From Cellulophaga algicola DSM 14237 (lineage in GTDB: Bacteria; Bacteroidota; Bacteroidia; Flavobacteriales; Flavobacteriaceae): DNA of 64,000 nt. The stretch's first letter is position 1. The number at the start of each line of letters is the position of its first letter. The stretch covers positions 2,914,001 to 2,978,000 of the forward strand of contig NC_014934.1 in NCBI RefSeq assembly GCF_000186265.1. Direction: 5' to 3'. Below, piece after piece: positions 1 to 64,000 of this stretch. The notes under the pieces were generated by a model that had not been told where the DNA came from, did no database searches, and worked only from the letters and a program-made list of their open reading frames with translations. The position numbers were made by a program, and so were the translations under genes.

Positions 1-1001
1 ATAAAAAGTATGATTTAGCTATTGATCGACTACATAAAGCAAGAACAGTTTTTGAAAAGGAAAACCCATCTTACCTTATTATTATAAATTATTTATTGGG
101 TGAGGTTTATTACATGATGGGAGATATGACCACTAGTAAAAAGTATTTTAAAACCTCATTGGCACTGACGGAAGTGCATACCAATCACTCCAACTACAAA
201 TTAGTGGACCAGGAAGCTTTGGCGTTAATAAGTAAGAATGCAAAAGATTATAAAAGTGCATTTCTTCATTTAGAGGCAGCAAACCAATTGGACAAATCTA
301 TTTTTGGTAGGCAAAGTAAAAACAATCAACATCTTTTTGAAATTAATGACCGCTACAGAATTCAAAAAGAAAAAGAAAAAGAGCTTATAAAAGAACAGCA
401 TATAACCAACTTAGAAAATGAAGAAAAGCTTTGGGTGCTAAAGTCATGGCTTATGGTTGTGGTAATTTTTTCAATTTTAATTCTGAGTTTTCTTTTGATT
501 AGAAATATCAGGCGTAAACATACCTTAGAGAAACAATCGTTGGAAGAAAAAAGAGCGGTTGAACTGCAAAAAGCGAATGAAATTTTAGAGCTAAAAAATA
601 ATGAGTTAACATCTTCTGCTTTGCAATTAATAGAGAAAGAAGAGTTTATTAAAAAGATGAAGGATACTATAGGGAAGAGTAAAGAAAACCTAGATGTGCC
701 AGCAATCAATAGAATCATTAGTTCTGCTCAGGGGAGTCCAACTAGTAACTGGAAAGAATTTGAAGCTAGGTTTACAGCTATCAACCAAAGTTTTTATAAA
801 AATTTAAAGGACAACTACCCCTCTTTGAGTCAGACAGATCTTAAATTGTGCGCATTAGTAAAGCTTAATTTCTCCAGTAAGGAAATGTCTTCCTTATTAG
901 GGATCTCTATAGAAAGTGTCCATACTTCACGTTATCGTCTAAGAAAAAAACTAAACCTAGAACGCAATGACAACCTTACTGAGTTTATTGCTGAAATTTA
1001 A
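1..1001 (+). CDS. TPR / transmembrane / LuxR-type HTH regulator (5' truncated)
   Basis: The reading frame is open from the left window edge (first full codon at base 3), so the N-terminus is missing. The visible part begins with TPR-like helices (about the first 120 residues). One membrane segment follows (around LKSWLMVVVIFSILILSFLL), then a charged coiled coil and a C-terminal LuxR/GerE-like helix-turn-helix (TDLKLCALVKLNFSSKEMSS, then SVHTSRYRLRKKL). This TPR-TM-coiled-coil-HTH layout is a familiar flavobacterial regulator often next to SusC/SusD loci. By inference it controls the SusC/SusD locus that starts 335 bp downstream on the same strand. The ligand is unknown, and it could instead serve genes to the left of the window. 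Confidence 0.8.
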   Translation, partial: KKYDLAIDRLHKARTVFEKENPSYLIIINYLLGEVYYMMGDMTTSKKYFKTSLALTEVHTNHSNYKLVDQEALALISKNAKDYKSAFLHLEAANQLDKSIFGRQSKNNQHLFEINDRYRIQKEKEKELIKEQHITNLENEEKLWVLKSWLMVVVIFSILILSFLLIRNIRRKHTLEKQSLEEKRAVELQKANEILELKNNELTSSALQLIEKEEFIKKMKDTIGKSKENLDVPAINRIISSAQGSPTSNWKEFEARFTAINQSFYKNLKDNYPSLSQTDLKLCALVKLNFSSKEMSSLLGISIESVHTSRYRLRKKLNLERNDNLTEFIAEI

Positions 1002-1335
1002 GCTTCCAGCATTGTAAAATGTCCTACAAAGAAGTTTTTTTTAAAATGCTGATTTCATTCTTTAAACACGAAATTCATAAATAGTATTCTTCTATTGAAT
1101 TTTTAATAAAATATTGTCTAGTTGTGTTTGATTTCGCTTGAAACACTATTAAATAGCTTCTTTTTTTTGGTTTTGTTCAGTTTTTGTCTAGTCTATTTAG
1201 TGTGGGTAACTATATTAAATTGATAATTTAGTGCCGATAAAATTATTGTTTATCTAATATATCTATTTGTAAATAAGAATTTATTAAAAATAACTCACCA
1301 AAACTTGTTTAATACTAATTAACTCAAACAAATTT
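1002..1335. other. AT-rich leader of the first SusC operon
   Basis: No gene is visible. The stretch is very AT-rich. A near-match to the flavobacterial -7 box (TCTATTTG, 1262-1269; one mismatch to TAnnTTTG) lies 66 bp before the susC start, but no correctly spaced TTG was found. A 7-bp inverted repeat (CAGCATT...AATGCTG) follows the regulator stop, but its loop is too long for a confident terminator. Confidence 0.3.
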
Positions 1336-4300
1336 ATGAAGAAAAAAGACAAACTATGGAGACGAATACTTTCAGTATTCTCTCTATTAATGATCTTGGT
1401 GGTACAGCAAGGTTACGCCCAAGGTGCTATTACGGGAACGGTAATAGATGAGCAAGGAACTCCAGTGCCAGGAGTATCTATTCTTAAACAAGGAACTAAA
1501 GAAGGTTCTGTGGCAGATTTTGACGGAAATTTTGCAATTAATGCATCTAAAGGTGAGGTTTTAGTGTTTTCTTCCATTGGTTTTAAGTCACAAAAAGTGA
1601 CGGTTGGAGCTGCCTCAAATTTAAGAATAGTATTAATTGAAGATACAGAACTCTTAAATGAAGTGGTAGTTGTAGGGTATGGAACACAGAAAAAGAAAGA
1701 GATTACGGGTTCTGTAGCCAATGTTAGTTCTGAGACTATTGTAAAAACGGCAACATCAGATTTAGGAACGGCGCTACAAGGAAAAGTTGCAGGGGTAAAT
1801 ATCCAGGCAGGAAGTGGTAGACCAGGAGAATCAGCCAACGTACAAATTAGGGGTTTAGGTTCTATTAGTTCTGGTGGTTTAGGTCCATTATATGTTGTAG
1901 ATGGTATTCCTTTTGATGGTAACCCTAATATAGCACCGGAACAAATTGAATCTATAGACATTTTAAAAGATGGTGCATCGGCAGCAGTTTATGGGGTGAG
2001 AGCATCTAATGGTGTTATTTTAATTACGACCAAAAAAGGAAAAGCGGGTAAAATGAAAATTGATATCTCTACCTATACAGGGATTCAGAATATTACTTCG
2101 GGTACTCCTTTAATGAATACTACAGAACAGCTATACGAGCTAGAGCAAAAAACAGAATTACTAGGTACAGAACCATTAACATTTTTCTTAAATGCAAATG
2201 TTCTAGACTACGATTCTAATTTTGTTGAAGAAGTGCAGAATGATAATGCTGTTATTCAAAATTTAGATGTAAATATATCTGGAGGTGTTGAAAATTTAAC
2301 CCTAAATTTTAATACCAACTACTTTAAGCAAGAAGGGGTTTTAATTAATTCTGGTTTCAATCGTTTAACAAATAGATTTACAGGCCAGTTCACAAAAGGA
2401 AAATTTAAAGCTTTTGCTTCAATGGGATATTCCGTTGAAAATAGAGATCAAGAGCCTTTTGCACTTTATGAATATGCCATAGCACAAGCACCGTGGAACA
2501 AACCTTTAAAGGATATTCCTTCTGTAGGACAAAATTCTGTAGAGTTGGATGTTGATAATGATATACTTTTTAGCTTTTTATCACGCCAATTAGATAATGT
2601 AGATGAACGAGAAGTAAAGTCTGACAACATAGCCTTAAGCTTAGAATATGAAATTATTGATGGGTTAAAGTATAAAATTAACCTAGGGAGAAATAGTTAT
2701 AACTACTTCAGAAAATTTTTCAAACCACAATATTTAGCATTTACAAATCAAGGAGTACTTAATGCTACTGCCTCTAATATACAAGCTTCTTTGAATGAAG
2801 ATTATACGTTTTCTAAAAGAGAAACAATAGAAAATATTGTAACCTATGATAAGAGCTTTAACAAGCACAATTTCAACTTTACAGGAGTAATCTCTTATGA
2901 AGAATTTAATTCAAGAGCATTAGGGGTTGGTGTAATTTATAGTGAAGATGCAAGTAATGATTTACAAACTTTAGGTTCTGGTGCAGAAGGCATTAAACCA
3001 AGTAGTATTAATGTAAATAGTACTCTTGCCGGGAAACTAGCTAGATTGCAATATAACTTTGACGAAAAGTATTTGTTTTCTGCCAGTATCAGACATGATG
3101 GTTCTTCGAATTTTACAAAAGATAACAGATATGGATCTTTCCCGAGTGTTTCTATTGGTTGGAATATAAGCGAAGAGAATTTTTTCAAAAATATCACCAG
3201 CGTTAATTCTTTAAAAATTAGAGCTAGTTGGGCAAAATTAGGAAATCAAAATACAGGAGCGGCATACTCAGCCATTCCTATTATAGAATCTGGTGTTAAT
3301 TATCCATTTGGTCCCAATGAAGAACTAGGTTTTGGAAATGTGCAACGTAGGTATACTAATAGCGATTTAAAATGGGAAACTACAATCTCTAAAAATATTG
3401 GTATTGATTTAAGTATGTTCCAAAATAAGCTAAGCGTAACCGCAGATGTTTATGAGAACAATAAAGAAGATATGTTATTGCAGGAAAGGTTACCAGCCTC
3501 TTCTGGTACCTACCAACCAAGAGCTGCAGATGTTTATAGTGTTAGAACCGTAAACGCGGGGAACATGGTGAATAAAGGTCTTGAAATAGCAGCAAGTTAT
3601 AAAGACAGAATTGGAGACGATTTTAAATATACTATCTCAGGAACATTTACTAAAAATAAGAATGAGGTATTAGATTTAAACGGAGTGGAACGTGGGTATG
3701 CCAATGGTAGGCCAATTGTATCTCAGGGAACTAATGTTGATTATACTACATTTTTAGCAGAAGGATATGAAGCAGGTGCTTTTTTCTTAGTGCAAAATGA
3801 TGGTGTGATTAAAACTCAAGAACAATTAGATACCTACAAGCTTATTGATGGTGGTGCTCAATTGGGAGATTTAATGATGATTGATCAATTGACAATAGAT
3901 TCTGATAACGATGGTATTGCAGATCAAGCAGATGGTAAAATTGATGATAATGACCGAGTTTATTCGGGTTCTGGGCAAGCAGATTTTGAAGCAGGTTTAA
4001 ACCTTAGTTTAGAATATAAAGGCTTTGATTTTTATGCACAAACGTATTTCTCTTATGGTGCAGAAATCTACAATGGAGCAAAATTATACGCTTATGGTGG
4101 TGGTAGACATAAAGATTTATATTCTATGTGGACACCTCAAAATCCAGATTCAGATATCCCAACAGATAGACAAAATGCCTTTCATAATAATGTAAGAGCT
4201 AGGTCTGATTATTTCTTGGAAGATGGTACTTATTTTAGAATTAGAACACTAACACTGGGCTATACTATTCCTGGCATTACAGAGACCTCAGGAATTGAAA

Positions 4301-4461
4301 AAGTAAGGTTGTATTTAACTTCCGTAAACCCATTTACATTTACAGATTATACCGGATACGATCCTGAAGTTGGAGGAGATGGTATTTTTACAAGAGGTGT
4401 AGATAGAGGTAACTACCCTGTTACAAGACAATTTATGTTAGGTGTTCAATTAAGTTTTTAA
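1336..4461 (+). CDS. SusC-family TonB-dependent outer-membrane transporter
   Basis: The product has 1041 residues, normal for SusC/RagA. It has a signal peptide ending near YAQ (residue 29) and a carboxypeptidase-regulatory-like domain at about 31-115 (GTVIDEQGTPVPGVSILKQG). The plug begins at VVVGYGTQKKKEITGSV and runs to the conserved VYGVRASNGVILITTKKG near residue 235. The 22-strand barrel region ends in a terminal phenylalanine. An Asp/Asn-rich calcium-type loop (DSDNDGIADQADGKIDD) lies in an extracellular-loop region near residue 855. It is followed after 10 bp by susD, the standard pair importing oligosaccharides or peptides across the outer membrane. The substrate cannot be read from sequence; no glycoside hydrolase is in this operon. 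Confidence 0.95.
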   Translation: MKKKDKLWRRILSVFSLLMILVVQQGYAQGAITGTVIDEQGTPVPGVSILKQGTKEGSVADFDGNFAINASKGEVLVFSSIGFKSQKVTVGAASNLRIVLIEDTELLNEVVVVGYGTQKKKEITGSVANVSSETIVKTATSDLGTALQGKVAGVNIQAGSGRPGESANVQIRGLGSISSGGLGPLYVVDGIPFDGNPNIAPEQIESIDILKDGASAAVYGVRASNGVILITTKKGKAGKMKIDISTYTGIQNITSGTPLMNTTEQLYELEQKTELLGTEPLTFFLNANVLDYDSNFVEEVQNDNAVIQNLDVNISGGVENLTLNFNTNYFKQEGVLINSGFNRLTNRFTGQFTKGKFKAFASMGYSVENRDQEPFALYEYAIAQAPWNKPLKDIPSVGQNSVELDVDNDILFSFLSRQLDNVDEREVKSDNIALSLEYEIIDGLKYKINLGRNSYNYFRKFFKPQYLAFTNQGVLNATASNIQASLNEDYTFSKRETIENIVTYDKSFNKHNFNFTGVISYEEFNSRALGVGVIYSEDASNDLQTLGSGAEGIKPSSINVNSTLAGKLARLQYNFDEKYLFSASIRHDGSSNFTKDNRYGSFPSVSIGWNISEENFFKNITSVNSLKIRASWAKLGNQNTGAAYSAIPIIESGVNYPFGPNEELGFGNVQRRYTNSDLKWETTISKNIGIDLSMFQNKLSVTADVYENNKEDMLLQERLPASSGTYQPRAADVYSVRTVNAGNMVNKGLEIAASYKDRIGDDFKYTISGTFTKNKNEVLDLNGVERGYANGRPIVSQGTNVDYTTFLAEGYEAGAFFLVQNDGVIKTQEQLDTYKLIDGGAQLGDLMMIDQLTIDSDNDGIADQADGKIDDNDRVYSGSGQADFEAGLNLSLEYKGFDFYAQTYFSYGAEIYNGAKLYAYGGGRHKDLYSMWTPQNPDSDIPTDRQNAFHNNVRARSDYFLEDGTYFRIRTLTLGYTIPGITETSGIEKVRLYLTSVNPFTFTDYTGYDPEVGGDGIFTRGVDRGNYPVTRQFMLGVQLSF

Positions 4462-4471
4462 AGCTAGAAAT

Positions 4472-6196
4472 ATGAAAATAATTAAATATAAAATATACAT
4501 CATCCTTATAGGCAGCCTATTGCTATTTGGATGTAACGAGGATTCTTTCTTAGAAGAGATAAATCCTAATGCAATAACGCCAGATACCTTTTGGGAATCG
4601 GAGCAGCAATATACTAGTGCACTTACCTCTGTATATGGTGCATTGCAATTTCAAGATATAAGTGGCGGAGAATTGCAGTATGAAATGATTTTAGGAGATA
4701 TAGCAGGAACAGAATCTTGGTATAGACCTGCAGCTTTTAGAAATTTGACGTATAATGATGGTACGTATCACGTAACCGATAAATGGGACCAATTGTATAT
4801 AGGTATTTTTAGAGCCAATCAAGTAATTCAAAATATCCAAAATGCCGATAGTGCCATTTTTAGTGAGGATGCTAAACTGCAAATAGAAGCACAGGCAAAA
4901 TTTTTAAGAGCTTTCTTTTATTTTCAATTAGCTCATAATTATGGAGGTGCTGTAATTCATACGAGTGTAGCAGAAACAAAAGAAGAATTATCTAAACCAT
5001 TTTCCTCTATTGCAGAAGTTAATAGCGCTGTAATTTTTCCAGATCTAATTTTTGCAAAAGATAATTTACCACAAACTTGGGATGCTAAGAATATAGGTAG
5101 AGCAACATGGGGAGCGGCAAAAAGCCTTTTGGGGAAAGCATATTTATTTGATGAAGATTTTTCTAAGGCGGCATCAGAATTTAATGATGTGATCCAATCC
5201 AACGTGTATAGCTTAACCGCAAATATTTCTGATAATTTTCAACATGAAAATGAGTTTAACTCAGAATCTATTTTTGAAGTAAACTATTCGTTTGATTTAA
5301 GCCCTGGAGTTCCTGGAGCTGTTGTAGATGATAACTCTAATGAAACAGGAGCAGAGTCTTCTACCATGGCAAATGCCGTTGGTCAATTAAATTATGGAGG
5401 GTTCAATACCATATTACCTAGTTATAATTTACATGAAATGTTGGTTAATGATCAAGTAGATCCAGCCAATGCCATAAATGACGGTAATAGTGAGTCTAAA
5501 AGAATGACCGCTACCATCGCTACCAGAAATGGAGAGGGCTTATATTATCAGCAAGAATATTCCGCTATTCGTGGTTTTGCCTTCGGACAGAGTGCTTACG
5601 TGAAAAAACATTCAAACTGGTATCATTTAGAGGCAGAACCTGCACAGAGTAGATCAGGTATTAATTTCAGACATATTAGATATGCTGACGTTTTATTGAT
5701 GTATGCAGAAGCGGTTATAGAGGCTAACAATGATTATGAAACCGCCATTGATTATATCGATATGGTAAGAAGTAGAGCAGGTGTGGTTACACTTCGCCAA
5801 TATATGGCCGATAATGCAGGTATGTTTCCGCAATTACATGTAAGTAAGCAAGTACATGGAGATTTTCCAATGGTAGCGGCTTCATCAGAAACGGTTATGA
5901 AACATTTACAACGTGTAGAACGTCCTATAGAACTATGTTTTGAAGGACATAGATGGAAAGATTTAGTGCGTTGGGGTATTGTTCAAGAAGTTTTTGATGA
6001 TTTAAGAGCAGATGAAATTTGGAGAGAAGCAAATAAAGAAACAGAACTTAAAGTAAGTGATGGCGGAGTAGCTCCTTTATATATAATTGAAAGAATACGT
6101 CCCGACTTTGTTTTAGCTGCGGCAAATTATAACCCAGCGAAGCATAATTATTTCCCGATACCAACTCAGGAAGTACAGACTAATGATAATTTATAA
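4472..6196 (+). CDS. SusD/RagB-family surface lipoprotein
   Basis: The product has 574 residues, with a lipoprotein signal peptide ending at Cys21 followed by NED, an acidic start that fits surface export of Bacteroidota lipoproteins. The N-terminal half is the helical TPR-like SusD scaffold (LRAFFYFQLAHNYGGA). The C-terminal RagB/SusD signature includes ADVLLMYAEAV and ELCFEGHRWKDLVRWG. SusD proteins sit as a lid on the SusC barrel and capture the substrate. It is 10 bp after susC and 9 bp before the PKD lipoprotein gene, so these three are one transcription unit. The substrate is unknown. Confidence 0.94.
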   Translation: MKIIKYKIYIILIGSLLLFGCNEDSFLEEINPNAITPDTFWESEQQYTSALTSVYGALQFQDISGGELQYEMILGDIAGTESWYRPAAFRNLTYNDGTYHVTDKWDQLYIGIFRANQVIQNIQNADSAIFSEDAKLQIEAQAKFLRAFFYFQLAHNYGGAVIHTSVAETKEELSKPFSSIAEVNSAVIFPDLIFAKDNLPQTWDAKNIGRATWGAAKSLLGKAYLFDEDFSKAASEFNDVIQSNVYSLTANISDNFQHENEFNSESIFEVNYSFDLSPGVPGAVVDDNSNETGAESSTMANAVGQLNYGGFNTILPSYNLHEMLVNDQVDPANAINDGNSESKRMTATIATRNGEGLYYQQEYSAIRGFAFGQSAYVKKHSNWYHLEAEPAQSRSGINFRHIRYADVLLMYAEAVIEANNDYETAIDYIDMVRSRAGVVTLRQYMADNAGMFPQLHVSKQVHGDFPMVAASSETVMKHLQRVERPIELCFEGHRWKDLVRWGIVQEVFDDLRADEIWREANKETELKVSDGGVAPLYIIERIRPDFVLAAANYNPAKHNYFPIPTQEVQTNDNL

Positions 6197-6205
6197 TATA
6201 CTATT

Positions 6206-7777
6206 ATGAAAAAAATAAAATTATTTGGCTTTGCCATTGTTTCATTGCTAGCATTTTATGCCTGTACAGAAGAAGATGAGGTAAAGCTTACTGAAGCCAG
6301 CCATAGGGCTATTGTAACTTCAGAAATGAATTTCGAAAATAAGATTAATGTAGGTGGGCATATAGATTTTGGTGATATTTCATCGGGTGTTGTATCTCGT
6401 ACTTGGACGTTTCCTGAAGGTGTTGCAGATGTATCTACTTCTTCTGATGCTGTAGTTAAAGCTACATTTAGTAAAGTAGGAGTGCATAATGTAACGCTGA
6501 AACAAACATTTGCAAATGAAGCCTATGCAGATGAGCGTACAACACCTAGTGGCGCTACGGAGTTAGACACGACTATTGTAGTGACGGTTTTAGGAGATGT
6601 AACGGCACAGATTCAGGCAAATTACATCAATGCTGATGGCTCTTTAGGAGCAGAATTATCATTAGTAGATAATGCAGAAAATGTAATAACAGCAAGTAAC
6701 TATATTAGATTGAGCTATACCGCAGAAGGTGACCCAATCAATTTTATTTGGAACTTACCTAATGCTAAGCCAAACACATTGCAAAATCCAGAGGGAGATG
6801 CAGATGTAAGGTATAGTAAAGTAGGTATTCATGATTTAGAATTTATTGCCTCTAGAAGTAGACCCTTTGGAGGTGATACTATATCTATTAAAAACTTTAT
6901 AAAAGTAATCCCGTCTACCGATCCTGTTATTCTAGACGCGGTCTCTGATAAAGAGGGTAAAGTTGCTTTGGAATTTAGTAGAGATATGGATGCAGCAACT
7001 GCAGCTAAAACAGACTTTTCTATTTCAATTGAAACAGCAGGTGGAGCTATAATTTCTCCACAAATTGCATCAATCACAACAGATCCTGTAGATGAAAATA
7101 TTCTTTTATTGGAATTAGAAGGAGAAAGAGTGTATAATAATGATAAGGTCATGGTTTCTTATACGGCAGGCGAATTAAGCACTCTAGATGCTGTAGCGGC
7201 AACATCTTTTACAGATGAGGTACTTGTATTCAATACCGTAAATATGCTAGAGAATAGCAATTATGATTATAGTTTTGAGAATACAACCAATACCAATTGG
7301 CCTTATCTATTTTGGGGAGGAAATTGGGGTGAGTATGACTTTAGTTTATCTTCAGTACGAAGTCAAGACGGGAGTAAAAGTGCCTATGTAGAATTTAGAC
7401 CTGAAGGTGGTATGGTAATTAGCCATACAGATATGCTTGGGGAAAATGCAATAGTTTCTTTGGTAGCAGGAACCACATATGAAGTAGGGGTGTGGATTTA
7501 TATTGATGGCCCCTTCTTTACAGCTCCTTACCCAACCAGTGGTAACTTTGTGTCAGATTTAAGATTTTACCCTAGAAGCTATGGTTTTGAAGCAGTAACT
7601 ACATTTTTTACAGAAGATTTTCCTGTGAATGAATGGGTGTACACTTCTGCCTTTATTACGCCAGGCGCAGACGAAGATGTAAATTTTGTCATTCGCGGTT
7701 ATAATGTCGGCAATGGTCAAACTTTAAAATTTTATATGGATAATATCAGCGTTGCAAAAGTTGAAATTAGACCATAA
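6206..7777 (+). CDS. PKD-domain lipoprotein, likely surface glycan-binding protein
   Basis: The product has 523 residues and a lipoprotein signal ending at Cys20 followed by TEEDE. Two PKD-like beta domains are visible (about 40-125, with RTWTFPEG and GVHNVTLKQTF; about 135-235, with INFIWNLPN and KVGIHDLEF). A SwmB/Big_5-like Ig module follows (about 240-345, LEFSRDMDAATAAKTDFSISI). The C-terminus (350-523) resembles a jelly-roll carbohydrate-binding module ending in LKFYMDNISVAKVEI. It occupies the SusE/SGBP position directly after susD. By inference it is a surface glycan-binding protein that feeds the upstream SusCD pair. No catalytic motif is visible. Confidence 0.75.
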   Translation: MKKIKLFGFAIVSLLAFYACTEEDEVKLTEASHRAIVTSEMNFENKINVGGHIDFGDISSGVVSRTWTFPEGVADVSTSSDAVVKATFSKVGVHNVTLKQTFANEAYADERTTPSGATELDTTIVVTVLGDVTAQIQANYINADGSLGAELSLVDNAENVITASNYIRLSYTAEGDPINFIWNLPNAKPNTLQNPEGDADVRYSKVGIHDLEFIASRSRPFGGDTISIKNFIKVIPSTDPVILDAVSDKEGKVALEFSRDMDAATAAKTDFSISIETAGGAIISPQIASITTDPVDENILLLELEGERVYNNDKVMVSYTAGELSTLDAVAATSFTDEVLVFNTVNMLENSNYDYSFENTTNTNWPYLFWGGNWGEYDFSLSSVRSQDGSKSAYVEFRPEGGMVISHTDMLGENAIVSLVAGTTYEVGVWIYIDGPFFTAPYPTSGNFVSDLRFYPRSYGFEAVTTFFTEDFPVNEWVYTSAFITPGADEDVNFVIRGYNVGNGQTLKFYMDNISVAKVEIRP

Positions 7778-7801
7778 TAATTAGTTAGTTGAGTTTAAAT
7801 T

Positions 7802-7833
7802 AAAGGTGTTTAGAGAAATCTAAGCGCCTTTTT
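7802..7833 (+). terminator. Rho-independent terminator of the first SusCD operon
   Basis: A 13-bp stem (AAAGGTGTTTAGA with TCTAAGCGCCTTT, two G-T pairs), a GAAA tetraloop and a T run follow 24 bp after the PKD lipoprotein stop. This separates the first locus from the DUF2147 gene. Confidence 0.85.
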
Positions 7834-7987
7834 CATTTTCTCTTAGACAAGGATTTAGGTTTTTGAGGGTAGTAGTGTTCTGTTAAAGTAGATATCCCTA
7901 TTTTTACAGCATCAACTACTTAAAAAAGCAAAAGGTTTTTTATGGATTTTGAGATCCTTGTTGTACATTTAAAATAAAAATACACTT

Positions 7988-8410
7988 ATGAAATATATTT
8001 TAACTTCTATTTTTTTAATGCTAACGATAGGGATACACGCACAAAGTGTTACCGGTAAATGGCAAACAATTGATGATGAAACTGGTAAGGTGAGATCTGT
8101 CGTGGAAATTTATTCAGACAATGGAAAAGTGTTTGGTAAAATTATAGAGATAACAGATAAGTCTAGGCAAGACCGTGTTTGTGAAGCTTGTACAGGCTCA
8201 AATAAGGATAAACCTATTTTGGGTATGGTTATTATCAAAGATTTAGAGAAAGATGATGACGAATGGGAAGATGGAACTATTTTGGATCCAGAATCAGGAA
8301 AAGTCTATAAATGTTATATCACTTTAGAAGAAACAAATAAATTAAAAGTACGTGGCTTTATCGGGTTTTCTTTACTAGGGAGAACACAATATTGGACTAG
8401 AGTGCAATAG
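7988..8410 (+). CDS. DUF2147 secreted protein
   Basis: The product has 140 residues with a signal peptide (ending IHAQ). The mature part matches the DUF2147 pattern: GKWQTIDDETGKVRSVVEIY at the start, CxxC (CEAC) near residue 61, then the DILDPESGKVYKCYI-like block (here TILDPESGKVYKC) and the terminal RTQYWTRV. DUF2147 proteins are small periplasmic beta-sandwich proteins without an agreed function. It stands alone between two terminators, so it is probably independent of both Sus loci. Confidence 0.85.
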   Translation: MKYILTSIFLMLTIGIHAQSVTGKWQTIDDETGKVRSVVEIYSDNGKVFGKIIEITDKSRQDRVCEACTGSNKDKPILGMVIIKDLEKDDDEWEDGTILDPESGKVYKCYITLEETNKLKVRGFIGFSLLGRTQYWTRVQ

Positions 8411-8432
8411 CATACATTTTACAATTTTAAAA

Positions 8433-8467
8433 AGGCATCAAACTAAAAAGTTTGATGCCTTTTTTTA
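8433..8467 (+). terminator. Terminator after the DUF2147 gene
   Basis: Perfect 12-bp stem (AGGCATCAAACT / AGTTTGATGCCT), AAAA loop, seven T residues. Confidence 0.92.
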
Positions 8468-8753
8468 TTGGCAATTTTTAGGTTACTAAATCATAAAATT
8501 TAAGGAATTAAGAGGGGAAGAATTTTTATTGAGAACTGTTTTTTTTTAGTTTAGAAACTATACTTCTGTTAGGTAGATAGGTAACAATGCTCATAATCAA
8601 ATAGCTTATAATTATCATAAGCGTATTCTAGCATGTCTTTTTTTGTCAAATGTCAAAAAAAAGTAGGGTCATTTTATAGAATGAAGCGATAACAGCATAC
8701 TGTTAACCTAATTTTAACAGATAAATTAAACTCAATAAAAACTAAACTAAATT
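8468..8753. other. Leader region of the starch SusC operon
   Basis: No gene is visible. The stretch is AT-rich with long T and A runs (around 8527-8550 and 8638-8662). A possible operator lies at its right end (listed separately). No clear TTG-N19-TAnnTTTG promoter was found. Confidence 0.4.
8700..8720. promoter_or_regulatory. Inverted repeat upstream of the starch susC
   Basis: CTGTTAA and TTAACAG form a perfect 7-bp inverted repeat separated by 7 bp, 33 bp before the susC start. The spacing suits a dimeric regulator operator. A role in maltodextrin control is inference. Confidence 0.35.
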
Positions 8754-11700
8754 ATGAATAGAAGATTTTACAAGTTCTTTTTGATCATGTTATTTGTTCC
8801 ATTATGGGCTATATCTCAAGAACAAATTTCAGGATTAGTTACAGATCAAGCTAGTGGAGATCCATTACCAGGAGTCAGTATTATTTTGAAGGGAACTACA
8901 AAAGGTGTTTCCACAGATTTTGACGGTAATTTTACTATTGAGGCAGCTCAAAATGATGTACTGCAGTTTTCTTATATCGGTTATACGTCTACTGAAGTTA
9001 AAGTGTCTGGTACGACTATGAATGTTTCATTAGAAACAGATACACAATTGTTGGAAGAAGTGGTGTTAATTGGTTATGGTACTGCCAAAAAAGAAGATCT
9101 GACCGGCTCAGTGGATGTATTGTCTTCAAAAGATTTTAATCAAGGCTCCGTAGTTTCTGCTGATCAATTGTTAACCGGTAAAATGGCAGGGGTACGTATT
9201 ACCTCTAACGGCGGGCAACCCGATGCAGCTCCAAACATTAGAATTAGAGGAGGCTCTTCTTTATCAGCAAATAACAGTCCGTTAATCGTAATAGATGGTA
9301 TTCCTGTAGATAATACAAACCCTGCGGGTGTTGGTAATCCATTATCATTGATTAACCCAAATGATATAGAAAGTTTTAGTGTCTTAAAAGATGCTTCTGC
9401 GACTGCTATTTATGGATCTAGAGCATCTAATGGTGTGATTATTATAGCTACTAAAAAAGGAACATCAGGCGATGTTAAATTCAATTTCTCATCAGACGTT
9501 TCTGTAAGCAATGTGGCTAGTACTATAGATGTAATGGATAGTAATCAATATGTGAATTTTATTAGTACCTACCATCCATCTTTTACAAATTTATTAGGAG
9601 TAGATGACCCAAGTACTACGGCAGTAGACAACCCATTAACAGCAGCTATAGAAGGCAGAATTATTGGTGACACCAATTGGCAAGATGAAATATTTAGAAC
9701 AGCAATTTCTGCCAATACTAACTTTAGTGCAAGAGCTAATTTAGGAGGTAAAATACCATTTAGAGGTTCTATTGGGTATACAAATACTGGGGGTGTAGTT
9801 AAAACTAACGATTATGAAAGAGTTACTTTGTCGGTTAAGTTAACTCCGACTCTTTTAGACGATCATCTGAAAATAAATGTAAATGCAAAAGGCCTTTTTT
9901 CTGATAAAAATGCTATAGATGAAGGTGGTGCATTAGGAGGTGCTATTAATATGGACCCTACTAAACCCGTTCTTGATCTTGATCCTAACAATAGGTTTGG
10001 TGGGTTTTACCAAAATACAATTGTAGATGGTAATCGGTTATTATTAGATGGTCAAAGCAATCCATTAGCTTTACTTAAACAAAGAGAAAGACCAGAACAA
10101 GTTGCTCGTATATTAGGGAATATAGAGTTAGATTATAAATTACATGCTTTACCAGAATTAAGAGCGGTAGTTAATCTTGGTTTAGAAGCTTCAAAAGCTA
10201 CTATTGAAGAAAAATATTTTGATAATGCTATAGCTACCTATAGATTTAATAATGCAGATACCGATATTAATACCAATTATCTGTTTAATCCTGGGGTGAA
10301 CTACACAGAAGACCAAGAGATTACCAATACAACTTTAGATGCCTATTTAGTATATACTAAAGAATTGGAAAGTTTTGTGAAACGCTTAGAGGTTCAAGGC
10401 GGTTATTCTTATCAAAACTTTGAAAATGATGGTACTTCTGTAAGATATAGATACAACGATGAAACAGGCACACGTGAAGAACTTATAAATGAGAATAACC
10501 TCACCAATAGATATTACAATGTTTTAAATCTGCAGTCTTATTTTGGAAGAACGAATATTGATTTAGCAAACCAATTTTTAGTAACATTATCTTTCAGAGC
10601 TGATGGTTCTTCATTATTTACGAAAGAGAACAGATGGGGATACTTTCCTGCAGCAGCGGTAGCTTGGAAAATTGGCAAGGCTGGTTTTGTAGCAAATTCA
10701 AACGTAATTAATGATCTAAAACTTAGATTAGGTGCAGGTAAAACGGGGCAGCAAGATATAACAGGAGCTGTTGGTTATTACCCATCATCACCTTTGTTTA
10801 CCATTGGCTCTACAACTAGTCAGTATTTAAACGGAGTAAACTTATATTCTGCTAAGGCATTTAATCCAGATTTAACTTGGGAAAAGACCACAACCTTCAA
10901 CGTTGGTTTAGATTTCGATTTATTTAACAATGGAATTGTTTCTGGTTCGGTAGATTTTTACCAAAAAGAAACCAAGGATTTGTTGGCAAGAACCGCTGTA
11001 CCACCAGGGCAAGCATTATCCGATGCTTTTGTGCAAAATGTAGGGGAGACAGAAAGCAAAGGTTTTGAGGTTAATTTAAACCTTAGACCTATTAGTACAG
11101 AAGATTTTACATTTGAATTCAATTCTAATATAGGGTACAATAGAGCTGAAGTTACGAGTTTAAAAGATGTAACGAGAATTACAGCGGCTGAATCTGGCCT
11201 GCCTACAGGAACAGGAGTTAGTTTGGCATACCATGCTGTAGGATACCAGCCGTATTCTGCTTGGGTTTTTAAGCAGGTGTATGATACCAATGGAGATCCT
11301 ATTTCCAATGCTTTTGTAGATATTAATGGAGATAATAGTATTGATAATGATGATAGGTACTATGAAACCTTAAGGCCAAACTGGACTTATGGCTTTGGAC
11401 TTAATTTTAATTACAAAAATTGGGACTTAAGTTCTAGCTTCAGAGGTCAAATAGGTGGACAAGTATATAATGCAAGGAGGTTAACTTCTGGTTGGATAGA
11501 TAGAGCAATACCAAACAATAGCAATAGCTTAAGTAATGTTTTGGATTTCAATTCTGATGCCGCTACTACATCATTTGTAAATGTACAGGGGAATATCCCG
11601 TTTTCAGATTATTTTTTAGAAGATGCCTCTTTCTTAAGAATGGAAAATATAGTTATTGGTTTTAGAGTACCTAACTTCTTAAAAGAGACTTCTTTGAGAA

Positions 11701-11834
11701 TTTACGGAGCAGCCAATAACCTTTTTGTAATAAGTGATTACAGCGGGCAAGACCCTGAGAATTTTAACGCAATAGATAACAATTTCTACCCAAGACCTAG
11801 AGTATTCACCTTGGGATTAAACTTAGACTTTTAG
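8754..11834 (+). CDS. susC: SusC-family TonB-dependent transporter, starch/maltodextrin type
   Basis: The product has 1026 residues. It has a signal peptide ending near WAISQ, a carboxypeptidase-like regulatory domain (GLVTDQASGDPLPGVSIILK), a plug starting at VLIGYGTAKKEDLTGSV and ending at IYGSRASNGVIIIATKKG, and a long barrel ending LGLNLDF. SusC proteins import oligosaccharides using TonB energy. The substrate follows from context: susD 4 bp downstream, then a SusE-like protein with three starch-binding-type modules and a GH13 amylase. The gene name is given by this context and family, not by specific residues. Confidence 0.93.
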   Translation: MNRRFYKFFLIMLFVPLWAISQEQISGLVTDQASGDPLPGVSIILKGTTKGVSTDFDGNFTIEAAQNDVLQFSYIGYTSTEVKVSGTTMNVSLETDTQLLEEVVLIGYGTAKKEDLTGSVDVLSSKDFNQGSVVSADQLLTGKMAGVRITSNGGQPDAAPNIRIRGGSSLSANNSPLIVIDGIPVDNTNPAGVGNPLSLINPNDIESFSVLKDASATAIYGSRASNGVIIIATKKGTSGDVKFNFSSDVSVSNVASTIDVMDSNQYVNFISTYHPSFTNLLGVDDPSTTAVDNPLTAAIEGRIIGDTNWQDEIFRTAISANTNFSARANLGGKIPFRGSIGYTNTGGVVKTNDYERVTLSVKLTPTLLDDHLKINVNAKGLFSDKNAIDEGGALGGAINMDPTKPVLDLDPNNRFGGFYQNTIVDGNRLLLDGQSNPLALLKQRERPEQVARILGNIELDYKLHALPELRAVVNLGLEASKATIEEKYFDNAIATYRFNNADTDINTNYLFNPGVNYTEDQEITNTTLDAYLVYTKELESFVKRLEVQGGYSYQNFENDGTSVRYRYNDETGTREELINENNLTNRYYNVLNLQSYFGRTNIDLANQFLVTLSFRADGSSLFTKENRWGYFPAAAVAWKIGKAGFVANSNVINDLKLRLGAGKTGQQDITGAVGYYPSSPLFTIGSTTSQYLNGVNLYSAKAFNPDLTWEKTTTFNVGLDFDLFNNGIVSGSVDFYQKETKDLLARTAVPPGQALSDAFVQNVGETESKGFEVNLNLRPISTEDFTFEFNSNIGYNRAEVTSLKDVTRITAAESGLPTGTGVSLAYHAVGYQPYSAWVFKQVYDTNGDPISNAFVDINGDNSIDNDDRYYETLRPNWTYGFGLNFNYKNWDLSSSFRGQIGGQVYNARRLTSGWIDRAIPNNSNSLSNVLDFNSDAATTSFVNVQGNIPFSDYFLEDASFLRMENIVIGFRVPNFLKETSLRIYGAANNLFVISDYSGQDPENFNAIDNNFYPRPRVFTLGLNLDF

Positions 11835-11838
11835 GATT

Positions 11839-13374
11839 ATGAAGAAAATTATAATAACCTTTTTTGGTGTGCTCTTGTTAGGTAACATGAGTTGTACCAA
11901 TGATTTAGATACAGATCCAATAGTAGAATTAACTTTAGAAGAATTACTAAATAGAGACCCAAATGCCGTACAAGGTATCGTTTCTAGATTGTATGGATCT
12001 TTTGCGCTTTCAGGTCCCGATGGGCCAGAAAGCTCAGACATTAGTGATGATGCAGGGGAATCTCCTTTTTTAAGAGGAATCTTAAACCTTCAAGATTTTA
12101 CAGCAGATGGCATTAAAAATAGATGGGGAGATGATGGTCTAGATCAACTGACAACAACAGCTAACTGGGATGAAAATAACAAATTCTTTAGATATTTATA
12201 CAATAGAATTTACTACACAATTCCCCAATGTAACAACTTGCTTTCTGTTTTAGACAATGTAGATACAGAAGCTAAGGATGAAGTTATAGCAGAAGTACGT
12301 TTTATAAGAGCTTTAGCATATTATTATCTCATAGATACTTTTGGAAAAGGAGTATTGGCTACTGAAGAAAATTTTGGAACCTCGGCACCATTACCTGAAG
12401 CCACAAGAGCAGAGTTATATGCTTATGTGGAATCAGAATTACTTGCTGTTATTGAAACGTTACCGAATACAAATGATTATGGTAGAGCTAACAAAGCAGT
12501 TGGTAATATGCTATTAGCCAAGCTGTATATCAATGCAGAGGTTTATACAGGAACAGGTAAATATACAGAAGCACTTTCTGCTATAACTAAAGTAATTACT
12601 GAAGGTGGTTATACACTAGCAGATAGTTATGTAAGTGTGTTTTCAGGAGATAATAACACATCGTCAGAAATTATTTTTCCGCTAATAGCCGATGCGGTAA
12701 CTAGTCAAAGTTTTGGAAACACAACATATATCGTTAACGGTTCTAGTAGTTCTGAAACAATGACCTTAGCAGAGTATGGTTTAACAGAAGGTTGGGGAGG
12801 CCACAGAGCATCTAAAGGTTGGTATGGTTTGTATGGTGATTTGGAAACCACTACAGATGATAGAGCAGCTTTGTTTTTTACCGAAGGTCATTCGTATGAA
12901 ATGAACGATTATAAGACTTGGACAGATGGTTACCCTTCAATAAAATTTAGAAATACGAATGCTTTGAGTTCGTCTTCTGCCCCGACACAATTTTCAGGAA
13001 CTGACTTTCCATTATTTAGATTAGCAGATGCTTATTTAATGTTCACAGAGTGTGCTATTAGGACAAATCAGAACTTAGGAGAAGCTTTAGATTACCTAAA
13101 TCAGGTAAGAGTAAGAGCAAACGCAACACCCATAAATACGGGAGATCTTACCTTAGATTTTGTCTTAGATGAACGTGCTAGAGAACTAAACTTAGAAGGT
13201 CATAGAAGAACAGACTTAATACGTTTTGGAAAGTTTACAGGCAATACGTACGTATGGCCTTGGAAAGGCGGAGTAGCAGCAGGTACTGCAATACCAGATA
13301 CTTATAAATTGTTTCCAATTCCTTTACAGGCATTAGAAGCAAATCTTAACCTAAAGCAAAATAACGGATACTAA
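11839..13374 (+). CDS. susD: SusD-family starch-binding lipoprotein
   Basis: The product has 511 residues with a lipoprotein signal ending at Cys19. It keeps the SusD helical scaffold (VRFIRALAYYYLIDTFGKG), the central ADAYLMFTECAI helix and the C-terminal DERARELNLEGHRRTDLIRF signature. It lies 4 bp after susC and 18 bp before the susE-like gene. Expected role: the outer-membrane lid that captures maltooligosaccharides over the SusC barrel. The first start fits the signal peptide well. Confidence 0.93.
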   Translation: MKKIIITFFGVLLLGNMSCTNDLDTDPIVELTLEELLNRDPNAVQGIVSRLYGSFALSGPDGPESSDISDDAGESPFLRGILNLQDFTADGIKNRWGDDGLDQLTTTANWDENNKFFRYLYNRIYYTIPQCNNLLSVLDNVDTEAKDEVIAEVRFIRALAYYYLIDTFGKGVLATEENFGTSAPLPEATRAELYAYVESELLAVIETLPNTNDYGRANKAVGNMLLAKLYINAEVYTGTGKYTEALSAITKVITEGGYTLADSYVSVFSGDNNTSSEIIFPLIADAVTSQSFGNTTYIVNGSSSSETMTLAEYGLTEGWGGHRASKGWYGLYGDLETTTDDRAALFFTEGHSYEMNDYKTWTDGYPSIKFRNTNALSSSSAPTQFSGTDFPLFRLADAYLMFTECAIRTNQNLGEALDYLNQVRVRANATPINTGDLTLDFVLDERARELNLEGHRRTDLIRFGKFTGNTYVWPWKGGVAAGTAIPDTYKLFPIPLQALEANLNLKQNNGY

Positions 13375-13392
13375 CGAACTTAAACCATAACT

Positions 13393-14760
13393 ATGAAAAA
13401 TATAAAAATTATAGGATTATTCATCTTAGCTACATTAAGCTTAGCTTCTTGTGAGGACGATGACAACTTAGTATACACAGCGCAAGCACCATCAGAAAAT
13501 GTTGCATTCACCAGTACATTTTTGAATGAATATATCTTAACAGATGCCACAAAAGCAAATATAGCGGAGCGTTTTGTTTGGAATTCTCCTGATTTTGGTA
13601 TAGCATCACCAAATGCATATGATCTCCAAGGATCTGTTACAGAAGATTTCGCAGAAGTAATCGCCTTGGTTAGTACTACTCCAGAAACTAATTTTGGAGT
13701 TACAGTCGATAAAATGTTAGAACTGGCGACAAGTGCAGGGTTAGACAATGACCCAAGTACTGCAGATATGCCAAATACGGGCGTATTGTATTTTAGAGTT
13801 AGAGCATACCTTGGGGATGGCGCCGAAAATGCACCAGAAAGTTTTTCTACTGTTACAGCATTAAACGTTGTTTTACCAGAAGAAACAGAAGCGGGTAGCG
13901 GTGTAGAATTATCATCTTGGGGTATTGTAGGTTCTGCAACACCTAATGGTTGGGATGGCCCAGACGTTCTTTTTTATGTGACAGAAGACCCTAATATTAT
14001 AGTTTCTTATGCCAACCTTGTTCCTGGAGAAATTAAATTTAGAGAAAACAATACTTGGGGTGGCGATTTAGGAGATGCTACCTTAGATGGTATTTTAGAT
14101 GCTGATGAAAACAATAATATTGTAATAGCAGAAGCGGGTTCATTTAAAATCACTATTAATTTGAGTGATAATTCTTATACCATGGAAGAGTATTTCTGGG
14201 GTATTGTGGGAAGTGCTGCTCCTAACGGTTGGGATGGTCCAAATGTAAAGCTAGCCTATGATTATACTACAGATACGTTTAAAGCCGTAGTGCAACTCGT
14301 TGATGGGGATATGAAAGTTAGAATGAATGATCTCTGGGATACTAGCTATGGAGATGGTAATTTAGACGGTATTCTTGATACCGATGCAGATAATAATATT
14401 GTTGTTACTGCTGGCTATTATCTATTAACGGTTGATTTTAATAGTTTAGCCTATACATTAGAAGAAACTACAATTTGGGGCTTAGTAGGTTCTGCAACAC
14501 CTAATGGTTGGGATGGTCCAGACACTAAATTTAGTCCAGATTTTACAAATCCTGGGGTGTGGACAATAGCTAGTATAGATTTGGTAGCTGGCGAAATAAA
14601 GGTCAGAGCTAATGATACTTGGGATGCAAGTTACGGTGATTTAGAAGCAGACGGAATATTAGATACAGAAGATGATAATAATATAACTGTTGTAGCTGGC
14701 ACTTATAAAATAACAATTGATTTTTCTGATGAAGCTTCCCCTACAATTGTAATTGAATAA
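13393..14760 (+). CDS. susE: SusE-like lipoprotein with three tandem starch-binding-type modules
   Basis: The product has 455 residues; the lipoprotein signal ends at Cys20 followed by EDDDN, matching a surface-export signal. A SusE-type N-terminal domain (about 25-165) precedes three copies of a module of about 93 residues starting near 174, 267 and 360. Each opens with W-G-(I/L)-V-G-S-A-x-P-N-G-W-D-G-P and later carries a (D/E)-(I/M)-K-(F/V)-R-x-N-(N/D)-x-W block and an Asp-rich DGILD-x-(D/E) turn. SusE/SusF modules bind starch at the cell surface. Three near-identical modules suggest recent internal duplication and avidity for polymer. Confidence 0.92.
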   Translation: MKNIKIIGLFILATLSLASCEDDDNLVYTAQAPSENVAFTSTFLNEYILTDATKANIAERFVWNSPDFGIASPNAYDLQGSVTEDFAEVIALVSTTPETNFGVTVDKMLELATSAGLDNDPSTADMPNTGVLYFRVRAYLGDGAENAPESFSTVTALNVVLPEETEAGSGVELSSWGIVGSATPNGWDGPDVLFYVTEDPNIIVSYANLVPGEIKFRENNTWGGDLGDATLDGILDADENNNIVIAEAGSFKITINLSDNSYTMEEYFWGIVGSAAPNGWDGPNVKLAYDYTTDTFKAVVQLVDGDMKVRMNDLWDTSYGDGNLDGILDTDADNNIVVTAGYYLLTVDFNSLAYTLEETTIWGLVGSATPNGWDGPDTKFSPDFTNPGVWTIASIDLVAGEIKVRANDTWDASYGDLEADGILDTEDDNNITVVAGTYKITIDFSDEASPTIVIE

Positions 14761-14771
14761 GGAAAAAAATT

Positions 14772-14803
14772 AAAAGGGTTGCACATCGTGCAACCCTTTT
14801 TTA
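14772..14803 (+). terminator. Intra-operon terminator/attenuator between susE and the amylase gene
   Basis: Perfect 13-bp stem (AAAAGGGTTGCAC / GTGCAACCCTTTT) with a 3-nt loop and a T run, 11 bp after the susE stop and ending just before the amylase start. No promoter box is visible in the short gap. By inference it lowers amylase expression relative to susCDE or is a partial terminator. Confidence 0.88.
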
Positions 14804-14813
14804 ATACTACATT

Positions 14814-17800
14814 ATGAAAAAAACAGTACTACTTCTCTTTTTGATGAGTGCAGCACTAGGTTTTGCACAACAGCAAAATGTAAGCTATGCTATTGCTCCA
14901 GAAGCTTTTGCAGAGAATGAAGAAATTACGATCACAGTTTCCGATTTAGAGGTGTCTACTTGGGGTGTTTCAGAGGCATATCTTTGGGCTTGGTCTTTAG
15001 ATGCTAATGGGGAAAATACCGTAGACTCTCCAACCAATGGGAGCTGGACAAGTTCTAACGAAGACCAGAAACTTACGGATAACGGTGATGGAACTTTTAG
15101 TTTTACACTAACACCTGCTACTTTTTTTAATAGAACAAATATTGGTAAAATAGGCATATTAGTAAAAGCTAAAAATGGCGATGGCGATAAAAAAACACAA
15201 GATTTTATTTTTAATGTAGGCACATTTCAATTTAATCTAATTACACCTACAGAAACTACCACTGTATTAAATGCAGGAGAGGCTTTAGCTATTTCAGCTA
15301 CTGCATCGCTAAACGCAACTTTTGTTTTAAAAGCCAATGGTCTCACCCTAGATACACAAGCTGCAATTACGGAGTATAGTTATGCGCATACCGTTTCGGG
15401 TACTACAAATTTTATTTTAGAGGTTACGAGTGGTACAGAAACAAAATCAAGGTCATTTACAGCAATAGTAGCTCCAACAGTAGAAGAAGCACCAGTACCA
15501 GCCAATGCATTAGATGGAATTAATTTAGACCCGACCGATGCTACAAAAGCAACCTTAGTGCTATATGCGCCGGGGAAAGATTTTGTGCACCTTATCGGCG
15601 ATTTTAACAATTGGCAGGTTTCAGATGCGTACCTATTAAAAAAGGATAGTTCAAAAGATAGGTTTTGGATTGAATTGAGCAATTTAACAGCCCAAACCAA
15701 TCATCTTTACCAATACCTTGTGGAGTTTGATCTGAAAATTGCAGACCCTTATTCCACCTTAATTTTAGATGGGTATGGAAACGATGCTTTTATTGATGAG
15801 GTAACCTTTCCTGACCTTCCATCGTACCCTGCGGGACAAACTGATGCGATTACTGTTTTAAGAACTGGAGATCCAGAATTTGTTTGGGAGCATACCAATT
15901 TCATTAAACCAAAGAAAGATGATTTAGTAATCTACGAGCTATTGGTTAGAGATTTTGATGCACGTCATAGTTTTGATGCGGTAAAAGAACGCTTAGATTA
16001 TTTACAAGACTTAGGGATCAACGCTATTGAGTTGATGCCTGTTAATGAATATGATGGGAATGAAAGTTGGGGGTACAACCCAGCTTTTCATATGGCTTTA
16101 GATAAATACTATGGTACCAAAGACGCTTTAAAAGCATTAATAGACGAATGTCATGCTAGAGGAATAGCCGTTATTATAGATGTTGTTTATAACCATGCAT
16201 CAGGTCAGCATCCCTACTATAGAATGTGGAATACGGATAACGGAGGTAGTGGCGGACAAGCAGCTATGGATAATCCATTTTTCAATCAATCAGCCACGCA
16301 TTCCTATAGCGTTTTTAATGATTTTAATCATCAGAGTCAAGCTACTAAAGAGTATGTAAATAGAACGCTAACATATTGGATTGAAGAGTTTAAGATAGAT
16401 GGAATGCGTTGGGATCTTACCAAAGGATTTACGCAAAACTGTTCCGCCTCAGATGAAAATTGTACCAATAGCACCCAACAAGATAGAATAACCGTTTTAC
16501 AAGAGTATGCAGATACGCAATGGCTATCAGATGATAATTTTTATGTGATTTTTGAACACTTGGGAGCACTGCAAGAAGAAGAACAGTGGGCAGATTATCG
16601 TATAGATGAAGGTAAAGGAATATTGCTTTGGAACAAACAAACGGAAGCTTACAATGAGGCAACTTTAGGTTTTAATAGTAGCTCTAATTTTTCCGGAGTT
16701 TCCTATGTCGAAAAAGGATTTAAGCAACCGTCGGCAGTATCTTTTATGGAGAGTCACGATGAAGAACGCTTGATGTTTAAAAATTTAGAATTTGGTAATT
16801 CTAATGGTAGCTATAAGGTAAAAGATATACCCACAGCCTTAAGCAGAATGGAAACAGCAGGTGCTTTCTTTTTTACCGTTCCTGGTCCAAAAATGATATG
16901 GCAATTTGGAGAGTTAGGCTATGACGTTTCCATTGATGAGAACGGTAGGGTAGGAAATAAGCCTATTCGCTGGGAGTATCTTGCAGATGCGAATAGAAAA
17001 GCATTATATGAAACATGGGCAAAATTAATCGACTTAAAAGTTAAGGAGCCAATTTTTGAAACAACAGATTTTGAATTGGATTTTGGTAGTACTACGGGTT
17101 TAAAGAAAATTCACCTTGCACTAGCGGGAGCTGCACCTGATGAAATTAAATATGTAACCATTATAGGCAACTTCGGAGTTACAGCACAATCCATTATTCC
17201 TGAATTTCAGGAAACGGGTATTTGGTATGAATTTCTAAATGAAAATTTAAAATACGTGGTAACAGATACACATGATCAGATTGTATTGGCACCGGGTGAA
17301 TACAGAATATTTGGTGATAAGCCAACGGCGCTATTCCCGAATAGCAATTTACCAGATCAAGATCATGATGGTGTGCAAGATGCAGATGACGTATGTCCAG
17401 ACACGCCTCTTGGAGCTACTGTAAATGTAAAGGGATGCGTGGTATTTATACTGCCCGCAACTAATTTTCAATTAAAAATAAAGGATGAAACCTGCAGCGA
17501 AAGTAATAATGGGAGTATAACAATAACTGCGGTAGAAAATTATGAATATACGGCTACCGTATCAGGAGACGCAACAGGCAGCGAGGCATTCAATACATCA
17601 ACCTCTTTTACAGATTTAGCTGCGGGAAATTACACGATTTGTATACGGGTTGAAGAAGAAAATTATTCCCAATGTTATGAGGTAATGATTGGGGAGCCAG
17701 AAGCTCTGACTGTTTCTTCTAAAATAAATACGGAAAATAGTACCGCTACTTTGAGTTTAAAAGGGGCAGATACCTTTTACGTAACCGTAAATGAAAAAAC

Positions 17801-18158
17801 ATTTACAACTCAAAGTAGTGAAGTAATCATTGCTTTAGAGGCTTTTGAAAATGTGATACAAGTTAAAACAGCTAAAGATTGCCAAGGATTATATGAAGAA
17901 ACAATAGTGGTTCAAAATCAATTAACCATCTATCCCAATCCTGTCGTAAATGATATTTTACATCTTAATTTGAAGACTAAAAAGGTAGAAGAGGTAACCA
18001 TAGCAATGTATGCATCTAGTGGAGCACAGGTACTCTATGCTACGTATCCTGTAGTTAATAATGTGGTTGAGGTAAATGTAGCTAAGCTCCCAAAAGGAGT
18101 TTTTTATATGCGTGTTGATTTAAGAAATGAAGCATTGAACTTTAAAATTTTAAAATAA
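14814..18158 (+). CDS. Secreted multidomain GH13 alpha-amylase with T9SS sorting domain
   Basis: The product has 1114 residues. After a signal peptide (ending FAQ) come E-set/Ig-like domains (about 20-230) and a CBM48-like module (about 240-330, LIGDFNNW). The GH13 barrel carries region I DVVYNHA (456-462), nucleophile Asp534 in GMRWDL, acid/base Glu581 in FEHL and Asp649 in SHDE. A thrombospondin-type-3 calcium repeat (DQDHDGVQDADDVCPDTP) and a beta domain precede a C-terminal type A sorting domain (LTIYPNPV...ALNFKILK). It should hydrolyse starch or pullulan-type glucans at the surface or outside the cell after export by T9SS. It replaces the lipoprotein SusG of Bacteroides. It overlaps the next gene by one base. 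Confidence 0.93.
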   Translation: MKKTVLLLFLMSAALGFAQQQNVSYAIAPEAFAENEEITITVSDLEVSTWGVSEAYLWAWSLDANGENTVDSPTNGSWTSSNEDQKLTDNGDGTFSFTLTPATFFNRTNIGKIGILVKAKNGDGDKKTQDFIFNVGTFQFNLITPTETTTVLNAGEALAISATASLNATFVLKANGLTLDTQAAITEYSYAHTVSGTTNFILEVTSGTETKSRSFTAIVAPTVEEAPVPANALDGINLDPTDATKATLVLYAPGKDFVHLIGDFNNWQVSDAYLLKKDSSKDRFWIELSNLTAQTNHLYQYLVEFDLKIADPYSTLILDGYGNDAFIDEVTFPDLPSYPAGQTDAITVLRTGDPEFVWEHTNFIKPKKDDLVIYELLVRDFDARHSFDAVKERLDYLQDLGINAIELMPVNEYDGNESWGYNPAFHMALDKYYGTKDALKALIDECHARGIAVIIDVVYNHASGQHPYYRMWNTDNGGSGGQAAMDNPFFNQSATHSYSVFNDFNHQSQATKEYVNRTLTYWIEEFKIDGMRWDLTKGFTQNCSASDENCTNSTQQDRITVLQEYADTQWLSDDNFYVIFEHLGALQEEEQWADYRIDEGKGILLWNKQTEAYNEATLGFNSSSNFSGVSYVEKGFKQPSAVSFMESHDEERLMFKNLEFGNSNGSYKVKDIPTALSRMETAGAFFFTVPGPKMIWQFGELGYDVSIDENGRVGNKPIRWEYLADANRKALYETWAKLIDLKVKEPIFETTDFELDFGSTTGLKKIHLALAGAAPDEIKYVTIIGNFGVTAQSIIPEFQETGIWYEFLNENLKYVVTDTHDQIVLAPGEYRIFGDKPTALFPNSNLPDQDHDGVQDADDVCPDTPLGATVNVKGCVVFILPATNFQLKIKDETCSESNNGSITITAVENYEYTATVSGDATGSEAFNTSTSFTDLAAGNYTICIRVEEENYSQCYEVMIGEPEALTVSSKINTENSTATLSLKGADTFYVTVNEKTFTTQSSEVIIALEAFENVIQVKTAKDCQGLYEETIVVQNQLTIYPNPVVNDILHLNLKTKKVEEVTIAMYASSGAQVLYATYPVVNNVVEVNVAKLPKGVFYMRVDLRNEALNFKILK

Positions 18159-18859
18159 TGAATAATCCTTTTAACTATATAATGCTCCTTTTTGTTAGTG
18201 TTTTCTGCGCTTCATGCGGGGGAGGAGATAGTTCAGAAACGCCCACAAATCCTGTTCCCATACCAACTGCAGCATTACTCGTTTTTCCCGAGAATAATAC
18301 CGAATGTAATGAAGGAGAAATTTTATCTGAAACAGAGAGTCTGGTGGTCTTTAAATGGAATGATGCTGAAGACACAGATAGCTATACCGTAAATTTAAAA
18401 AATCTGAATACTGGCGCAACAGCTAATTTCAATGGTGATCAGAATGAATTACCAATTACTATACAACGAGGAACACCTTATGAGTGGAAAGTAATCTCTA
18501 AAGCTAACGGTACGCAAGAAAATACAGAAAGTAAAGCTTGGAGATTCTATAACGCCGGGTTAGCTGTGGAAAGTCATACGCCCTTTCCTGCAGAGGTAGT
18601 ATTTCCTAAAATGGGATCAATGATTTCTTCTGGAACAGTAGCATTGCGCTGGGTAGCAGAAGATGTAGATGATGATATAACTTCTTATAGCGTAGTAATA
18701 GATGAAAATAGTGTGCCCATTACTGTAATTGGTGAAACAAACGAAATGACTTTAGATGCTACAGTACTTGTAAATCGTATTTATCATTGGCAAGTGACCA
18801 CATTAGACGCTCAAGGCAACACTTCAAAATCGCCAATTTTTGAGTTCAGGGTTAATTGA
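18158..18859 (+). CDS. Small lipoprotein with fibronectin-III-like modules, end of starch operon
   Basis: The product has 233 residues; the lipoprotein signal ends at Cys20, followed by Gly residues and a Pro/Thr linker. Two beta-sandwich modules resemble fibronectin III (about 40-130, VVFKWNDAEDTDSYTVNL; about 140-233, VALRWVAEDVDDDITSYSVV). Its ATG overlaps the amylase stop (TAATG), so translation is probably coupled. It has no enzyme motif. A role as an accessory surface protein for the amylase or Sus complex is inference from position only. Confidence 0.7.
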   Translation: MNNPFNYIMLLFVSVFCASCGGGDSSETPTNPVPIPTAALLVFPENNTECNEGEILSETESLVVFKWNDAEDTDSYTVNLKNLNTGATANFNGDQNELPITIQRGTPYEWKVISKANGTQENTESKAWRFYNAGLAVESHTPFPAEVVFPKMGSMISSGTVALRWVAEDVDDDITSYSVVIDENSVPITVIGETNEMTLDATVLVNRIYHWQVTTLDAQGNTSKSPIFEFRVN

Positions 18860-19001
18860 GAATTTTGTAACAGATGAAATAGAAAAATTAAAAGAACACT
18901 ACTAGTTGAGTTGGTTTTAAGCCCTGATCAGATTGTATTAATTTGATTGGGGTTTTCTTATATTCGCAAATGAATGCAAAGCAGTATAAAATTTTTAGTT
19001 T

Positions 19002-19031
19002 TTGAAAGCTTTAGATTGTAGTATACATTTG
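19002..19031 (+). promoter_or_regulatory. Promoter of the membrane AraC sensor gene
   Basis: TTG (19002-19004), 19-bp spacer, TACATTTG (19024-19031). This is an exact match to the Bacteroidota -33/-7 pattern TTG-N19-TAnnTTTG, 61 bp before the start codon. Confidence 0.75.
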
Positions 19032-19092
19032 GTACATTCGTTAGAATACCACGGGTAGGACAAATAGTTTTTCTTTGAATTAGAATTTATAT

Positions 19093-20937
19093 ATGTTTAA
19101 AAGTATAAGTTTTTTTACGTTATTTTTAATAGTAACATTTTTCAATTGCTCCTTATTTCTGAATGCGCAAACTACATTTGTATTAGACGATGTAGCTCCA
19201 AGCGGCATTGATGAGCCTACCTACTATCTTTCTGGCAGTTTTAATGAATGGGAGCCGGGAAACACTCGATACAAATTTGAAAAAAAACAAGACGGAAAAT
19301 ATTACACCAAACCGCTAGTTTTTGAGGATGCCACCATAATGTTTCTGGTGACTCGTGGAAGCTGGGAGACAGTAGAAGTAGAAGGTGACGGATTGCCAGT
19401 GCTCACTAGAAAAATATCATTCGCACAACCTATAGATTCGCTACATTTAAAAATTTCGGGTTGGGCAGATATAGAAGGGCGTGCTATTAGCGCAAAAAAG
19501 ATAACCGTTAAAGTAACTGAGATACCCAAATCTACACCACCAGATGCCCCTATCTACATTGCGGGTAATTTTAATGGATGGGTTCCAGGAGATAAACGGT
19601 ATAAATTGCTAAAGGCTGATGATGGTTCTTACCACATTGATGTACCCTTGTATTATCCAAGACTAGCCTATAAATTCACACGGGGTAATTGGTATACGGT
19701 AGAAGGTAAAGCTTATGGTAGACCAAGAAATGATCGTTTTAAATTAATATCAAATGAAACTTTAAATGAACCCTTAATAGAACAGATATCGTATTGGGAA
19801 GATCAATCTTCAGGATTGTTTAATCCGTATACTTTAATCCTTATACTTGCGGGTATTCAGGGTATATTTTTGATTTTCATTATCAATTCTTATGACAATA
19901 ACAACCGGATAGCGAACCGCGTTTTAAGTGTTTTACTATTATTATTAGCCATTATATTGCTTACTAGAGTGTCTTTATATGATCGAGATATCTATAATAG
20001 TTATCCACGCCTCTCACTATTCCAAGATTTGGTGTATTTCTTGTACGCGCCTATATTTTTTATCTATATCAAAAAATTATTGAAAATACCTTCAAATCCT
20101 AAAGCACCAAATCATTGGTGGTACTTTGTACCCTTTATGGTTCAGGTGATTGTATATCTATTATTTTTCTTTGAGCCATTACACCAATTTATTGATAGAG
20201 CTGTTTCTCGTTTTTATCCATCAGAGATCTATATTACTATAGGAGGTATTGCCCTATTGTTTAATATTTGGTTCTGGTTTAAAATTAGACAGGTCATAAA
20301 AAACTATTTAAAAAATATAGAAAACACCTATTCTTATGATCAGGATATAAATTACTTAAATACTATTATGCTCTTAAAAGGGGGCTGCCTATTGCTATGG
20401 GTGCTTATATTTATTGTAGGTGGTTATGGGTATATTATGACGAACAGTTTAAGTACCCTAACCTTATTTCTTGTAGATAGTATTTGGATTTTATTTTCCT
20501 TAACTGTTTTTTTATTAGGGTATTATGCCATTAAGCAACCAGCAATTTTTAAAATTCATGAAGTAAAGGAAGTAATTCCTAAGGCAAACACGAACGATAA
20601 CGAATTTCTTCAATTAAAGGAGAAGCTCATACAGTGTATGGAAATAGAAAAAGTATTTTTAGACCCTGCGCTTAGTCTTCCTGAGCTCGCACAGAAATTA
20701 CAGACGAATGTGCATTTACTTTCAAGAACTATCAATGATGGATTTGATAAGAATTTTAGAGATTATGTTAATGAATATAGGGTAACCACCTTTATAGAAA
20801 AAGTAAATAAAGAAGGATACAGAAATCACACTTTCTTAGGTATAGCCTTAGATGTTGGCTTTAATTCAAAATCGTCTTTCAATAGATCGTTTAAAAAAAT
20901 TACAGGTAAGACACCACGAGAGTATTTTAAAGCATAG
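19093..20937 (+). CDS. Membrane-spanning starch-sensor: two CBM-like modules, 7 TM, AraC HTH
   Basis: The product has 614 residues. A signal peptide (about 1-25) leads to two starch-binding E-set/CBM20/48-like modules outside the cytoplasm: YYLSGSFNEWEPG with TRGSWETVE (about 40-100) and IYIAGNFNGWVPG with TRGNWYTVE (about 155-215). Seven hydrophobic helices span about 244-479. A cytoplasmic AraC-type DNA-binding domain occupies about 505-614 (LSLPELAQKLQTNVHLLSRT; FNSKSSFNRSFKKITGKTPREYF). An odd number of helices puts the modules in the periplasm and the HTH in the cytoplasm. It has its own promoter and lies between two GH13 genes. By inference it senses maltodextrin directly and controls the starch locus. 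The usual Bacteroidota alternatives are SusR-type or hybrid two-component sensors. Confidence 0.88.
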   Translation: MFKSISFFTLFLIVTFFNCSLFLNAQTTFVLDDVAPSGIDEPTYYLSGSFNEWEPGNTRYKFEKKQDGKYYTKPLVFEDATIMFLVTRGSWETVEVEGDGLPVLTRKISFAQPIDSLHLKISGWADIEGRAISAKKITVKVTEIPKSTPPDAPIYIAGNFNGWVPGDKRYKLLKADDGSYHIDVPLYYPRLAYKFTRGNWYTVEGKAYGRPRNDRFKLISNETLNEPLIEQISYWEDQSSGLFNPYTLILILAGIQGIFLIFIINSYDNNNRIANRVLSVLLLLLAIILLTRVSLYDRDIYNSYPRLSLFQDLVYFLYAPIFFIYIKKLLKIPSNPKAPNHWWYFVPFMVQVIVYLLFFFEPLHQFIDRAVSRFYPSEIYITIGGIALLFNIWFWFKIRQVIKNYLKNIENTYSYDQDINYLNTIMLLKGGCLLLWVLIFIVGGYGYIMTNSLSTLTLFLVDSIWILFSLTVFLLGYYAIKQPAIFKIHEVKEVIPKANTNDNEFLQLKEKLIQCMEIEKVFLDPALSLPELAQKLQTNVHLLSRTINDGFDKNFRDYVNEYRVTTFIEKVNKEGYRNHTFLGIALDVGFNSKSSFNRSFKKITGKTPREYFKA

Positions 20938-21050
20938 CTTATTGTTGATTCCCTTAGTGTAAATTAAGGTCAGTTTATAAATTGGGGCGATACCATGTGG
21001 GTAATAGTATAATTTGGAGGCACTTTTATTAATGTGTTAAAAAAAATATT

Positions 21051-22910
21051 ATGCTTCGTTTTACCTTGTTCCTATTCACATTTTTTGTGGTTACTTCTCA
21101 ATCACTATATTCTCAAAATCGTATAGAACGTATGGAGCCTCCAAATTGGTGGGTAGGTATGGTTTCAGAAGATCTTGAAATCATGGTCTATGGCAAAAAT
21201 ATTGGCTTGTGTGAAATTCGTTTGGAAAAGTATGACGGTGTGGTTTTAAAAGAGGTAAAGAAGGTACAGAATAGTAATTATGTGTTTATTAGCTTGACCA
21301 TAGCGCCTCAAACGGTACCCGGAAATTTAGTATTTACTCTAAACAGCGAAAAAGAAGCGCAAGTAGATTTTACCTATCCATTATTGAAAAGAGAAGGAAA
21401 TAAACAGCATACGGTTGGTTTCTCATCTGCTGATATGGTCTATTTAATTACTCCGGATAGGTTTGCTAATGGAAACACTTCGAATGATAATGTAAATGGC
21501 TTTGCAGATAAAGTAAATAGGAAAGACAAAGGGGGTAGACATGGAGGAGATATTCAGGGGATAATTAATCACTTGGGGTATCTATCAGATATGGGATTCA
21601 CATCGCTTTGGATTAACCCAACGCTAGAGAACGCCATGCCAAAGAATAGCTATCATGGGTATGCTATTACAGATTTTTATAAGGTAGATCCAAGGTTTGG
21701 ATCTAATGAGCTTTATAAGGTTATGGTTAAAAAAGCTAAGGAGAAAGGTTTGACTGTAATTATGGATATGGTAGCTAATCATATTGGTCTAAAACATTGG
21801 TGGATGAAAGATTTGCCATCACAAGATTGGATTAATCAATGGCCAGAATATACTGAAACCAACCATAGAAAATCTATCATTTTAGATCCTTATGCCGCAG
21901 CGGTAGATAGGAAAACGTTTTTTGATGGATGGTTTGTACCTACCATGCCAGATTTGAATCAAAAAAATCAAGAATTAGCAACTTACTTAATTCAGAATGC
22001 AATCTGGTGGATAGAATACTCTGGAATATCGGGTATTAGAATGGATACTTATCCCTATCCGGATATGGAATTTATGAATGATTGGTCTAAAGCAATTTCC
22101 GAAGAATATCCATTGTTTACTATCGTAGGAGAAGAATGGTCTACAAATCCTAATCAGGTTGCGTATTGGCAACAGGGAAAGAAAAATTATAATAATTATG
22201 AATCGCACTTAAAGAGTGTTATGGATTTTCCTTTACAAAGTGCCTTAGTAAATTCTTTGAATAGTGAAAAAACATGGGCTTCATCTTGGATAGAGCTTTA
22301 TGAAACTTTGGCTCAGGACTACGTGTATGCAGACCCAAATCAATTAATGATTTTTTCTGATAATCATGATATGAGTAGAATGTATACCCAGCTCAATGAA
22401 GATTTTGATCTTTATAAATTGGCTTTAGTATACCTAGCTACTACACGCGGTATTCCACAACTATATTATGGTACCGAAATTTTGATGACCAATCCAGGAA
22501 CAGATGATCACGGAATTATACGTTCAGATTTTCCAGGGGGTTGGGAAAATGATGCTATAAGTGCCTTTACAGGACTTGGTTTGTCATTAAAGCAGAAAGA
22601 AGCTCAAGAGTTTGTAAAGAAGCTGCTAAATTGGCGCAAAGGCGCAGCGGTAGTTCATGATGGAGCCTTAAAACATTTCGCTCCAAAAAATAAGGAGGAG
22701 GTATACGTGTTATTTAGATACAACGATCAAAAGAAAATTATGGTAGTCCTAAATAAAAATACCAAAAGTGTACGAGTGGACCTATCTACTTATAAAGAAG
22801 TTCTAGGAGAGGAATTAATAGGGACAGACATCTTAAGTGATGTTAAAATTAAGGAGGCATCTGAGTTGACGATAAAGGCGAGAAGTGCCATGATTATAGC
22901 GGTAGAATAA
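21051..22910 (+). CDS. susA: Periplasmic GH13 cyclomaltodextrinase/neopullulanase (SusA-like)
   Basis: The product has 619 residues with a signal peptide ending near LYSQ and no lipoprotein cysteine or sorting domain, so it is probably periplasmic. An N-terminal cyclomaltodextrinase E-set (RMEPPNWWVGM, about 27-125) precedes the GH13 barrel: DMVANH (239-244), nucleophile Asp332 in GIRMDTY, acid/base Glu361 in VGEEW, Asp440 in DNHD. A C-terminal cyclomaltodextrinase beta domain ends at IKARSAMIIAVE. It would degrade imported maltooligosaccharides. The alpha-glucosidase that usually completes this pathway is not in the window. Confidence 0.9.
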   Translation: MLRFTLFLFTFFVVTSQSLYSQNRIERMEPPNWWVGMVSEDLEIMVYGKNIGLCEIRLEKYDGVVLKEVKKVQNSNYVFISLTIAPQTVPGNLVFTLNSEKEAQVDFTYPLLKREGNKQHTVGFSSADMVYLITPDRFANGNTSNDNVNGFADKVNRKDKGGRHGGDIQGIINHLGYLSDMGFTSLWINPTLENAMPKNSYHGYAITDFYKVDPRFGSNELYKVMVKKAKEKGLTVIMDMVANHIGLKHWWMKDLPSQDWINQWPEYTETNHRKSIILDPYAAAVDRKTFFDGWFVPTMPDLNQKNQELATYLIQNAIWWIEYSGISGIRMDTYPYPDMEFMNDWSKAISEEYPLFTIVGEEWSTNPNQVAYWQQGKKNYNNYESHLKSVMDFPLQSALVNSLNSEKTWASSWIELYETLAQDYVYADPNQLMIFSDNHDMSRMYTQLNEDFDLYKLALVYLATTRGIPQLYYGTEILMTNPGTDDHGIIRSDFPGGWENDAISAFTGLGLSLKQKEAQEFVKKLLNWRKGAAVVHDGALKHFAPKNKEEVYVLFRYNDQKKIMVVLNKNTKSVRVDLSTYKEVLGEELIGTDILSDVKIKEASELTIKARSAMIIAVE

Positions 22911-22948
22911 ATAACTTTTAAAAGCGATAATGCCTTCTTAAAGCAGGT

Positions 22949-22998
22949 AAAAGCTGGTCTAATGAAATCGTATCTGTATTTAATTAAACCAGCTTTTT
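22949..22998 (+). terminator. Probable terminator after the susA-like gene
   Basis: AAAAGCTGGT and ACCAGCTTTT form a 10-bp stem around a 29-nt loop, followed by T residues. The long loop lowers confidence. Confidence 0.5.
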
Positions 22999-23057
22999 TT
23001 GAGTCTAAAATAAACCTTACTTGATTTTTACACACAAGTATACGATGTCCTAAATTC

Positions 23058-23097
23058 AAAAAGCCTTTCGAATCTTTGATTCAAAAGGCTTTTTTTG
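23058..23097 (-). terminator. Terminator of tRNA-Lys copy 1
   Basis: A stem-loop (AAAGCCTTT paired with AAAGGCTTT, with inner GAATC/GATTC stem and AAA loop) begins just after the tRNA 3' end on the minus strand. T runs on both sides could make it bidirectional. It is repeated after the second tRNA copy. Confidence 0.8.
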
Positions 23098-23170
23098 TGA
23101 CCGGGCTGGGGCTCGAACCCAGGACCCTCTCCTTAAAAGGGAGATGCTCTACCAACTGAGCTACCAGGTC
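23098..23170 (-). tRNA. tRNA-Lys (anticodon TTT), copy 1
   Basis: This is a 73-nt cloverleaf read on the minus strand: GACCTGG acceptor, D-arm GCTC/GAGC, anticodon stem TCTCC/GGAGA with loop CTTTTAA (anticodon TTT), T-arm CTGGG-TTCGAGC-CCCAG, discriminator A. No CCA is encoded. The acceptor stem (GACCTGG with CCCGGTC) has a T5-C68 mismatch. Confidence 0.95.
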
Positions 23171-23217
23171 ATTATTTCAGTACTTAGCTATAGAGAAATA
23201 TTCCCCGTTTGCGGGTG

Positions 23218-23247
23218 CAAATATACAACCTTTATTCATATATCCAA
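23218..23247 (-). promoter_or_regulatory. Promoter of tRNA-Lys copy 1
   Basis: On the minus strand: TTG (23247-23245), 19-bp spacer, TATATTTG (23225-23218), 47 bp before the tRNA 5' end. The same boxes and spacing are found before copy 2. Confidence 0.75.
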
Positions 23248-23306
23248 GCGAGAAAAGTCCTTATATATTAGAAAAGGATTAAATAATACTGGAGATGCTA
23301 TAAATG

Positions 23307-23346
23307 CAAAAAGCCTTTCGAATCTTTGATTCAAAAGGCTTTTTTG
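23307..23346 (-). terminator. Terminator of tRNA-Lys copy 2
   Basis: Same stem-loop as at copy 1, with one fewer T in the adjoining run. Confidence 0.8.
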
Positions 23347-23419
23347 TGACCGGGCTGGGGCTCGAACCCAGGACCCTCTCCTTAAAAGGGAGATGCTCTA
23401 CCAACTGAGCTACCAGGTC
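23347..23419 (-). tRNA. tRNA-Lys (anticodon TTT), copy 2
   Basis: Identical to copy 1 over all 73 nt, including the T5-C68 acceptor mismatch. CCA is not encoded. Confidence 0.95.
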
Positions 23420-23466
23420 ATTATTTCAGTGATTTGCTATAGAGAAATATTCTCTGTTTGCGGGTG

Positions 23467-23496
23467 CAAATATACAACCTTTAGTCACATATCCAA
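23467..23496 (-). promoter_or_regulatory. Promoter of tRNA-Lys copy 2
   Basis: Minus strand TTG (23496-23494), 19-bp spacer, TATATTTG (23474-23467). Conserved with copy 1. Confidence 0.75.
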
Positions 23497-23568
23497 ACCT
23501 ATTTTTAAAAAATTTTATTTTTTTTTGAAATCACCTTATTTTGGTTCAAATTTACACAAAATAAGAAA

Positions 23569-24084
23569 ATGAAAATAGTACTTATTGGTTACATGGGTAG
23601 TGGGAAAACAACCATTGGAAAATTGCTTTCTAAGAAATTGAATATCAATTTTATAGACTTAGATGCGTATATAGAATCTAAACTAAATGCAAGTGTTTCT
23701 GATATTTTTAAAGAGCGTGGAGAGCTCTATTTTCGGAAAATGGAGCATACATATGTTCAAGAACTAATGGAAGAAAAAAAATCATTTATTTTATCTACAG
23801 GAGGAGGAACACCTTGTTATGCGGATAATTTAGGTTTGATTCAGACGCATACAAAACACGATTTTTACTTGAAATTAACTATTCCTAATTTAGTAAAACG
23901 TTTAATTATCGGAAAAGAAAGCCGACCGTTGGTTCAGAATATTGCAGAAACCGATTTACCGGAATTTATCGGTAAGCATTTATTTGAAAGGAATAATTTT
24001 TATATGCAAGCCAATACAATCACAGTTTGCGACGATAAAACTCCTGAAGAAATTGTAGCCGAAATTATGCAACAACTAAAGTAA
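23569..24084 (+). CDS. aroK: Shikimate kinase
   Basis: The product has 171 residues, the usual length. It has a P-loop at residues 7-15 (GYMGSGKTT), the shikimate-binding FIDLDAYIE block (conserved Asp around 33-35), RKMEHTY (Arg-Glu pair) and STGGGTPC (Gly-rich substrate loop). The lid region contains ESRPL. It phosphorylates shikimate with ATP in the cytoplasmic chorismate pathway. It converges with the phosphoribosyltransferase gene, overlapping its end by 9 bp. Confidence 0.95.
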   Translation: MKIVLIGYMGSGKTTIGKLLSKKLNINFIDLDAYIESKLNASVSDIFKERGELYFRKMEHTYVQELMEEKKSFILSTGGGTPCYADNLGLIQTHTKHDFYLKLTIPNLVKRLIIGKESRPLVQNIAETDLPEFIGKHLFERNNFYMQANTITVCDDKTPEEIVAEIMQQLK

Positions 24085-24573
24085 GTACACTTTATCGCTA
24101 TTGGTTTTAAATTCTACTTGTATCTGCTCGTGTAAAGAAGTTGATAGCGATATTCCTTTGTAATCTGCCTTGACGGGGTATTTTTTATGGTTTCTATTTA
24201 CGAGTACTGCTGTCTTTAATTGTTTTAGGGGTACGCGTAAAAAATGATGAACGCCATAGATGAGTGTTGTTCCAGAGTTCAAAACATCATCTACCAAAAC
24301 AACAGATTTGTTAGCATAGTCTATTTCTTTAATAGAGGTAGATACACCAGATTGCAAAGGATTTTTTTTATCCATGCTAACTTTACAAATGTTTATATCT
24401 GCTGTAGTAATTTCTTTTAAAACCTTTACAATTTTTTTTGCAAAATTTAATCCGCCACCTTCTATTCCAGCAATGATAATTTCTTTTTCATCGACATTAG
24501 CTTCATAGATTTGATAGGCAATCCTATTAATCTTGTATTGGATTTCTTTATGAGATAAAATTTGATGTGGCAT
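24076..24573 (-). CDS. Phosphoribosyltransferase (PyrR-like)
   Basis: The product has 165 residues with a type I PRTase core and the PRPP-binding loop VVLVDDVLNSGTT near residues 91-103. The N-terminal AGIEGGGLNFAKK loop is also typical. Members near PyrR/hypoxanthine PRTases add phosphoribosyl groups to bases or act in pyrimidine regulation; the exact base cannot be decided here. It lies 40 bp downstream of the S4-domain gene on the same strand, probably the same operon. Confidence 0.85.
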   Translation of the reverse strand: MPHQILSHKEIQYKINRIAYQIYEANVDEKEIIIAGIEGGGLNFAKKIVKVLKEITTADINICKVSMDKKNPLQSGVSTSIKEIDYANKSVVLVDDVLNSGTTLIYGVHHFLRVPLKQLKTAVLVNRNHKKYPVKADYKGISLSTSLHEQIQVEFKTNSDKVYLL

Positions 24574-24613
24574 GCGGTTTAAATTTTCAATTCAAAGATA
24601 AAGAAACACTTCT

Positions 24614-25006
24614 TTATTCTTCATTATTTTTAGTTTCAGAAGTATCATCAATATATCCATCAATATCTCTTCTGTCTTTTTTAGTAGGTCTTCCTGTTCC
24701 TTTCTTTCTATAGTAATCTTTAGAATACTTAAGTAGTTCATTGTTTTCAAAAGCAGCAGCGGGCGTGGTATCTTTCCGGTACATATCAACCAGTTTAGCG
24801 CCAACTCTGTTTGGAGGAACGTCTAAAACGGTAAGCTCATAGTTAATTTGGTTTTTGCGTACAATTATTTTATCCATCGGTAAAACATCTTTAGATGGTT
24901 TTGCTGCAGCGCCATTGAGTTTAACATGGCCTTTTTTACAAGCCTCTGTTCCTATATTTCTGGTCTTAAAGTATCTAATACACCATAGGTATTTATCTAT
25001 ACGCAT
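24614..25006 (-). CDS. S4-domain RNA-binding protein (Hsp15/HslR-like)
   Basis: The product has 130 residues. The S4 domain covers about 1-60 (MRIDKYLWCIRYFKTRNIGT, then GHVKLNG and KPSKDVLPMDKI). A basic tail (YYRKKGTGRPTKKDRRDIDGY) follows. Hsp15-type proteins bind stalled 50S-peptidyl-tRNA complexes. The domain is clear; the exact cellular role is by family only. Confidence 0.88.
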   Translation of the reverse strand: MRIDKYLWCIRYFKTRNIGTEACKKGHVKLNGAAAKPSKDVLPMDKIIVRKNQINYELTVLDVPPNRVGAKLVDMYRKDTTPAAAFENNELLKYSKDYYRKKGTGRPTKKDRRDIDGYIDDTSETKNNEE

Positions 25007-25084
25007 AAACAGTTATAATTCTTTCTTAATCTTTTCTACAAAAATAGGGGAAAATTGTATCTTGCGAGACTTAAAATTAAATGG

Positions 25085-26029
25085 ATGAACATCAAAAGTA
25101 TATTTTATTTTTTAGCAATTACCTTAATTTTCATTTCTTGTAAGAAAGATGATGATGCTATCGTTGTTGCTCCACCAACAGATCTTAGTGAGATAATTGT
25201 AGATGATGAAGCAGCACTTCAGGCCTATTTTTTAACGCATTTTTATAACTACGAAGATTTTGAAAATCCTGCGGAAGATTTTGATTACGAAATAGTAATT
25301 GATACAATTTCAGGAGGTAACAGTACTAAGACGTCATTACTAGATAGTGAAGGTTTTGGTTTTAAGACGGTTACTGTAAAGTCTGAAAATGTCGGAATTA
25401 CAGAGGGTGATGAAGAAATAGATCATAAGTTGTATTATTTAATTGCTAGACAAGGATCGGGTCCATCTCCTACTTTTGCAGATTCTACCTTTGTAAGGTA
25501 TCAAGGAGAGCTGCTAGATGGGACTATTTTTGATTCTTCTACGGCACCAATTTGGTTCAATTTACCAAGTTTAGTTACTGGTTTTTCTCAAGGTATTACA
25601 GCATTTAAAGCTGGGGAGCAAGGTTTTGTAAATGAAGATGGTACTGTCGAGGTCGCTAATTATGGTATTGGTTTAATTTTTATGCCTTCAGCGCTTGCTT
25701 ATTATTCAGCTCCACAAACGAACATACCAGCATATTCTCCAATCTTTTTTAAGATTGATCTCTTAGCGGTTAATCAGACAGATCATGATAATGATGGTAT
25801 CCCATCGTATTTAGAAGATGTAGATGGAGATGGTAGGTTAAATAATGACAATACAGATTCAGTAGATGAAGAAAAAGCTTTTGTGTTTATACCCAATTAT
25901 TTAGATCCAGATGACGACGGTGATAATACGCCAACCAGTGAAGAAATAGATATTGTAAATGGTGAAGTTGTTTTTAGAGATACTGATAATGACGGTATTC
26001 CAGATCACTTAGATCCTGATACAAAATAA
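25085..26029 (+). CDS. FKBP-type peptidyl-prolyl isomerase lipoprotein with calcium-type repeats
   Basis: The start is taken at 25085, where MNIKSIFYFLAITLIFISC gives a proper lipoprotein signal (Cys19); an ATG 30 bp upstream adds a charged extension. The FKBP domain lies at about 115-235 (VRYQGELLDGTIFDSS; GFSQGITAFKAGEQG; GIGLIFMPSALAYY; PAYSPIFFKIDLL). The C-terminus is an Asp-rich thrombospondin-3/calcium-type stretch (DHDNDGIPSYLEDVDGDGR; DTDNDGIPDHLDPD). It should act as a folding catalyst in the cell envelope. Flavobacteria carry several such lipoproteins, some in gliding/T9SS; membership there cannot be shown. Confidence 0.88.
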   Translation: MNIKSIFYFLAITLIFISCKKDDDAIVVAPPTDLSEIIVDDEAALQAYFLTHFYNYEDFENPAEDFDYEIVIDTISGGNSTKTSLLDSEGFGFKTVTVKSENVGITEGDEEIDHKLYYLIARQGSGPSPTFADSTFVRYQGELLDGTIFDSSTAPIWFNLPSLVTGFSQGITAFKAGEQGFVNEDGTVEVANYGIGLIFMPSALAYYSAPQTNIPAYSPIFFKIDLLAVNQTDHDNDGIPSYLEDVDGDGRLNNDNTDSVDEEKAFVFIPNYLDPDDDGDNTPTSEEIDIVNGEVVFRDTDNDGIPDHLDPDTK

Positions 26030-26049
26030 CATCAAAAACATATAAAATT

Positions 26050-26088
26050 TAAAAACCTGAAAACTACATGTAGCTTTCAGGTTTTTTT
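26050..26088 (+). terminator. Terminator after the FKBP gene
   Basis: AAAAACCTGAAA pairs with TTTCAGGTTTTT around an inner CTA-CATG-TAG hairpin, followed by T residues. It can also serve the converging gene. Confidence 0.88.
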
Positions 26089-26113
26089 ATGCGTTTTTAA
26101 TTCGTCAGGAGAT

Positions 26114-26698
26114 TTAGATCTTTAAAGATAGACTCAAGATTATTTGATCTGGTCTCGTATCTATTCTATCTGCACTTAATATATTGTTATTGTTGATAGC
26201 AGTTATTTCATTTTTAGAAAAACCACGTTCGTAACGTAGATCAATACCAATCTTTCCTAGATTAACACCTGCGCCTATGTTAAGGCCAACAGTAAAATCA
26301 TTTTTAACATCTCCAAAGGTGATGCCATCATAATCGGTATCTAGTATATATTGTAATGATGGGCCAGCAAATACGGTTAAGGGGCCAATAACATTAAATC
26401 CTACTAATAGCGGTGCATCTAGCTTAGACATGTCCAAACTATTATTTTCATAATCAGACTTTGTTTTGGTGTAGACTAGTTCTGGTCTAAAATAAATTTT
26501 GTCTCCAAATTTCCCAAAAACACCCACATGGTAGCCAACGTTGCCGTCTGGGTTTTTGTATGCATCTTCTGCAGCATCGAAATAATCGCCATTAGCGCCA
26601 TAGTTTAGACCTGCTTTAATTCCAAAACCAGGCTCTGTTTGTGCCATTGCTATACCGCCTATCAAGGCCAGTATTGCTGTTAAAATTGTTTTTTTCAT
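26114..26698 (-). CDS. Outer-membrane beta-barrel protein (porin/OmpX-like family)
   Basis: The product has 194 residues with a signal peptide MKKTILTAILALIGGIAMAQ. The mature protein has alternating amphipathic strands (GFGIKAGLNYG, IYFRPELVYTKTKSDY, LTVFAGPSLQYIL, DFTVGLNIGAGVNLGKIGID, IILSLSLKI), the pattern of the Bacteroidota outer-membrane beta-barrel (PF13568-like) family. It is monocistronic. The function is unknown; such proteins are common and abundant in this phylum. Confidence 0.85.
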   Translation of the reverse strand: MKKTILTAILALIGGIAMAQTEPGFGIKAGLNYGANGDYFDAAEDAYKNPDGNVGYHVGVFGKFGDKIYFRPELVYTKTKSDYENNSLDMSKLDAPLLVGFNVIGPLTVFAGPSLQYILDTDYDGITFGDVKNDFTVGLNIGAGVNLGKIGIDLRYERGFSKNEITAINNNNILSADRIDTRPDQIILSLSLKI

Positions 26699-26715
26699 GT
26701 TTTCTATAGTTTAAA

Positions 26716-26752
26716 AACAAGAATAGTATCAATAATAATACCAATTCTTGTT
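26716..26752 (-). promoter_or_regulatory. Hairpin in the 5' leader of the beta-barrel gene
   Basis: On the minus strand AACAAGAAT...ATTCTTGTT (9 bp perfect, extended by GTAT/ATAC across a bulge) with a loop of about 8 nt is followed by a T run, ending 18 bp before the ATG. It looks like a stabilising leader hairpin or attenuator. Confidence 0.45.
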
Positions 26753-26910
26753 TGTTCTCATCTCCATGAACGATTAGCGCGGGGCTTTATTGTTTTTTAA
26801 TTTATAAGACCTTGTTAAATTTTTAGGAGCAGAATTTTAGTTGTTTCTAATTTTGTATTCAATAATCTCAACTTTATTTTTTTCTTAAGTAATATCCTTG
26901 TCGAGTTAAC

Positions 26911-26918
26911 TATATTTG
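26911..26918 (+). promoter_or_regulatory. Probable -7 box of tgt
   Basis: TATATTTG matches TAnnTTTG exactly, 19 bp before the TTG start. No clear TTG -33 element was found at 19 bp. The implied leader is very short. Confidence 0.45.
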
Positions 26919-26937
26919 CGCTAATTTAATAGACGAT

Positions 26938-28068
26938 TTGAAATTTACACTAAAGTATACCGATCCACATAGTAAAGCTAGAGCAGGAGAAATGATCACT
27001 GATCATGGGAAAATTGAAACTCCAATTTTTATGCCTGTTGGTACTGTTGCCTCTGTAAAAGGAGTGCATCAGAAAGAGCTTAAAGAAGAAATAAACCCAG
27101 ATATTATTTTAGGGAATACCTATCATTTATACTTGCGTCCTAAGACTCAAATTTTAGAAAAAGCAGGTGGACTCCATAAATTTATGGGCTGGGATAGAAA
27201 TATCTTAACCGATAGTGGAGGGTATCAAGTATACTCCTTATCTGATAATAGAAAGATAAAAGAAGAAGGCGTAAAGTTTAAATCACACATAGATGGTTCG
27301 TACCATACGTTTACTCCAGAAAGTGTAATGGAAGTTCAGCGTATCATAGGAGCAGATATTATCATGGCATTTGATGAGTGTACACCTTACCCTTGTGATT
27401 ATAAATATGCCCAACGTTCCATGCATATGACCCACCGTTGGTTAGAACGTTGTATTAAGCATTTAGAGAAGCTTCCTTATAAGTATGATTATAGTCAATC
27501 TTTTTTTCCGATTGTACAAGGATCAACCTATAAAGATTTAAGACGTCAATCTGCAGAATATATTGCAGGAGTTGGGGCAGAAGGGAATGCTATTGGCGGT
27601 TTATCTGTAGGGGAGCCAGCAGATGAAATGTATGCCATGACCGAAGTGGTTTGTGAAATATTACCAGAAGACAAGCCAAGGTATTTAATGGGGGTAGGAA
27701 CGCCTATAAATATATTGGAAAATATAGCTTTAGGAATTGATATGTTCGATTGCGTAATGCCAACGCGTAATGCTAGAAACGGAATGTTGTTTACAGCACA
27801 CGGAACTATTAATATAAAGAATAAAAAATGGGAGGATGATTTTTCTCCGGTAGATGAAATGGCAATAACATTTGTAGATACAGAATATTCAAAGGCATAT
27901 TTACGTCATTTATTTGCGGCCAATGAATATCTAGGGAAACAAATTGCTACCATTCATAATTTAGGATTCTATTTATGGTTAACTCGTGAAGCAAGAAAAC
28001 ATATCTTAGCAGGAGATTTTACCGAATGGAAAAACAAAATGGTAAAACAAATGGATAAAAGACTATAG
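26938..28068 (+). CDS. tgt: tRNA-guanine (queuine) transglycosylase
   Basis: The product has 376 residues, the bacterial Tgt length. It begins at a TTG codon giving MKFTLKYTDPHSKARAG. It has the catalytic DSGGYQVYSL (nucleophile Asp region), the substrate loop FDECTPYPCDYKY, GGLSVGEP, the RYLMGVGTP motif and the catalytic Asp in FDCVMPTRNARNG. It exchanges guanine-34 for preQ1 in GU(N) tRNAs. The typical C-terminal CxCxxC...H zinc motif appears degenerate here, which is noted from sequence. It is followed after 2 bp by the LptG-like gene. Confidence 0.95.
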   Translation: MKFTLKYTDPHSKARAGEMITDHGKIETPIFMPVGTVASVKGVHQKELKEEINPDIILGNTYHLYLRPKTQILEKAGGLHKFMGWDRNILTDSGGYQVYSLSDNRKIKEEGVKFKSHIDGSYHTFTPESVMEVQRIIGADIIMAFDECTPYPCDYKYAQRSMHMTHRWLERCIKHLEKLPYKYDYSQSFFPIVQGSTYKDLRRQSAEYIAGVGAEGNAIGGLSVGEPADEMYAMTEVVCEILPEDKPRYLMGVGTPINILENIALGIDMFDCVMPTRNARNGMLFTAHGTINIKNKKWEDDFSPVDEMAITFVDTEYSKAYLRHLFAANEYLGKQIATIHNLGFYLWLTREARKHILAGDFTEWKNKMVKQMDKRL

Positions 28069-28070
28069 CC

Positions 28071-29150
28071 TTGACCATTTTAGATAAATACATATTAAAG
28101 CGTTATTTAGTAACATTTTCTGTAATGTTATTATTATTTATCCCAATCGGGATAATGGTACACTTATCTGAGCAATACAATAAAATGCAAGATAATGAGG
28201 CGCCATTAAACGAGATATTAATGTATCTAGGTAATTTTTCTATCTATATAGGGAGCATGCTACTACCTATTTTTCTATTTCTTTCTGTCATCTTTTTTAC
28301 GTCAAAACTAGCAGGTAATACTGAAATTGTAGCCATGCTAAGTTCTGGTATTTCCTATGGTCGTTTTCTTAGACCTTATCTTATGGGTGCGGTTATTGTG
28401 GCTGCGTTTATGCTTTTAATGGGCATGTTTATTGTACCTAATGCAAGTAAGGGGTTTAATGAATTTAAGTTCAAGTACTTAAAAAAAGGTAAACAAGACC
28501 GGGTTACCGAAAATATTTTTAATCAATTGAATGCTAATGATTTTATTTATGTAAGTAGATTTGATCCCACTAGAGATATAGGATACAATTTTTCCATGGA
28601 GCATTTTAATAAAGATAACGTATTAGAATACAAGCTGTCAGCGGCAAATATTAGGTGGATAGAAGCAGATTCTATTTACAGACTTACGTCTTATGTGAAA
28701 AGAACTCTAAAGGGTGATACTGAGATTCTAGAGACTAAAAGAAGGTTAGATACCGTATTTCCATTTAAAATAAATGATTTAACACCTGTGTCTTATGTAG
28801 CGGAGACTAAAAATTTATTCGAGTTGAATGAGTTTATAGCTAATGAGAAACGTAAGGGAGCATCAAACATTAATACCTATATATTGGTTAAATATAAGCG
28901 TTGGACTATGCCAATAACTGCGTTTATATTAACGCTTATTGCAGTAGCAGTATCTTCTCAAAAGCGTAGAGGGGGTATGGGGGTAAATTTAGCTTTCGGT
29001 ATTTTGGTAGCCTTTGTTTATATATTTTTTGATCGTGTTTTTGGTACTTTGGCAGAGCAGTCTGGTTTTTCACCATTGTTAGCGGTAATTGTACCCAATG
29101 TTTTATTCGGTTTTCTAGCATTTTATTTATTGCAAAAAGCCAAAAGATAA
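28071..29150 (+). CDS. lptG: LptF/LptG-family lipopolysaccharide export permease
   Basis: The product has 359 residues from a TTG start two bases after the tgt stop. It has the YjgP/YjgQ layout: N-terminal TM1 (LKRYLVTFSVMLLLFIPIGIM), TM2-3 (IYIGSMLLPIFLFLSVIFF; FLRPYLMGAVIVAAFMLLMG), a periplasmic jellyroll (about 130-265) and three C-terminal helices (WTMPITAFILTLIAVAVS; VNLAFGILVAFVYIFF; VIVPNVLFGFLAFYLL). With LptB it extracts LPS from the inner membrane. LptF versus LptG cannot be separated with certainty; the pairing with tgt is common in Bacteroidota. Confidence 0.85.
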   Translation: MTILDKYILKRYLVTFSVMLLLFIPIGIMVHLSEQYNKMQDNEAPLNEILMYLGNFSIYIGSMLLPIFLFLSVIFFTSKLAGNTEIVAMLSSGISYGRFLRPYLMGAVIVAAFMLLMGMFIVPNASKGFNEFKFKYLKKGKQDRVTENIFNQLNANDFIYVSRFDPTRDIGYNFSMEHFNKDNVLEYKLSAANIRWIEADSIYRLTSYVKRTLKGDTEILETKRRLDTVFPFKINDLTPVSYVAETKNLFELNEFIANEKRKGASNINTYILVKYKRWTMPITAFILTLIAVAVSSQKRRGGMGVNLAFGILVAFVYIFFDRVFGTLAEQSGFSPLLAVIVPNVLFGFLAFYLLQKAKR

Positions 29151-29187
29151 TTTAGTAAAATAATCACCTTTCTATTACATTAGCGCA

Positions 29188-30081
29188 ATGACAGATAGGC
29201 TAAAGAATTACCTTCATTTACATTTTATTATTTTTATTTGGGGATTTACAGCGGTCTTAGGAAAGCTGATAACTATTGATGCTTTACCGCTGGTATGGTA
29301 TCGAATGGGCATAGCAGTACTGCTAATCGCTGTATTTATTGCTATAAACAAGTTTTCATTAAAGATTGCACCAAAACAGATTGCTAAAATGGCTGTTGTT
29401 GGGATAATAATAGCACTGCATTGGCTTACATTTTTTAAGGCGATAAAGGTCTCTAATGTTTCTATTGCTTTAGCCACCTTATCTACCGGAGCACTATTCA
29501 CAGCAATCATCGAGCCTTTTATATACAAGCGGAAAATGATCTGGTATGAGATTGTTTTTGGTATTGTGGTCGTGATTGGGTTGTACATTATTTTTAATGT
29601 AGAAACAGAATATATTGAAGGAATTGTTTTAGCCTTAATCTCTGCATTATTAGCAGCTATCTTTTCTATTGCAAATGGCAAACTCATTCAGTCGCATAGG
29701 CCTAGTGTTATCTCTTTTTATGAACTTGGGGCAGGAGTCTTGTTTATTACGGTTTATTTAGCAATTCGTGGCGATTTTGATGCCAGTTTTTTTCAAGTAT
29801 CTAAGAATGATTGGATCTACCTTTTTATTCTAGCCTCTATATGTACCGCATATGCATTCATAGCATCTGTGCGTGTTATGAAAGTGCTAACGCCTTATAC
29901 CGTAATGCTTACCGTAAACCTAGAGCCTGTATATGGAATTCTGCTTGCCTTTGTCTTTTTAGGGGAGAGTGAAAAAATGAATCCGCTATTTTATTTTGGA
30001 GCATTACTGATTTTGAGCACAGTAGTCGCAAACGGATTAATAAAAAATAAAGGAAAATTAAAAAAACGAAATAGGAGTTAG
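29188..30081 (+). CDS. EamA/DMT-family transporter
   Basis: The product has 297 residues and ten hydrophobic helices in two EamA repeats (about 8-135 and 145-288), the 10-TMS drug/metabolite exporter layout. Repeat motifs include FIIFIWGFTAVLGK, LHWLTFFKAIKVSNVSIA, and VMLTVNLEPVYGILLAFVFL with the conserved Glu-Pro. The substrate is unknown. It stands 37 bp after the LptG-like gene, same strand. Confidence 0.9.
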   Translation: MTDRLKNYLHLHFIIFIWGFTAVLGKLITIDALPLVWYRMGIAVLLIAVFIAINKFSLKIAPKQIAKMAVVGIIIALHWLTFFKAIKVSNVSIALATLSTGALFTAIIEPFIYKRKMIWYEIVFGIVVVIGLYIIFNVETEYIEGIVLALISALLAAIFSIANGKLIQSHRPSVISFYELGAGVLFITVYLAIRGDFDASFFQVSKNDWIYLFILASICTAYAFIASVRVMKVLTPYTVMLTVNLEPVYGILLAFVFLGESEKMNPLFYFGALLILSTVVANGLIKNKGKLKKRNRS

Positions 30082-30100
30082 GCAGACCTATTTAATGTTT

Positions 30101-30108
30101 TATATTTG
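30101..30108 (+). promoter_or_regulatory. Probable -7 box of accA
   Basis: TATATTTG, an exact TAnnTTTG match, 32 bp before the accA ATG. The -33 position holds TTA rather than TTG. Confidence 0.5.
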
Positions 30109-30139
30109 TCAACTATTATAATTTAAACAGGAAATACTC

Positions 30140-31093
30140 ATGGAATATTTAGATTTTGAACTTCCCATAAAGGAACTAGAAGAACAATTAGATAAGTGCA
30201 TGATTATTGGTGAAGAGAGTGATGTAGATGTTACAGAGACCTGCAAACAAATAGAAAAAAAGCTTCTTGAAACCCGTAAGGATATATATAAAAACTTAAC
30301 CGCTTGGCAGCGCGTACAGTTGTCTAGGCACCCAAACAGACCCTATACACTTGATTATATTAACGCCATCTGTGGAGAAACTTTTTTAGAACTTCATGGG
30401 GATCGTAATGTAAAAGATGATAAGGCAATGATTGGTGGTCTTGGAAAAATTGGCGATCAAAGCTTCATGTTCGTAGGACAGCAAAAGGGATATAATACTA
30501 AAACACGTCAATACCGAAATTTTGGTATGGCGAATCCTGAAGGATACCGTAAAGCCCTGCGATTGATGAAATCTGCAGAGAAATTTAATGTTCCTGTAGT
30601 ATGTTTTATTGATACTCCAGGTGCATACCCAGGTATTGAAGCAGAAGAACGTGGTCAAGGAGAAGCAATTGCACGTAATATTCTTGAAATGACACGCTTA
30701 AAAGTACCTATCATTGTTGTGATAATTGGTGAAGGTGCCTCTGGTGGAGCTTTAGGGATTGGCGTAGGAGATAAAGTTTTAATGTTAGAGAATACATGGT
30801 ATTCTGTAATTTCTCCAGAATCTTGCTCTTCTATTTTATGGAGAAGCTGGGAATATAAAGAAATTGCAGCAGAAGCTCTTAAACTTACTGCTACAGATAT
30901 GAAAAAGTTGAAAATTATTGATGAAATTGTAAGAGAACCAGTAGGCGGCGCTCATAGTTACAGAGATAAAACTTTTGAAATTGTAAAAAACAAAATTTTA
31001 ACACATTTTGAAGAGCTTAAAAAGTTATCACCAAAAGATTTAGTAAATAAGAGAATGGACAAGTACGCCAACATGGGGGTATTTAACGGTTAA
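30140..31093 (+). CDS. accA: Acetyl-CoA carboxylase carboxyltransferase subunit alpha
   Basis: The product has 317 residues, full length. It shows the AccA features: N-terminal helix ([14 protein letters not shown]), [79 protein letters not shown] and the oxyanion [15 protein letters not shown]. With AccD it moves the carboxyl group from biotin to acetyl-CoA for fatty acid synthesis. It has its own probable promoter and a terminator behind it. Confidence 0.97.
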
Positions 31094-31116
31094 TTCCTAA
31101 TTTATCATACAATTAT

Positions 31117-31150
31117 AAAATCTGAAGAAATAATTCTTCAGATTTTTTTT
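31117..31150 (+). terminator. Terminator after accA
   Basis: AAAATCTGAAGAA pairs with TTCTTCAGATTTT around a short loop, then a run of T. Confidence 0.9.
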
Positions 31151-31227
31151 GTTGTCAACACAAAAACGTAACTTATTAACAGGTAAATTGTTAATGAACT
31201 GTTGACATCCAATATCCAATTTTAAAG

Positions 31228-31242
31228 TTAACCTAAGGTTAA
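31228..31242. promoter_or_regulatory. Palindrome upstream of dnaB
   Basis: TTAACC-TAA-GGTTAA, perfect 6-bp arms, ends 18 bp before the dnaB start, where a -7-like TACTTTCG also occurs. It is a possible operator; no protein can be assigned. Confidence 0.3.
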
Positions 31243-31260
31243 TTACATACTTTCGTAATT

Positions 31261-32814
31261 ATGGAGAAACCGAGTCCGATAGTAGGTCACAAAATAGACA
31301 AGTCTAATTTAATTAGCTTAGAGCGTGGGAAAATTCCGCCTCAAGCAATTGATTTAGAGGAGGTTGTGATAGGGGCAATGATGATAGATAAGAAAGGTAT
31401 CGATGAGGTTATTGATATTCTTCACCCAGAAGTTTTTTATAAAGATGCCCATAGATTTATCTATGAAGCGATCTTTAAGTTGTTTGAAACCTCAGAACCA
31501 GTCGATTTATTAACCGTTTCTTCGCAATTAAAGAAGGATGGAAAATTAGAAGCTGCAGGAGGAGATTTTTATTTGATAAAATTGACTCAAAAAGTGGCTT
31601 CATCTGCCCATATTGAGTTTCATGCTCGTATCATTTTACAAAAATATATTCAGCGTAGTCTAATCAAAATTTCAAATGAAATTATTCAAGCTGCTTATGA
31701 TGAAGCAACAGATGTATTTGATTTATTAGATACGGCAGAATCTAAATTGTATGATGTTACTCAAGGAAATTTAAAACGATCTGCAGAAACTGCTCAGAAT
31801 TTAGTAATTCAGGCTAAAAAGAGAATTGAAGAAATTGCCAATAAAGAAGGGCTAAGTGGTGTACCTTCTGGCTTTGATAAAGTAGATAAGCTAACTTCTG
31901 GATGGCAGCCGAGTGATTTAATTATTATCGCAGCACGTCCTGGTATGGGTAAAACAGCTTTGACCCTGTCTATGGCAAGAAACATGGCGGTCAACTCTAA
32001 TATCCCTGTAGCTTTCTTCTCTCTGGAGATGTCTTCTGTACAATTAATTACCCGTTTAATTTCTTCTGAGACAGGTTTGTCATCAGAAAAATTACGTACC
32101 GGTAAATTAGAGAAGCATGAATGGGAGCAATTAAATGTGAAGGTGAAAACATTAGAAAAAGCACCTTTGTTTATTGATGATACACCCTCGCTTTCTATCT
32201 TTGATTTAAGAGCAAAAGCAAGACGTTTGGCATCCCAACATGGTATCCGAATGATCATGATAGATTACTTGCAGTTAATGACCGCTGGGGGAAGCCAGAA
32301 GGGTGGTGGTAACCGTGAACAGGAGATCTCGACCATTTCGCGTAACCTAAAAGCATTAGCAAAAGAATTAAGTGTACCTGTAATTGCCCTATCGCAGCTT
32401 TCGCGTGCGGTAGAAACAAGAGGGGGTACAAAGAGACCATTACTTTCGGATCTTAGGGAATCTGGTGCAATTGAGCAAGATGCAGATATTGTATCTTTTA
32501 TCTATAGACCAGAATACTATAAGATTGATGAATGGGATGATGATGAACGCTCACCGACTGCAGGTCAAGGAGAGTTCATTGTGGCAAAGCACAGGAATGG
32601 TGGTTTAGAGAATATTAGGTTAAAGTTTATTGGTAATCAAGGTAAATTTGATAATTTAGATGACTTTGATTCTCCTTTTGAGTTTCAATCAAAAATGAAT
32701 GATGGAGAAGAAAATCCATTTGCCACTAAAAACCTTCCAAATGCAGATCAAGCTTTTGGTAGTTCTATGAATGAAACACCGCCAGATTTTGATGATAGTG
32801 ATGTCCCTTTCTAA
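31261..32814 (+). CDS. dnaB: Replicative DNA helicase DnaB
   Basis: The product has 517 residues. The N-terminal DnaB domain (PPQAIDLEEVVIGAMMIDKKG) is followed by a RecA-like ATPase with Walker A GMGKT (228-232), PVAFFSLEMS (H1a), Walker B RMIMIDYLQLM, and the Arg-finger region GGTKRPLLSDLRESGAIEQDAD and DADIVSFIYRPEYY. No intein is present. It unwinds DNA at the replication fork as a hexamer. The C-terminus is an acidic tail (NETPPDFDDSDVPF). The secreted amidotransferase-like gene follows 37 bp after. Confidence 0.97.
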   Translation: MEKPSPIVGHKIDKSNLISLERGKIPPQAIDLEEVVIGAMMIDKKGIDEVIDILHPEVFYKDAHRFIYEAIFKLFETSEPVDLLTVSSQLKKDGKLEAAGGDFYLIKLTQKVASSAHIEFHARIILQKYIQRSLIKISNEIIQAAYDEATDVFDLLDTAESKLYDVTQGNLKRSAETAQNLVIQAKKRIEEIANKEGLSGVPSGFDKVDKLTSGWQPSDLIIIAARPGMGKTALTLSMARNMAVNSNIPVAFFSLEMSSVQLITRLISSETGLSSEKLRTGKLEKHEWEQLNVKVKTLEKAPLFIDDTPSLSIFDLRAKARRLASQHGIRMIMIDYLQLMTAGGSQKGGGNREQEISTISRNLKALAKELSVPVIALSQLSRAVETRGGTKRPLLSDLRESGAIEQDADIVSFIYRPEYYKIDEWDDDERSPTAGQGEFIVAKHRNGGLENIRLKFIGNQGKFDNLDDFDSPFEFQSKMNDGEENPFATKNLPNADQAFGSSMNETPPDFDDSDVPF

Positions 32815-32851
32815 ATTTAAAATTATAACATTTAAAAATAATATAAAGAGA

Positions 32852-34105
32852 ATGCTTTTAATAGGCATTCTCTTTCTTTTTTCTACATCAATGTTTGCCT
32901 CTGCAATCCTAATTCCTATGGATGCAGAATCACAAAAAAATCATTTAAAAGCATACGGTATTACCTATTGGATGTTAGCGAAACAACAAAAAGTGCAATG
33001 GCTTCTTAACTATAGAGGGGGATCTTTTTTATTGCCAGATGGAGAAGCTATCCGCAAAGAATGCCAAATTAGGGGGGTGTCTTTTGAAGTTATATCGGAT
33101 AGTGAAGCCAATGCAATTCTTGAAGAAATTTCTAGTCCGTCTAAAAACCAAGAAGCAGTTATTTTAGAGAAAGCACCGAAAATAGCGGTATATACTCCTA
33201 GTGGAACATTACCATGGGATGATGCAGTAACCATGGTATTAACCTATGCCGAAATTCCGTATGAAACGGTTTATGATGAAGAGGTTCTAGAAGATGGCTT
33301 AGTTTTATTTGATTGGCTGCACCTACACCATGAAGATTTTACAGGGCAATACGGGAAATTTTATGCGGCTTATAAAGCAGCACCTTGGTATTTGCAAAGC
33401 AAAAAAGATGCAGAAGCATTAGCGACTAAACTTGGATACAGTAAAGTATCCGAAGAGAAAAGAGCTGTGGCTTTAAAAATTAGAAATTATGTTATTGGTG
33501 GAGGGTTTATGTTTGCCATGTGTTCTGCAACAGATAGTTTTGATATTGCATTAGCAGTTTCTGATGATGTAGATATTTGCGAGGCTATGTTTGATGGTGA
33601 TCCTTCGGATGCAAATTATCAATCTAAATTAAATTATGAAAAGACCTTTGCGTTTAAAGACTTTACTTTAGAGCGGAATCCTTTGGTCTATGAATTTTCA
33701 TCTATAGATATGACCACAAAAAGAAATATTAATAAAGAGAGTGATTATTTCTCTTTGATGGATTTTTCTGCCAAATGGGATCCTATACCAACAATGCTTT
33801 GTCAAAACCATACGAGCTTAGTAAAGGGGTTTATGGGGCAAACCACTTCTTTTGAACGTTCGGAAGTTAAACCAACCGTTCTTGTATTAGGAGAGAATAA
33901 AGTCAATGGAGAAGCCCGTTATATTCATGGCATAAAGGGAAAAGGATTTTTTACATTTTATGGAGGTCATGATCCAGAAGATTATCAGCATAGAGTAGGA
34001 GACCCAAAAACGGAATTAGAATTGCATCCTTCTTCTCCTGGTTATAGACTTATCTTAAATAATGTTTTGTTTCCTGCAGCAAAAAAGAAGAAGCAGAAAA
34101 CATAA
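32852..34105 (+). CDS. Secreted glutamine-amidotransferase-fold protein ('asparagine synthetase B' of databases)
   Basis: The start is placed at 32852, giving a signal peptide (MLLIGILFLFSTSMFAS) and 417 residues; an upstream in-frame start would overlap dnaB. The core looks like the class I glutamine amidotransferase/flavodoxin-like fold: IAVYTPSGTLPWDDAVTMVL and the nucleophile-elbow-like GGGFMFAMCSATDS with Cys224. Similar proteins beside dnaB in Flavobacteriaceae are often labelled asparagine synthetase B, but none of the ATP-PPi synthetase motifs is present, so that name is doubtful. A signal peptide puts it in the envelope. The substrate is unknown. Confidence 0.7.
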   Translation: MLLIGILFLFSTSMFASAILIPMDAESQKNHLKAYGITYWMLAKQQKVQWLLNYRGGSFLLPDGEAIRKECQIRGVSFEVISDSEANAILEEISSPSKNQEAVILEKAPKIAVYTPSGTLPWDDAVTMVLTYAEIPYETVYDEEVLEDGLVLFDWLHLHHEDFTGQYGKFYAAYKAAPWYLQSKKDAEALATKLGYSKVSEEKRAVALKIRNYVIGGGFMFAMCSATDSFDIALAVSDDVDICEAMFDGDPSDANYQSKLNYEKTFAFKDFTLERNPLVYEFSSIDMTTKRNINKESDYFSLMDFSAKWDPIPTMLCQNHTSLVKGFMGQTTSFERSEVKPTVLVLGENKVNGEARYIHGIKGKGFFTFYGGHDPEDYQHRVGDPKTELELHPSSPGYRLILNNVLFPAAKKKKQKT

Positions 34106-34145
34106 TCGTGCTTCTTTAAGAAGAATTAAGGTTGAAAACAATTCT

Positions 34146-34228
34146 TTTTTTTTAGGGGCTGACAGAGTGTAAAATTTTCCTCCTTTAAAAAAATAACGAT
34201 GTATTTACGTGTATCCGTATGCTAGCAA
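34146..34228 (+). repeat. Intergenic repeat family 1, copy A
   Basis: A T-run, a TTTTAGGGGCTGA-like core, a TTTTCCTCC block and the end GTATTTACGTGTATCCGTA align with copies near 37886, 42005 and 46097. It lies just before the SMI1-like pseudogene, at the boundary between core and accessory DNA. Confidence 0.6.
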
Positions 34229-34231
34229 ACA

Positions 34232-34798
34232 TTACAAAAATTAATCCCCCATTCGAAAAGGTATTTAAACGAAGCTAAAGAATTTATAGCAAAATACCCT
34301 CAGATTACTTCTGAATTTAGAGGGTGTTCTGAAGAAGAAATTAAGACTTTGGAAAGTTTGCATAACTAAAATATACCTGAAGCATTTAAAGAATTTTTAA
34401 AGTGGTTCGGTAAAAGTGGTGGAAAAATTCTTAGAGGAACTGATTATTATTATTATTACCCTTACTTGTCAGGAGAAATATATCAAGATTGGATTGAAGA
34501 TGAAATTGTACCAATAGGATACAAATTTAATGATGTTGGTTTAAATATTTTAAACAGAAATGGTTTTGATGGACAAGAACTAATGAAAGATTCAATGGTA
34601 ATTATGAGTCATCAAGGATATGCTGTTGAATTTATAAAAACAAATGAAGGCAATAATCCACCTGTATACATATTTGTAGAACAAGGAGATTGGTTAAAAA
34701 AATGACCAACAATCTGGGGGAATACTTTTAGCGCATATTTATTAAATATGTTGGAACAAGAGATTAAAGCATTGGAAAAGATAGGTCTCTTAAAATAG
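34232..34798 (+). pseudogene. SMI1/KNR4-family protein, broken by two in-frame stops
   Basis: One frame reads through as LNEAKEFIAKYPQITSEF, then LESLHN-stop-NIPEAFKEFLKWF, then YPYLSGEIYQDW and finally NTFSAYLLNMLEQEIKALEK. NIPEAFKEFL and the following G-rich segment fit the SMI1/KNR4 (SUKH) fold, common among immunity proteins to polymorphic toxins. TAA at 34367-34369 and TGA at 34703-34705 interrupt the frame, and no ATG is left at the 5' end. No toxin gene is visible next to it. Confidence 0.7.
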
Positions 34799-34893
34799 AA
34801 ATTTGATAACAAGGAACTGTGGTTAATAACCTAGGACGTTTGTGCTTAGCCGAAAGTTCAATGCATAGTGATGAAGTACGCTAAATTTAAAAT

Positions 34894-35586
34894 TTGGCGT
34901 TTACATCGGAAAAGATAAAAGCAAAATATGGCTATGTGCTAGACCAGAAATTTAGTGACTATTCTCACGATACGTTTCATAAACCGACCCTTAGCTTTGA
35001 TATAAAAAAACGACATAGTTTAAATGAAATTAACACAAATTATTGGTTCTCAAAAAAAGAATTTGAACTAATTAAAGAAAAATATTTATTGAGCTCAAAA
35101 GAGAAAACGATTGATATAGAGTAAATTGGTCATCAAAAATTAATAGAGACACATTCTAGAAAGGGACTAAATATTATTGGTAGTTGTTTTGTTTTAGTAG
35201 CTTTAACTTGTTGGATTACACCATTTTTTAATGAAAACCCGAACGATGAATTAGATGTGTTAATCTGGGGCGGAATATTTATGCTAGTCCTTGGGATTAC
35301 ATGTTTTAAAGCCCCAATGGATAACACTTTAACTTTAAGTGGTGGTTATGTTAACTTGCGTTTTTTTCTGGATTCACCATCGAAAAAAGAAGTAGAAATA
35401 TTTGTAGACACACTCATAAAATTATCCAAGGAAAAAATAAAAGCTAAATATTCTCGAATTGATGCAGACCTGCCAGAATAAACATTTATGAATCAATTGA
35501 ACTGGTTGCTGAATAATAAACTTATCAGTGAAAATGAATATACTGAAAAGAAAAACGAGTACAAAATATCTAAACTAACGAGATAA
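34894..35586 (+). pseudogene. Membrane protein with SHOCT-like tail, broken by two in-frame TAA
   Basis: One frame continues across stops at 35122-35124 and 35479-35481. The first part (from a TTG) is soluble (SEKIKAKYGYVLDQKF). The middle has two membrane helices (GLNIIGSCFVLVALTCWITP; LIWGGIFMLVLGITCF). It is followed by FFLDSPSKKEVEIFVDTL and a SHOCT-type tail (NQLNWLLNNKLISENEYTEK). SHOCT tails are found on short membrane or PH-like bacterial proteins. Intact reading on both sides of each stop without frameshifts points to recent inactivation by point mutation. The true start is not clear. Confidence 0.6.
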
Positions 35587-35704
35587 ATACCAAAGCTAAT
35601 ATCTGCTATTACCAATAGAACATAAAGCGCTATATTTAATTGATTTGTCGTGTTTTCTGGAAGCTGCCAAATCTTTTAAAACTGTCATTAAAATAGAAAC
35701 AATT

Positions 35705-35770
35705 ATTACAAAACCTACCTTGCCGGCAGGCAGACAAAAAAGCCTTGGCTAAGCGTTAAAACGGAAGGGA
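35705..35770 (+). repeat. Intergenic repeat family 2, copy P (partial)
   Basis: It contains CCTACCTTGCCGGCAGGCAG (35714-35733), 18 of 20 bases identical to copy Q at 39158-39177, then an AGCCTTGGCTAAGCGTTAAAA tail resembling the ends of the other copies. GCCGGC forms the centre of a short palindrome. Confidence 0.65.
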
Positions 35771-35851
35771 TAGTACTTATATGATAATCTTATTGTCATA
35801 GTTAACTATTGCCAGTAATTCAAGAAAAAAATTATTACTTTGCAAGTAGAA

Positions 35852-36568
35852 ATGAAAAACCCAAGAATCAAATGTTACAAATGCATGATGCCTTCAAGCT
35901 CATGTATTTGTAAACACATTAGTCCTTTCCAGACTAAGACTCGTTTTATTATTCTTATGCACCCTAAGGAGTATAAAAAAGAAAAAAATGGAACAGGACG
36001 CATGACTAAGCTTCAACTTGAAAATTCAGAAATTATCGTTGGAGTCGATTTTACAAATAATAAACGTGTAAATGAAATACTCGCTAAAGAGAAAAGTTGT
36101 TCTTATTTGCTTTATCCGGGGGAAGATAATTTTAACTTATCAATAAGAAAAAGTTCAGAAATAGTTTCATTTATGAGTGATAAGCCGCACATTTTTATTT
36201 TAGATGGCACATGGCCTTGCGCGCGTAAAATGCTTAAACTGAGTAAGAACTTGCAACAATTAAAAAGAGTGAGTTTTGATAATACAATAAAGTCAAAATT
36301 TATTATCAAGCAACAACCAGCATCTCTTTGTCTTAGTACTATTGAGTCCGTCTATACGGTCTTAAATTTACTTAAGAAAGGTGATTTTGAACAATGCGAG
36401 ACAGAGGGTTTTCTTATTCCTTTTGAAAAAATGATTGAGTATCAAATAGAATGTATGCTAGACTCAAATAATAAAAACGATCGTTCAAGTGCAAATGGAG
36501 CGCTTATCCCTAAGAACATATATAAGAAAATTTCGGAAAGGAATATTATTTTTGAACAAGAAAGTTAG
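35852..36568 (+). CDS. DTW-domain protein (TapT-like tRNA aminocarboxypropyltransferase)
   Basis: The start is taken at ATG 35852; a TTG 12 bp upstream is possible. The 238-residue product has an N-terminal zinc-type cysteine set (CYKCMMPSSSCICKH), ILMHPKEYKKEKNGTGRM, the name-giving LDGTW segment (IFILDGTWPCARKML) and LCLSTIESVY. DTW proteins transfer an aminocarboxypropyl group from SAM to uridine in tRNA (acp3U). It is the only gene in the accessory block with a clear housekeeping-type enzyme function, and it too is surrounded by repeat sequence. Confidence 0.88.
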   Translation: MKNPRIKCYKCMMPSSSCICKHISPFQTKTRFIILMHPKEYKKEKNGTGRMTKLQLENSEIIVGVDFTNNKRVNEILAKEKSCSYLLYPGEDNFNLSIRKSSEIVSFMSDKPHIFILDGTWPCARKMLKLSKNLQQLKRVSFDNTIKSKFIIKQQPASLCLSTIESVYTVLNLLKKGDFEQCETEGFLIPFEKMIEYQIECMLDSNNKNDRSSANGALIPKNIYKKISERNIIFEQES

Positions 36569-37038
36569 CGGCCTTTTTTGTGAATGTTAGTTGTTAGAGA
36601 ATTAGTTATTAGCTTAAACGTAATGAAACTGATTAAAAGCGATCGGTTACTAGAATTTAGTATTTAATACACGATACAAATATAGTATGAATAGTAGCTA
36701 GTGGCAACGAGCTACGGCCATAAATCATGACATCATAGCTCTTACTACTTCATAAGATTTTCCATACTATTATCGTTGGTAGTAATTATAAACGAAAAAA
36801 CTATCGCTTAAATATTTAAGGAATTGTAATTGACAAAAAGTATTCAGAAAAATTAACTGCATTTGCCTCCTGGACTAGATGAACTATACTTTTTAAGGAA
36901 GAAATTATGTCAGAGGATACTTGCGAAAGTTTTGAAGTAGGAGGTAATTGTGTTTAGAGAAGTAGCTTGCTTTCTATAAAGAATATGCTTTTTATTTCAC
37001 TATTTTTATATGCCAAACCTTAGCCACAAGTAAAAAAA
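36569..37038. other. Long intergenic stretch with decayed sequence
   Basis: No intact gene is seen. A short open stretch near 36830-36955 (KKYSEKLTAFASW, then EEIMSEDTCESFEVGGN after a stop) may be the remnant of a gene. The segment TATCGTTGGTAGTAAT near 36772 resembles the sequence just before other accessory genes (GTTGGTAATAATT at 42090, GTTGTAAGCAATT at 44071). The right end (ATATGCCAAACC) resembles the family 1 repeat end at 37957. Confidence 0.4.
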
Positions 37039-37794
37039 ATGAAAAAGAAATTCTTAGTATTGATCATAACCATTATTTCATTTAGCTGTAAAAGTGAAGA
37101 GAAGAAACAGGTTAATTTAGAAGATAAAGAAGCGATAGAGAGAATTGAACTTGTAGAACTAAACTTGAGTACGTTTAAAATTGAAACTGATGAAAATTTG
37201 ACGTACAGCCAGATTAAAAATTCGGTTAAAAGAAATTTAGAACGTTTGAATGATACAGAAATAGATTCTGCGTCAAAATTGTTTGAGAATTCATTGTTAA
37301 AAAGAATAATTCCGAGATGGGAAAATACGCCTTGGTCATTTGAAGGACATACATCAATACCAAAAAAAGGAGAAATAGCTTGTGGTTATTTTGTTTCAAC
37401 AACGTTGAGAGATGTGGGATTAAAATTAAATAGGTATAAATTAGCTCAACAATCACCAATTAATGAAGCTAAGAGTTTAGCGCTTAATAAAAAAATAATT
37501 ACTATAGTTGAAGAAGATAATTTGAAGAGAATTCAAGAAATTCATAATAGATTAAGTGAAGGAATTCATTTTATTGGATTTGGAAGAGGGCATGTAGGCT
37601 ATATTTTTAAACAAGGTAAGGCGTTGTATTTAATACATTCAAATTATATGGGAGGGCGGAGAGTAGAAATAGAAAAAATAGAAGATTCAGATGTCTTTAA
37701 TAGTTTCGTTGAAATTCATTTAGTTGAATTAAGCACTAATAAAGAATTATTGAACTATTGGAGAAGTGGAAGAGAACTAAAAATAGTACAGTAG
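37039..37794 (+). CDS. Lipoprotein with cysteine-peptidase-like (NlpC/P60-type) motif
   Basis: The product has 251 residues and a lipoprotein signal ending at Cys17. The C-terminal half has a possible papain/NlpC-like arrangement: Cys115 in GEIACGYFVSTTLRDVGL at a helix start, His185 in GFGRGHVGYIF and His200 in LYLIHSNY. This order (Cys, His, polar) fits NlpC/P60 or CHAP-like amidases acting on peptidoglycan or amide bonds, but no family is recognised with certainty. It is a lone gene flanked by repeat-like sequence. Confidence 0.6.
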   Translation: MKKKFLVLIITIISFSCKSEEKKQVNLEDKEAIERIELVELNLSTFKIETDENLTYSQIKNSVKRNLERLNDTEIDSASKLFENSLLKRIIPRWENTPWSFEGHTSIPKKGEIACGYFVSTTLRDVGLKLNRYKLAQQSPINEAKSLALNKKIITIVEEDNLKRIQEIHNRLSEGIHFIGFGRGHVGYIFKQGKALYLIHSNYMGGRRVEIEKIEDSDVFNSFVEIHLVELSTNKELLNYWRSGRELKIVQ

Positions 37795-37885
37795 GAGAAC
37801 CTTTGTCAAATTAAGAATGGAGGTGAAAAACAACTCTTTTGTTCATTAGATTTAAACACGATCAATATAGGCTATAATATATTTT

Positions 37886-37962
37886 CGCCCTTTTTTTATG
37901 CTATTTTAGGAGCTGAATAAGTTTTCGATTTTCCCTTTAAAAAAGCAGCATACTTGTATGCC
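37886..37962 (+). repeat. Intergenic repeat family 1, copy D
   Basis: TTTTTTTATGCTATTTTAGG then AGCTGAATAAGTTTTCGATTTTCCCT and the end ATACTTGTATGCC. It matches copy C (TTTTTTATGCTATTTAAGAG, 46098 onward) best. The following gene starts at 37969. Confidence 0.65.
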
Positions 37963-37968
37963 AAATCT

Positions 37969-38505
37969 ATGAGACAAACAAGCTATATAATTTTATTATT
38001 AATTTCTACTTGGAGTTATTCTCAAAACAATTCAGGCGATGCTGTTTTTAAAAAAATAATTCATTACGAAATTCAACAAGATACCATAGGAATTTACATC
38101 AGCTGTGAAAAATCTAAAGCATTTTTTGACAAAGAAGATTTGAAAGAGCAAACAGTACTTGAAGTACCTGAAAAAATCTTAAATGAACTTGAGGAAAACG
38201 CCACAAAAAGTAATCACGGAAGTTGGGATTCAGAATTAATCACTGAACTTAATTATGGCTCAGATTTTATTAAATCAATGCAATGTTTGTCTCTAAAAGA
38301 GGCGCAATTATTATATGATAAAAAGAAAAAAAGACAACATATTATCACTCTTAGCGAGCCTGTCTTTGATAATGATTATGAAAATTGTGTTATATCGGTA
38401 TCTTTTCAATATTTTACTGGAAGTGCCCATGGGTATAGCTATTTTCTTAAAAAAACAGATGGAGTTTGGACGGTAATAGCTTATTATGACGCGTGGATAT
38501 CCTAA
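37969..38505 (+). CDS. Secreted protein of unknown function
   Basis: The start is set at ATG 37969 because it gives a clean signal peptide (MRQTSYIILLLISTWSYSQ); the 15-bp longer TTG form overlaps the repeat. The mature protein (about 160 residues) is mixed alpha/beta, ending in beta strands (ENCVISVSFQYFTGSAHGYS; DGVWTVIAYYDAWIS). No family is recognised. The C-terminal strand pattern ending in a WTV-type strand resembles small lipocalin- or NTF2-like folds, which is only an impression. Confidence 0.65.
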   Translation: MRQTSYIILLLISTWSYSQNNSGDAVFKKIIHYEIQQDTIGIYISCEKSKAFFDKEDLKEQTVLEVPEKILNELEENATKSNHGSWDSELITELNYGSDFIKSMQCLSLKEAQLLYDKKKKRQHIITLSEPVFDNDYENCVISVSFQYFTGSAHGYSYFLKKTDGVWTVIAYYDAWIS

Positions 38506-38607
38506 AAAAATAGTATATAGAACAGAGTATACCAAAATGCTAATTTCACTTAAACCAAAGTCAGTTGCTTTGTTTGCTAACTTCTGATTTTCCTTCTGTA
38601 AACCTTT

Positions 38608-38622
38608 ACACACACACACACA
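38608..38622. repeat. CA dinucleotide microsatellite
   Basis: Seven and a half AC units in the gap between two accessory genes. Such runs can vary by slippage, but this one is outside any recognised coding or promoter element. Confidence 0.8.
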
Positions 38623-38675
38623 AACAACATTCATATACATAAACGTTGAAACATTTTTAAAAAGACTATTTGCAA

Positions 38676-39035
38676 ATGGAAAAACCCATTATTATTTCTG
38701 AAAACAGGTCTAAATTATTGACAAATGAACGATTTGAATTCGGTTATTTAGAAGTAAAAGAGAGCCTAAAGAAATTGAAAAAGGATGGATTAATTGACGA
38801 GAAGCAATTTGAGAAAATTCAGACCGAAGATATGCTCTTAAAAATAAAATACAAGACCTATAAAAAATGTGTTCGGAACATAATAATTGGGCTCGTATTG
38901 ACGGGAATTGGATATATCGGTAATTCTCCTGCCATCTATGCAGTATTACTCATCGGAATTATATTTTCGGTTAGCTCCTTTTTTGGTGTTTTATCCAATA
39001 GAATAACAAAAAATCAAAAGGCATACCTGAAATAA
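38676..39035 (+). CDS. Small membrane protein, two TM helices
   Basis: The product has 119 residues from ATG 38676 (a TTG 6 bp upstream is possible). A charged N-terminal domain includes SLKKLKKDGLIDEKQFEKIQ, similar to a SHOCT-type helical hairpin. Two membrane helices follow (NIIIGLVLTGIGYIG; AVLLIGIIFSVSSFFGVL). It is similar in layout to the broken gene at 34894-35586 but without clear homology. The function is unknown. Confidence 0.6.
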   Translation: MEKPIIISENRSKLLTNERFEFGYLEVKESLKKLKKDGLIDEKQFEKIQTEDMLLKIKYKTYKKCVRNIIIGLVLTGIGYIGNSPAIYAVLLIGIIFSVSSFFGVLSNRITKNQKAYLK

Positions 39036-39070
39036 AAAACGTGTTATGGCTAAACCTATAAACAATAAAG

Positions 39071-39210
39071 GGTTCAAGCTTAATCGAAAAGTCTGTGTAT
39101 ATTTATAGAGTCCCTATACCTCATGGAGGTAGCATTAGACAAAAAAATAAAACTAAACCTACCTCACCGGCAGGCAGTCCATAAGATTTAGCTTCGTTAG
39201 TAGATGGAAA
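39071..39210 (+). repeat. Intergenic repeat family 2, copy Q
   Basis: It begins GGTTCAAGCTTAATCGAAAA, followed by GTCTGTGTATATTTATAGAG, GCATTAGACAAAAAA, CCTACCTCACCGGCAGGCAG and ATTTAGCTTCGTTAG. The same block order occurs in copies S, T and U. It is one of the most complete copies. Confidence 0.7.
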
Positions 39211-39279
39211 CGAAAAGTTTCGTTACAACGGCAGTACATATAGCTCGGTCTTAGTAATTAATTTAAACAAAACAATTAA

Positions 39280-39621
39280 TTGATTTACATCATTATCATT
39301 ATTATCGGTTTATTGATTTTTAGCGCAATCATATACGGTACCTATTACTCAAGCATTCCGAAAGATTTTATTAAAGTGGAAAATGAAATTCTTTATTTTG
39401 AGGAACGTATCAGATGGGAATCAGAAACGGGAGGAAACACTGGTCATATAAGTATGCCAACCTGGTATGAACCTATAATTAGTTATAACTATTTAGATAT
39501 AAAATATATGTATAAAGCGAAAATTAATATAAGTTTAGACGCTCCAGACTTCAATAAATCCATAGAGATTTTTATTAGCCCGAAAAATCCAGAAGATGCC
39601 AGACACAAACTTTCAAAATAA
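39280..39621 (+). CDS. Small membrane-anchored protein, DUF3592-like
   Basis: The product has 113 residues from a TTG start; an in-frame stop immediately upstream excludes a longer form. One N-terminal membrane helix (IYIIIIIIGLLIFSAIIYGTYY) is followed by a beta-rich domain (EPIISYNYLDIKYMYKAKIN and FISPKNPEDARHKL). The xxYxYxxxxxxY pattern and the terminal NPxxA block suggest DUF3592. The function is unknown. It overlaps the next frame by 26 bp. Confidence 0.55.
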   Translation: MIYIIIIIIGLLIFSAIIYGTYYSSIPKDFIKVENEILYFEERIRWESETGGNTGHISMPTWYEPIISYNYLDIKYMYKAKINISLDAPDFNKSIEIFISPKNPEDARHKLSK

Positions 39622-40021
39622 TTTACCTAAGAAGTTTACGACCGCCAGCGTGTATGAAACAAGCGACTATATAGGGTTCAGTGAGTTAGATGAAAATCTT
39701 AAAATATTAGTTAGCTCTCTAAAAGTTAAATCTTTAATTTTTAAATATGAAAGAAAAGACAAAAAAACTATACTCGGTCATTATACTAATTTTAATTTCT
39801 GGTTGGAATCAGAAGAGAAAAAGTTAATCCTTTTAGATTGTAAAATAAATAGGAACATGTTGTACGATTTCTTATCAATTTTAAATAAATTCTGTCAGGA
39901 AAATATAATTATACTCGATAATCATTTTGAAAAAGATGGTTATCGAATTGATATTTTAAAAAACAAATTGTTAGAAAAATCTATAAAGAAGAAAATTAAT
40001 TACAGCAAAACAGAAACGTAG
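39596..40021 (+). CDS. Hypothetical protein overlapping the DUF3592-like gene
   Basis: The product has 141 residues starting at an ATG inside the end of the preceding gene (26-bp overlap, +1 frame). It is soluble, lysine-rich and alpha/beta (LKVKSLIFKYERKDKKTILG; KKLILLDCKINRNMLYDFLS). No family is recognised. The overlap suggests translational coupling and a two-gene cassette. It might also start later at Met87, but the open frame with normal codon use supports the longer form. Confidence 0.5.
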   Translation: MPDTNFQNNLPKKFTTASVYETSDYIGFSELDENLKILVSSLKVKSLIFKYERKDKKTILGHYTNFNFWLESEEKKLILLDCKINRNMLYDFLSILNKFCQENIIILDNHFEKDGYRIDILKNKLLEKSIKKKINYSKTET

Positions 40022-40163
40022 TGTGGATTTTGATATTAACAACAAGATATCTAAAGATGTATAAAGTCACTAAATCTATGGATGTTGTACTTTAAAAGAC
40101 AAAATAAGAACCTCACCTACGAACCGAGAATTTAGCAAATAGTTACTAAAATAATATTCAATT

Positions 40164-40544
40164 TTGAATATATATATCATAGCCATCATTAGCTTGCTGT
40201 TGCTTTTGTGCAATTCTGATAAGAATTCAATAGTTGGTAATTGGCAAATAATTTCACTACAGAGTGATAGAGGGAATGAATTAAAAGAAGGCGATTATAG
40301 CTATACTTATGCGTTTAGAAAAGATGGTACATATGAATCTCATTTCCAAGGTGATACTACCCAAGGACAATGGGTTCTTGATTCAAAAAATAAAACAATT
40401 GTATTTGATGAGGGCTTCAAAGTTATAAAGGGGTTTTATAAACTGAATTCTAAAATGCTTTCTCTTGAGGTTAAAAAATATATTGGTAAAAGAGAAGATG
40501 CTTCTTTTGGGACAATTTTTATAAAACTTGAAAAACTACAGTAA
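40164..40544 (+). CDS. Secreted lipocalin-like protein
   Basis: The product has 126 residues from a TTG start with an N-terminal hydrophobic segment (IYIIAIISLLLLLC) that may be a lipoprotein signal (Cys16). The rest matches the short lipocalin-like pattern of Bacteroidota: IVGNWQIISLQSD, YTYAFRKDGTYES, GQWVLDSKNKTIVF and LEVKKY. These small beta-barrel envelope proteins have no known ligand. It is flanked by non-coding sequence on both sides. Confidence 0.65.
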   Translation: MNIYIIAIISLLLLLCNSDKNSIVGNWQIISLQSDRGNELKEGDYSYTYAFRKDGTYESHFQGDTTQGQWVLDSKNKTIVFDEGFKVIKGFYKLNSKMLSLEVKKYIGKREDASFGTIFIKLEKLQ

Positions 40545-40764
40545 GACTAATTATAGCATTTACCGCCAAATTGAAATATGCACTAAATGACTTAATCGAA
40601 TGGTTTGTGTATTTTCAGATGGTTACAAAACATTTTAATGTGGTATTAAACATGAAAAATTAAAACAAAATTAAAAGAGTTTGCTAAGTTCAGATATGAA
40701 AATTGCTATTTTTAAATCCCGTACTATGCAGCGCTAAGTGTAATTTACCATTAAAATAAAAATT

Positions 40765-41262
40765 ATGGGTTTATTTGATTTATTCAAAAAAGGAAAAAAA
40801 AAGAATCAAAAAGGATTTGAATTTGAAGTTGATTTAAAAAAACATTTAATAGATAATTTTTATATAATTCGTTTGCCTATAACATGGAATTCCTATGATA
40901 GCGATAGATTTAGGGCTAAAACTAATGATGGGAAATTACAAATGTCCATAGCTAATTATACGAGTCAGGATAAGAAGGATATAAAAATTAATAGTTCTTT
41001 TTTTAAAGACTTAAAATTAGAATTATATGACCAATTTGTCACGGAAGGTGAATACGAGGCTTATGAAGATTTAAAAATTACTGATGATTTTATCACTAAA
41101 AGTTTTAAAGTCGATCAAGAAACTCAATATTATTATACAACGGCTAAAAATGTAAATGGTCAATTAGTCATAACTGACATAATTATTAGAGAAATTGGAG
41201 CTTATAATAAAAAAATGCAGCCTCTATTGCAAATAATAGGTAAATCAATAGAAGTAGCGTAA
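40765..41262 (+). CDS. Cytoplasmic hypothetical protein (MGLFDLFK type)
   Basis: The product has 165 residues with a clear ATG. A short basic N-terminus (MGLFDLFKKGKKKNQK) typical of small bacterial orphan proteins is followed by an alpha/beta domain (FYIIRLPITWNSYDSDRFRA; KLQMSIANYTSQ; YYYTTAKNVNGQLVITDII). The strand order and the WNSYDS...LQMSI start are reminiscent of PsbP/DUF1795-like folds, which include proteins next to toxin systems, but this is not established. Confidence 0.55.
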   Translation: MGLFDLFKKGKKKNQKGFEFEVDLKKHLIDNFYIIRLPITWNSYDSDRFRAKTNDGKLQMSIANYTSQDKKDIKINSSFFKDLKLELYDQFVTEGEYEAYEDLKITDDFITKSFKVDQETQYYYTTAKNVNGQLVITDIIIREIGAYNKKMQPLLQIIGKSIEVA

Positions 41263-41355
41263 AGCCCCTTGTGAAAAAACATAGTAATTTGGCTGCGTAA
41301 AAAAGGCAGAAAGACTAGCGGTTAGTTTATAAAAAAAATTTAATTAAAAACGTAT

Positions 41356-41949
41356 ATGGGTTTAAAAATAAAACTTGTTTTACTAACAATACTCTTAAGT
41401 AGTTTGGGCTTTGGACAAAAAAAAAGCAGTTTTGAAAAAGACATAGATTTTGATGGTGTTATAGATACGGTATATGTTGATAGAAATAAGTCGAAAATTA
41501 TTTGTGTTTTATCAAGTATGAAGTTCTCTAAAATAGAAAGTAAGGAGGTACACATGCAAGTTATGAGTGGAATTTCAGATGCCAAAAATGGTTTCAATTT
41601 TGAAAATAATTATATGAGAGCCGGCTATTCTAATCAGTTTAGGTATGATCCCAAAACTGAAAAAATTAGGCTGATTGGTATAAAATTTTATGAGTTTTGC
41701 AATACTAATAGTAATGATGCTTGCGGAGATGCAAGCGGTAATTTTTTAACAGGAAATTTTATTGGCGAATGGATATACTTTGAGGAGCGTGATGATAAAT
41801 ATATAAAAATACCCATGGTAAAAGTAAAGGTTTCATTTAAAAATATTTCTTTAGAAGACTTTAATGAAGATACTTATTTTGATTTTGGAAGTACTACCTA
41901 TGAAATATCTTGTGAAGCTAGAGATAAAATGTTGGCAAAAAGAAAATAG
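41356..41949 (+). CDS. Secreted protein with calcium-type Asp loop
   Basis: The product has 197 residues with a signal peptide (ending GFGQ). The mature protein opens with DIDFDGVIDTVYVDRNKSKI, a dockerin/VCBS-type calcium loop followed by a strand. Later it has DFNEDTYFDFGS, a second such loop near the C-terminus. These features occur in small VCBS-like or XAC2610-type secreted proteins. The function is unknown. It is followed directly by family 1 copy B. Confidence 0.6.
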   Translation: MGLKIKLVLLTILLSSLGFGQKKSSFEKDIDFDGVIDTVYVDRNKSKIICVLSSMKFSKIESKEVHMQVMSGISDAKNGFNFENNYMRAGYSNQFRYDPKTEKIRLIGIKFYEFCNTNSNDACGDASGNFLTGNFIGEWIYFEERDDKYIKIPMVKVKVSFKNISLEDFNEDTYFDFGSTTYEISCEARDKMLAKRK

Positions 41950-42004
41950 CTAGCTGTGAACTAAGATAAAATAGCTCTTTTCGTCTAGGTTTAAACTAGT
42001 ACTT

Positions 42005-42090
42005 ATTTTTTTAGGTTATTTTAGAACCTGAAAAAGTTTGCAAATCTTCCCCCAAAGAAAATTACGTTATACTTACATATATCCGTACGT
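42005..42090 (+). repeat. Intergenic repeat family 1, copy B
   Basis: TTTTTTTAGGTTATTTTAGA, then CCTGAAAAAGTTTGCAAATC, TTCCCCCAAAGAAAAT and the end ATATATCCGTACGTTGG. It matches copy C over about 80 bp with the same block order. The next gene starts 12 bp after it. Confidence 0.7.
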
Positions 42091-42101
42091 TGGTAATAAT
42101 T

Positions 42102-42764
42102 ATGAAAAAAACAATCTTCATCATTTATTTTATTTCCTTATGTAGCTGTACAACTGATAATAAGAAAAATAGAAATAATGGACGAGAGAACCTCAAAAAC
42201 ATAATAGAAAAAACTGAACAACGGATTGACTATACATACGTAATTGCAAAATCAGGATTAAATTATAGAACAGAACCTAATGGAGATGTTATTGGGAAAT
42301 TCAAATTTGGCAATAAGCTAAATATTATCATGAATACAGGTATTACTAAATACATATACGATAATGGTTATATTATTAAAGGGGAATGGTTAGGTATAGA
42401 ATCGCAAAATGATACTGTATATACTTTTGGAGGATATTTATCTAAAGATAAGGATATAAATATTTATAAATCTAAAAAGCGATTAAGATATTTATATTAT
42501 TCAAATGGTGGTTTAATAGGTTACTTTAGTGATGGGACTATAACAGGATGTGCAAGATGTGACCCAGATATGAGTAATATAAGTTCTATGTATACAAGTC
42601 AAACTACAGGAAGAACTTATACCGTAAATGATAGGGGAGAAATATTAGAAGAAAATAATTATAGTTATGACTATGGTGATGGTCCAACAATAATTAAACC
42701 GATTGAAGTTGATGAATATGGTGCAAGAGAATGGGGAATTATTAACTACAAGGAAGTTTTCTGA
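42102..42764 (+). CDS. Lipoprotein with SH3b domain
   Basis: The start is taken at 42102, giving MKKTIFIIYFISLCSC as the lipoprotein signal; a start 12 bp upstream is less likely. The 220-residue product has a bacterial SH3 domain at about 45-110 (YVIAKSGLNYRTEPNGDVIG, then the GEWLGIES strand). A Gly/Tyr-rich C-terminal region of unknown fold contains CARCD. SH3b domains usually bind cell-wall peptides. The role is unknown. Confidence 0.7.
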   Translation: MKKTIFIIYFISLCSCTTDNKKNRNNGRENLKNIIEKTEQRIDYTYVIAKSGLNYRTEPNGDVIGKFKFGNKLNIIMNTGITKYIYDNGYIIKGEWLGIESQNDTVYTFGGYLSKDKDINIYKSKKRLRYLYYSNGGLIGYFSDGTITGCARCDPDMSNISSMYTSQTTGRTYTVNDRGEILEENNYSYDYGDGPTIIKPIEVDEYGAREWGIINYKEVF

Positions 42765-43064
42765 TTTTTTAAAAGAAAAACATATTTTAATGAGCGGGTT
42801 TCGTATAAAAAAAGTAAAATTAAATAGGCAAAAATAGAAGTATACTACTATAAATAAAGCTGAACATGCAACAACATAAAGAAACAAAGGGGATTTGTGC
42901 TAACTCCTAAGTTCTGTGTTTGTTTGCAAAGTCTGCTAAAGGTAAAATTGGGCATTTAAACCAAAAATAAAAGCTACATATTTATATGGAGCTAAGTTAT
43001 AAAAACCGAAGTGTAGTGCTTATTTACTGCTCTACATTTCGTATACTAAATTTTGTAAACCATT
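42765..43064. other. Intergenic stretch with repeat-like remnants
   Basis: No gene is seen. The segment 42890-43020 (TTCTGTGTTTGTTTGCAAAG, then TATTTATATGGAGCTAAG) loosely resembles the left half of family 2 but is diverged. Confidence 0.35.
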
Positions 43065-43763
43065 ATGATAGATTTATCTCATGCTGAGAATCGAATTCGC
43101 TGTGTCACGAATTTTGAAGACCTTATTTCCATGCCTTTGCTTGGAGAAATTAATGCAAATTGTTGGACTCGTGAATTAGTAGGCAATTTTTCTGAGATTA
43201 TTAAGCAAGTAGAACTAAACGGAAATATAGCGGAAATTGATCAAGAGGAGCTTCGTGAACTTAAGTTGAGTGAACAAGGACAACTTGCTCGTGAAATTCT
43301 TTTAAACGATTTTAAGGCATTAGAAGCCCATGGCGCATCTCCAATTCTTAATTTGATCAAGTGTTATGAAAGGGATGATGCTTACCCTTTTTTTCCTACG
43401 GATGTTTATTCTTTTCATGTAGACCGTTCTCCCATAGCAACCGATACCTTTTTATGCACTTACCATGGGGCAGCTAGTGAAATATTACCCAATTCACAAG
43501 CCAATCAAAAAATATTAGTTCCTGAAATACGTGATGAACTTAAAAAACTATATGGTGGCCCAGATGCAGGTTTTGAATCATTTTTAAGTGACTATTTCTT
43601 TGATTTACACTATGAATCTAAACCTAAGGCGCATATTGTGAACCTAGGTGTTGGTCACTTATGGAGGTTAGCTGTTGATCATCCTGATAGTCAGGTTCTT
43701 CCTTGTATTCACCGTGCACCAAAGGAAAAAACGGGAGAGAACCGTTTGTTAATGATCTGTTGA
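43065..43763 (+). CDS. DUF1826-like protein, possible iron-dependent oxygenase fold
   Basis: The product has 232 residues with no signal peptide. The C-terminal half matches the DUF1826 pattern: DVYSFHVDRSPIATDTFLCT (His118-x-Asp120) and YHGAASEIL, then IHRAPKE (His216) and NRLLMIC (Arg228). HxD...H...R is the order of metal and 2-oxoglutarate ligands in Fe(II)/2OG dioxygenases, so an oxygenase-type fold is inferred. DUF1826 itself has no proven reaction. It is one of the few cytoplasmic proteins in the array. Confidence 0.6.
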   Translation: MIDLSHAENRIRCVTNFEDLISMPLLGEINANCWTRELVGNFSEIIKQVELNGNIAEIDQEELRELKLSEQGQLAREILLNDFKALEAHGASPILNLIKCYERDDAYPFFPTDVYSFHVDRSPIATDTFLCTYHGAASEILPNSQANQKILVPEIRDELKKLYGGPDAGFESFLSDYFFDLHYESKPKAHIVNLGVGHLWRLAVDHPDSQVLPCIHRAPKEKTGENRLLMIC

Positions 43764-44112
43764 ATACAAATCATAATAAGAACAATAGCGTTTTAGGAAC
43801 GCTGTAATCCAACAAAAGACACATTAGCTCTTCGAGTAAAATTACATAGAGAAATTGAATGCGTTTTAATATGCGCTATAATAATATAGAATGGTTGCGA
43901 TTAATTAGTTTTTTTTGATTGAGGATCAAGTGTTTAAATGAAAAAAAGTTCACGACAATCTATGAAAATTGCACTTATGCGCTAAATTAAAAGTTGGACT
44001 CTTTTATGCTATCTTTGGTTTCTATCTGAAAAATTACACGTATAAATTTGCTGCTTTTCATGTACAAAACCGTTGTAAGCAATTTCGAAAGAGATAATTA
44101 GTATAAAAAAAT
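43764..44112. other. Intergenic stretch with partial family 1 repeat
   Basis: No gene is seen. 43973-44020 contains GCGCTAAATTAAAAGTTGGA and CTTTTATGCTATCTTTGG. The first part recurs near 34876 (ACGCTAAATTTAAAATTTGG) and the second resembles the family 1 start. The right end is CCGTTGTAAGCAATT, just before the next gene. Confidence 0.45.
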
Positions 44113-44586
44113 ATGATGAAATTAAAATGTATATTCAAACTGTTATTAGTTTTGCTGGTTGTTAATCTAGTTCTAATTTCGTGCAAGGAGAAGCAAAAAA
44201 AAATCATTGAAAATTTCAGCAATGAAAAAATAGTAGCACAAAACTCAGCTATCAATACAGATACTCTAGTTTACGCTGAAAAAGACCATTCCAAATCTGG
44301 CAGTACACAAATTATTTCAAAAGGAAGAATTACGCTTGGACATGAAGTTAGTGCTTTTTCTCCTTGTGGAGATGATAATGACTTTTGGATTTGGGCAGAT
44401 GAAGAGGTGAAAGATGTATACTACAATTTAACAAAAGACAAAGAGCCATACACCCCGATATTTGTGAGCATTGAAATTATTGATAGAGGAAAATCAGAAG
44501 ACGGGTTTGCTGCTGAATATAAAAGTACCTATGAAGTAGTAAAAGTTTTAGAGGCAAGAAATATCTCAGACATGGATTGTGACTAA
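44113..44586 (+). CDS. Lipoprotein with NlpE-C-like motif
   Basis: The product has 157 residues with a lipoprotein signal ending at Cys24 (VNLVLISC). The core ISKGRITLGHEVSAFSPCGD followed by DFWIWADEEVKDVYYNL resembles the GHEVxxFxPCG segment found in NlpE C-terminal OB-type domains and related lipoproteins. A conserved Cys pairs possibly with the terminal Cys (DMDC). NlpE links surface or copper stress to Cpx in enterobacteria, but no such pathway is shown here. The role is unknown. Confidence 0.6.
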   Translation: MMKLKCIFKLLLVLLVVNLVLISCKEKQKKIIENFSNEKIVAQNSAINTDTLVYAEKDHSKSGSTQIISKGRITLGHEVSAFSPCGDDNDFWIWADEEVKDVYYNLTKDKEPYTPIFVSIEIIDRGKSEDGFAAEYKSTYEVVKVLEARNISDMDCD

Positions 44587-44630
44587 AGCTGCTTACAGTA
44601 CTACCTAAATGTAGTACGCATTTTTGGATA

Positions 44631-44770
44631 AAACCGAATAGCTCGTATATATTTATAATGGAGCTAAATCTCTAGGATTTAGCATTGGACAAAAATATAC
44701 ATCTATATCCGCCTCACGGAAGGTAGACAAAGGGCTTTAGTTTTATGCGTTGGCGGAAAAAATATCCTTG
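44631..44770 (+). repeat. Intergenic repeat family 2, copy S
   Basis: GAATAGCTCGTATATATTTA, then GGAGCTAAATCTCTAGGATT, TAGCATTGGACAAAAA, CCGCCTCACGGAAGGTAGAC, GGGCTTTAG and GCGTTGGCGGAAAA. It is a full-length copy. GTTAGGT at 44796-44802 follows, which fits the integron core-site consensus GTTRRRY. Confidence 0.7.
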
Positions 44771-44827
44771 CTTAATTTCTATGCTTATCCCAGTTGTTAG
44801 GTGTATCTAAAAATAACCAATATATAA

Positions 44828-45349
44828 ATGAAACAATTAGTAATCTTTATTCTTGGGCTTTTATCTATAAGTTTACTTAGTAGTTTAATTAATCTTGATG
44901 ACACAATAAAATGTTCTGATAACGGATGTAATGGTCAATATATAGGTGCGGAGTTTATAAACAGGTCTGATATAGCACATCAATTTTCCAACAAAATGTC
45001 GGCAAAAGTTGGAGACAAGCTCAAAGAATTATTTAAAGTTGGTAAATATTCGAAAGTCGATTTTGATCATATTATAATGACTACAAAAGGAATGGGAAGC
45101 GGAAATGTAACGTATTATTTAGAAATACCTTTTAAACGAGTAAATACAAAATGTGAAGCCTATACTTCTTTCGATCACGTTGGCGGATGGAATCATAAAC
45201 CTGCATTGAAATCCAGAAAATTACAACTTAAAAATGTTGTTATAGATCATCAAGAATTAGCTATTAGCAACCTTAAAACAACACCCGAAGGGTTACAAGA
45301 ATATTGGATACAGTGGAAAAACAAGGTTACTCAATCGATGTGTAAATAA
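44828..45349 (+). CDS. Envelope protein of unknown function
   Basis: The product has 173 residues with an N-terminal signal or anchor (MKQLVIFILGLLSISLLSSL). The mature part has paired cysteines (CSDNGC; CEA; terminal MCK) consistent with disulfides in the periplasm. Strands include KVDFDHIIMTTKGMGSG, VTYYLEIPFKRV and KLQLKNVVIDHQELAI. No family is recognised. It is a lone gene between repeats. Confidence 0.6.
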   Translation: MKQLVIFILGLLSISLLSSLINLDDTIKCSDNGCNGQYIGAEFINRSDIAHQFSNKMSAKVGDKLKELFKVGKYSKVDFDHIIMTTKGMGSGNVTYYLEIPFKRVNTKCEAYTSFDHVGGWNHKPALKSRKLQLKNVVIDHQELAISNLKTTPEGLQEYWIQWKNKVTQSMCK

Positions 45350-45444
45350 TAATAACATATATAAAAATAGGTACTGTGCTAAACATAAGATGTAAGCTCT
45401 TTTTACACGATATATTTTAAACACTTAGCCGTGGTGAGTTATTA

Positions 45445-46005
45445 ATGAAAAACCGAAAACAGATCTATAAATTTGTTATAAGTATATTATTAATATGGTT
45501 TTTTGGCCATATAATGTATATAACAATTGACGGATTAACCAAAAACGAAAAAACAGCTGATATTGCAGTAATTCTTGGGAATAAAGTAAACGAAGATGGT
45601 ACACTTTCGGAGCGCCTCGAAAAGCGTTTACAATGTGGATTAAGATTGTTCCAAAACGGACAAGTAAAAAAAATAATTGTTAGTGGAGGTTTAGGAAAAG
45701 AAGGTTTTTATGAAGGAAACAAGATGAAGGCATATTTAATTAAAAAAAACGTCCCTGATTCTTTGGTTATTATAGACAACTTTGGAAATAACACACTTGC
45801 AACTGTTCATAATACAATTAAGTTAAAAGACAGCCTAAATTTTGAAAGCATAATTGTTGTATCACAATACTTTCATTTAACTCGAACAAAAATGTTGTTT
45901 AGAAAACAAGGATTGAAAAATATTAGTAGTGCAAGTCCTGAATATTTTGAATTCAGGGATTTCTATTCATTATTTAGAGAATTCGTAGCATATTACGTTG
46001 AATAA
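45445..46005 (+). CDS. YdcF/SanA-like (DUF218) membrane-anchored protein
   Basis: The product has 186 residues: one N-terminal membrane helix (FVISILLIWFFGHIMYITI) then a DUF218 domain with ADIAVILGNKVNEDGTLSER, VKKIIVSGGLGKEG, MKAYLIKKNVPDSLVIID, NTLATVHNT and IIVVSQYFHLTRTKMLF. DUF218 proteins have a Rossmann-like fold and are linked to envelope integrity (SanA, ElyC). A second copy of the family in this window (57058-57649) is frameshifted. It lies directly downstream of the envelope protein gene. Confidence 0.88.
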   Translation: MKNRKQIYKFVISILLIWFFGHIMYITIDGLTKNEKTADIAVILGNKVNEDGTLSERLEKRLQCGLRLFQNGQVKKIIVSGGLGKEGFYEGNKMKAYLIKKNVPDSLVIIDNFGNNTLATVHNTIKLKDSLNFESIIVVSQYFHLTRTKMLFRKQGLKNISSASPEYFEFRDFYSLFREFVAYYVE

Positions 46006-46096
46006 GAACAGCATATAACAAATAACTGAGTTGTAAAAACAGGCCTTTTTCTTTCTTAAATTCATAAAGTATTGTTCTAGGCTTAAATTGCTGCTT

Positions 46097-46190
46097 ACTC
46101 TTTTTTATGCTATTTAAGAGCCTACAAAAGTTTGCAATTCTTCCCCTCAAAGAAAATAATGATATACTTAGGTATATCCGTAGACTTGTA
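46097..46190 (+). repeat. Intergenic repeat family 1, copy C
   Basis: TTTTTTATGCTATTTAAGAG, then CCTACAAAAGTTTGCAATTC, TTCCCCTCAAAGAAAAT and the end ATACTTAGGTATATCCGTAG. It is closest to copy B. Confidence 0.7.
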
Positions 46191-46820
46191 CACCATTTGA
46201 GAACAAACCATGTGACCTTTAATAATACTGATATTTCTTTAACTGGATTCATAGGAAAAGTAAAAGTTGTTACTGTTTCAATAAACGGAAAAATTTAAGT
46301 TGACTGACTTCAAGAAATTAAATTATACAAAAAGGAATTAATAGATAAAGCGATTCGTTGGGTTCCGAAAACTCACAACATATTTAACTACGTTACTAGA
46401 ATTAATACTGAGGACAATACTTTGCTAAAGGGCATTTGAAGTTGATGTTGATTTTACCACTTATGGAGCAACCGTTTACGCTACCCGAAAAGTGGACTAT
46501 ACTCTTTACTTGAAATTTAAAGATGGACAGTGTAAAATCGAAATAGCTAATTGGCTATTCGACGGAACTGATGCTTTAATGTTATTGATAGGTTATTTTA
46601 TGAGTTTAGAAGAATATCGTGAATTCAGACTAAAAGCGGTTGAAAACTTTTAGGGAATTGGGAGAAAGTAGCAATCAAATCAATAGAAGATGATAAGAAA
46701 TTTAAAAAAGATAGCGAGTCTCAACAGAATTATGGGAAAAAGATAATTACGCAAATAGTATAAAACTTAATTCTGATAGATTTAAGCTTATTAAGTTATA
46801 TAAGAAATAAAGACGAAAAA
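46191..46820 (+). pseudogene. DUF4468-like protein remnant, frameshifted and stop-interrupted
   Basis: Fragments in more than one frame join to a DUF4468/TBP-like pattern: KELIDKAIRWVPKTHNIFNY and VTRINTEDNTLLKGI, then after a frameshift near 46430 FEVDVDFTTYGATVYATRKV, DYTLYLKFKDGQCKIEIANW and FMSLEEYREFRLKAVENF. The YTLxxxFKDGxCKxEI strand is typical. Upstream (46207-46298) an open fragment (FNNTDISLTGFIGKVKVVTV) could be its decayed start or another gene; downstream 46650-46810 is lysine-rich decayed sequence. The gene is dead as read. DUF4468 proteins are small secreted proteins of Bacteroidota without known function. Confidence 0.6.
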
Positions 46821-47014
46821 AATGGCTAGTAGAAAGGGTGTATAATACTATTTATCAAAAATTGCAGTTTTTAGTTTAACCAATGTTAGTCGTTTCGTTT
46901 GCTGGTGTCTAATTTTCTTTCGAAAAATCTTCGCATACAAACACGCTACGTTTCTTACCTTAAACGTAAGGAAGCCTAAAAAAAATACTACTAGACAATA
47001 TACCCAATACAAAA

Positions 47015-49402
47015 ATGAAAAACATATTTACCTTACTCAATTTAGTTTTTTTAGTATGTACACTATTAATTTCTTGTAAGACAGAGAATAAAGAAGAAAC
47101 TAATTCAAACGCTATACAATTAATAAAATCACAGGACTCAATACAGGGGCTAACTCCAAATATACAGGAAGAAAAAACTACTATTTCTGTATCAGATACC
47201 ATTCCTAGTGGTTTTATAACCCAATGGTATCTAGACTATGAAGATACTATCACAATACTTACTGATGTTCCTGATTATACATATGATTATATTATTGATT
47301 GGGGTGATGGAACTAAGGATAGCCAAGTACAAGAAGACATAACTCACTCTTATGATGAAGGCGGGTACTATACGGTTACTATTACGGGAATGTTTCCGTG
47401 CTTTATTTTAGCTGAGTCTGATGACACAGAAAAACTAAGGTCTGTAGAACAATGGGGGACTCAAAAATGGGAATCTATGAAGGGTGCCTTTGAAGGCTGT
47501 AAGTATTTAAATATTAAAGCAACAGATACTCCAGATTTATCTAAGGTAACAAATATGCAATATATGTTTTATCAATGTGGCGATTTATATGGAAATTTTA
47601 AAGATTGGAATACTTCAAAAGTGACTAAAATGAGCGGTATGTTTGTAGAAATCGACAGTTTTAATGAAGATATTAGTAGTTGGGATACCTGTAAAGTAAC
47701 CGATATGAATTATATGTTTCAGTACACTTCAAGTTTTAATCAGCCTATTGGCAATTGGAACACCTCTAATGTGAAGGATATGGAAGGTATGTTTGCTGGT
47801 GCAAGCGCATTTAATCAAGACATAAGTAATTGGAACACATCTAATGTAACAAATATGTCTTCAATGTTTTACAAGGCAGAATTATTTAACCAACCTATAG
47901 GCAAATGGAATACTTCTAACGTCACCAATATGAGTTCTATGTTTGAGAAAGCTAGTAGCTTTAATCAAGATATTAGTAATTGGAACACCTCTAAGGTTAC
48001 TAAATTCTCTAAGATGTTTTCTTTTACTCAAAATTTTAATCAACCTATTGGTAATTGGAATACTTCTAATGTAACAGATATTTCTGGCATATTCTATGAA
48101 GCAAAATCGTTTAATCAACCCATAGGTAACTGGAACATTTCAAAAGTGACCAGTCTAAAACAAGTATTTTACAAGGCTGATTCATTTAATCAAGATATTA
48201 ATAATTGGGATACTTCTAATGTAACAGATATGAATGAAACATTTTATTATGCTAAATCATTTAACCAACCATTAGAAAAATGGGATATCTCAAATGTTAA
48301 GAGTTTGAAAGACTTGTTTTTTAGAGCCCATTCTTTTAATCAAACACTTAATAACTGGGATACTTCTAATATTACTAGTTTGGAAAATGTATTTGATGGA
48401 GCATGGTCTTTTAATCAACCTCTTAACAATTGGAATACATCTAATGTCACAACAATGAAAAACATGTTTCATCAAGCAAATGCTTTTGATCAAAACATAA
48501 GTAACTGGGACACTTCAAAGGTCACAACAATGAAATCTATGTTTGCGGAAGCAAAGGCTTTTAATAAACCGATTGGTAATTGGGATATCTCTAATGTAGA
48601 AAATATAAATGAGATGTTTTTAATAGCCGAATCATTTAATCAAGATATAAATGATTGGGATATATCAAAATTAACAGTTTTAGAAAAAGTATTCTATAGT
48701 GCTGCTTCATTTAATCAACCTCTTAATAATTGGAACATCGCTAATATTACAAGTATATTTGCTTTGTTTCATAGTGCAGAATCATTCAATCAAAATATAA
48801 ACAATTGGGACACCTCTAATCTTAAAATTATGTCTTCTGCTTTTCATGCTGCCAAGGCATATAATCAACCTCTTAATAACTGGGATACCCACAACGTTAT
48901 GCGCATGGCAAACGTTTTTGGATATGCTGAATCATTTAACCAAGATATCAATAATTGGGATACCTCTAATGTTAAGTCTATGAACAATATGTTCAATAAT
49001 GCAATTGCTTTTAATCAAGATATTAGTGATTGGGACACCTCTAATGTTACTAATATGGATTCTATGTTTGAAGCTGCCAGTTTATTTGATCAAGATATAA
49101 GTAAATGGAATACATCTAAGGTTAAGTACATGAGTTCTATGTTCAGAAATGCACTTACTTTTAATCAAAATCTATCAACATGGCATATCTCTAAATTAAC
49201 TTCTGTTTCAGATATGTTTCAAGATTCAAATCTATCGACAGAAAATTATGATAATTTATTAATAGGGTGGCAAAATCAAGAAAATAACAATCGCTTGACT
49301 TTTGGAGTAGGAAAAACAACATATTCTACTAAGGGAAAAGAAGCTAGAGAAAAAATAATAAGTAAAGGCTGGGAAATATATGATGGAGGACTTCGTAAAT
49401 AA
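47015..49402 (+). CDS. BspA-like surface lipoprotein with 22 DUF285 repeats
   Basis: The product has 795 residues; the lipoprotein signal ends at Cys21. A PKD-like segment (YIIDWGDGTKDSQVQ; HSYDEGGYYTVTITG, about 85-130) leads into 22 tandem 25-residue repeats from about 190 to 750. The consensus is I-(S/G)-N-W-(N/D)-T-S-N-V-T-x-M-x-x-M-F-x-x-A-x-(S/A)-F-N-Q-(D/P). This is the DUF285/BspA-type leucine-rich-like solenoid. Such proteins are surface-exposed in Bacteroidota, protists and Mycoplasma and often mediate adhesion. Alternation of P and D at the last position shows a loose two-repeat period. It is the largest gene in the accessory block. Confidence 0.9.
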   Translation: MKNIFTLLNLVFLVCTLLISCKTENKEETNSNAIQLIKSQDSIQGLTPNIQEEKTTISVSDTIPSGFITQWYLDYEDTITILTDVPDYTYDYIIDWGDGTKDSQVQEDITHSYDEGGYYTVTITGMFPCFILAESDDTEKLRSVEQWGTQKWESMKGAFEGCKYLNIKATDTPDLSKVTNMQYMFYQCGDLYGNFKDWNTSKVTKMSGMFVEIDSFNEDISSWDTCKVTDMNYMFQYTSSFNQPIGNWNTSNVKDMEGMFAGASAFNQDISNWNTSNVTNMSSMFYKAELFNQPIGKWNTSNVTNMSSMFEKASSFNQDISNWNTSKVTKFSKMFSFTQNFNQPIGNWNTSNVTDISGIFYEAKSFNQPIGNWNISKVTSLKQVFYKADSFNQDINNWDTSNVTDMNETFYYAKSFNQPLEKWDISNVKSLKDLFFRAHSFNQTLNNWDTSNITSLENVFDGAWSFNQPLNNWNTSNVTTMKNMFHQANAFDQNISNWDTSKVTTMKSMFAEAKAFNKPIGNWDISNVENINEMFLIAESFNQDINDWDISKLTVLEKVFYSAASFNQPLNNWNIANITSIFALFHSAESFNQNINNWDTSNLKIMSSAFHAAKAYNQPLNNWDTHNVMRMANVFGYAESFNQDINNWDTSNVKSMNNMFNNAIAFNQDISDWDTSNVTNMDSMFEAASLFDQDISKWNTSKVKYMSSMFRNALTFNQNLSTWHISKLTSVSDMFQDSNLSTENYDNLLIGWQNQENNNRLTFGVGKTTYSTKGKEAREKIISKGWEIYDGGLRK

Positions 49403-49518
49403 TTAGTAATTCATAAAGCAGTATACCAGTTTAGAACTATGAGATTAACGCTTAGTTTAAGCCAGCTTACAACACTATTTATAAGCAATAATGTAATTGG
49501 TGTTGAATTGAAAATCTT

Positions 49519-49660
49519 ATCTCTATTTGTAAAGTCGCCCAATTTATTAGATCTGGCTTTGTTGAAAAAAAATCAAAACCAAAACCAAAAGATTTCGGTA
49601 TGTGGTTGGTCTAAAACAAGGCTAGTTTGCTCAAGAACTACGTATAGCCTGACTGTTTTT
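49519..49660 (+). repeat. Intergenic repeat family 2, copy V (diverged)
   Basis: CTCTATTTGTAAAGTCGCCC, then AATTTATTAGATCTGGCTTT, then AAAAGATTTCGG. It aligns with copy U (AAGTCCACCAAATTTTTTGA, then TTTGGCTTTAG). An open frame of 74 codons across it is not supported as a gene. Confidence 0.5.
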
Positions 49661-49682
49661 TAATTAAAGTATATATTCAAAT

Positions 49683-50291
49683 ATGAAAATAACATTTATA
49701 GTAATTGGAACTATTGTTCTGTTAATCCTGCTGTTTCTGATATATAGGTATTTTGCATTTAAAAAAGAAGGTGCTCAAGCTCATAAATTGAGATTTGAGA
49801 GAATTCAACCTCTACACGAGAAACTAGAAAATGGAAAAGAAATAAAAAAAGAAGATGTTTTTGACTACGCAAAAGATAATAAAACACGAGAATTGACTTA
49901 TCAAATACTATCAGACTATAATAAAACGGAGCTATACCCAAGAGCATATTTTACTATAGAAAGTGGGGCTGAAAGTAGTCTAGTTAATTGGCTTGAATTC
50001 CCAACCGAATTAGATAAAGCACCTGATGATATAAAACACCTTGAAAAAGTAAAGATTGTATTTGAGGATGAAGATGTGTTTTATCACGTGTTCAAGTATA
50101 TGACAATTGAACCGCATTGGGCTGCAAAAAATGGATGGATGTTAGGAGTAGTGGGGCCTTATTTTGAAAATAGTAAACCATATGATTTTCCAGCGGCAAC
50201 TTTTAGCAGATGTAGCAGTAAGTTTGGAGAAATAGAACCTAAAGATGAAGCAAAATGGGTTCATGAAAATATTGCTTTAAAAAGAGCGTAA
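49683..50291 (+). CDS. Membrane-anchored hypothetical protein
   Basis: The product has 202 residues with one N-terminal membrane helix (FIVIGTIVLLILLFLIYRYF). The rest is a soluble alpha/beta domain, with KEIKKEDVFDYAKDNKTRE, PRAYFTIESGAESSLVNWLE, KVKIVFEDEDVFYHVFKYM and a Trp/Gly-rich WAAKNGWMLGVVGPYFE. No family is recognised. It is the last + strand gene of the accessory block. Confidence 0.6.
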   Translation: MKITFIVIGTIVLLILLFLIYRYFAFKKEGAQAHKLRFERIQPLHEKLENGKEIKKEDVFDYAKDNKTRELTYQILSDYNKTELYPRAYFTIESGAESSLVNWLEFPTELDKAPDDIKHLEKVKIVFEDEDVFYHVFKYMTIEPHWAAKNGWMLGVVGPYFENSKPYDFPAATFSRCSSKFGEIEPKDEAKWVHENIALKRA

Positions 50292-50340
50292 AGTCCTATT
50301 GACAATAGGTATAAATATAAAGTAGGCTTTAGGGTGAAAC

Positions 50341-50500
50341 TAAATGGCTTGTGTGTATTTAGTAAGTCGCTAGATTTTATAGGTTTAGCTTTGGGCAGAT
50401 AATAGAGATAGCAAAAACCAACCTTACCAGCCAAGAATAAGCTTCAGCTTGGCCCGAAGAAGGAAACGAAACCGTCTCCTTGCTTTCGTGCTAAGCTTAG
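50341..50500 (+). repeat. Intergenic repeat family 2, copy T
   Basis: GCTTGTGTGTATTTAGTAAG, then TCGCTAGATTTTATAGGTTT, AGCTTTGGGCAGA, CCAACCTTACCAGCC, GGAAACGAAACCGTCTCC and TTGCTTTCGTGCTAAGC. It is full length and marks the right boundary of the array, against the convergent DUF4374 gene. Confidence 0.7.
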
Positions 50501-50538
50501 CTCTATTATTAATTTAAGAAAAGAATTAATTTTAATTC

Positions 50539-51882
50539 TTAGAAAGTACCTATAAAGTGACTTCCTTCTACATTAACTAATTCAGCACCTTTGGTTACTT
50601 CGCCAGTTTCAGTATGTATCACATAGATATTACCATTTTCTCCTACAGGAGCTTGGGTAACGTATATGTCTGTTCCATCAACTACAAAACCTTGGTATTG
50701 AAATAAATAAAAGTCTGGATCATAAGGTATAGCATCAATTTTTGTTGCTGTTTTAGTCATTAAATCAGCAAGAGCAAAAAAACCTTGAGCGCCAGCAACA
50801 CCTTCTTCAGAGCCTCCATGTCTGTATGCTATTACAGCTTTACCATTGGCAGCAGGTCTCCAAGCAAGAATATAGGCATCTTCTATGCCTAAGGCAGTAT
50901 CTAAATTAAAGTCATAAGAATCATCATATTCATTATTTGCATTAATTTTTAAAATATGAGAACCTTCAGGGTCACTTTGGTTTGCTTGATAAACACTTCC
51001 GTTGTAAAGGAAGGCATTAATACTACGGTAACCATTCGTGTTTCCGTACCCTACAGTAGACGTAATTACTGTTGAATTTAATAAAGAAGGGTAATCTAAA
51101 ATAATAGTTTTAGAGCCTAAAATTTCAAAATCACTATCACTCTCAGTAGTAGCTGGGTCTAGCTTACTTAAGCGTGCTCCTATATATAATTTATCTCCAG
51201 TGTCATTTAAGACAGGCATATCTATTCTTGAAATATAATACCCTAATGCTTCTTCTTCAGGGCTTAAAGCAACACTATGTTCTTGAAATTCATTAATTAA
51301 TGAGTTTTCTAAATCTAAAGTTACTACGCCTATGGTAGCATTTGTACGTGTATAATTTTCATTTTCATCAAATTCATTTTCAGTAGATACATATACAGCA
51401 GCTCCTGTTTGATCTCCATCAAATAGCTTGATCCATCGTGGTGCTGTTCCTACATAAGGAGCAATACTTATTTCAGAACCTGTTTGCGTAAAGGTTTGTC
51501 CGCCTTCTACAGTATATTTAGTATAGTTACCGCCAGTATCTCCTGCATAGCTAATATTAAATAGTGTGCTACCATCTTCTGATGACTGCAGCCTAGCAGT
51601 TCTGTTTGATGGGGCTATAAAACCATTTTCAAAAGGTTCAATAGATACTCTAGGATCTTTGGCGTCTTCACTACTTACAGCGTATATTAATGTTCCTCCA
51701 TTTCCGTCTCCTGGTTCTTCGCCCATTCTTGCGCCAGCTACAGTTATCCATCGGGATACTGCTTCAGGGTCAGTATCTGTTCCGCTTCCTGCATTACTAT
51801 CATCGCTACTACAAGAGGTCATTGCGCCTACTGTTAAAAAAATAGCGCATAAAGTTTTAAAATTTAAAAAGGTACGTTTCAT
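50539..51882 (-). CDS. DUF4374 lipoprotein, partner of TonB-dependent receptor
   Basis: The product has 447 residues with a lipoprotein signal ending near Cys24 (VGAMTSC, then SSDDSNAG). The rest fits DUF4374, a beta-propeller-like lipoprotein: TVAGARMGEEPGDG near the N-terminus and GTLIYAVSSEDAKDP, then ILAWRPAANGKAVIAYRHGG, and a terminus ending EGSHFIGTF. It is 10 bp downstream of the receptor gene in one operon. DUF4374 genes often accompany siderophore or haem receptors, so an iron-uptake role is likely but inferred. Confidence 0.82.
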   Translation of the reverse strand: MKRTFLNFKTLCAIFLTVGAMTSCSSDDSNAGSGTDTDPEAVSRWITVAGARMGEEPGDGNGGTLIYAVSSEDAKDPRVSIEPFENGFIAPSNRTARLQSSEDGSTLFNISYAGDTGGNYTKYTVEGGQTFTQTGSEISIAPYVGTAPRWIKLFDGDQTGAAVYVSTENEFDENENYTRTNATIGVVTLDLENSLINEFQEHSVALSPEEEALGYYISRIDMPVLNDTGDKLYIGARLSKLDPATTESDSDFEILGSKTIILDYPSLLNSTVITSTVGYGNTNGYRSINAFLYNGSVYQANQSDPEGSHILKINANNEYDDSYDFNLDTALGIEDAYILAWRPAANGKAVIAYRHGGSEEGVAGAQGFFALADLMTKTATKIDAIPYDPDFYLFQYQGFVVDGTDIYVTQAPVGENGNIYVIHTETGEVTKGAELVNVEGSHFIGTF

Positions 51883-51892
51883 ATAGAATTGA

Positions 51893-54301
51893 TTATAAAT
51901 TATTGATGGTGTAATTTAATTTTAGATAAAAAGCTCTTCCCGGTTTCTGTACGGATAAGTTGTCATAAACAGGTTTGTCAAATATGTTTTTAATGTCAAA
52001 ACTCATTACAAATTTTTTATTGGGAAAAGCGTAGCTAAGTCCAAGATCTTGGCTTAATTGTTCAGGTACTTTAAAAAAGTCGTCTCCTACAGTATTTGAC
52101 CCTTGGTTTGTTAAGTAAGAGAAATCATCAGTAAAGTATATGGAGTAGAATAAGCTTAAACGAGATTTTTTCTGAACTACATTTTTAAATAAATAACGTA
52201 GGCTACCATTCATAGTGAAAAATGGAGTATTGGGAATGTCAAATTCTGTTCCTGCGCCTGATGTTGTTGTCAAATCAAAACGAGAAATAGTAAAGTTTAC
52301 TCCTAGGTTATTATGGTAAGTATAGTTTAATTGGGCATCTATTCCTTTTGATTTTGCATTGCCTTGGTTTACATAAATAATTAATTCATCATCAACATTT
52401 AGTGATGTTTCAATGGGCAGACCAATTCTATCTGTGATATTTCTAGTGAAAAAATTAGTTGAAACCGTAAATTGATGTTTGTTTAGTTTAAACATTCCAA
52501 ATCGGATTCCTAGGTTATAGTTCTTGCTTTTTTCGGGTCTAATACTTGTATTGGCTATTACATTATCTCCATCATTACCAAATACTTCTGTTTCGTCTGG
52601 TAAACGAATAGCTTTTTCTGCGGAGGCTAATAAAGTAATGTTTGGGATAATAGCATAAGAAGTAGCAAAACCATACCCTTCATCTTTATTGGTGCTGCTT
52701 ACAATTTCGTCAACGATAACATCGGTCCCATTTTCACCTTCTTCAATGGCTGGATCTATACTTATTGTCTTTTGATAGTAATACTTACCAAAGAAACTAG
52801 CTTTTAGCTTTTGATCAAAAGCGGTTAGTTCATAAGTTAAAGCGTAAATATTTTTATGTAAATCCCTTGTTCCTTTAAAGGTGTTTTCTAATACAGATTG
52901 CAACGCATCACTATCTTCTCGGTCAATACCGCTATAACTATGGTTTGCTAAAACTTTATGGTGAGCGTTAATTGTATAGGACACTCCAGTTCTAATCGAT
53001 GCCACTTTTCTCTCAATTTTAGCTAAGGTAGGACCGCCTTCTTGTTGAGATCCCCATGTATATTCATACTCATTTCCTCTAAAATCAATAGCTCTTCTGC
53101 CACTCCAACTATAAGCTGCGGCAGCAGTATCATTAACAGCGCGATTTCTTTTGCCATACAAACCATTTATTTGTACATCAAAACCTTTCGTAAATACATC
53201 TTTCTTTTGATAGATTAAGTTTGCTAATAAAGCATTTGATTCTAGAAACCTGTCTTTATAAGGTGTTATAGTCATAAAAGCCCCATGCTGTACCTCTTTA
53301 TAATCATCAGAACCTGTAAAACCTATTAAAAATTGATCGGCCCATTTTACGGTTGTAAAACCAATTTGTGCCATTCCGCCAGTAGAACTATAGGCATCAT
53401 TAAATCTTCTAGCGGTAATCGGGGTTTGTACTCCTCCAATACCCGTAACTACAACGCTTCTGCCAGAAACTTTATAATCATTATCAGAATAATTATGAAA
53501 AAGTGATGCTTTAACGGTAAAACCAGATTCTTTAAATCGATATACACCATTCGCACTGGCTTGTAGCGTATTAAAAGAACCATAGGAAATAGCGGTGTTA
53601 AAATTATTTTTAGCTTCTTTATGGAGCACTATATTTATAGCGCCACCTAAAGCATCATCTGCTAAATGCCCAGGAACAACACCTTTATAGACCTCAATAT
53701 TTTTAATCATAGAAGGAGGAATACTATTTAGGCTAAATGAAGAACCATAAATTGAACTAGGAATTCCATCTATAAAAATTCGAATAGAACTTCCAGATAA
53801 GCCATTTAAACTATAGCTAACTTCAGATCCTAAGCCTCCATTTTGGCGAATTTTTACACCAACGGTAGTATTTAATAATTCGTTTGTTTGAATGTTTCGG
53901 ATGCTGGCTTCTTCTGTTTTAACAACGTTTACGGCATAACCGGCCGTTTCTATCTTAGTTTCTTTACTCTGGCCGTTGACAACCACTTCACTTAGTTCGT
54001 TGGTTTTTCTAGTCACAGTGGTAGTAATCGAATTTTTTTCCTGGTCTATAGTGATAGCTATTGTTTTCTTGTTGGCTTCAATGGTAGATATATCTATTTG
54101 ATACGATCCATAATTTATTTCATTAATTTTAAATTGGCCATCAAAATCGGTTACTGCACTATGTGTTGTGCCAATTATTTTGATATGAGCATTTATAACA
54201 GGAGTGCCATCATTTAGTAGGACAGTTCCTGCTAATGAACCTGTTTGAGAAAACCCTAGGTTGACTAGTAATAAAGTGGTAATGGCGGTTAAAAAATGCA
54301 T
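51893..54301 (-). CDS. TonB-dependent receptor (siderophore/iron type)
   Basis: The product has 802 residues with a signal peptide (ending LGFSQ). A carboxypeptidase-regulatory-like domain (GTVLLNDGTPVINAHIKIIG, about 24-100) leads to a TonB-box-like VVVNGQSK, the plug (SGSSIRIFIDGIPSSIYGSS; IEVYKGVVPGHLADDALGGA) and a 22-strand barrel ending FYLKLNYTINNL. The size and the lack of a SusD partner indicate a classical receptor (FecA/FhuE type). The DUF4374 partner suggests a ferric complex. The substrate is not determinable. Confidence 0.9.
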   Translation of the reverse strand: MHFLTAITTLLLVNLGFSQTGSLAGTVLLNDGTPVINAHIKIIGTTHSAVTDFDGQFKINEINYGSYQIDISTIEANKKTIAITIDQEKNSITTTVTRKTNELSEVVVNGQSKETKIETAGYAVNVVKTEEASIRNIQTNELLNTTVGVKIRQNGGLGSEVSYSLNGLSGSSIRIFIDGIPSSIYGSSFSLNSIPPSMIKNIEVYKGVVPGHLADDALGGAINIVLHKEAKNNFNTAISYGSFNTLQASANGVYRFKESGFTVKASLFHNYSDNDYKVSGRSVVVTGIGGVQTPITARRFNDAYSSTGGMAQIGFTTVKWADQFLIGFTGSDDYKEVQHGAFMTITPYKDRFLESNALLANLIYQKKDVFTKGFDVQINGLYGKRNRAVNDTAAAAYSWSGRRAIDFRGNEYEYTWGSQQEGGPTLAKIERKVASIRTGVSYTINAHHKVLANHSYSGIDREDSDALQSVLENTFKGTRDLHKNIYALTYELTAFDQKLKASFFGKYYYQKTISIDPAIEEGENGTDVIVDEIVSSTNKDEGYGFATSYAIIPNITLLASAEKAIRLPDETEVFGNDGDNVIANTSIRPEKSKNYNLGIRFGMFKLNKHQFTVSTNFFTRNITDRIGLPIETSLNVDDELIIYVNQGNAKSKGIDAQLNYTYHNNLGVNFTISRFDLTTTSGAGTEFDIPNTPFFTMNGSLRYLFKNVVQKKSRLSLFYSIYFTDDFSYLTNQGSNTVGDDFFKVPEQLSQDLGLSYAFPNKKFVMSFDIKNIFDKPVYDNLSVQKPGRAFYLKLNYTINNL

Positions 54302-54712
54302 TTATTTAGACTTAATAAAAATAATTATGCAAATGTATATATTAATAAAGACTAGTTTATAATAAAAAAAGACGCATTTTTAACAGATAGCCTTCTTTTA
54401 GTATTTATAAAATTATACGAATTCTTATGAGGGTTGAAAAGGGTAGCGCAAATGGAGAGACCACTATTTTATTGTAATAGTGTGGAGAGGTTTTCTAGAA
54501 ATCTGAAGAGGATCAGATGATTCAGATGAATATTAGTATAGCGCAGAAGGCCCTATAACAGAATTAGAAGTGTATGCTTCCTATTTAGGTTACCTAATAA
54601 TTTTAACTATTATAGGGACTATGATGGTATAGATGAAGAAACAAAAAACAAAATGACGAACCTATAATTAAAAAAATTCCTTCGACTTAACCCATGTTAG
54701 CCGGGTAGATAA
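54302..54712. other. Receptor promoter region and decayed sequence
   Basis: The left end carries the receptor promoter. 54420-54700 holds short open fragments (AEGPITELEVYASYLGYLII; TIIGTMMV) broken by stops, probably gene debris without a recognisable family. The right end has TTAACCCATGTTAGCCGGG before the LysE stop. Confidence 0.4.
54330..54337 (-). promoter_or_regulatory. Probable -7 box of the TonB receptor operon
   Basis: On the minus strand TACATTTG, an exact TAnnTTTG match, 28 bp before the ATG. No TTG at the expected -33 position. Confidence 0.45.
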
Positions 54713-55342
54713 TTAGCGACCGCTGAGTGCAATTTTAATTCCCATTAAAATAAAAACAAAGCCGCTCAATTTGTTAGACCAGATGCTAAAACTTGGATTC
54801 GTCTTTATTTTATGAGAAAAAGTACTCGCAAAAAAGGTTAAACCTAGATACCAAATCGTTCCTATGAAGGCAAACGTGAGACCCAATAAAATAAAAGGAA
54901 TAGGGTTTTCTAATTGAGAAGGCGTAATAAATTGAGGAAAAAAGGCTAAAACGAATAATGCAACTTTCGGGTTTAATGTATTGGTTAGAAAACCAGACCA
55001 AAAATCACTTTTTACTTTTTTTGGTTGCCTATTGTCTTCTGTGATTGGTAAAATATTTTTAGTGCTTTTTAGCTTTGAAATGCCTAAATAAATTAAATAA
55101 AGAGCACCTACATATTTGATTATTGAAAAAGCCATTACAGACTTAGAAAGCAATACAGATAAACCTAGTGCGGCAAATAATGTATGAGTAAGTACTCCAG
55201 TGTTTATGCCTAGTGTGGCATAGATGCCAGATTTTCTACCTTGACCAATAGATGTATTCAATACAAATACGGTATCTATTCCTGGTGTCATCATAAAAAT
55301 TAATGCCGTTAGCATAAAAGTGACGAAATTTTCTATACCCAT
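54713..55342 (-). CDS. LysE-family amino acid exporter
   Basis: The product has 209 residues, standard length, with six hydrophobic helices. The LysE/RhtB signature is near the N-terminus (TPGIDTVFVLNTSIGQGRKS; GIYATLGINTGVLTHTLFAA) and GFLTNTLNPKVALFVLAFFP lies in the middle. These proteins export amino acids or related metabolites. It diverges from a LysR regulator gene, the classical exporter/regulator arrangement. Confidence 0.92.
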   Translation of the reverse strand: MGIENFVTFMLTALIFMMTPGIDTVFVLNTSIGQGRKSGIYATLGINTGVLTHTLFAALGLSVLLSKSVMAFSIIKYVGALYLIYLGISKLKSTKNILPITEDNRQPKKVKSDFWSGFLTNTLNPKVALFVLAFFPQFITPSQLENPIPFILLGLTFAFIGTIWYLGLTFFASTFSHKIKTNPSFSIWSNKLSGFVFILMGIKIALSGR

Positions 55343-55429
55343 TTTTTTTAGTTGTTATTGGTAGCGTAAAAGCTTAGGCAAAGGAACTATTTTGATACCC
55401 TTTTAAAAATACTTATTTTAGCCTTATTA

Positions 55430-55447
55430 ATGCAATAAACGCATCAA
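55430..55447. promoter_or_regulatory. LysR-type operator candidate
   Basis: ATGC-AATAAAC-GCAT, an inverted repeat that extends to TTAATGC/GCATCAA with one mismatch, contains a T-N11-A core. It lies between the divergent lysE and lysR genes but only a few bases before the lysR ATG, consistent with self-repression. Confidence 0.4.
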
Positions 55448-55449
55448 AG

Positions 55450-56322
55450 ATGACAATTCAGCAAATAAAATATTTTTTGGAGCTTTCAAGTGAACTGCAT
55501 TTTTGGAAAACAGCAGAGAAAGTTTTTATTTCTCAATCTTCATTAAGCAGACAGATTCAATCTCTTGAAAATGAATTGGGACTAAAACTTTTTGAAAGAG
55601 ATAAAAGAAATGTAAAACTTACGGATGCGGGTAAGTTTCTGCAACAACATTGGACGATGACCATAAAGGATCTAGATCAAATTCAAAGACAAGCAAAGAA
55701 AATTGACGAAGGAGTGCTTGGGGTCGTTTCTATTAGCTATCCGGGTTCAGTTGCCTTTAATTTTTTACCTAACTTCTTAGAAATTATAAATACAAACCTA
55801 CCAGATTTAAAATTAGAATTGACAGAGCCGAATGATGATAGTCATGAAAAATTATTACTAGATTACCAGACAGACATTGCTTTTAGCAGGGATAGAATAG
55901 AGAATGAAAATATAGATTCTCTAAAATTATATTCGGAGCCAATCTGTATCGTTGTTCCGGAAAATCATTGGTTTGATAAGGCGTCCTTGAATGATTTAAA
56001 AGTATTACAACACGAAAAGTTTATTATATCGGGTTTGCATAAAAAAACGTTCTTTGCATCACTTTTAAGAAGCTTGTTTGTTAAATATAATTTTGAGCCA
56101 ATAACAAGTATTGAATCTGATTTTGGAGGGATGATTTTAAATCTTGTTTCTAAGGGACTTGGGATTTCTATTCTACCCTATTCTTTTAAATTTGCCAAGC
56201 ATAAAAAGGTTAGATTTATTGAGTTGAATGAAGAAATAGATTTATTTATTAGTTGGAGGAAAAATGAGCAAAATAAAACAATAAAAAAAGTAGTAACGTT
56301 TGCAAAAGCTATAGAAAGATAG
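55450..56322 (+). CDS. LysR-family transcriptional regulator
   Basis: The product has 290 residues. The N-terminal winged HTH (MTIQQIKYFLELSSELHFWK, then ISQSSLSRQIQSLENELGL and LFERDKRNVKLTDAG) is followed by a periplasmic-binding-protein-like effector domain (about 90-290; VVSISYPGSVAF, LGISILPYSF). It is divergent from the LysE gene, so it probably controls that exporter in response to its amino acid substrate. Confidence 0.93.
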   Translation: MTIQQIKYFLELSSELHFWKTAEKVFISQSSLSRQIQSLENELGLKLFERDKRNVKLTDAGKFLQQHWTMTIKDLDQIQRQAKKIDEGVLGVVSISYPGSVAFNFLPNFLEIINTNLPDLKLELTEPNDDSHEKLLLDYQTDIAFSRDRIENENIDSLKLYSEPICIVVPENHWFDKASLNDLKVLQHEKFIISGLHKKTFFASLLRSLFVKYNFEPITSIESDFGGMILNLVSKGLGISILPYSFKFAKHKKVRFIELNEEIDLFISWRKNEQNKTIKKVVTFAKAIER

Positions 56323-56379
56323 GGTTATATAATCTACTTATCCTTTTGAGCCCTGCCGGCCTAACATTTATAAAATAAT

Positions 56380-56976
56380 ATGCTGAGTAAATTTAAAAAA
56401 CGAATTGTACAAATACTAGGAGTATTGATATTATTGGTACTCTGCTTTTTTGTATTTAAGAAAATCAATCTAAATCCTAATTATGAAGTAGGACAAGAAA
56501 TAGATTCTTTAAATGGAGTGTCTGTTTATTACAATGGGGGAGTAGGCAATGTTGATGGACGCGAACTAACAAAAGATGGTTATAATCTTGGACTGAAGTA
56601 TCAATGTGTGGAATTTGTGAAACGCTACTATTATGATGCGCTAAAACATAAAATGCCAGATAGTTATGGGCATGCCAAAGATTTTTTTAATCCGCTTGTA
56701 AAAGATGGTGAACTAAATACACAACGTAATTTAAATCAATTTATAAACCCGAGTAGTGCTAAGCCTCGAGTGAATGATCTGTTAGTCTATTCAGGAACCC
56801 TTCTAAATAAGTATGGACATGTTGCTATTATATCAAATGTAACCGCTAACGGAATTGAAATTATTCAGCAAAATCCAGGACCTTTCGGGGACTCAAGAGA
56901 AAATTATATTCTTGTAAATGAAGATGGAAAATGGCGAATTACAAATGATTGGATTATAGGCTGGTTGCGGAAATAG
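56380..56976 (+). CDS. CHAP-domain amidase, membrane-anchored
   Basis: The product has 198 residues with one N-terminal membrane helix (about 9-26). The CHAP domain carries catalytic Cys76 in YQCVEFVKRYYY and His147 in KYGHVAIISNV, followed by IEIIQQNPGP and a Trp-rich end (WIIGWLRK). CHAP domains are peptidoglycan or glutathionylspermidine amidases. The N-terminal anchor places it in the periplasm. It is preceded by a GCCGGC palindrome. Confidence 0.85.
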   Translation: MLSKFKKRIVQILGVLILLVLCFFVFKKINLNPNYEVGQEIDSLNGVSVYYNGGVGNVDGRELTKDGYNLGLKYQCVEFVKRYYYDALKHKMPDSYGHAKDFFNPLVKDGELNTQRNLNQFINPSSAKPRVNDLLVYSGTLLNKYGHVAIISNVTANGIEIIQQNPGPFGDSRENYILVNEDGKWRITNDWIIGWLRK

Positions 56977-57057
56977 CTTTTTTTATGCTTAAATTCTATT
57001 TCTTTCGTTTTCTATATACTTTGTTTATAAGTTGTGTTTCATTCAAAAAAATGAGAG

Positions 57058-57649
57058 TTGAAATTTAAAAATAAAAAATATATAATAGTATTTGGATTGC
57101 TTCTAGGCTACTTTGTGCTTAATTCAGTCAGAATTTATAATTATTCATTTGAGTATAATGAACATAAATCTGATGTTGCAATAGTTCTTGGAGCTGGGAC
57201 GAATATCGGAAAATTATCTCCAGTTTTTAAAGAAAGAATTAATCATAGTATTTTACTTTATAATAAAGGAATAGTTAAAAAAATCATTCTAACAGGAGGC
57301 TTTGGTAAAGGACAAAAAACAATAGGATAGTAAAACCGCAAAATATTACGCCATAGAAAACGGAATTCCTGAAAACAAGATTATCATAGAAGAGAAATCA
57401 AAATATACGACAGAAAACACAGAACAATCAAAGCAAATAATGGATTCGCTCAGGATAAAAAATGCTTTACTAGTTTCCGACCCAATTCATATGAAAAGAG
57501 CAATGAAAATTGCTAAATACTATGGAATTGACTGCAACCCTTCATCAACTAAGACAACAAAGTATAAATCTACTTATCCTAAAATAAAGCAACTCTTATA
57601 TGAAACGTTCTATTTTAGTCTAAGGGAGCCATTAAGTATTTTTTCATAG
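57058..57649 (+). pseudogene. YdcF-like (DUF218) gene, frameshifted
   Basis: The first half from a TTG codon (57058-57330) reads SDVAIVLGAGTNIGKLSPVF and VKKIILTGGFGKGQKTIG-stop. The second half continues in the +1 frame from about 57325 (DSKTAKYYAIENGIPENKII and MDSLRIKNALLVSDPIHMKR, ending 57649). Joined, they form a full DUF218 protein with an N-terminal membrane helix, related to the intact protein at 45445. A one-base indel near 57318-57330 explains it. A sequencing error is possible. Confidence 0.8.
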
Positions 57650-57979
57650 AAACGGAGATGAAAAACGAAAAAATAACAATGGCTATAGTTAATAAGGGTT
57701 TTGATGCCTAACCCAAAATGAAGTGCTTATAACCAAGTCCACCAAATTTTTTGATTTGGCTTTAGAACAAAAAAGAGTAAACAAAATAAAAAGTTTTGGC
57801 TAAGTACTTAATCGGAAATTAATTACTTTTAACTTCCCATACTAACCATAGCCTAAACGATAATGAATCTTAAGTGTTCTCTTATTTTTATTTGGCTTTA
57901 CTCCTAACTAATACATTCTTGTTCTATTTTTCTGGATTCTTTAATAAATGCACTCGCAAATGCCGTCTATATAATTAAA
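57650..57979. other. Intergenic stretch with family 2 repeat
   Basis: No gene is seen apart from repeat copy U and AT-rich sequence. GCCTAAC at 57706-57712 fits the integron core-site consensus RYYYAAC. Confidence 0.45.
57721..57815 (+). repeat. Intergenic repeat family 2, copy U
   Basis: AAGTCCACCAAATTTTTTGA, then TTTGGCTTTAGAACAAAAAA, then AGTTTTGGCTAAGTACTTAA. It aligns with copies T and V and ends near TTAATCGG. Confidence 0.55.
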
Positions 57980-58648
57980 CTATAATTTTTTAACTAAAGC
58001 TGTTAGTTTGTGTACTATTGCTGTGGGGGCTACTCCCCAAGGATCAAATATTGAATCAGGGCTACGCTGTACCCAAGCACTATTCATTCCATACATTTTA
58101 GCACCAATAACGTCAAAATTATTGCTAGAGATTAACCAACTTTCTTCTTTTTTAGCTTTAGCAGTTGCTAAGAAATAAGTGTACACAATAGGACTAGGCT
58201 TAAACATTTTTACGTTTTCTACACTTACCACCCCTTCAAAGTAATTTAAAATATTTGCAGTAGAAAGGAGTTTTGTAACAGCTTCTTCACTTCCATTAGA
58301 AAAAGCAAATAAACGATGACCTGCTTTTTTTAAGGTTTCTAGTCCTTCTGCAACATCATCAAAAGCCGGTAATGTTTTATATTCGTCTAAAAGTGCTCCC
58401 TTTTGTTTGTCACTTAAATCTATATGGAATTTAATACAGGCATAATCAAGTGCATTCTGTGTACAGATAGAAAAATCTATGTATTTATCCATTAATCCAC
58501 GTCTATAGGAATACTCTAATTGCTTGTCTCGCCAAGTATTCATAAAAGGTGTTGCAGTCTCTTTTCCGATTAATTTTTCTAAGGAATTTAATACTGCGGC
58601 AGTATCTATTAACGTACCATAAACATCAAAAGCTAAAGTATATTTCAT
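57980..58648 (-). CDS. HAD-family (S)-2-haloacid dehalogenase
   Basis: The product has 222 residues with the type II haloacid dehalogenase set: nucleophile Asp8 in FDVYGTLID, WRDKQLEYSYRRGLM, FAFSNGSEEAV (motif II), Lys in KMFKPSPIVY (motif III) and SSNNFDVIGAKMYGMNSAWV (motif IV). This family hydrolyses 2-haloalkanoic acids, but members also act on other small acids. It is the last gene of the minus-strand operon, 2 bp after the MRJP-like gene. Confidence 0.88.
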   Translation of the reverse strand: MKYTLAFDVYGTLIDTAAVLNSLEKLIGKETATPFMNTWRDKQLEYSYRRGLMDKYIDFSICTQNALDYACIKFHIDLSDKQKGALLDEYKTLPAFDDVAEGLETLKKAGHRLFAFSNGSEEAVTKLLSTANILNYFEGVVSVENVKMFKPSPIVYTYFLATAKAKKEESWLISSNNFDVIGAKMYGMNSAWVQRSPDSIFDPWGVAPTAIVHKLTALVKKL

Positions 58649-58650
58649 AA

Positions 58651-59733
58651 TTAATTATTTGGAAGTGCTATTTTATTCACCGTAAAAACCATATCCGATA
58701 TATCTGCTGTGACTTCATTGATTCTAGAATTGGTAAAATATAAATAATTGTTATAAATACTAAAAGTGTCTGCCCACTTTATAGCATCACCTTTAATTAA
58801 GGTTTGGATACTATTATCTGGTTTGCGGTACATAATTTTATTATGTTCTAAATCTGCAAAATAAAGAATACCATTTTTATCAAAAATCATTCCGTCTGGA
58901 GCTGATGTTTTCGTTTCAAAATTCACCGCTTTTTCAATTTCAAGTTCATCTTCTAGAAGCAAGGCATTTGTAGGTATACTATACAAGTTATATCCTGATA
59001 GTGCGTGGTAATACAATTTATCATTCTTATCATCTAACGCAATTCCATCAGAATTTACGGTATTGGTCCATTTTCCATTAGCAAAGGTTAAATAATCTAA
59101 TGCTGCAGCTGTAGATTTATGATCATCTAGGATTCTTGTGAACGTGCCCGTAGTACGTTCTAAAATAACTAACCCAGAATTCCCAGAGTCTGTAAAATAG
59201 ATGCGGTTATTCTTTTTATCAATTCGTAAATCATTTATGTAGGAATTTGAATGATAGCTTCCTTCACTAAAAATATAGGTATGCTCCAGTTTTTTTGTAT
59301 TTATATTAAAAACAAAAACTCTTGGAGCATCTACTACTGCTTTGAAAAGAGGACTTCTTGTGTCTAAGACATATAATAAATCTTCAAAGGCAACGACAGA
59401 TTGTACCCCAACAAATTTATTAGCTTCTATTTTAGCGCCAATTTCCCAAGAGTTCCATTCTTTGTTAGGGAATGGCGTATTTGTAGTAGCACTTAGTACT
59501 TCTACTACAGAATTAGTAACTCCTGTTCTCCACCTAGGGAAATTTACAAAAATGCGCCCCTCATGAGTAACAGAGATACCTGTTACTTGTTGCCCCTTAA
59601 AAGAAGTAACCTCGCTAATTTCAGGAGTTGCTATTTGCATTGCTTCAGAAGCTGTTTCTGTTTTCTTAACTACGTTCTCTTTGCATGAAAAAAGGAATAA
59701 AGAAAGAAGTATGATATAGCTGAAAGTTTTCAT
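58651..59733 (-). CDS. Major-royal-jelly/yellow-like beta-propeller lipoprotein
   Basis: The product has 360 residues with a lipoprotein signal ending at Cys17. The fold is a six-bladed propeller of the MRJP/yellow family (related to SMP-30): VTGISVTHEGRIFVNFPRW at the start, VLDTRSP, YINDLRIDKKNNRIYFTDSG, SDGIALDDKNDKLYYHALSG and APDGMIFDKNGILYFADLEH. Bacterial members are annotated as dopachrome-tautomerase-like proteins or lactonases without firm activity. It is translated with its neighbours (1-2 bp gaps). Confidence 0.85.
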   Translation of the reverse strand: MKTFSYIILLSLFLFSCKENVVKKTETASEAMQIATPEISEVTSFKGQQVTGISVTHEGRIFVNFPRWRTGVTNSVVEVLSATTNTPFPNKEWNSWEIGAKIEANKFVGVQSVVAFEDLLYVLDTRSPLFKAVVDAPRVFVFNINTKKLEHTYIFSEGSYHSNSYINDLRIDKKNNRIYFTDSGNSGLVILERTTGTFTRILDDHKSTAAALDYLTFANGKWTNTVNSDGIALDDKNDKLYYHALSGYNLYSIPTNALLLEDELEIEKAVNFETKTSAPDGMIFDKNGILYFADLEHNKIMYRKPDNSIQTLIKGDAIKWADTFSIYNNYLYFTNSRINEVTADISDMVFTVNKIALPNN

Positions 59734-59734
59734 G

Positions 59735-60379
59735 TTATGATGCTAATATATCCGTTAATATTTTTTTATATACTGCTACAGGTTGTGCACCATTTACGGC
59801 ACTTTTTCTATTAAAAACAACCGTAGGAACAGAGTTCACACCTAAACTTTTCCAATACTCTTCTTCAGACTTTACTTTGGTACGCATTTCTTTATTGTCT
59901 AATACGGAAAAAGCTTCGGTAGCATTTAAACCAATGGCTTCTAATTCTTGTTTTAGAATAGCTCTATCAGACACATCTTTGTGTTCTCCGAAGAATGCAT
60001 TCAATAAACGCAATTTAAGTTCTGTTTGCTTCCCTTGTTCTTTAGCATATGTTAACAATACATGAGCATCAAAAGTATTAGCCATACGCATCCCTTTAAA
60101 ATAGTCAAATTTGAAACCAAGTTCTGCTCCAAATTCTGTCATTCGTTCTTGAGATTCCTTCTGTTGTTCAGGAGTAGAGCCATATTTTTCTGTAATATGT
60201 TCTTCTACGTCCTGACCTTCTGCAGGCATATTAGGATTTAATTGAAATGGTTGCCATTCTAAGGCTATTTGATCTTGAATACCCATTTCTGTGATAGCTT
60301 GTTCTAAGCGTTTGTAGCCAATGGCGCACCAAGGACAAACGACATCAGAAACAACATCTATTATAATTTTATTCTTCAT
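59735..60379 (-). CDS. DsbA-family (FrnE-like) oxidoreductase
   Basis: The product has 214 residues: a thioredoxin fold with active-site VCPWC (Cys15, Cys18) near the N-terminus, WQPFQLNPNMPAEGQ, an inserted helical domain (MRMANTFDAHVLLTYAKEQG), and the cis-Pro loop SVPTVVFNRK. No signal peptide, so it is cytoplasmic. FrnE/2-hydroxychromene isomerase-like members are thiol oxidoreductases tied to oxidative stress or polyketide work. It is one base from the MRJP-like gene and 21 bp after the HxD protein. Confidence 0.92.
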   Translation of the reverse strand: MKNKIIIDVVSDVVCPWCAIGYKRLEQAITEMGIQDQIALEWQPFQLNPNMPAEGQDVEEHITEKYGSTPEQQKESQERMTEFGAELGFKFDYFKGMRMANTFDAHVLLTYAKEQGKQTELKLRLLNAFFGEHKDVSDRAILKQELEAIGLNATEAFSVLDNKEMRTKVKSEEEYWKSLGVNSVPTVVFNRKSAVNGAQPVAVYKKILTDILAS

Positions 60380-60400
60380 AAGTTTTGTATTTTTTATAAA

Positions 60401-61069
60401 CTATTTACTTATTATATCAGTGTTTAAGAAGGCTTCTTCACTAGGTTCATTTTTATTGATTATACCTTTTGGTAACAAATTTAAAATCATAGAATTTACT
60501 ATTCTACTTTTTGTTACATCTGGTCTTACGATGAGTACCTTATGAAATACACCCAACATTTCAGGAAACGATTTCGGTTTGCTGTTGTTGATAAAAACAA
60601 TGCGATAGGTATCGCTATTAAATGAACTTACTTTAGTCACATAAGGGGCTAGTAAGGATTCATCTTCTTTGAATATGGGAGTAATTTTTTCAATACATTC
60701 CGTTGATTCTACTTTGCTGTCATTAGCATATTTAACGTAATCGGCTAAGTATAGTTCACTATCTACTTCGCTAGGTTCATATCCTAACATTAAAAAAGAT
60801 TGATCTTCAGCATTATCCAAATGGAATGGGGTATTTACTTGCTGATCAAAACGGACTAACCAATGATAGGCTAATGTGCTATTAAATTGTTTGGTAGTGA
60901 ACTTTGATAGTTCATTTTTTAAATCAACCATAATAGATCTGAATTCAGTGGAACTTAAGTTTTTTCCAAAATTAAGATGAACATAACCAGGTTTTGCTGT
61001 GCTTGTTCTGAATACGTTTTCAATACAAACTTGTGCGATATGCGCTATGTTAATCTCTTTCACTTCCAT
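60401..61069 (-). CDS. Unknown protein with HxD...H...R motif (2OG-oxygenase-like?)
   Basis: The product has 222 residues without a signal peptide. After an N-terminal helical part there is FHLDN (His83, Asp85), a beta-rich middle (SFLMLGYEPSEVDSELYLAD), FHKVLIVRP (His176) and Arg189. This HxD...H...R arrangement and the jelly-roll-like strands are what Fe(II)/2-oxoglutarate dioxygenases or cupins use. No family is recognised, and the assignment is inference. It opens the second half of the minus-strand cluster. Confidence 0.5.
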   Translation of the reverse strand: MEVKEINIAHIAQVCIENVFRTSTAKPGYVHLNFGKNLSSTEFRSIMVDLKNELSKFTTKQFNSTLAYHWLVRFDQQVNTPFHLDNAEDQSFLMLGYEPSEVDSELYLADYVKYANDSKVESTECIEKITPIFKEDESLLAPYVTKVSSFNSDTYRIVFINNSKPKSFPEMLGVFHKVLIVRPDVTKSRIVNSMILNLLPKGIINKNEPSEEAFLNTDIISK

Positions 61070-61106
61070 TTATGTAGTCTATATAATATTATTTTTTGAT
61101 CTAAAA

Positions 61107-61141
61107 GCTTATCAATTTCTAATTTAATTTCATTGATAAGC
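61107..61141 (-). terminator. Hairpin after the EthD gene
   Basis: GCTTATCAAT and ATTGATAAGC form a perfect 10-bp stem around 15 nt, followed on the minus strand by TTTTAGATC. It probably ends or attenuates transcription from the EthD gene. Confidence 0.5.
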
Positions 61142-61148
61142 GCTATAA

Positions 61149-61170
61149 ATTTTTAGTAGTTACTAAAAAT
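61149..61170. repeat. Perfect palindrome between EthD and the HxD gene
   Basis: ATTTTTAGTA-GT-TACTAAAAAT, 10-bp arms with a 2-bp centre. It fits an operator or the top of a terminator pair with the hairpin beside it. Confidence 0.5.
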
Positions 61171-61188
61171 ACCATTTCAAATGATTAC

Positions 61189-61503
61189 TTAAAATGATAT
61201 CAGCTCACTAATCTGAAGTTCTCCTTTTACATTGCTATAATTTTTAATATCAGCAGCAAAAGTTTCAGCGTGTGGGCCAAATGCAGTTTGGAAAGATGCA
61301 ATATCGTCAAATTTTAAATGTGCAATAGCAACATAAGGAGCTAATTCTCCAGGAACTCTACTAGCAATTCCCAAGTCTAATTCTAATCCTTTTAGTGCAT
61401 CACCAACGGCTTTAACTACCATTGGTAAGTGACTATTTTTATAATATTCGGTATCAAACATAACATCTTTGCTGTTTGGATACATTACAGATACTTTTAT
61501 CAT
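61189..61503 (-). CDS. EthD-family protein
   Basis: The product has 104 residues of the dimeric alpha-beta barrel EthD family: MIKVSVMYPNSKDVMFDTEY, HLPMVVKAVGDALKGLE, LAPYVAIAHLKFDD and FQTAFGPHAETFAADIKNYS. EthD-like proteins assist or carry out small oxidative reactions on ring compounds. It lies 28 bp after the SDR gene on the same strand and probably works with it. Confidence 0.9.
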   Translation of the reverse strand: MIKVSVMYPNSKDVMFDTEYYKNSHLPMVVKAVGDALKGLELDLGIASRVPGELAPYVAIAHLKFDDIASFQTAFGPHAETFAADIKNYSNVKGELQISELISF

Positions 61504-61531
61504 AACTATATATTTTATCTATTAATTTTTT

Positions 61532-62260
61532 TTAAAAATCTGCTAGAACAATAGCATCAGAAAAACTTTGATAAGCACTTTCTACTTGTTTGGCCATTGC
61601 ATCTGGAAATAAATGAAAATCACCAGCTTTTAAAGCAGTAATAATACCTTCAGAAACTTCTGTGGTTGCCGCAGCACCTTCAAAGCCAGCAGCAGCACTC
61701 ATATCTGTGTCAATAGGCCCTGGATGCACACTTAACACAGTAACCCCTTTAGCACCTAATTCTGTTCTTAACCCCTGTGTTAAAGAATAAGATGCAGCCT
61801 TAGAGGCCGAGTATGTAGATAGTTGTGAGAAATTTTTTAGAGAAGCAATAGAGTTTAATTGTACTAAAGCTCCTTTTTTCTCTTCTAATTGTTGAGCAAA
61901 TGCATTGGCTATACGTAATAAACCAAAAGCATTTACTTGCAATTGTGCGGTAAAATCTTCTTCTACATCTTTACCGATAGTTGCGTAAGGTGTTCCTATG
62001 CCAGCATTATTTACAACAATATCTACGTCATTAGCTTGTTTTGCTAATTCATTTATAGCTGCAGTGCTAGACACATCTGCTTTAAGTGTAACCACTTTAT
62101 TGCCATATTTAGCTTCTAATTCTTTAGTAGAAGATATATCTCTTACTGCTAAATAAACTTTTTTAGCACCATGATTTACAAACGATTCTACAATTGCTTT
62201 TCCGATACCTCTATTTGCTCCTGTTACTAAAGCTACTTTATTTTCTATTGTGAAACTCAT
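61532..62260 (-). CDS. Short-chain dehydrogenase/reductase
   Basis: The product has 242 residues, classical SDR. Cofactor-binding TGANRGIG (residues 13-20), NNAGIG near 86-91, Ser in LNSIASL and catalytic Tyr/Lys in YSASKAASY. The acidic or basic residue pattern after strand 2 (YLAVRD) favours NADP. The substrate is unknown; pairing with EthD suggests a small aromatic or keto compound. It has its own upstream region, separated from the AhpD-like gene by a terminator. Confidence 0.93.
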   Translation of the reverse strand: MSFTIENKVALVTGANRGIGKAIVESFVNHGAKKVYLAVRDISSTKELEAKYGNKVVTLKADVSSTAAINELAKQANDVDIVVNNAGIGTPYATIGKDVEEDFTAQLQVNAFGLLRIANAFAQQLEEKKGALVQLNSIASLKNFSQLSTYSASKAASYSLTQGLRTELGAKGVTVLSVHPGPIDTDMSAAAGFEGAAATTEVSEGIITALKAGDFHLFPDAMAKQVESAYQSFSDAIVLADF

Positions 62261-62379
62261 GATCTATCCTTTTGAATTAATATTTAGGGTGATAAAGTAT
62301 TTTATACCCAATGCTGTATATTTTTAGATTTAATTTTGGGTACTACATATTGATGTGGTCGTTTTTTTTAAAATTCCCC

Positions 62380-62418
62380 AAAAAAAAGAAACCTTCCGCT
62401 TGTAGGCGAAAGGTTCTT
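62380..62418 (-). terminator. Terminator after the AhpD-like gene
   Basis: On the minus strand AAGAACCTTTCGC and GCGGAAGGTTTCTT form a near-perfect stem with a short loop, followed by a run of T. Confidence 0.88.
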
Positions 62419-62465
62419 ATAGTGCCATTCTCCTGCATTACAATTCTACATTGGCATTCGTATTC

Positions 62466-63017
62466 TTATTTTTTAGACCAAGCAAATTTTTGGAATGCTT
62501 CGTCTACTGGAGTATTAGCAATATGATTTGTGTAATTGCTTATCACTTTTTGAGATAGCCCTAAAATAATTTCTAATACTTGTTGCTCACCATAACCAGC
62601 AGCATAAAAAGCTTCTAAATCTTCTTGAGAAACATTGCCACGGTTACGAGTTAACGATAATGTCATCGTACGTAAAGCTTCTAATTTAGCATCTGCAAGA
62701 GGTGTTTCATCACGCAAAGCATTTATGATTGTATCATCAACTTTCATCATTTTTGCAATACCAGTATGTGCAGGTACACAATAATGACAAGCATGCTCTA
62801 CGTTAATTGTTTGCCATACTACTGTAAGTTCATCATTATTAAAAGATGTTTCTGTAAATAGTTGGTGTAAATCTTGGTATGCTTTAAGTAATTGAGGTGA
62901 AGTAGCTAAAACACCGTGCAGACCTGGAATCATACCATAAGCTTTTTTAGAATCTTCTAATAATGATTTAGATTTTTCTGGTGCAGTTTCAATAGTTTGA
63001 ATTTTTAAAGTTGTCAT
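62466..63017 (-). CDS. AhpD-like carboxymuconolactone decarboxylase family protein
   Basis: The product has 183 residues, all-helical, with the AhpD active site VEHACHYCVPAHTG (Cys77, Cys80, His84) and EIILGLSQKVISNYTNHIAN near the C-terminus. Such proteins use the CxxC pair as a peroxide- or thiol-linked reductase. It is the first gene after the palindromic operator and next to the TetR gene, so it is probably its main target. Confidence 0.92.
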   Translation of the reverse strand: MTTLKIQTIETAPEKSKSLLEDSKKAYGMIPGLHGVLATSPQLLKAYQDLHQLFTETSFNNDELTVVWQTINVEHACHYCVPAHTGIAKMMKVDDTIINALRDETPLADAKLEALRTMTLSLTRNRGNVSQEDLEAFYAAGYGEQQVLEIILGLSQKVISNYTNHIANTPVDEAFQKFAWSKK

Positions 63018-63059
63018 AATTTTAATTTTTATATTCGTATTAATTTTTGTTCTTAATTT

Positions 63060-63079
63060 AACTAAGCATTCGCTTAGTT
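63060..63079. promoter_or_regulatory. TetR-type operator before the AhpD-like gene
   Basis: AACTAAGC-ATTC-GCTTAGTT, perfect 8-bp arms, 43 bp before the AhpD-like start. The half-site TAAGC is shared with the palindrome in front of the tetR gene. Confidence 0.7.
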
Positions 63080-63096
63080 ATTTAGCAAAAAAAATG

Positions 63097-63660
63097 TTAT
63101 AAATTGCTAAAGGTAACTTCTATTATATTTTCTAATTGATCTAGATTAAATACTTTAGAAGCTATTGAAAGTCCTAACAGAGTGTTCATTAAAAAATCTG
63201 CTTGCTTTTCTATTAAAATAACTACTCTTTGGTCGTCCTGTTTTAAATTACTTACAAATAAAGTTCGTATTTCATTAGCAAACTTTTTAAGTTCAATCAT
63301 CACAATAGGATCAGCATCTTCTTTAATTTCATTTACACTATTGGTAACTAAGCAACCTTTTTGTAAGGTACCTTCTTTAGAAAATTCTAAAAAATCATAA
63401 AAATATTGTTTTATACCAATGATACCATTGTTAGATTTTTGTAGCTTTTCTTTAATAGCATTAATTTCTATTTTGTAATGCTTAACACTCTCTAAAAAAA
63501 CGCCTTGTTTATTTTTAAAACTAGCGTAAATAGAGAATTGGTTAATGCCCATTTCTTTTTCAAGCATACGTACGGAGGTAGCCTCATAGCCATTGCGCCA
63601 AAAAAGCCCCATAGCTTTCTTTATCACTTCCTCCTCGTTATATTGTTTTTTACGTGCCAT
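63097..63660 (-). CDS. TetR/AcrR-family regulator
   Basis: The start is taken at 63660 (MARKKQYNEEEVIKKAMGLF), as the 21-bp longer form adds no known feature. The 187-residue product has an N-terminal TetR HTH (GLFWRNGYEATSVRMLEKEM; GINQFSIYASFKNKQGVF) and a C-terminal helical ligand domain (AefR/NemR-like). It should repress its own gene and the AhpD-like gene through the two TAAGC palindromes. The inducer is unknown; related regulators respond to electrophiles. Confidence 0.9.
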   Translation of the reverse strand: MARKKQYNEEEVIKKAMGLFWRNGYEATSVRMLEKEMGINQFSIYASFKNKQGVFLESVKHYKIEINAIKEKLQKSNNGIIGIKQYFYDFLEFSKEGTLQKGCLVTNSVNEIKEDADPIVMIELKKFANEIRTLFVSNLKQDDQRVVILIEKQADFLMNTLLGLSIASKVFNLDQLENIIEVTFSNL

Positions 63661-63683
63661 TAGTTTTAAACTACAGTACAAAG

Positions 63684-63699
63684 CTAAGCAATTGCTTTG
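63684..63699. promoter_or_regulatory. TetR-type operator before the tetR gene
   Basis: CTAAGCAATTGCTTTG contains the perfect palindrome AAGCAATTGCTT. It shares half-sites (TAAGC/GCTT) with the operator at 63060, 24 bp before the tetR start. Confidence 0.6.
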
Positions 63700-63749
63700 T
63701 TATAAGGAAAAGTTTAACTTTTTCTTATATATTGTAATAGTTAAGTATT

Positions 63750-64000
63750 TTATTTTGAGGCTATTAACTTTTCTAATATGCGTTCTACACCATAGTTGTC
63801 ATTGTTGGAAGTACTATAGTTTGCTAATTTTAACACATTAGGATGGGCATTTTCCATGGCAATACTATAGTCGGCTAAGGCTAGCATTTCAAGATCATTA
63901 TTGTAATCTCCGAATACTAATAATTCATGAGGTTTGATATTGTTTTCTTTCATGACTTTCTCTAAAGCATATCCCTTATTGGCATTTTTACTGGAAATAT
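63750..64000 (-). CDS. Cof-type HAD phosphatase (5' truncated by window edge)
   Basis: The frame is open to the right edge, so only the C-terminal 83 residues are present. They contain SSKNANKGYALEKVMKENNI and the HAD motif IV LVFGDYNNDLEML, followed by SIAMENAHPNVLKLANYSTS, typical of Cof/YbjI-like sugar or flavin phosphatases. The rest lies outside the window. Confidence 0.85.
   Translation of the reverse strand, partial: ISSKNANKGYALEKVMKENNIKPHELLVFGDYNNDLEMLALADYSIAMENAHPNVLKLANYSTSNNDNYGVERILEKLIASK

Follow-up and report, generated by a model that had tools for sequence, protein, structure and literature searches.

A putative one-component membrane regulator combining CBM20-like modules, seven predicted helices and an AraC domain in a starch locus of Cellulophaga algicola

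Bacteroidota commonly feed on alpha-glucans. In the marine bacterium Cellulophaga algicola, a gene for a putative membrane regulator with an AraC-type DNA-binding domain is located inside a SusC/D/E-GH13 locus. The whole stretch of 64 kb that was analysed is called the window in the following, and the features of the locus and of the regulator protein are, by position in the window:

8667-8689, plus strand: candidate operator GGTCATTTTATAGAATGAAGCGA, upstream of susC
8709-8716, plus strand: -7-like box TAATTTTA, 19 nt past the susC operator
8754-11834, plus strand: SusC/RagA TonB-dependent transporter (NCBIfam), probable target
11839-13374, plus strand: SusD-like lipoprotein (NF033071, under its curated cut-off), probable target
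13393-14760, plus strand: SusE/SusF-like protein (Pfam), probable target
14814-18158, plus strand: GH13 enzyme (Pfam) carrying a Por secretion tail and, under the Pfam cut-off, a CBM48-like part, probable target
18158-18859, plus strand: fn3 lipoprotein (Pfam), probable target
19002-19031, plus strand: possible regulator promoter TTG-N19-TACATTTG
19093-20937, plus strand: predicted one-component regulator with two CBM20-like modules, seven membrane helices and AraC domain, ORF of 614 aa
19093-19170, plus strand: signal peptide, residues 1-26, by eye from a hydrophobic segment
19171-19491, plus strand: module 1, residues 27-133, homologous to module 2
19492-19821, plus strand: module 2, residues 134-243, membrane-proximal, predicted CBM20 fold with contact residues W, K, W and D
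19825-20535, plus strand: seven-helix membrane region, residues ~245-481, from hydropathy, AlphaFold model and loop charges
20686-20931, plus strand: AraC HTH_18 domain, residues 532-613 (Pfam)
20968-20990, plus strand: second candidate operator GGTCAGTTTATAAATTGGGGCGA, upstream of the GH13 gene at 21051
21010-21017, plus strand: -7-like box TAATTTGG, 19 nt past the second operator
21051-22910, plus strand: GH13 enzyme, cyclomaltodextrinase/neopullulanase-like (Pfam), probable target

The initial annotation had placed the regulator gene between two GH13 genes, and these are indeed present on both sides, but the fn3 lipoprotein gene separates the upstream one from the regulator. Since the genome contains six GH13 ORFs, we estimate the probability of a chance proximity at a few per cent. 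Directly upstream of the starch locus, positions 96-7777 contain a second SusC/SusD pair together with another lipoprotein. Ahead of them lies an ORF that resembles a regulator and has, judged by eye, a LuxR-like HTH at its C-terminus. A lipoprotein-like ORF of 795 aa at 47015-49402 contains many FNQDISNWDTSNVTNM-type repeats, also judged by eye.

The protein had initially been read as a one-component transmembrane regulator with a signal peptide, two modules with matching GxFNxWxPG and TRGxW motifs, seven hydrophobic helices and a C-terminal AraC HTH, and the predictions support this reading in each of its parts. The HTH_18 match has an E-value of 1.1e-12 (48.5 bits against a cut-off of 33.6) and the related HTH_AraC family was matched as well (E 1.3e-7), in agreement with the C-terminal double HTH of AraC/XylS regulators. 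Above the Pfam cut-offs, nothing besides these two families was found in the 614 residues; the HTH was the only part recognised by NCBIfam and Pfam, and when the PDB was searched by phmmer with the full-length sequence, only AraC-type domains matched below E 0.001. Histidine kinase and receiver domains are absent according to Pfam, which sets the protein apart from hybrid two-component systems. The signal peptide was assigned by visual inspection, on the basis of a hydrophobic segment at residues 7-23. The two modules are homologous to each other (pairwise BLASTP E 5e-14, 40% identity over 85 aa) and carry the motif pairs GSFNEWEPG/TRGSW and GNFNGWVPG/TRGNW. Seven helices fit both the family-averaged hydropathy and the AlphaFold model, which contains an extra short helix (361-374) between helices four and five; mean pLDDT was 71.5 for the full-length model, with low confidence in the helix region, and 87.9 for the ectodomain modelled alone. 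In 58 proteins that share the fusion of modules, helices and AraC domain, the cytoplasmic loops contain on average 2.1, 3.9, 3.1 and 3.5 K+R residues vs 1.7, 2.3 and 1.0 outside, and K+R density was greater on the inside in 45 of them, with loop boundaries assigned by hand. This bias supports a predicted topology with the N-terminus and the modules outside and the C-terminus with the HTH inside, giving a sensor outside and a DNA-binding domain inside within one chain, as expected for a one-component membrane regulator.

The structure comparison to CBM20/48 folds that had been suggested as a check predicts a CBM20-type beta-sandwich for module 2, and the best VIA-align matches of the module are starch-binding CBM20 domains. 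Its four AMPK-type sugar-contact positions are conserved in nearly all of the 58 fused proteins, the residue equivalent to N150 being D in the window protein, while two of the four are changed in module 1 (K to L and N to T). Module 2 thus resembles CBM20, CBM48 and the glycogen-binding domain of AMPK-beta in fold and contact residues but differs from them in being part of a membrane receptor. The window protein gave no Pfam match to CBM_20 or CBM_48 even at E up to 1, and among 32 related modules CBM_20 was matched by six, AMPK1_CBM by seven and CBM_48 by two at E up to 0.01. Foldseek also returned unrelated beta-sandwiches at similar E-values, namely pilins, a pilus usher and an S-layer protein that was the top match in one search. 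Two ORFs of other loci, L036 8969-14392 (1807 aa) and L039 8930-12688 (1252 aa), look by eye like many tandem CBM-like/E-set modules.

That the ectodomain recognises another glycan, a protein partner or peptidoglycan instead of starch is unlikely in our judgement, although several observations are in its favour. The Foldseek matches include CE1-type esterases and a CBM48-type feruloyl esterase crystallised with xylobiose, and related modules occur on Pfam 'Esterase' proteins. For two CE1 esterases, none of the tested glycans was bound by the CBM48 modules (PMC8040265), so that the predicted fold is no proof of binding. Moreover, one fused gene (L198) has GH53 and SusC as neighbours in place of GH13, with no GH13 marker in reach. 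Against this stand the conserved contact residues, the CBM20 domains at the top of the VIA-align matches and the linkage to alpha-glucan genes described below, and we regard an alpha-glucan as the putative ligand of module 2.

The fusion is present in five families. Among 397 genomes of the family of C. algicola, nine contain a full fusion; the numbers are 7 of 395 in the class sample including its own genome, 3 of 395 in the order sample, all of the same family, and 3 of 326 in the phylum sample. Family f17 contributed 5 of 13 genomes, where a match had to cover both module and helices to be counted, f30 9 of 147, and f82 61 of 150, one match being partial. Shorter 7TM-AraC proteins without modules, here called core-only, are common in Flavobacteriaceae. 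The 58 fused loci comprise the window locus, 14 from the first searches, three from f17, 10 of the 12 places in f30 other than G921 and 30 from f82, which were taken from the top by score, with five skipped and G1106 already included; flanks are shorter at contig ends. The proposed survey of homologue neighbourhoods upheld the alpha-glucan linkage: GH13 genes were nearby in 40 and SusC/D/E-type genes in 37 of the 58 loci, and GH13 or starch-type SusE in 46, compared to none of 19 core-only loci, one of which had SusC/D (Fisher p 2.8e-10 for GH13/SusE, relatedness ignored; in core-only locus L168 the script itself made no call of the core gene). With 58 loci in five families a chance fusion can be rejected, and the core-only loci led us to reject also that 7TM-AraC proteins are linked to alpha-glucan genes in general. 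The marker test was negative for GH13 and SusE in twelve fused loci. Pfam detects GH13 in L209, one of these twelve, leaving 11 without either in reach, of which some end at contig ends and three (L184, L198 and L200) have SusC/D. A tree of 63 of 78 rows, with f82 thinned, requires two changes for the fusion, while 17% of the bootstrap trees need one, and it carries a long-branch warning; a single origin is neither shown nor excluded.

Alignment of upstream regions revealed a single block conserved among distant relatives before susC, which in Cellulophaga also precedes the second GH13 gene. This candidate operator, GGTCANTTTATANANTGNNGCGA, is a quasi-palindrome of 23 bp. All nine Flavobacteriaceae loci have it before susC with at most one mismatch, seven of them by construction because the motif was derived from these. 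The two loci not used for the definition, G137 and G227, have the operator before both susC and GH13, with two mismatches at the GH13 site of G227. Other loci contain weaker copies before the GH13 gene, one of which (G252) was missed by the script's pattern. In all 17 sites found by the script, TANNTT begins exactly 19 nt after the final A of the operator, the weakest -7-like box being TAGATTAA at the GH13 site of G227, and the 19-nt spacer is about 30% identical between sites. Within the window, only two sites were found at up to four mismatches and neither precedes the regulator gene, so that autoregulation via the same operator was rejected.

The spacing of 19 nt can be compared with other promoters in the window. 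Two tandem, near-identical tRNA-Lys (TTT) genes on the minus strand (23097-23170 and 23346-23419, 249 bp apart) are each preceded by a similar TTG-N19-TATATTTG promoter, which makes N19 look like the normal -33/-7 spacing here; with this spacing, the GCGA of the operator would occupy the expected position of the -33 box. The looser form TTG-N19-TANNTTTG has six matches in the window vs about 2.2 expected, two of which precede the tRNA-Lys genes. For the regulator gene, a perfect promoter of its own had been claimed; TTG-N19-TACATTTG is present as listed, but in an upstream alignment the site is not conserved in C. baltica, so that it is a plausible promoter and was rejected as a conserved element.

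Related sites occur in other families. In f82, AAANTGGNRCGA is followed at N19 (17 loci) or N20 (five loci) by TANNTTTG in 22 of 31 loci, upstream of susC in 18 cases, of GH13 in one (L174) and of GH53-type, endo-galactanase-like genes in three (L188 7323-8438, L190 7737-8852 and L198 15504-16667; Pfam was run on L188 and L198, two of the three). Nine of the 31 loci do not have this half-site pattern, and none was found in controls totalling 895 kb. The distance from the anchor TGRNRCGA to TANNTTT peaks at 19 in f82 (19 of 249 anchors) and Flavobacteriaceae (8 of 61), vs 0 of 106 anchors in other fused loci and 0 of 292 in controls. In f30, the GH13 genes of L205, L206 and L208 have looser operator copies upstream (three, two and two mismatches), and in L204 such a copy lies before a small gene that itself precedes the GH13 gene. 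Several f82 loci additionally contain a distal palindrome like GTNCCANTTTATAAANTGGNAC, with seven, three and three sites at one, two and three mismatches in the 31 loci and none below four mismatches in the 895 kb of controls. In L176, L189, L191, L192 and L194, two palindrome-like sites lie 81-105 bp apart upstream of susC, which could permit looping.

Taken together, we consider it probable that the protein is a one-component membrane activator that senses periplasmic maltodextrin and acts through its AraC domain at the operator of two starch promoters. The receptor would reside in the inner membrane with its modules in the periplasm, where malto-oligosaccharides imported via SusC/D could be bound by the membrane-proximal module 2, possibly together with module 1. 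The signal may then pass through a conserved WED linker and the seven helices to the AraC domain at the cytoplasmic face without phosphotransfer. On the 23-bp operator, which the protein presumably binds, the AraC domain would stand in for the absent -33 box, 19 nt ahead of the -7 box, and recruit or hold RNA polymerase at two promoters, one driving the putative operon susC-susD-susE-GH13-fn3 and the other the second GH13 gene. AraC itself activates araBAD from a site that overlaps the -35 box. Repression by the regulator without ligand, or liberation of the AraC domain by proteolysis rather than action at the membrane, would also be compatible with the sequence, and a site at the -33 position could block polymerase; we nevertheless find this improbable, because the element replaces the -33 box at a fixed 19-nt spacing, which by analogy with araBAD would be the layout of an activator. 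We find it similarly improbable that the operator serves a different regulator, or forms part of the core promoter of susC genes of this type, and that the membrane protein acts elsewhere: promoter elements can be conserved along with their gene, but this element also stands before the second GH13 gene (21051) and, in looser copies, before those in f30, its f82 form stands before GH13 and GH53-type genes, and a search of 80 genomes with up to one mismatch gave 12 sites in nine of nine regulator-positive genomes, all in the regulator locus, and none in the 71 regulator-negative genomes, which may also lack the susC orthologue (a reversed control pattern had one match across all 80).

The proposed activator resembles SusR of Bacteroides thetaiotaomicron, described as a one-component membrane protein that senses periplasmic maltose and activates susA and susBCDEFG (PMC3878776, PMC11633381), in having a periplasmic sugar sensor and a cytoplasmic DNA-binding domain; the published control of starch loci that we found concerns Bacteroides. 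The DNA-binding domain of SusR is stated to have no significant similarity to those of other transcription factors (PMC3878776), whereas the protein described here has an AraC-type HTH, a CBM20-like sensor, seven helices and a quasi-palindromic candidate site. It may thus work like SusR, but we found no ground for membership in the SusR family and the AraC HTH argues otherwise. In Saccharophagus degradans, membrane AraC regulators such as Sde_2491, with 6-7 predicted helices, are encoded beside polysaccharidase genes and were proposed to detect polysaccharide outside the cell (PMC2386152). By description they are alike in AraC HTH, multiple helices and polysaccharidase neighbours, but they lie beside cellulase-type genes, and the excerpt cited mentions no sugar-binding ectodomain (PMC2386152). 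Receptors of the 7TMR-DISM type share an outside domain predicted to bind carbohydrate, seven helices and a cytoplasmic signalling module (PMC6107284) but differ in the ectodomain; single-sequence comparison of the window protein to the 7TMR-DISM profiles gave no Pfam match at E up to 1, and PF07695 had one sub-cut-off match in the genome, elsewhere than this protein. Hybrid two-component systems likewise combine a periplasmic glycan sensor with AraC output in one chain (PMC3878776) but contain the kinase and receiver domains missing here. One-component membrane sensing of maltose and multi-helix AraC proteins beside polysaccharidase genes are already known, from SusR and Saccharophagus respectively. 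New are the combination of CBM20 sensor, seven helices and AraC domain in one chain, for which no published description was found in a limited open-access literature search, its distribution, and a predicted operator with fixed promoter geometry. If our reading is correct, sensor, targets and DNA site have been obtained together, and the type strain, which is in culture, offers two predicted promoters; a seven-helix receptor acting directly at a promoter would help to study how signals cross the membrane without phosphate, and might serve as a component in sugar-responsive expression systems.

More tentatively, and with somewhat less than even confidence, the proteins may form a receptor family that spans the phylum and combines a single 7TM-AraC core with two modes of input. 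Fused CBM20 modules would read periplasmic maltodextrin and drive starch loci via an operator that replaces the -33 box, while short forms would rely on a separate beta-propeller protein that is secreted and encoded by an adjacent gene. Together they would constitute a modular, GPCR-like class of one-component receptors whose seven helices directly gate an AraC domain at the promoter. Among the core-only genes, 18 of 19 (L088-L101, L115, L165 and L166 belong to this set) adjoin a beta-propeller gene on the same strand, compared to none of the 58 fused forms. By Pfam, two of these neighbours are SGL/NHL/Vgb-like, and they could act as ligand sensors in trans.
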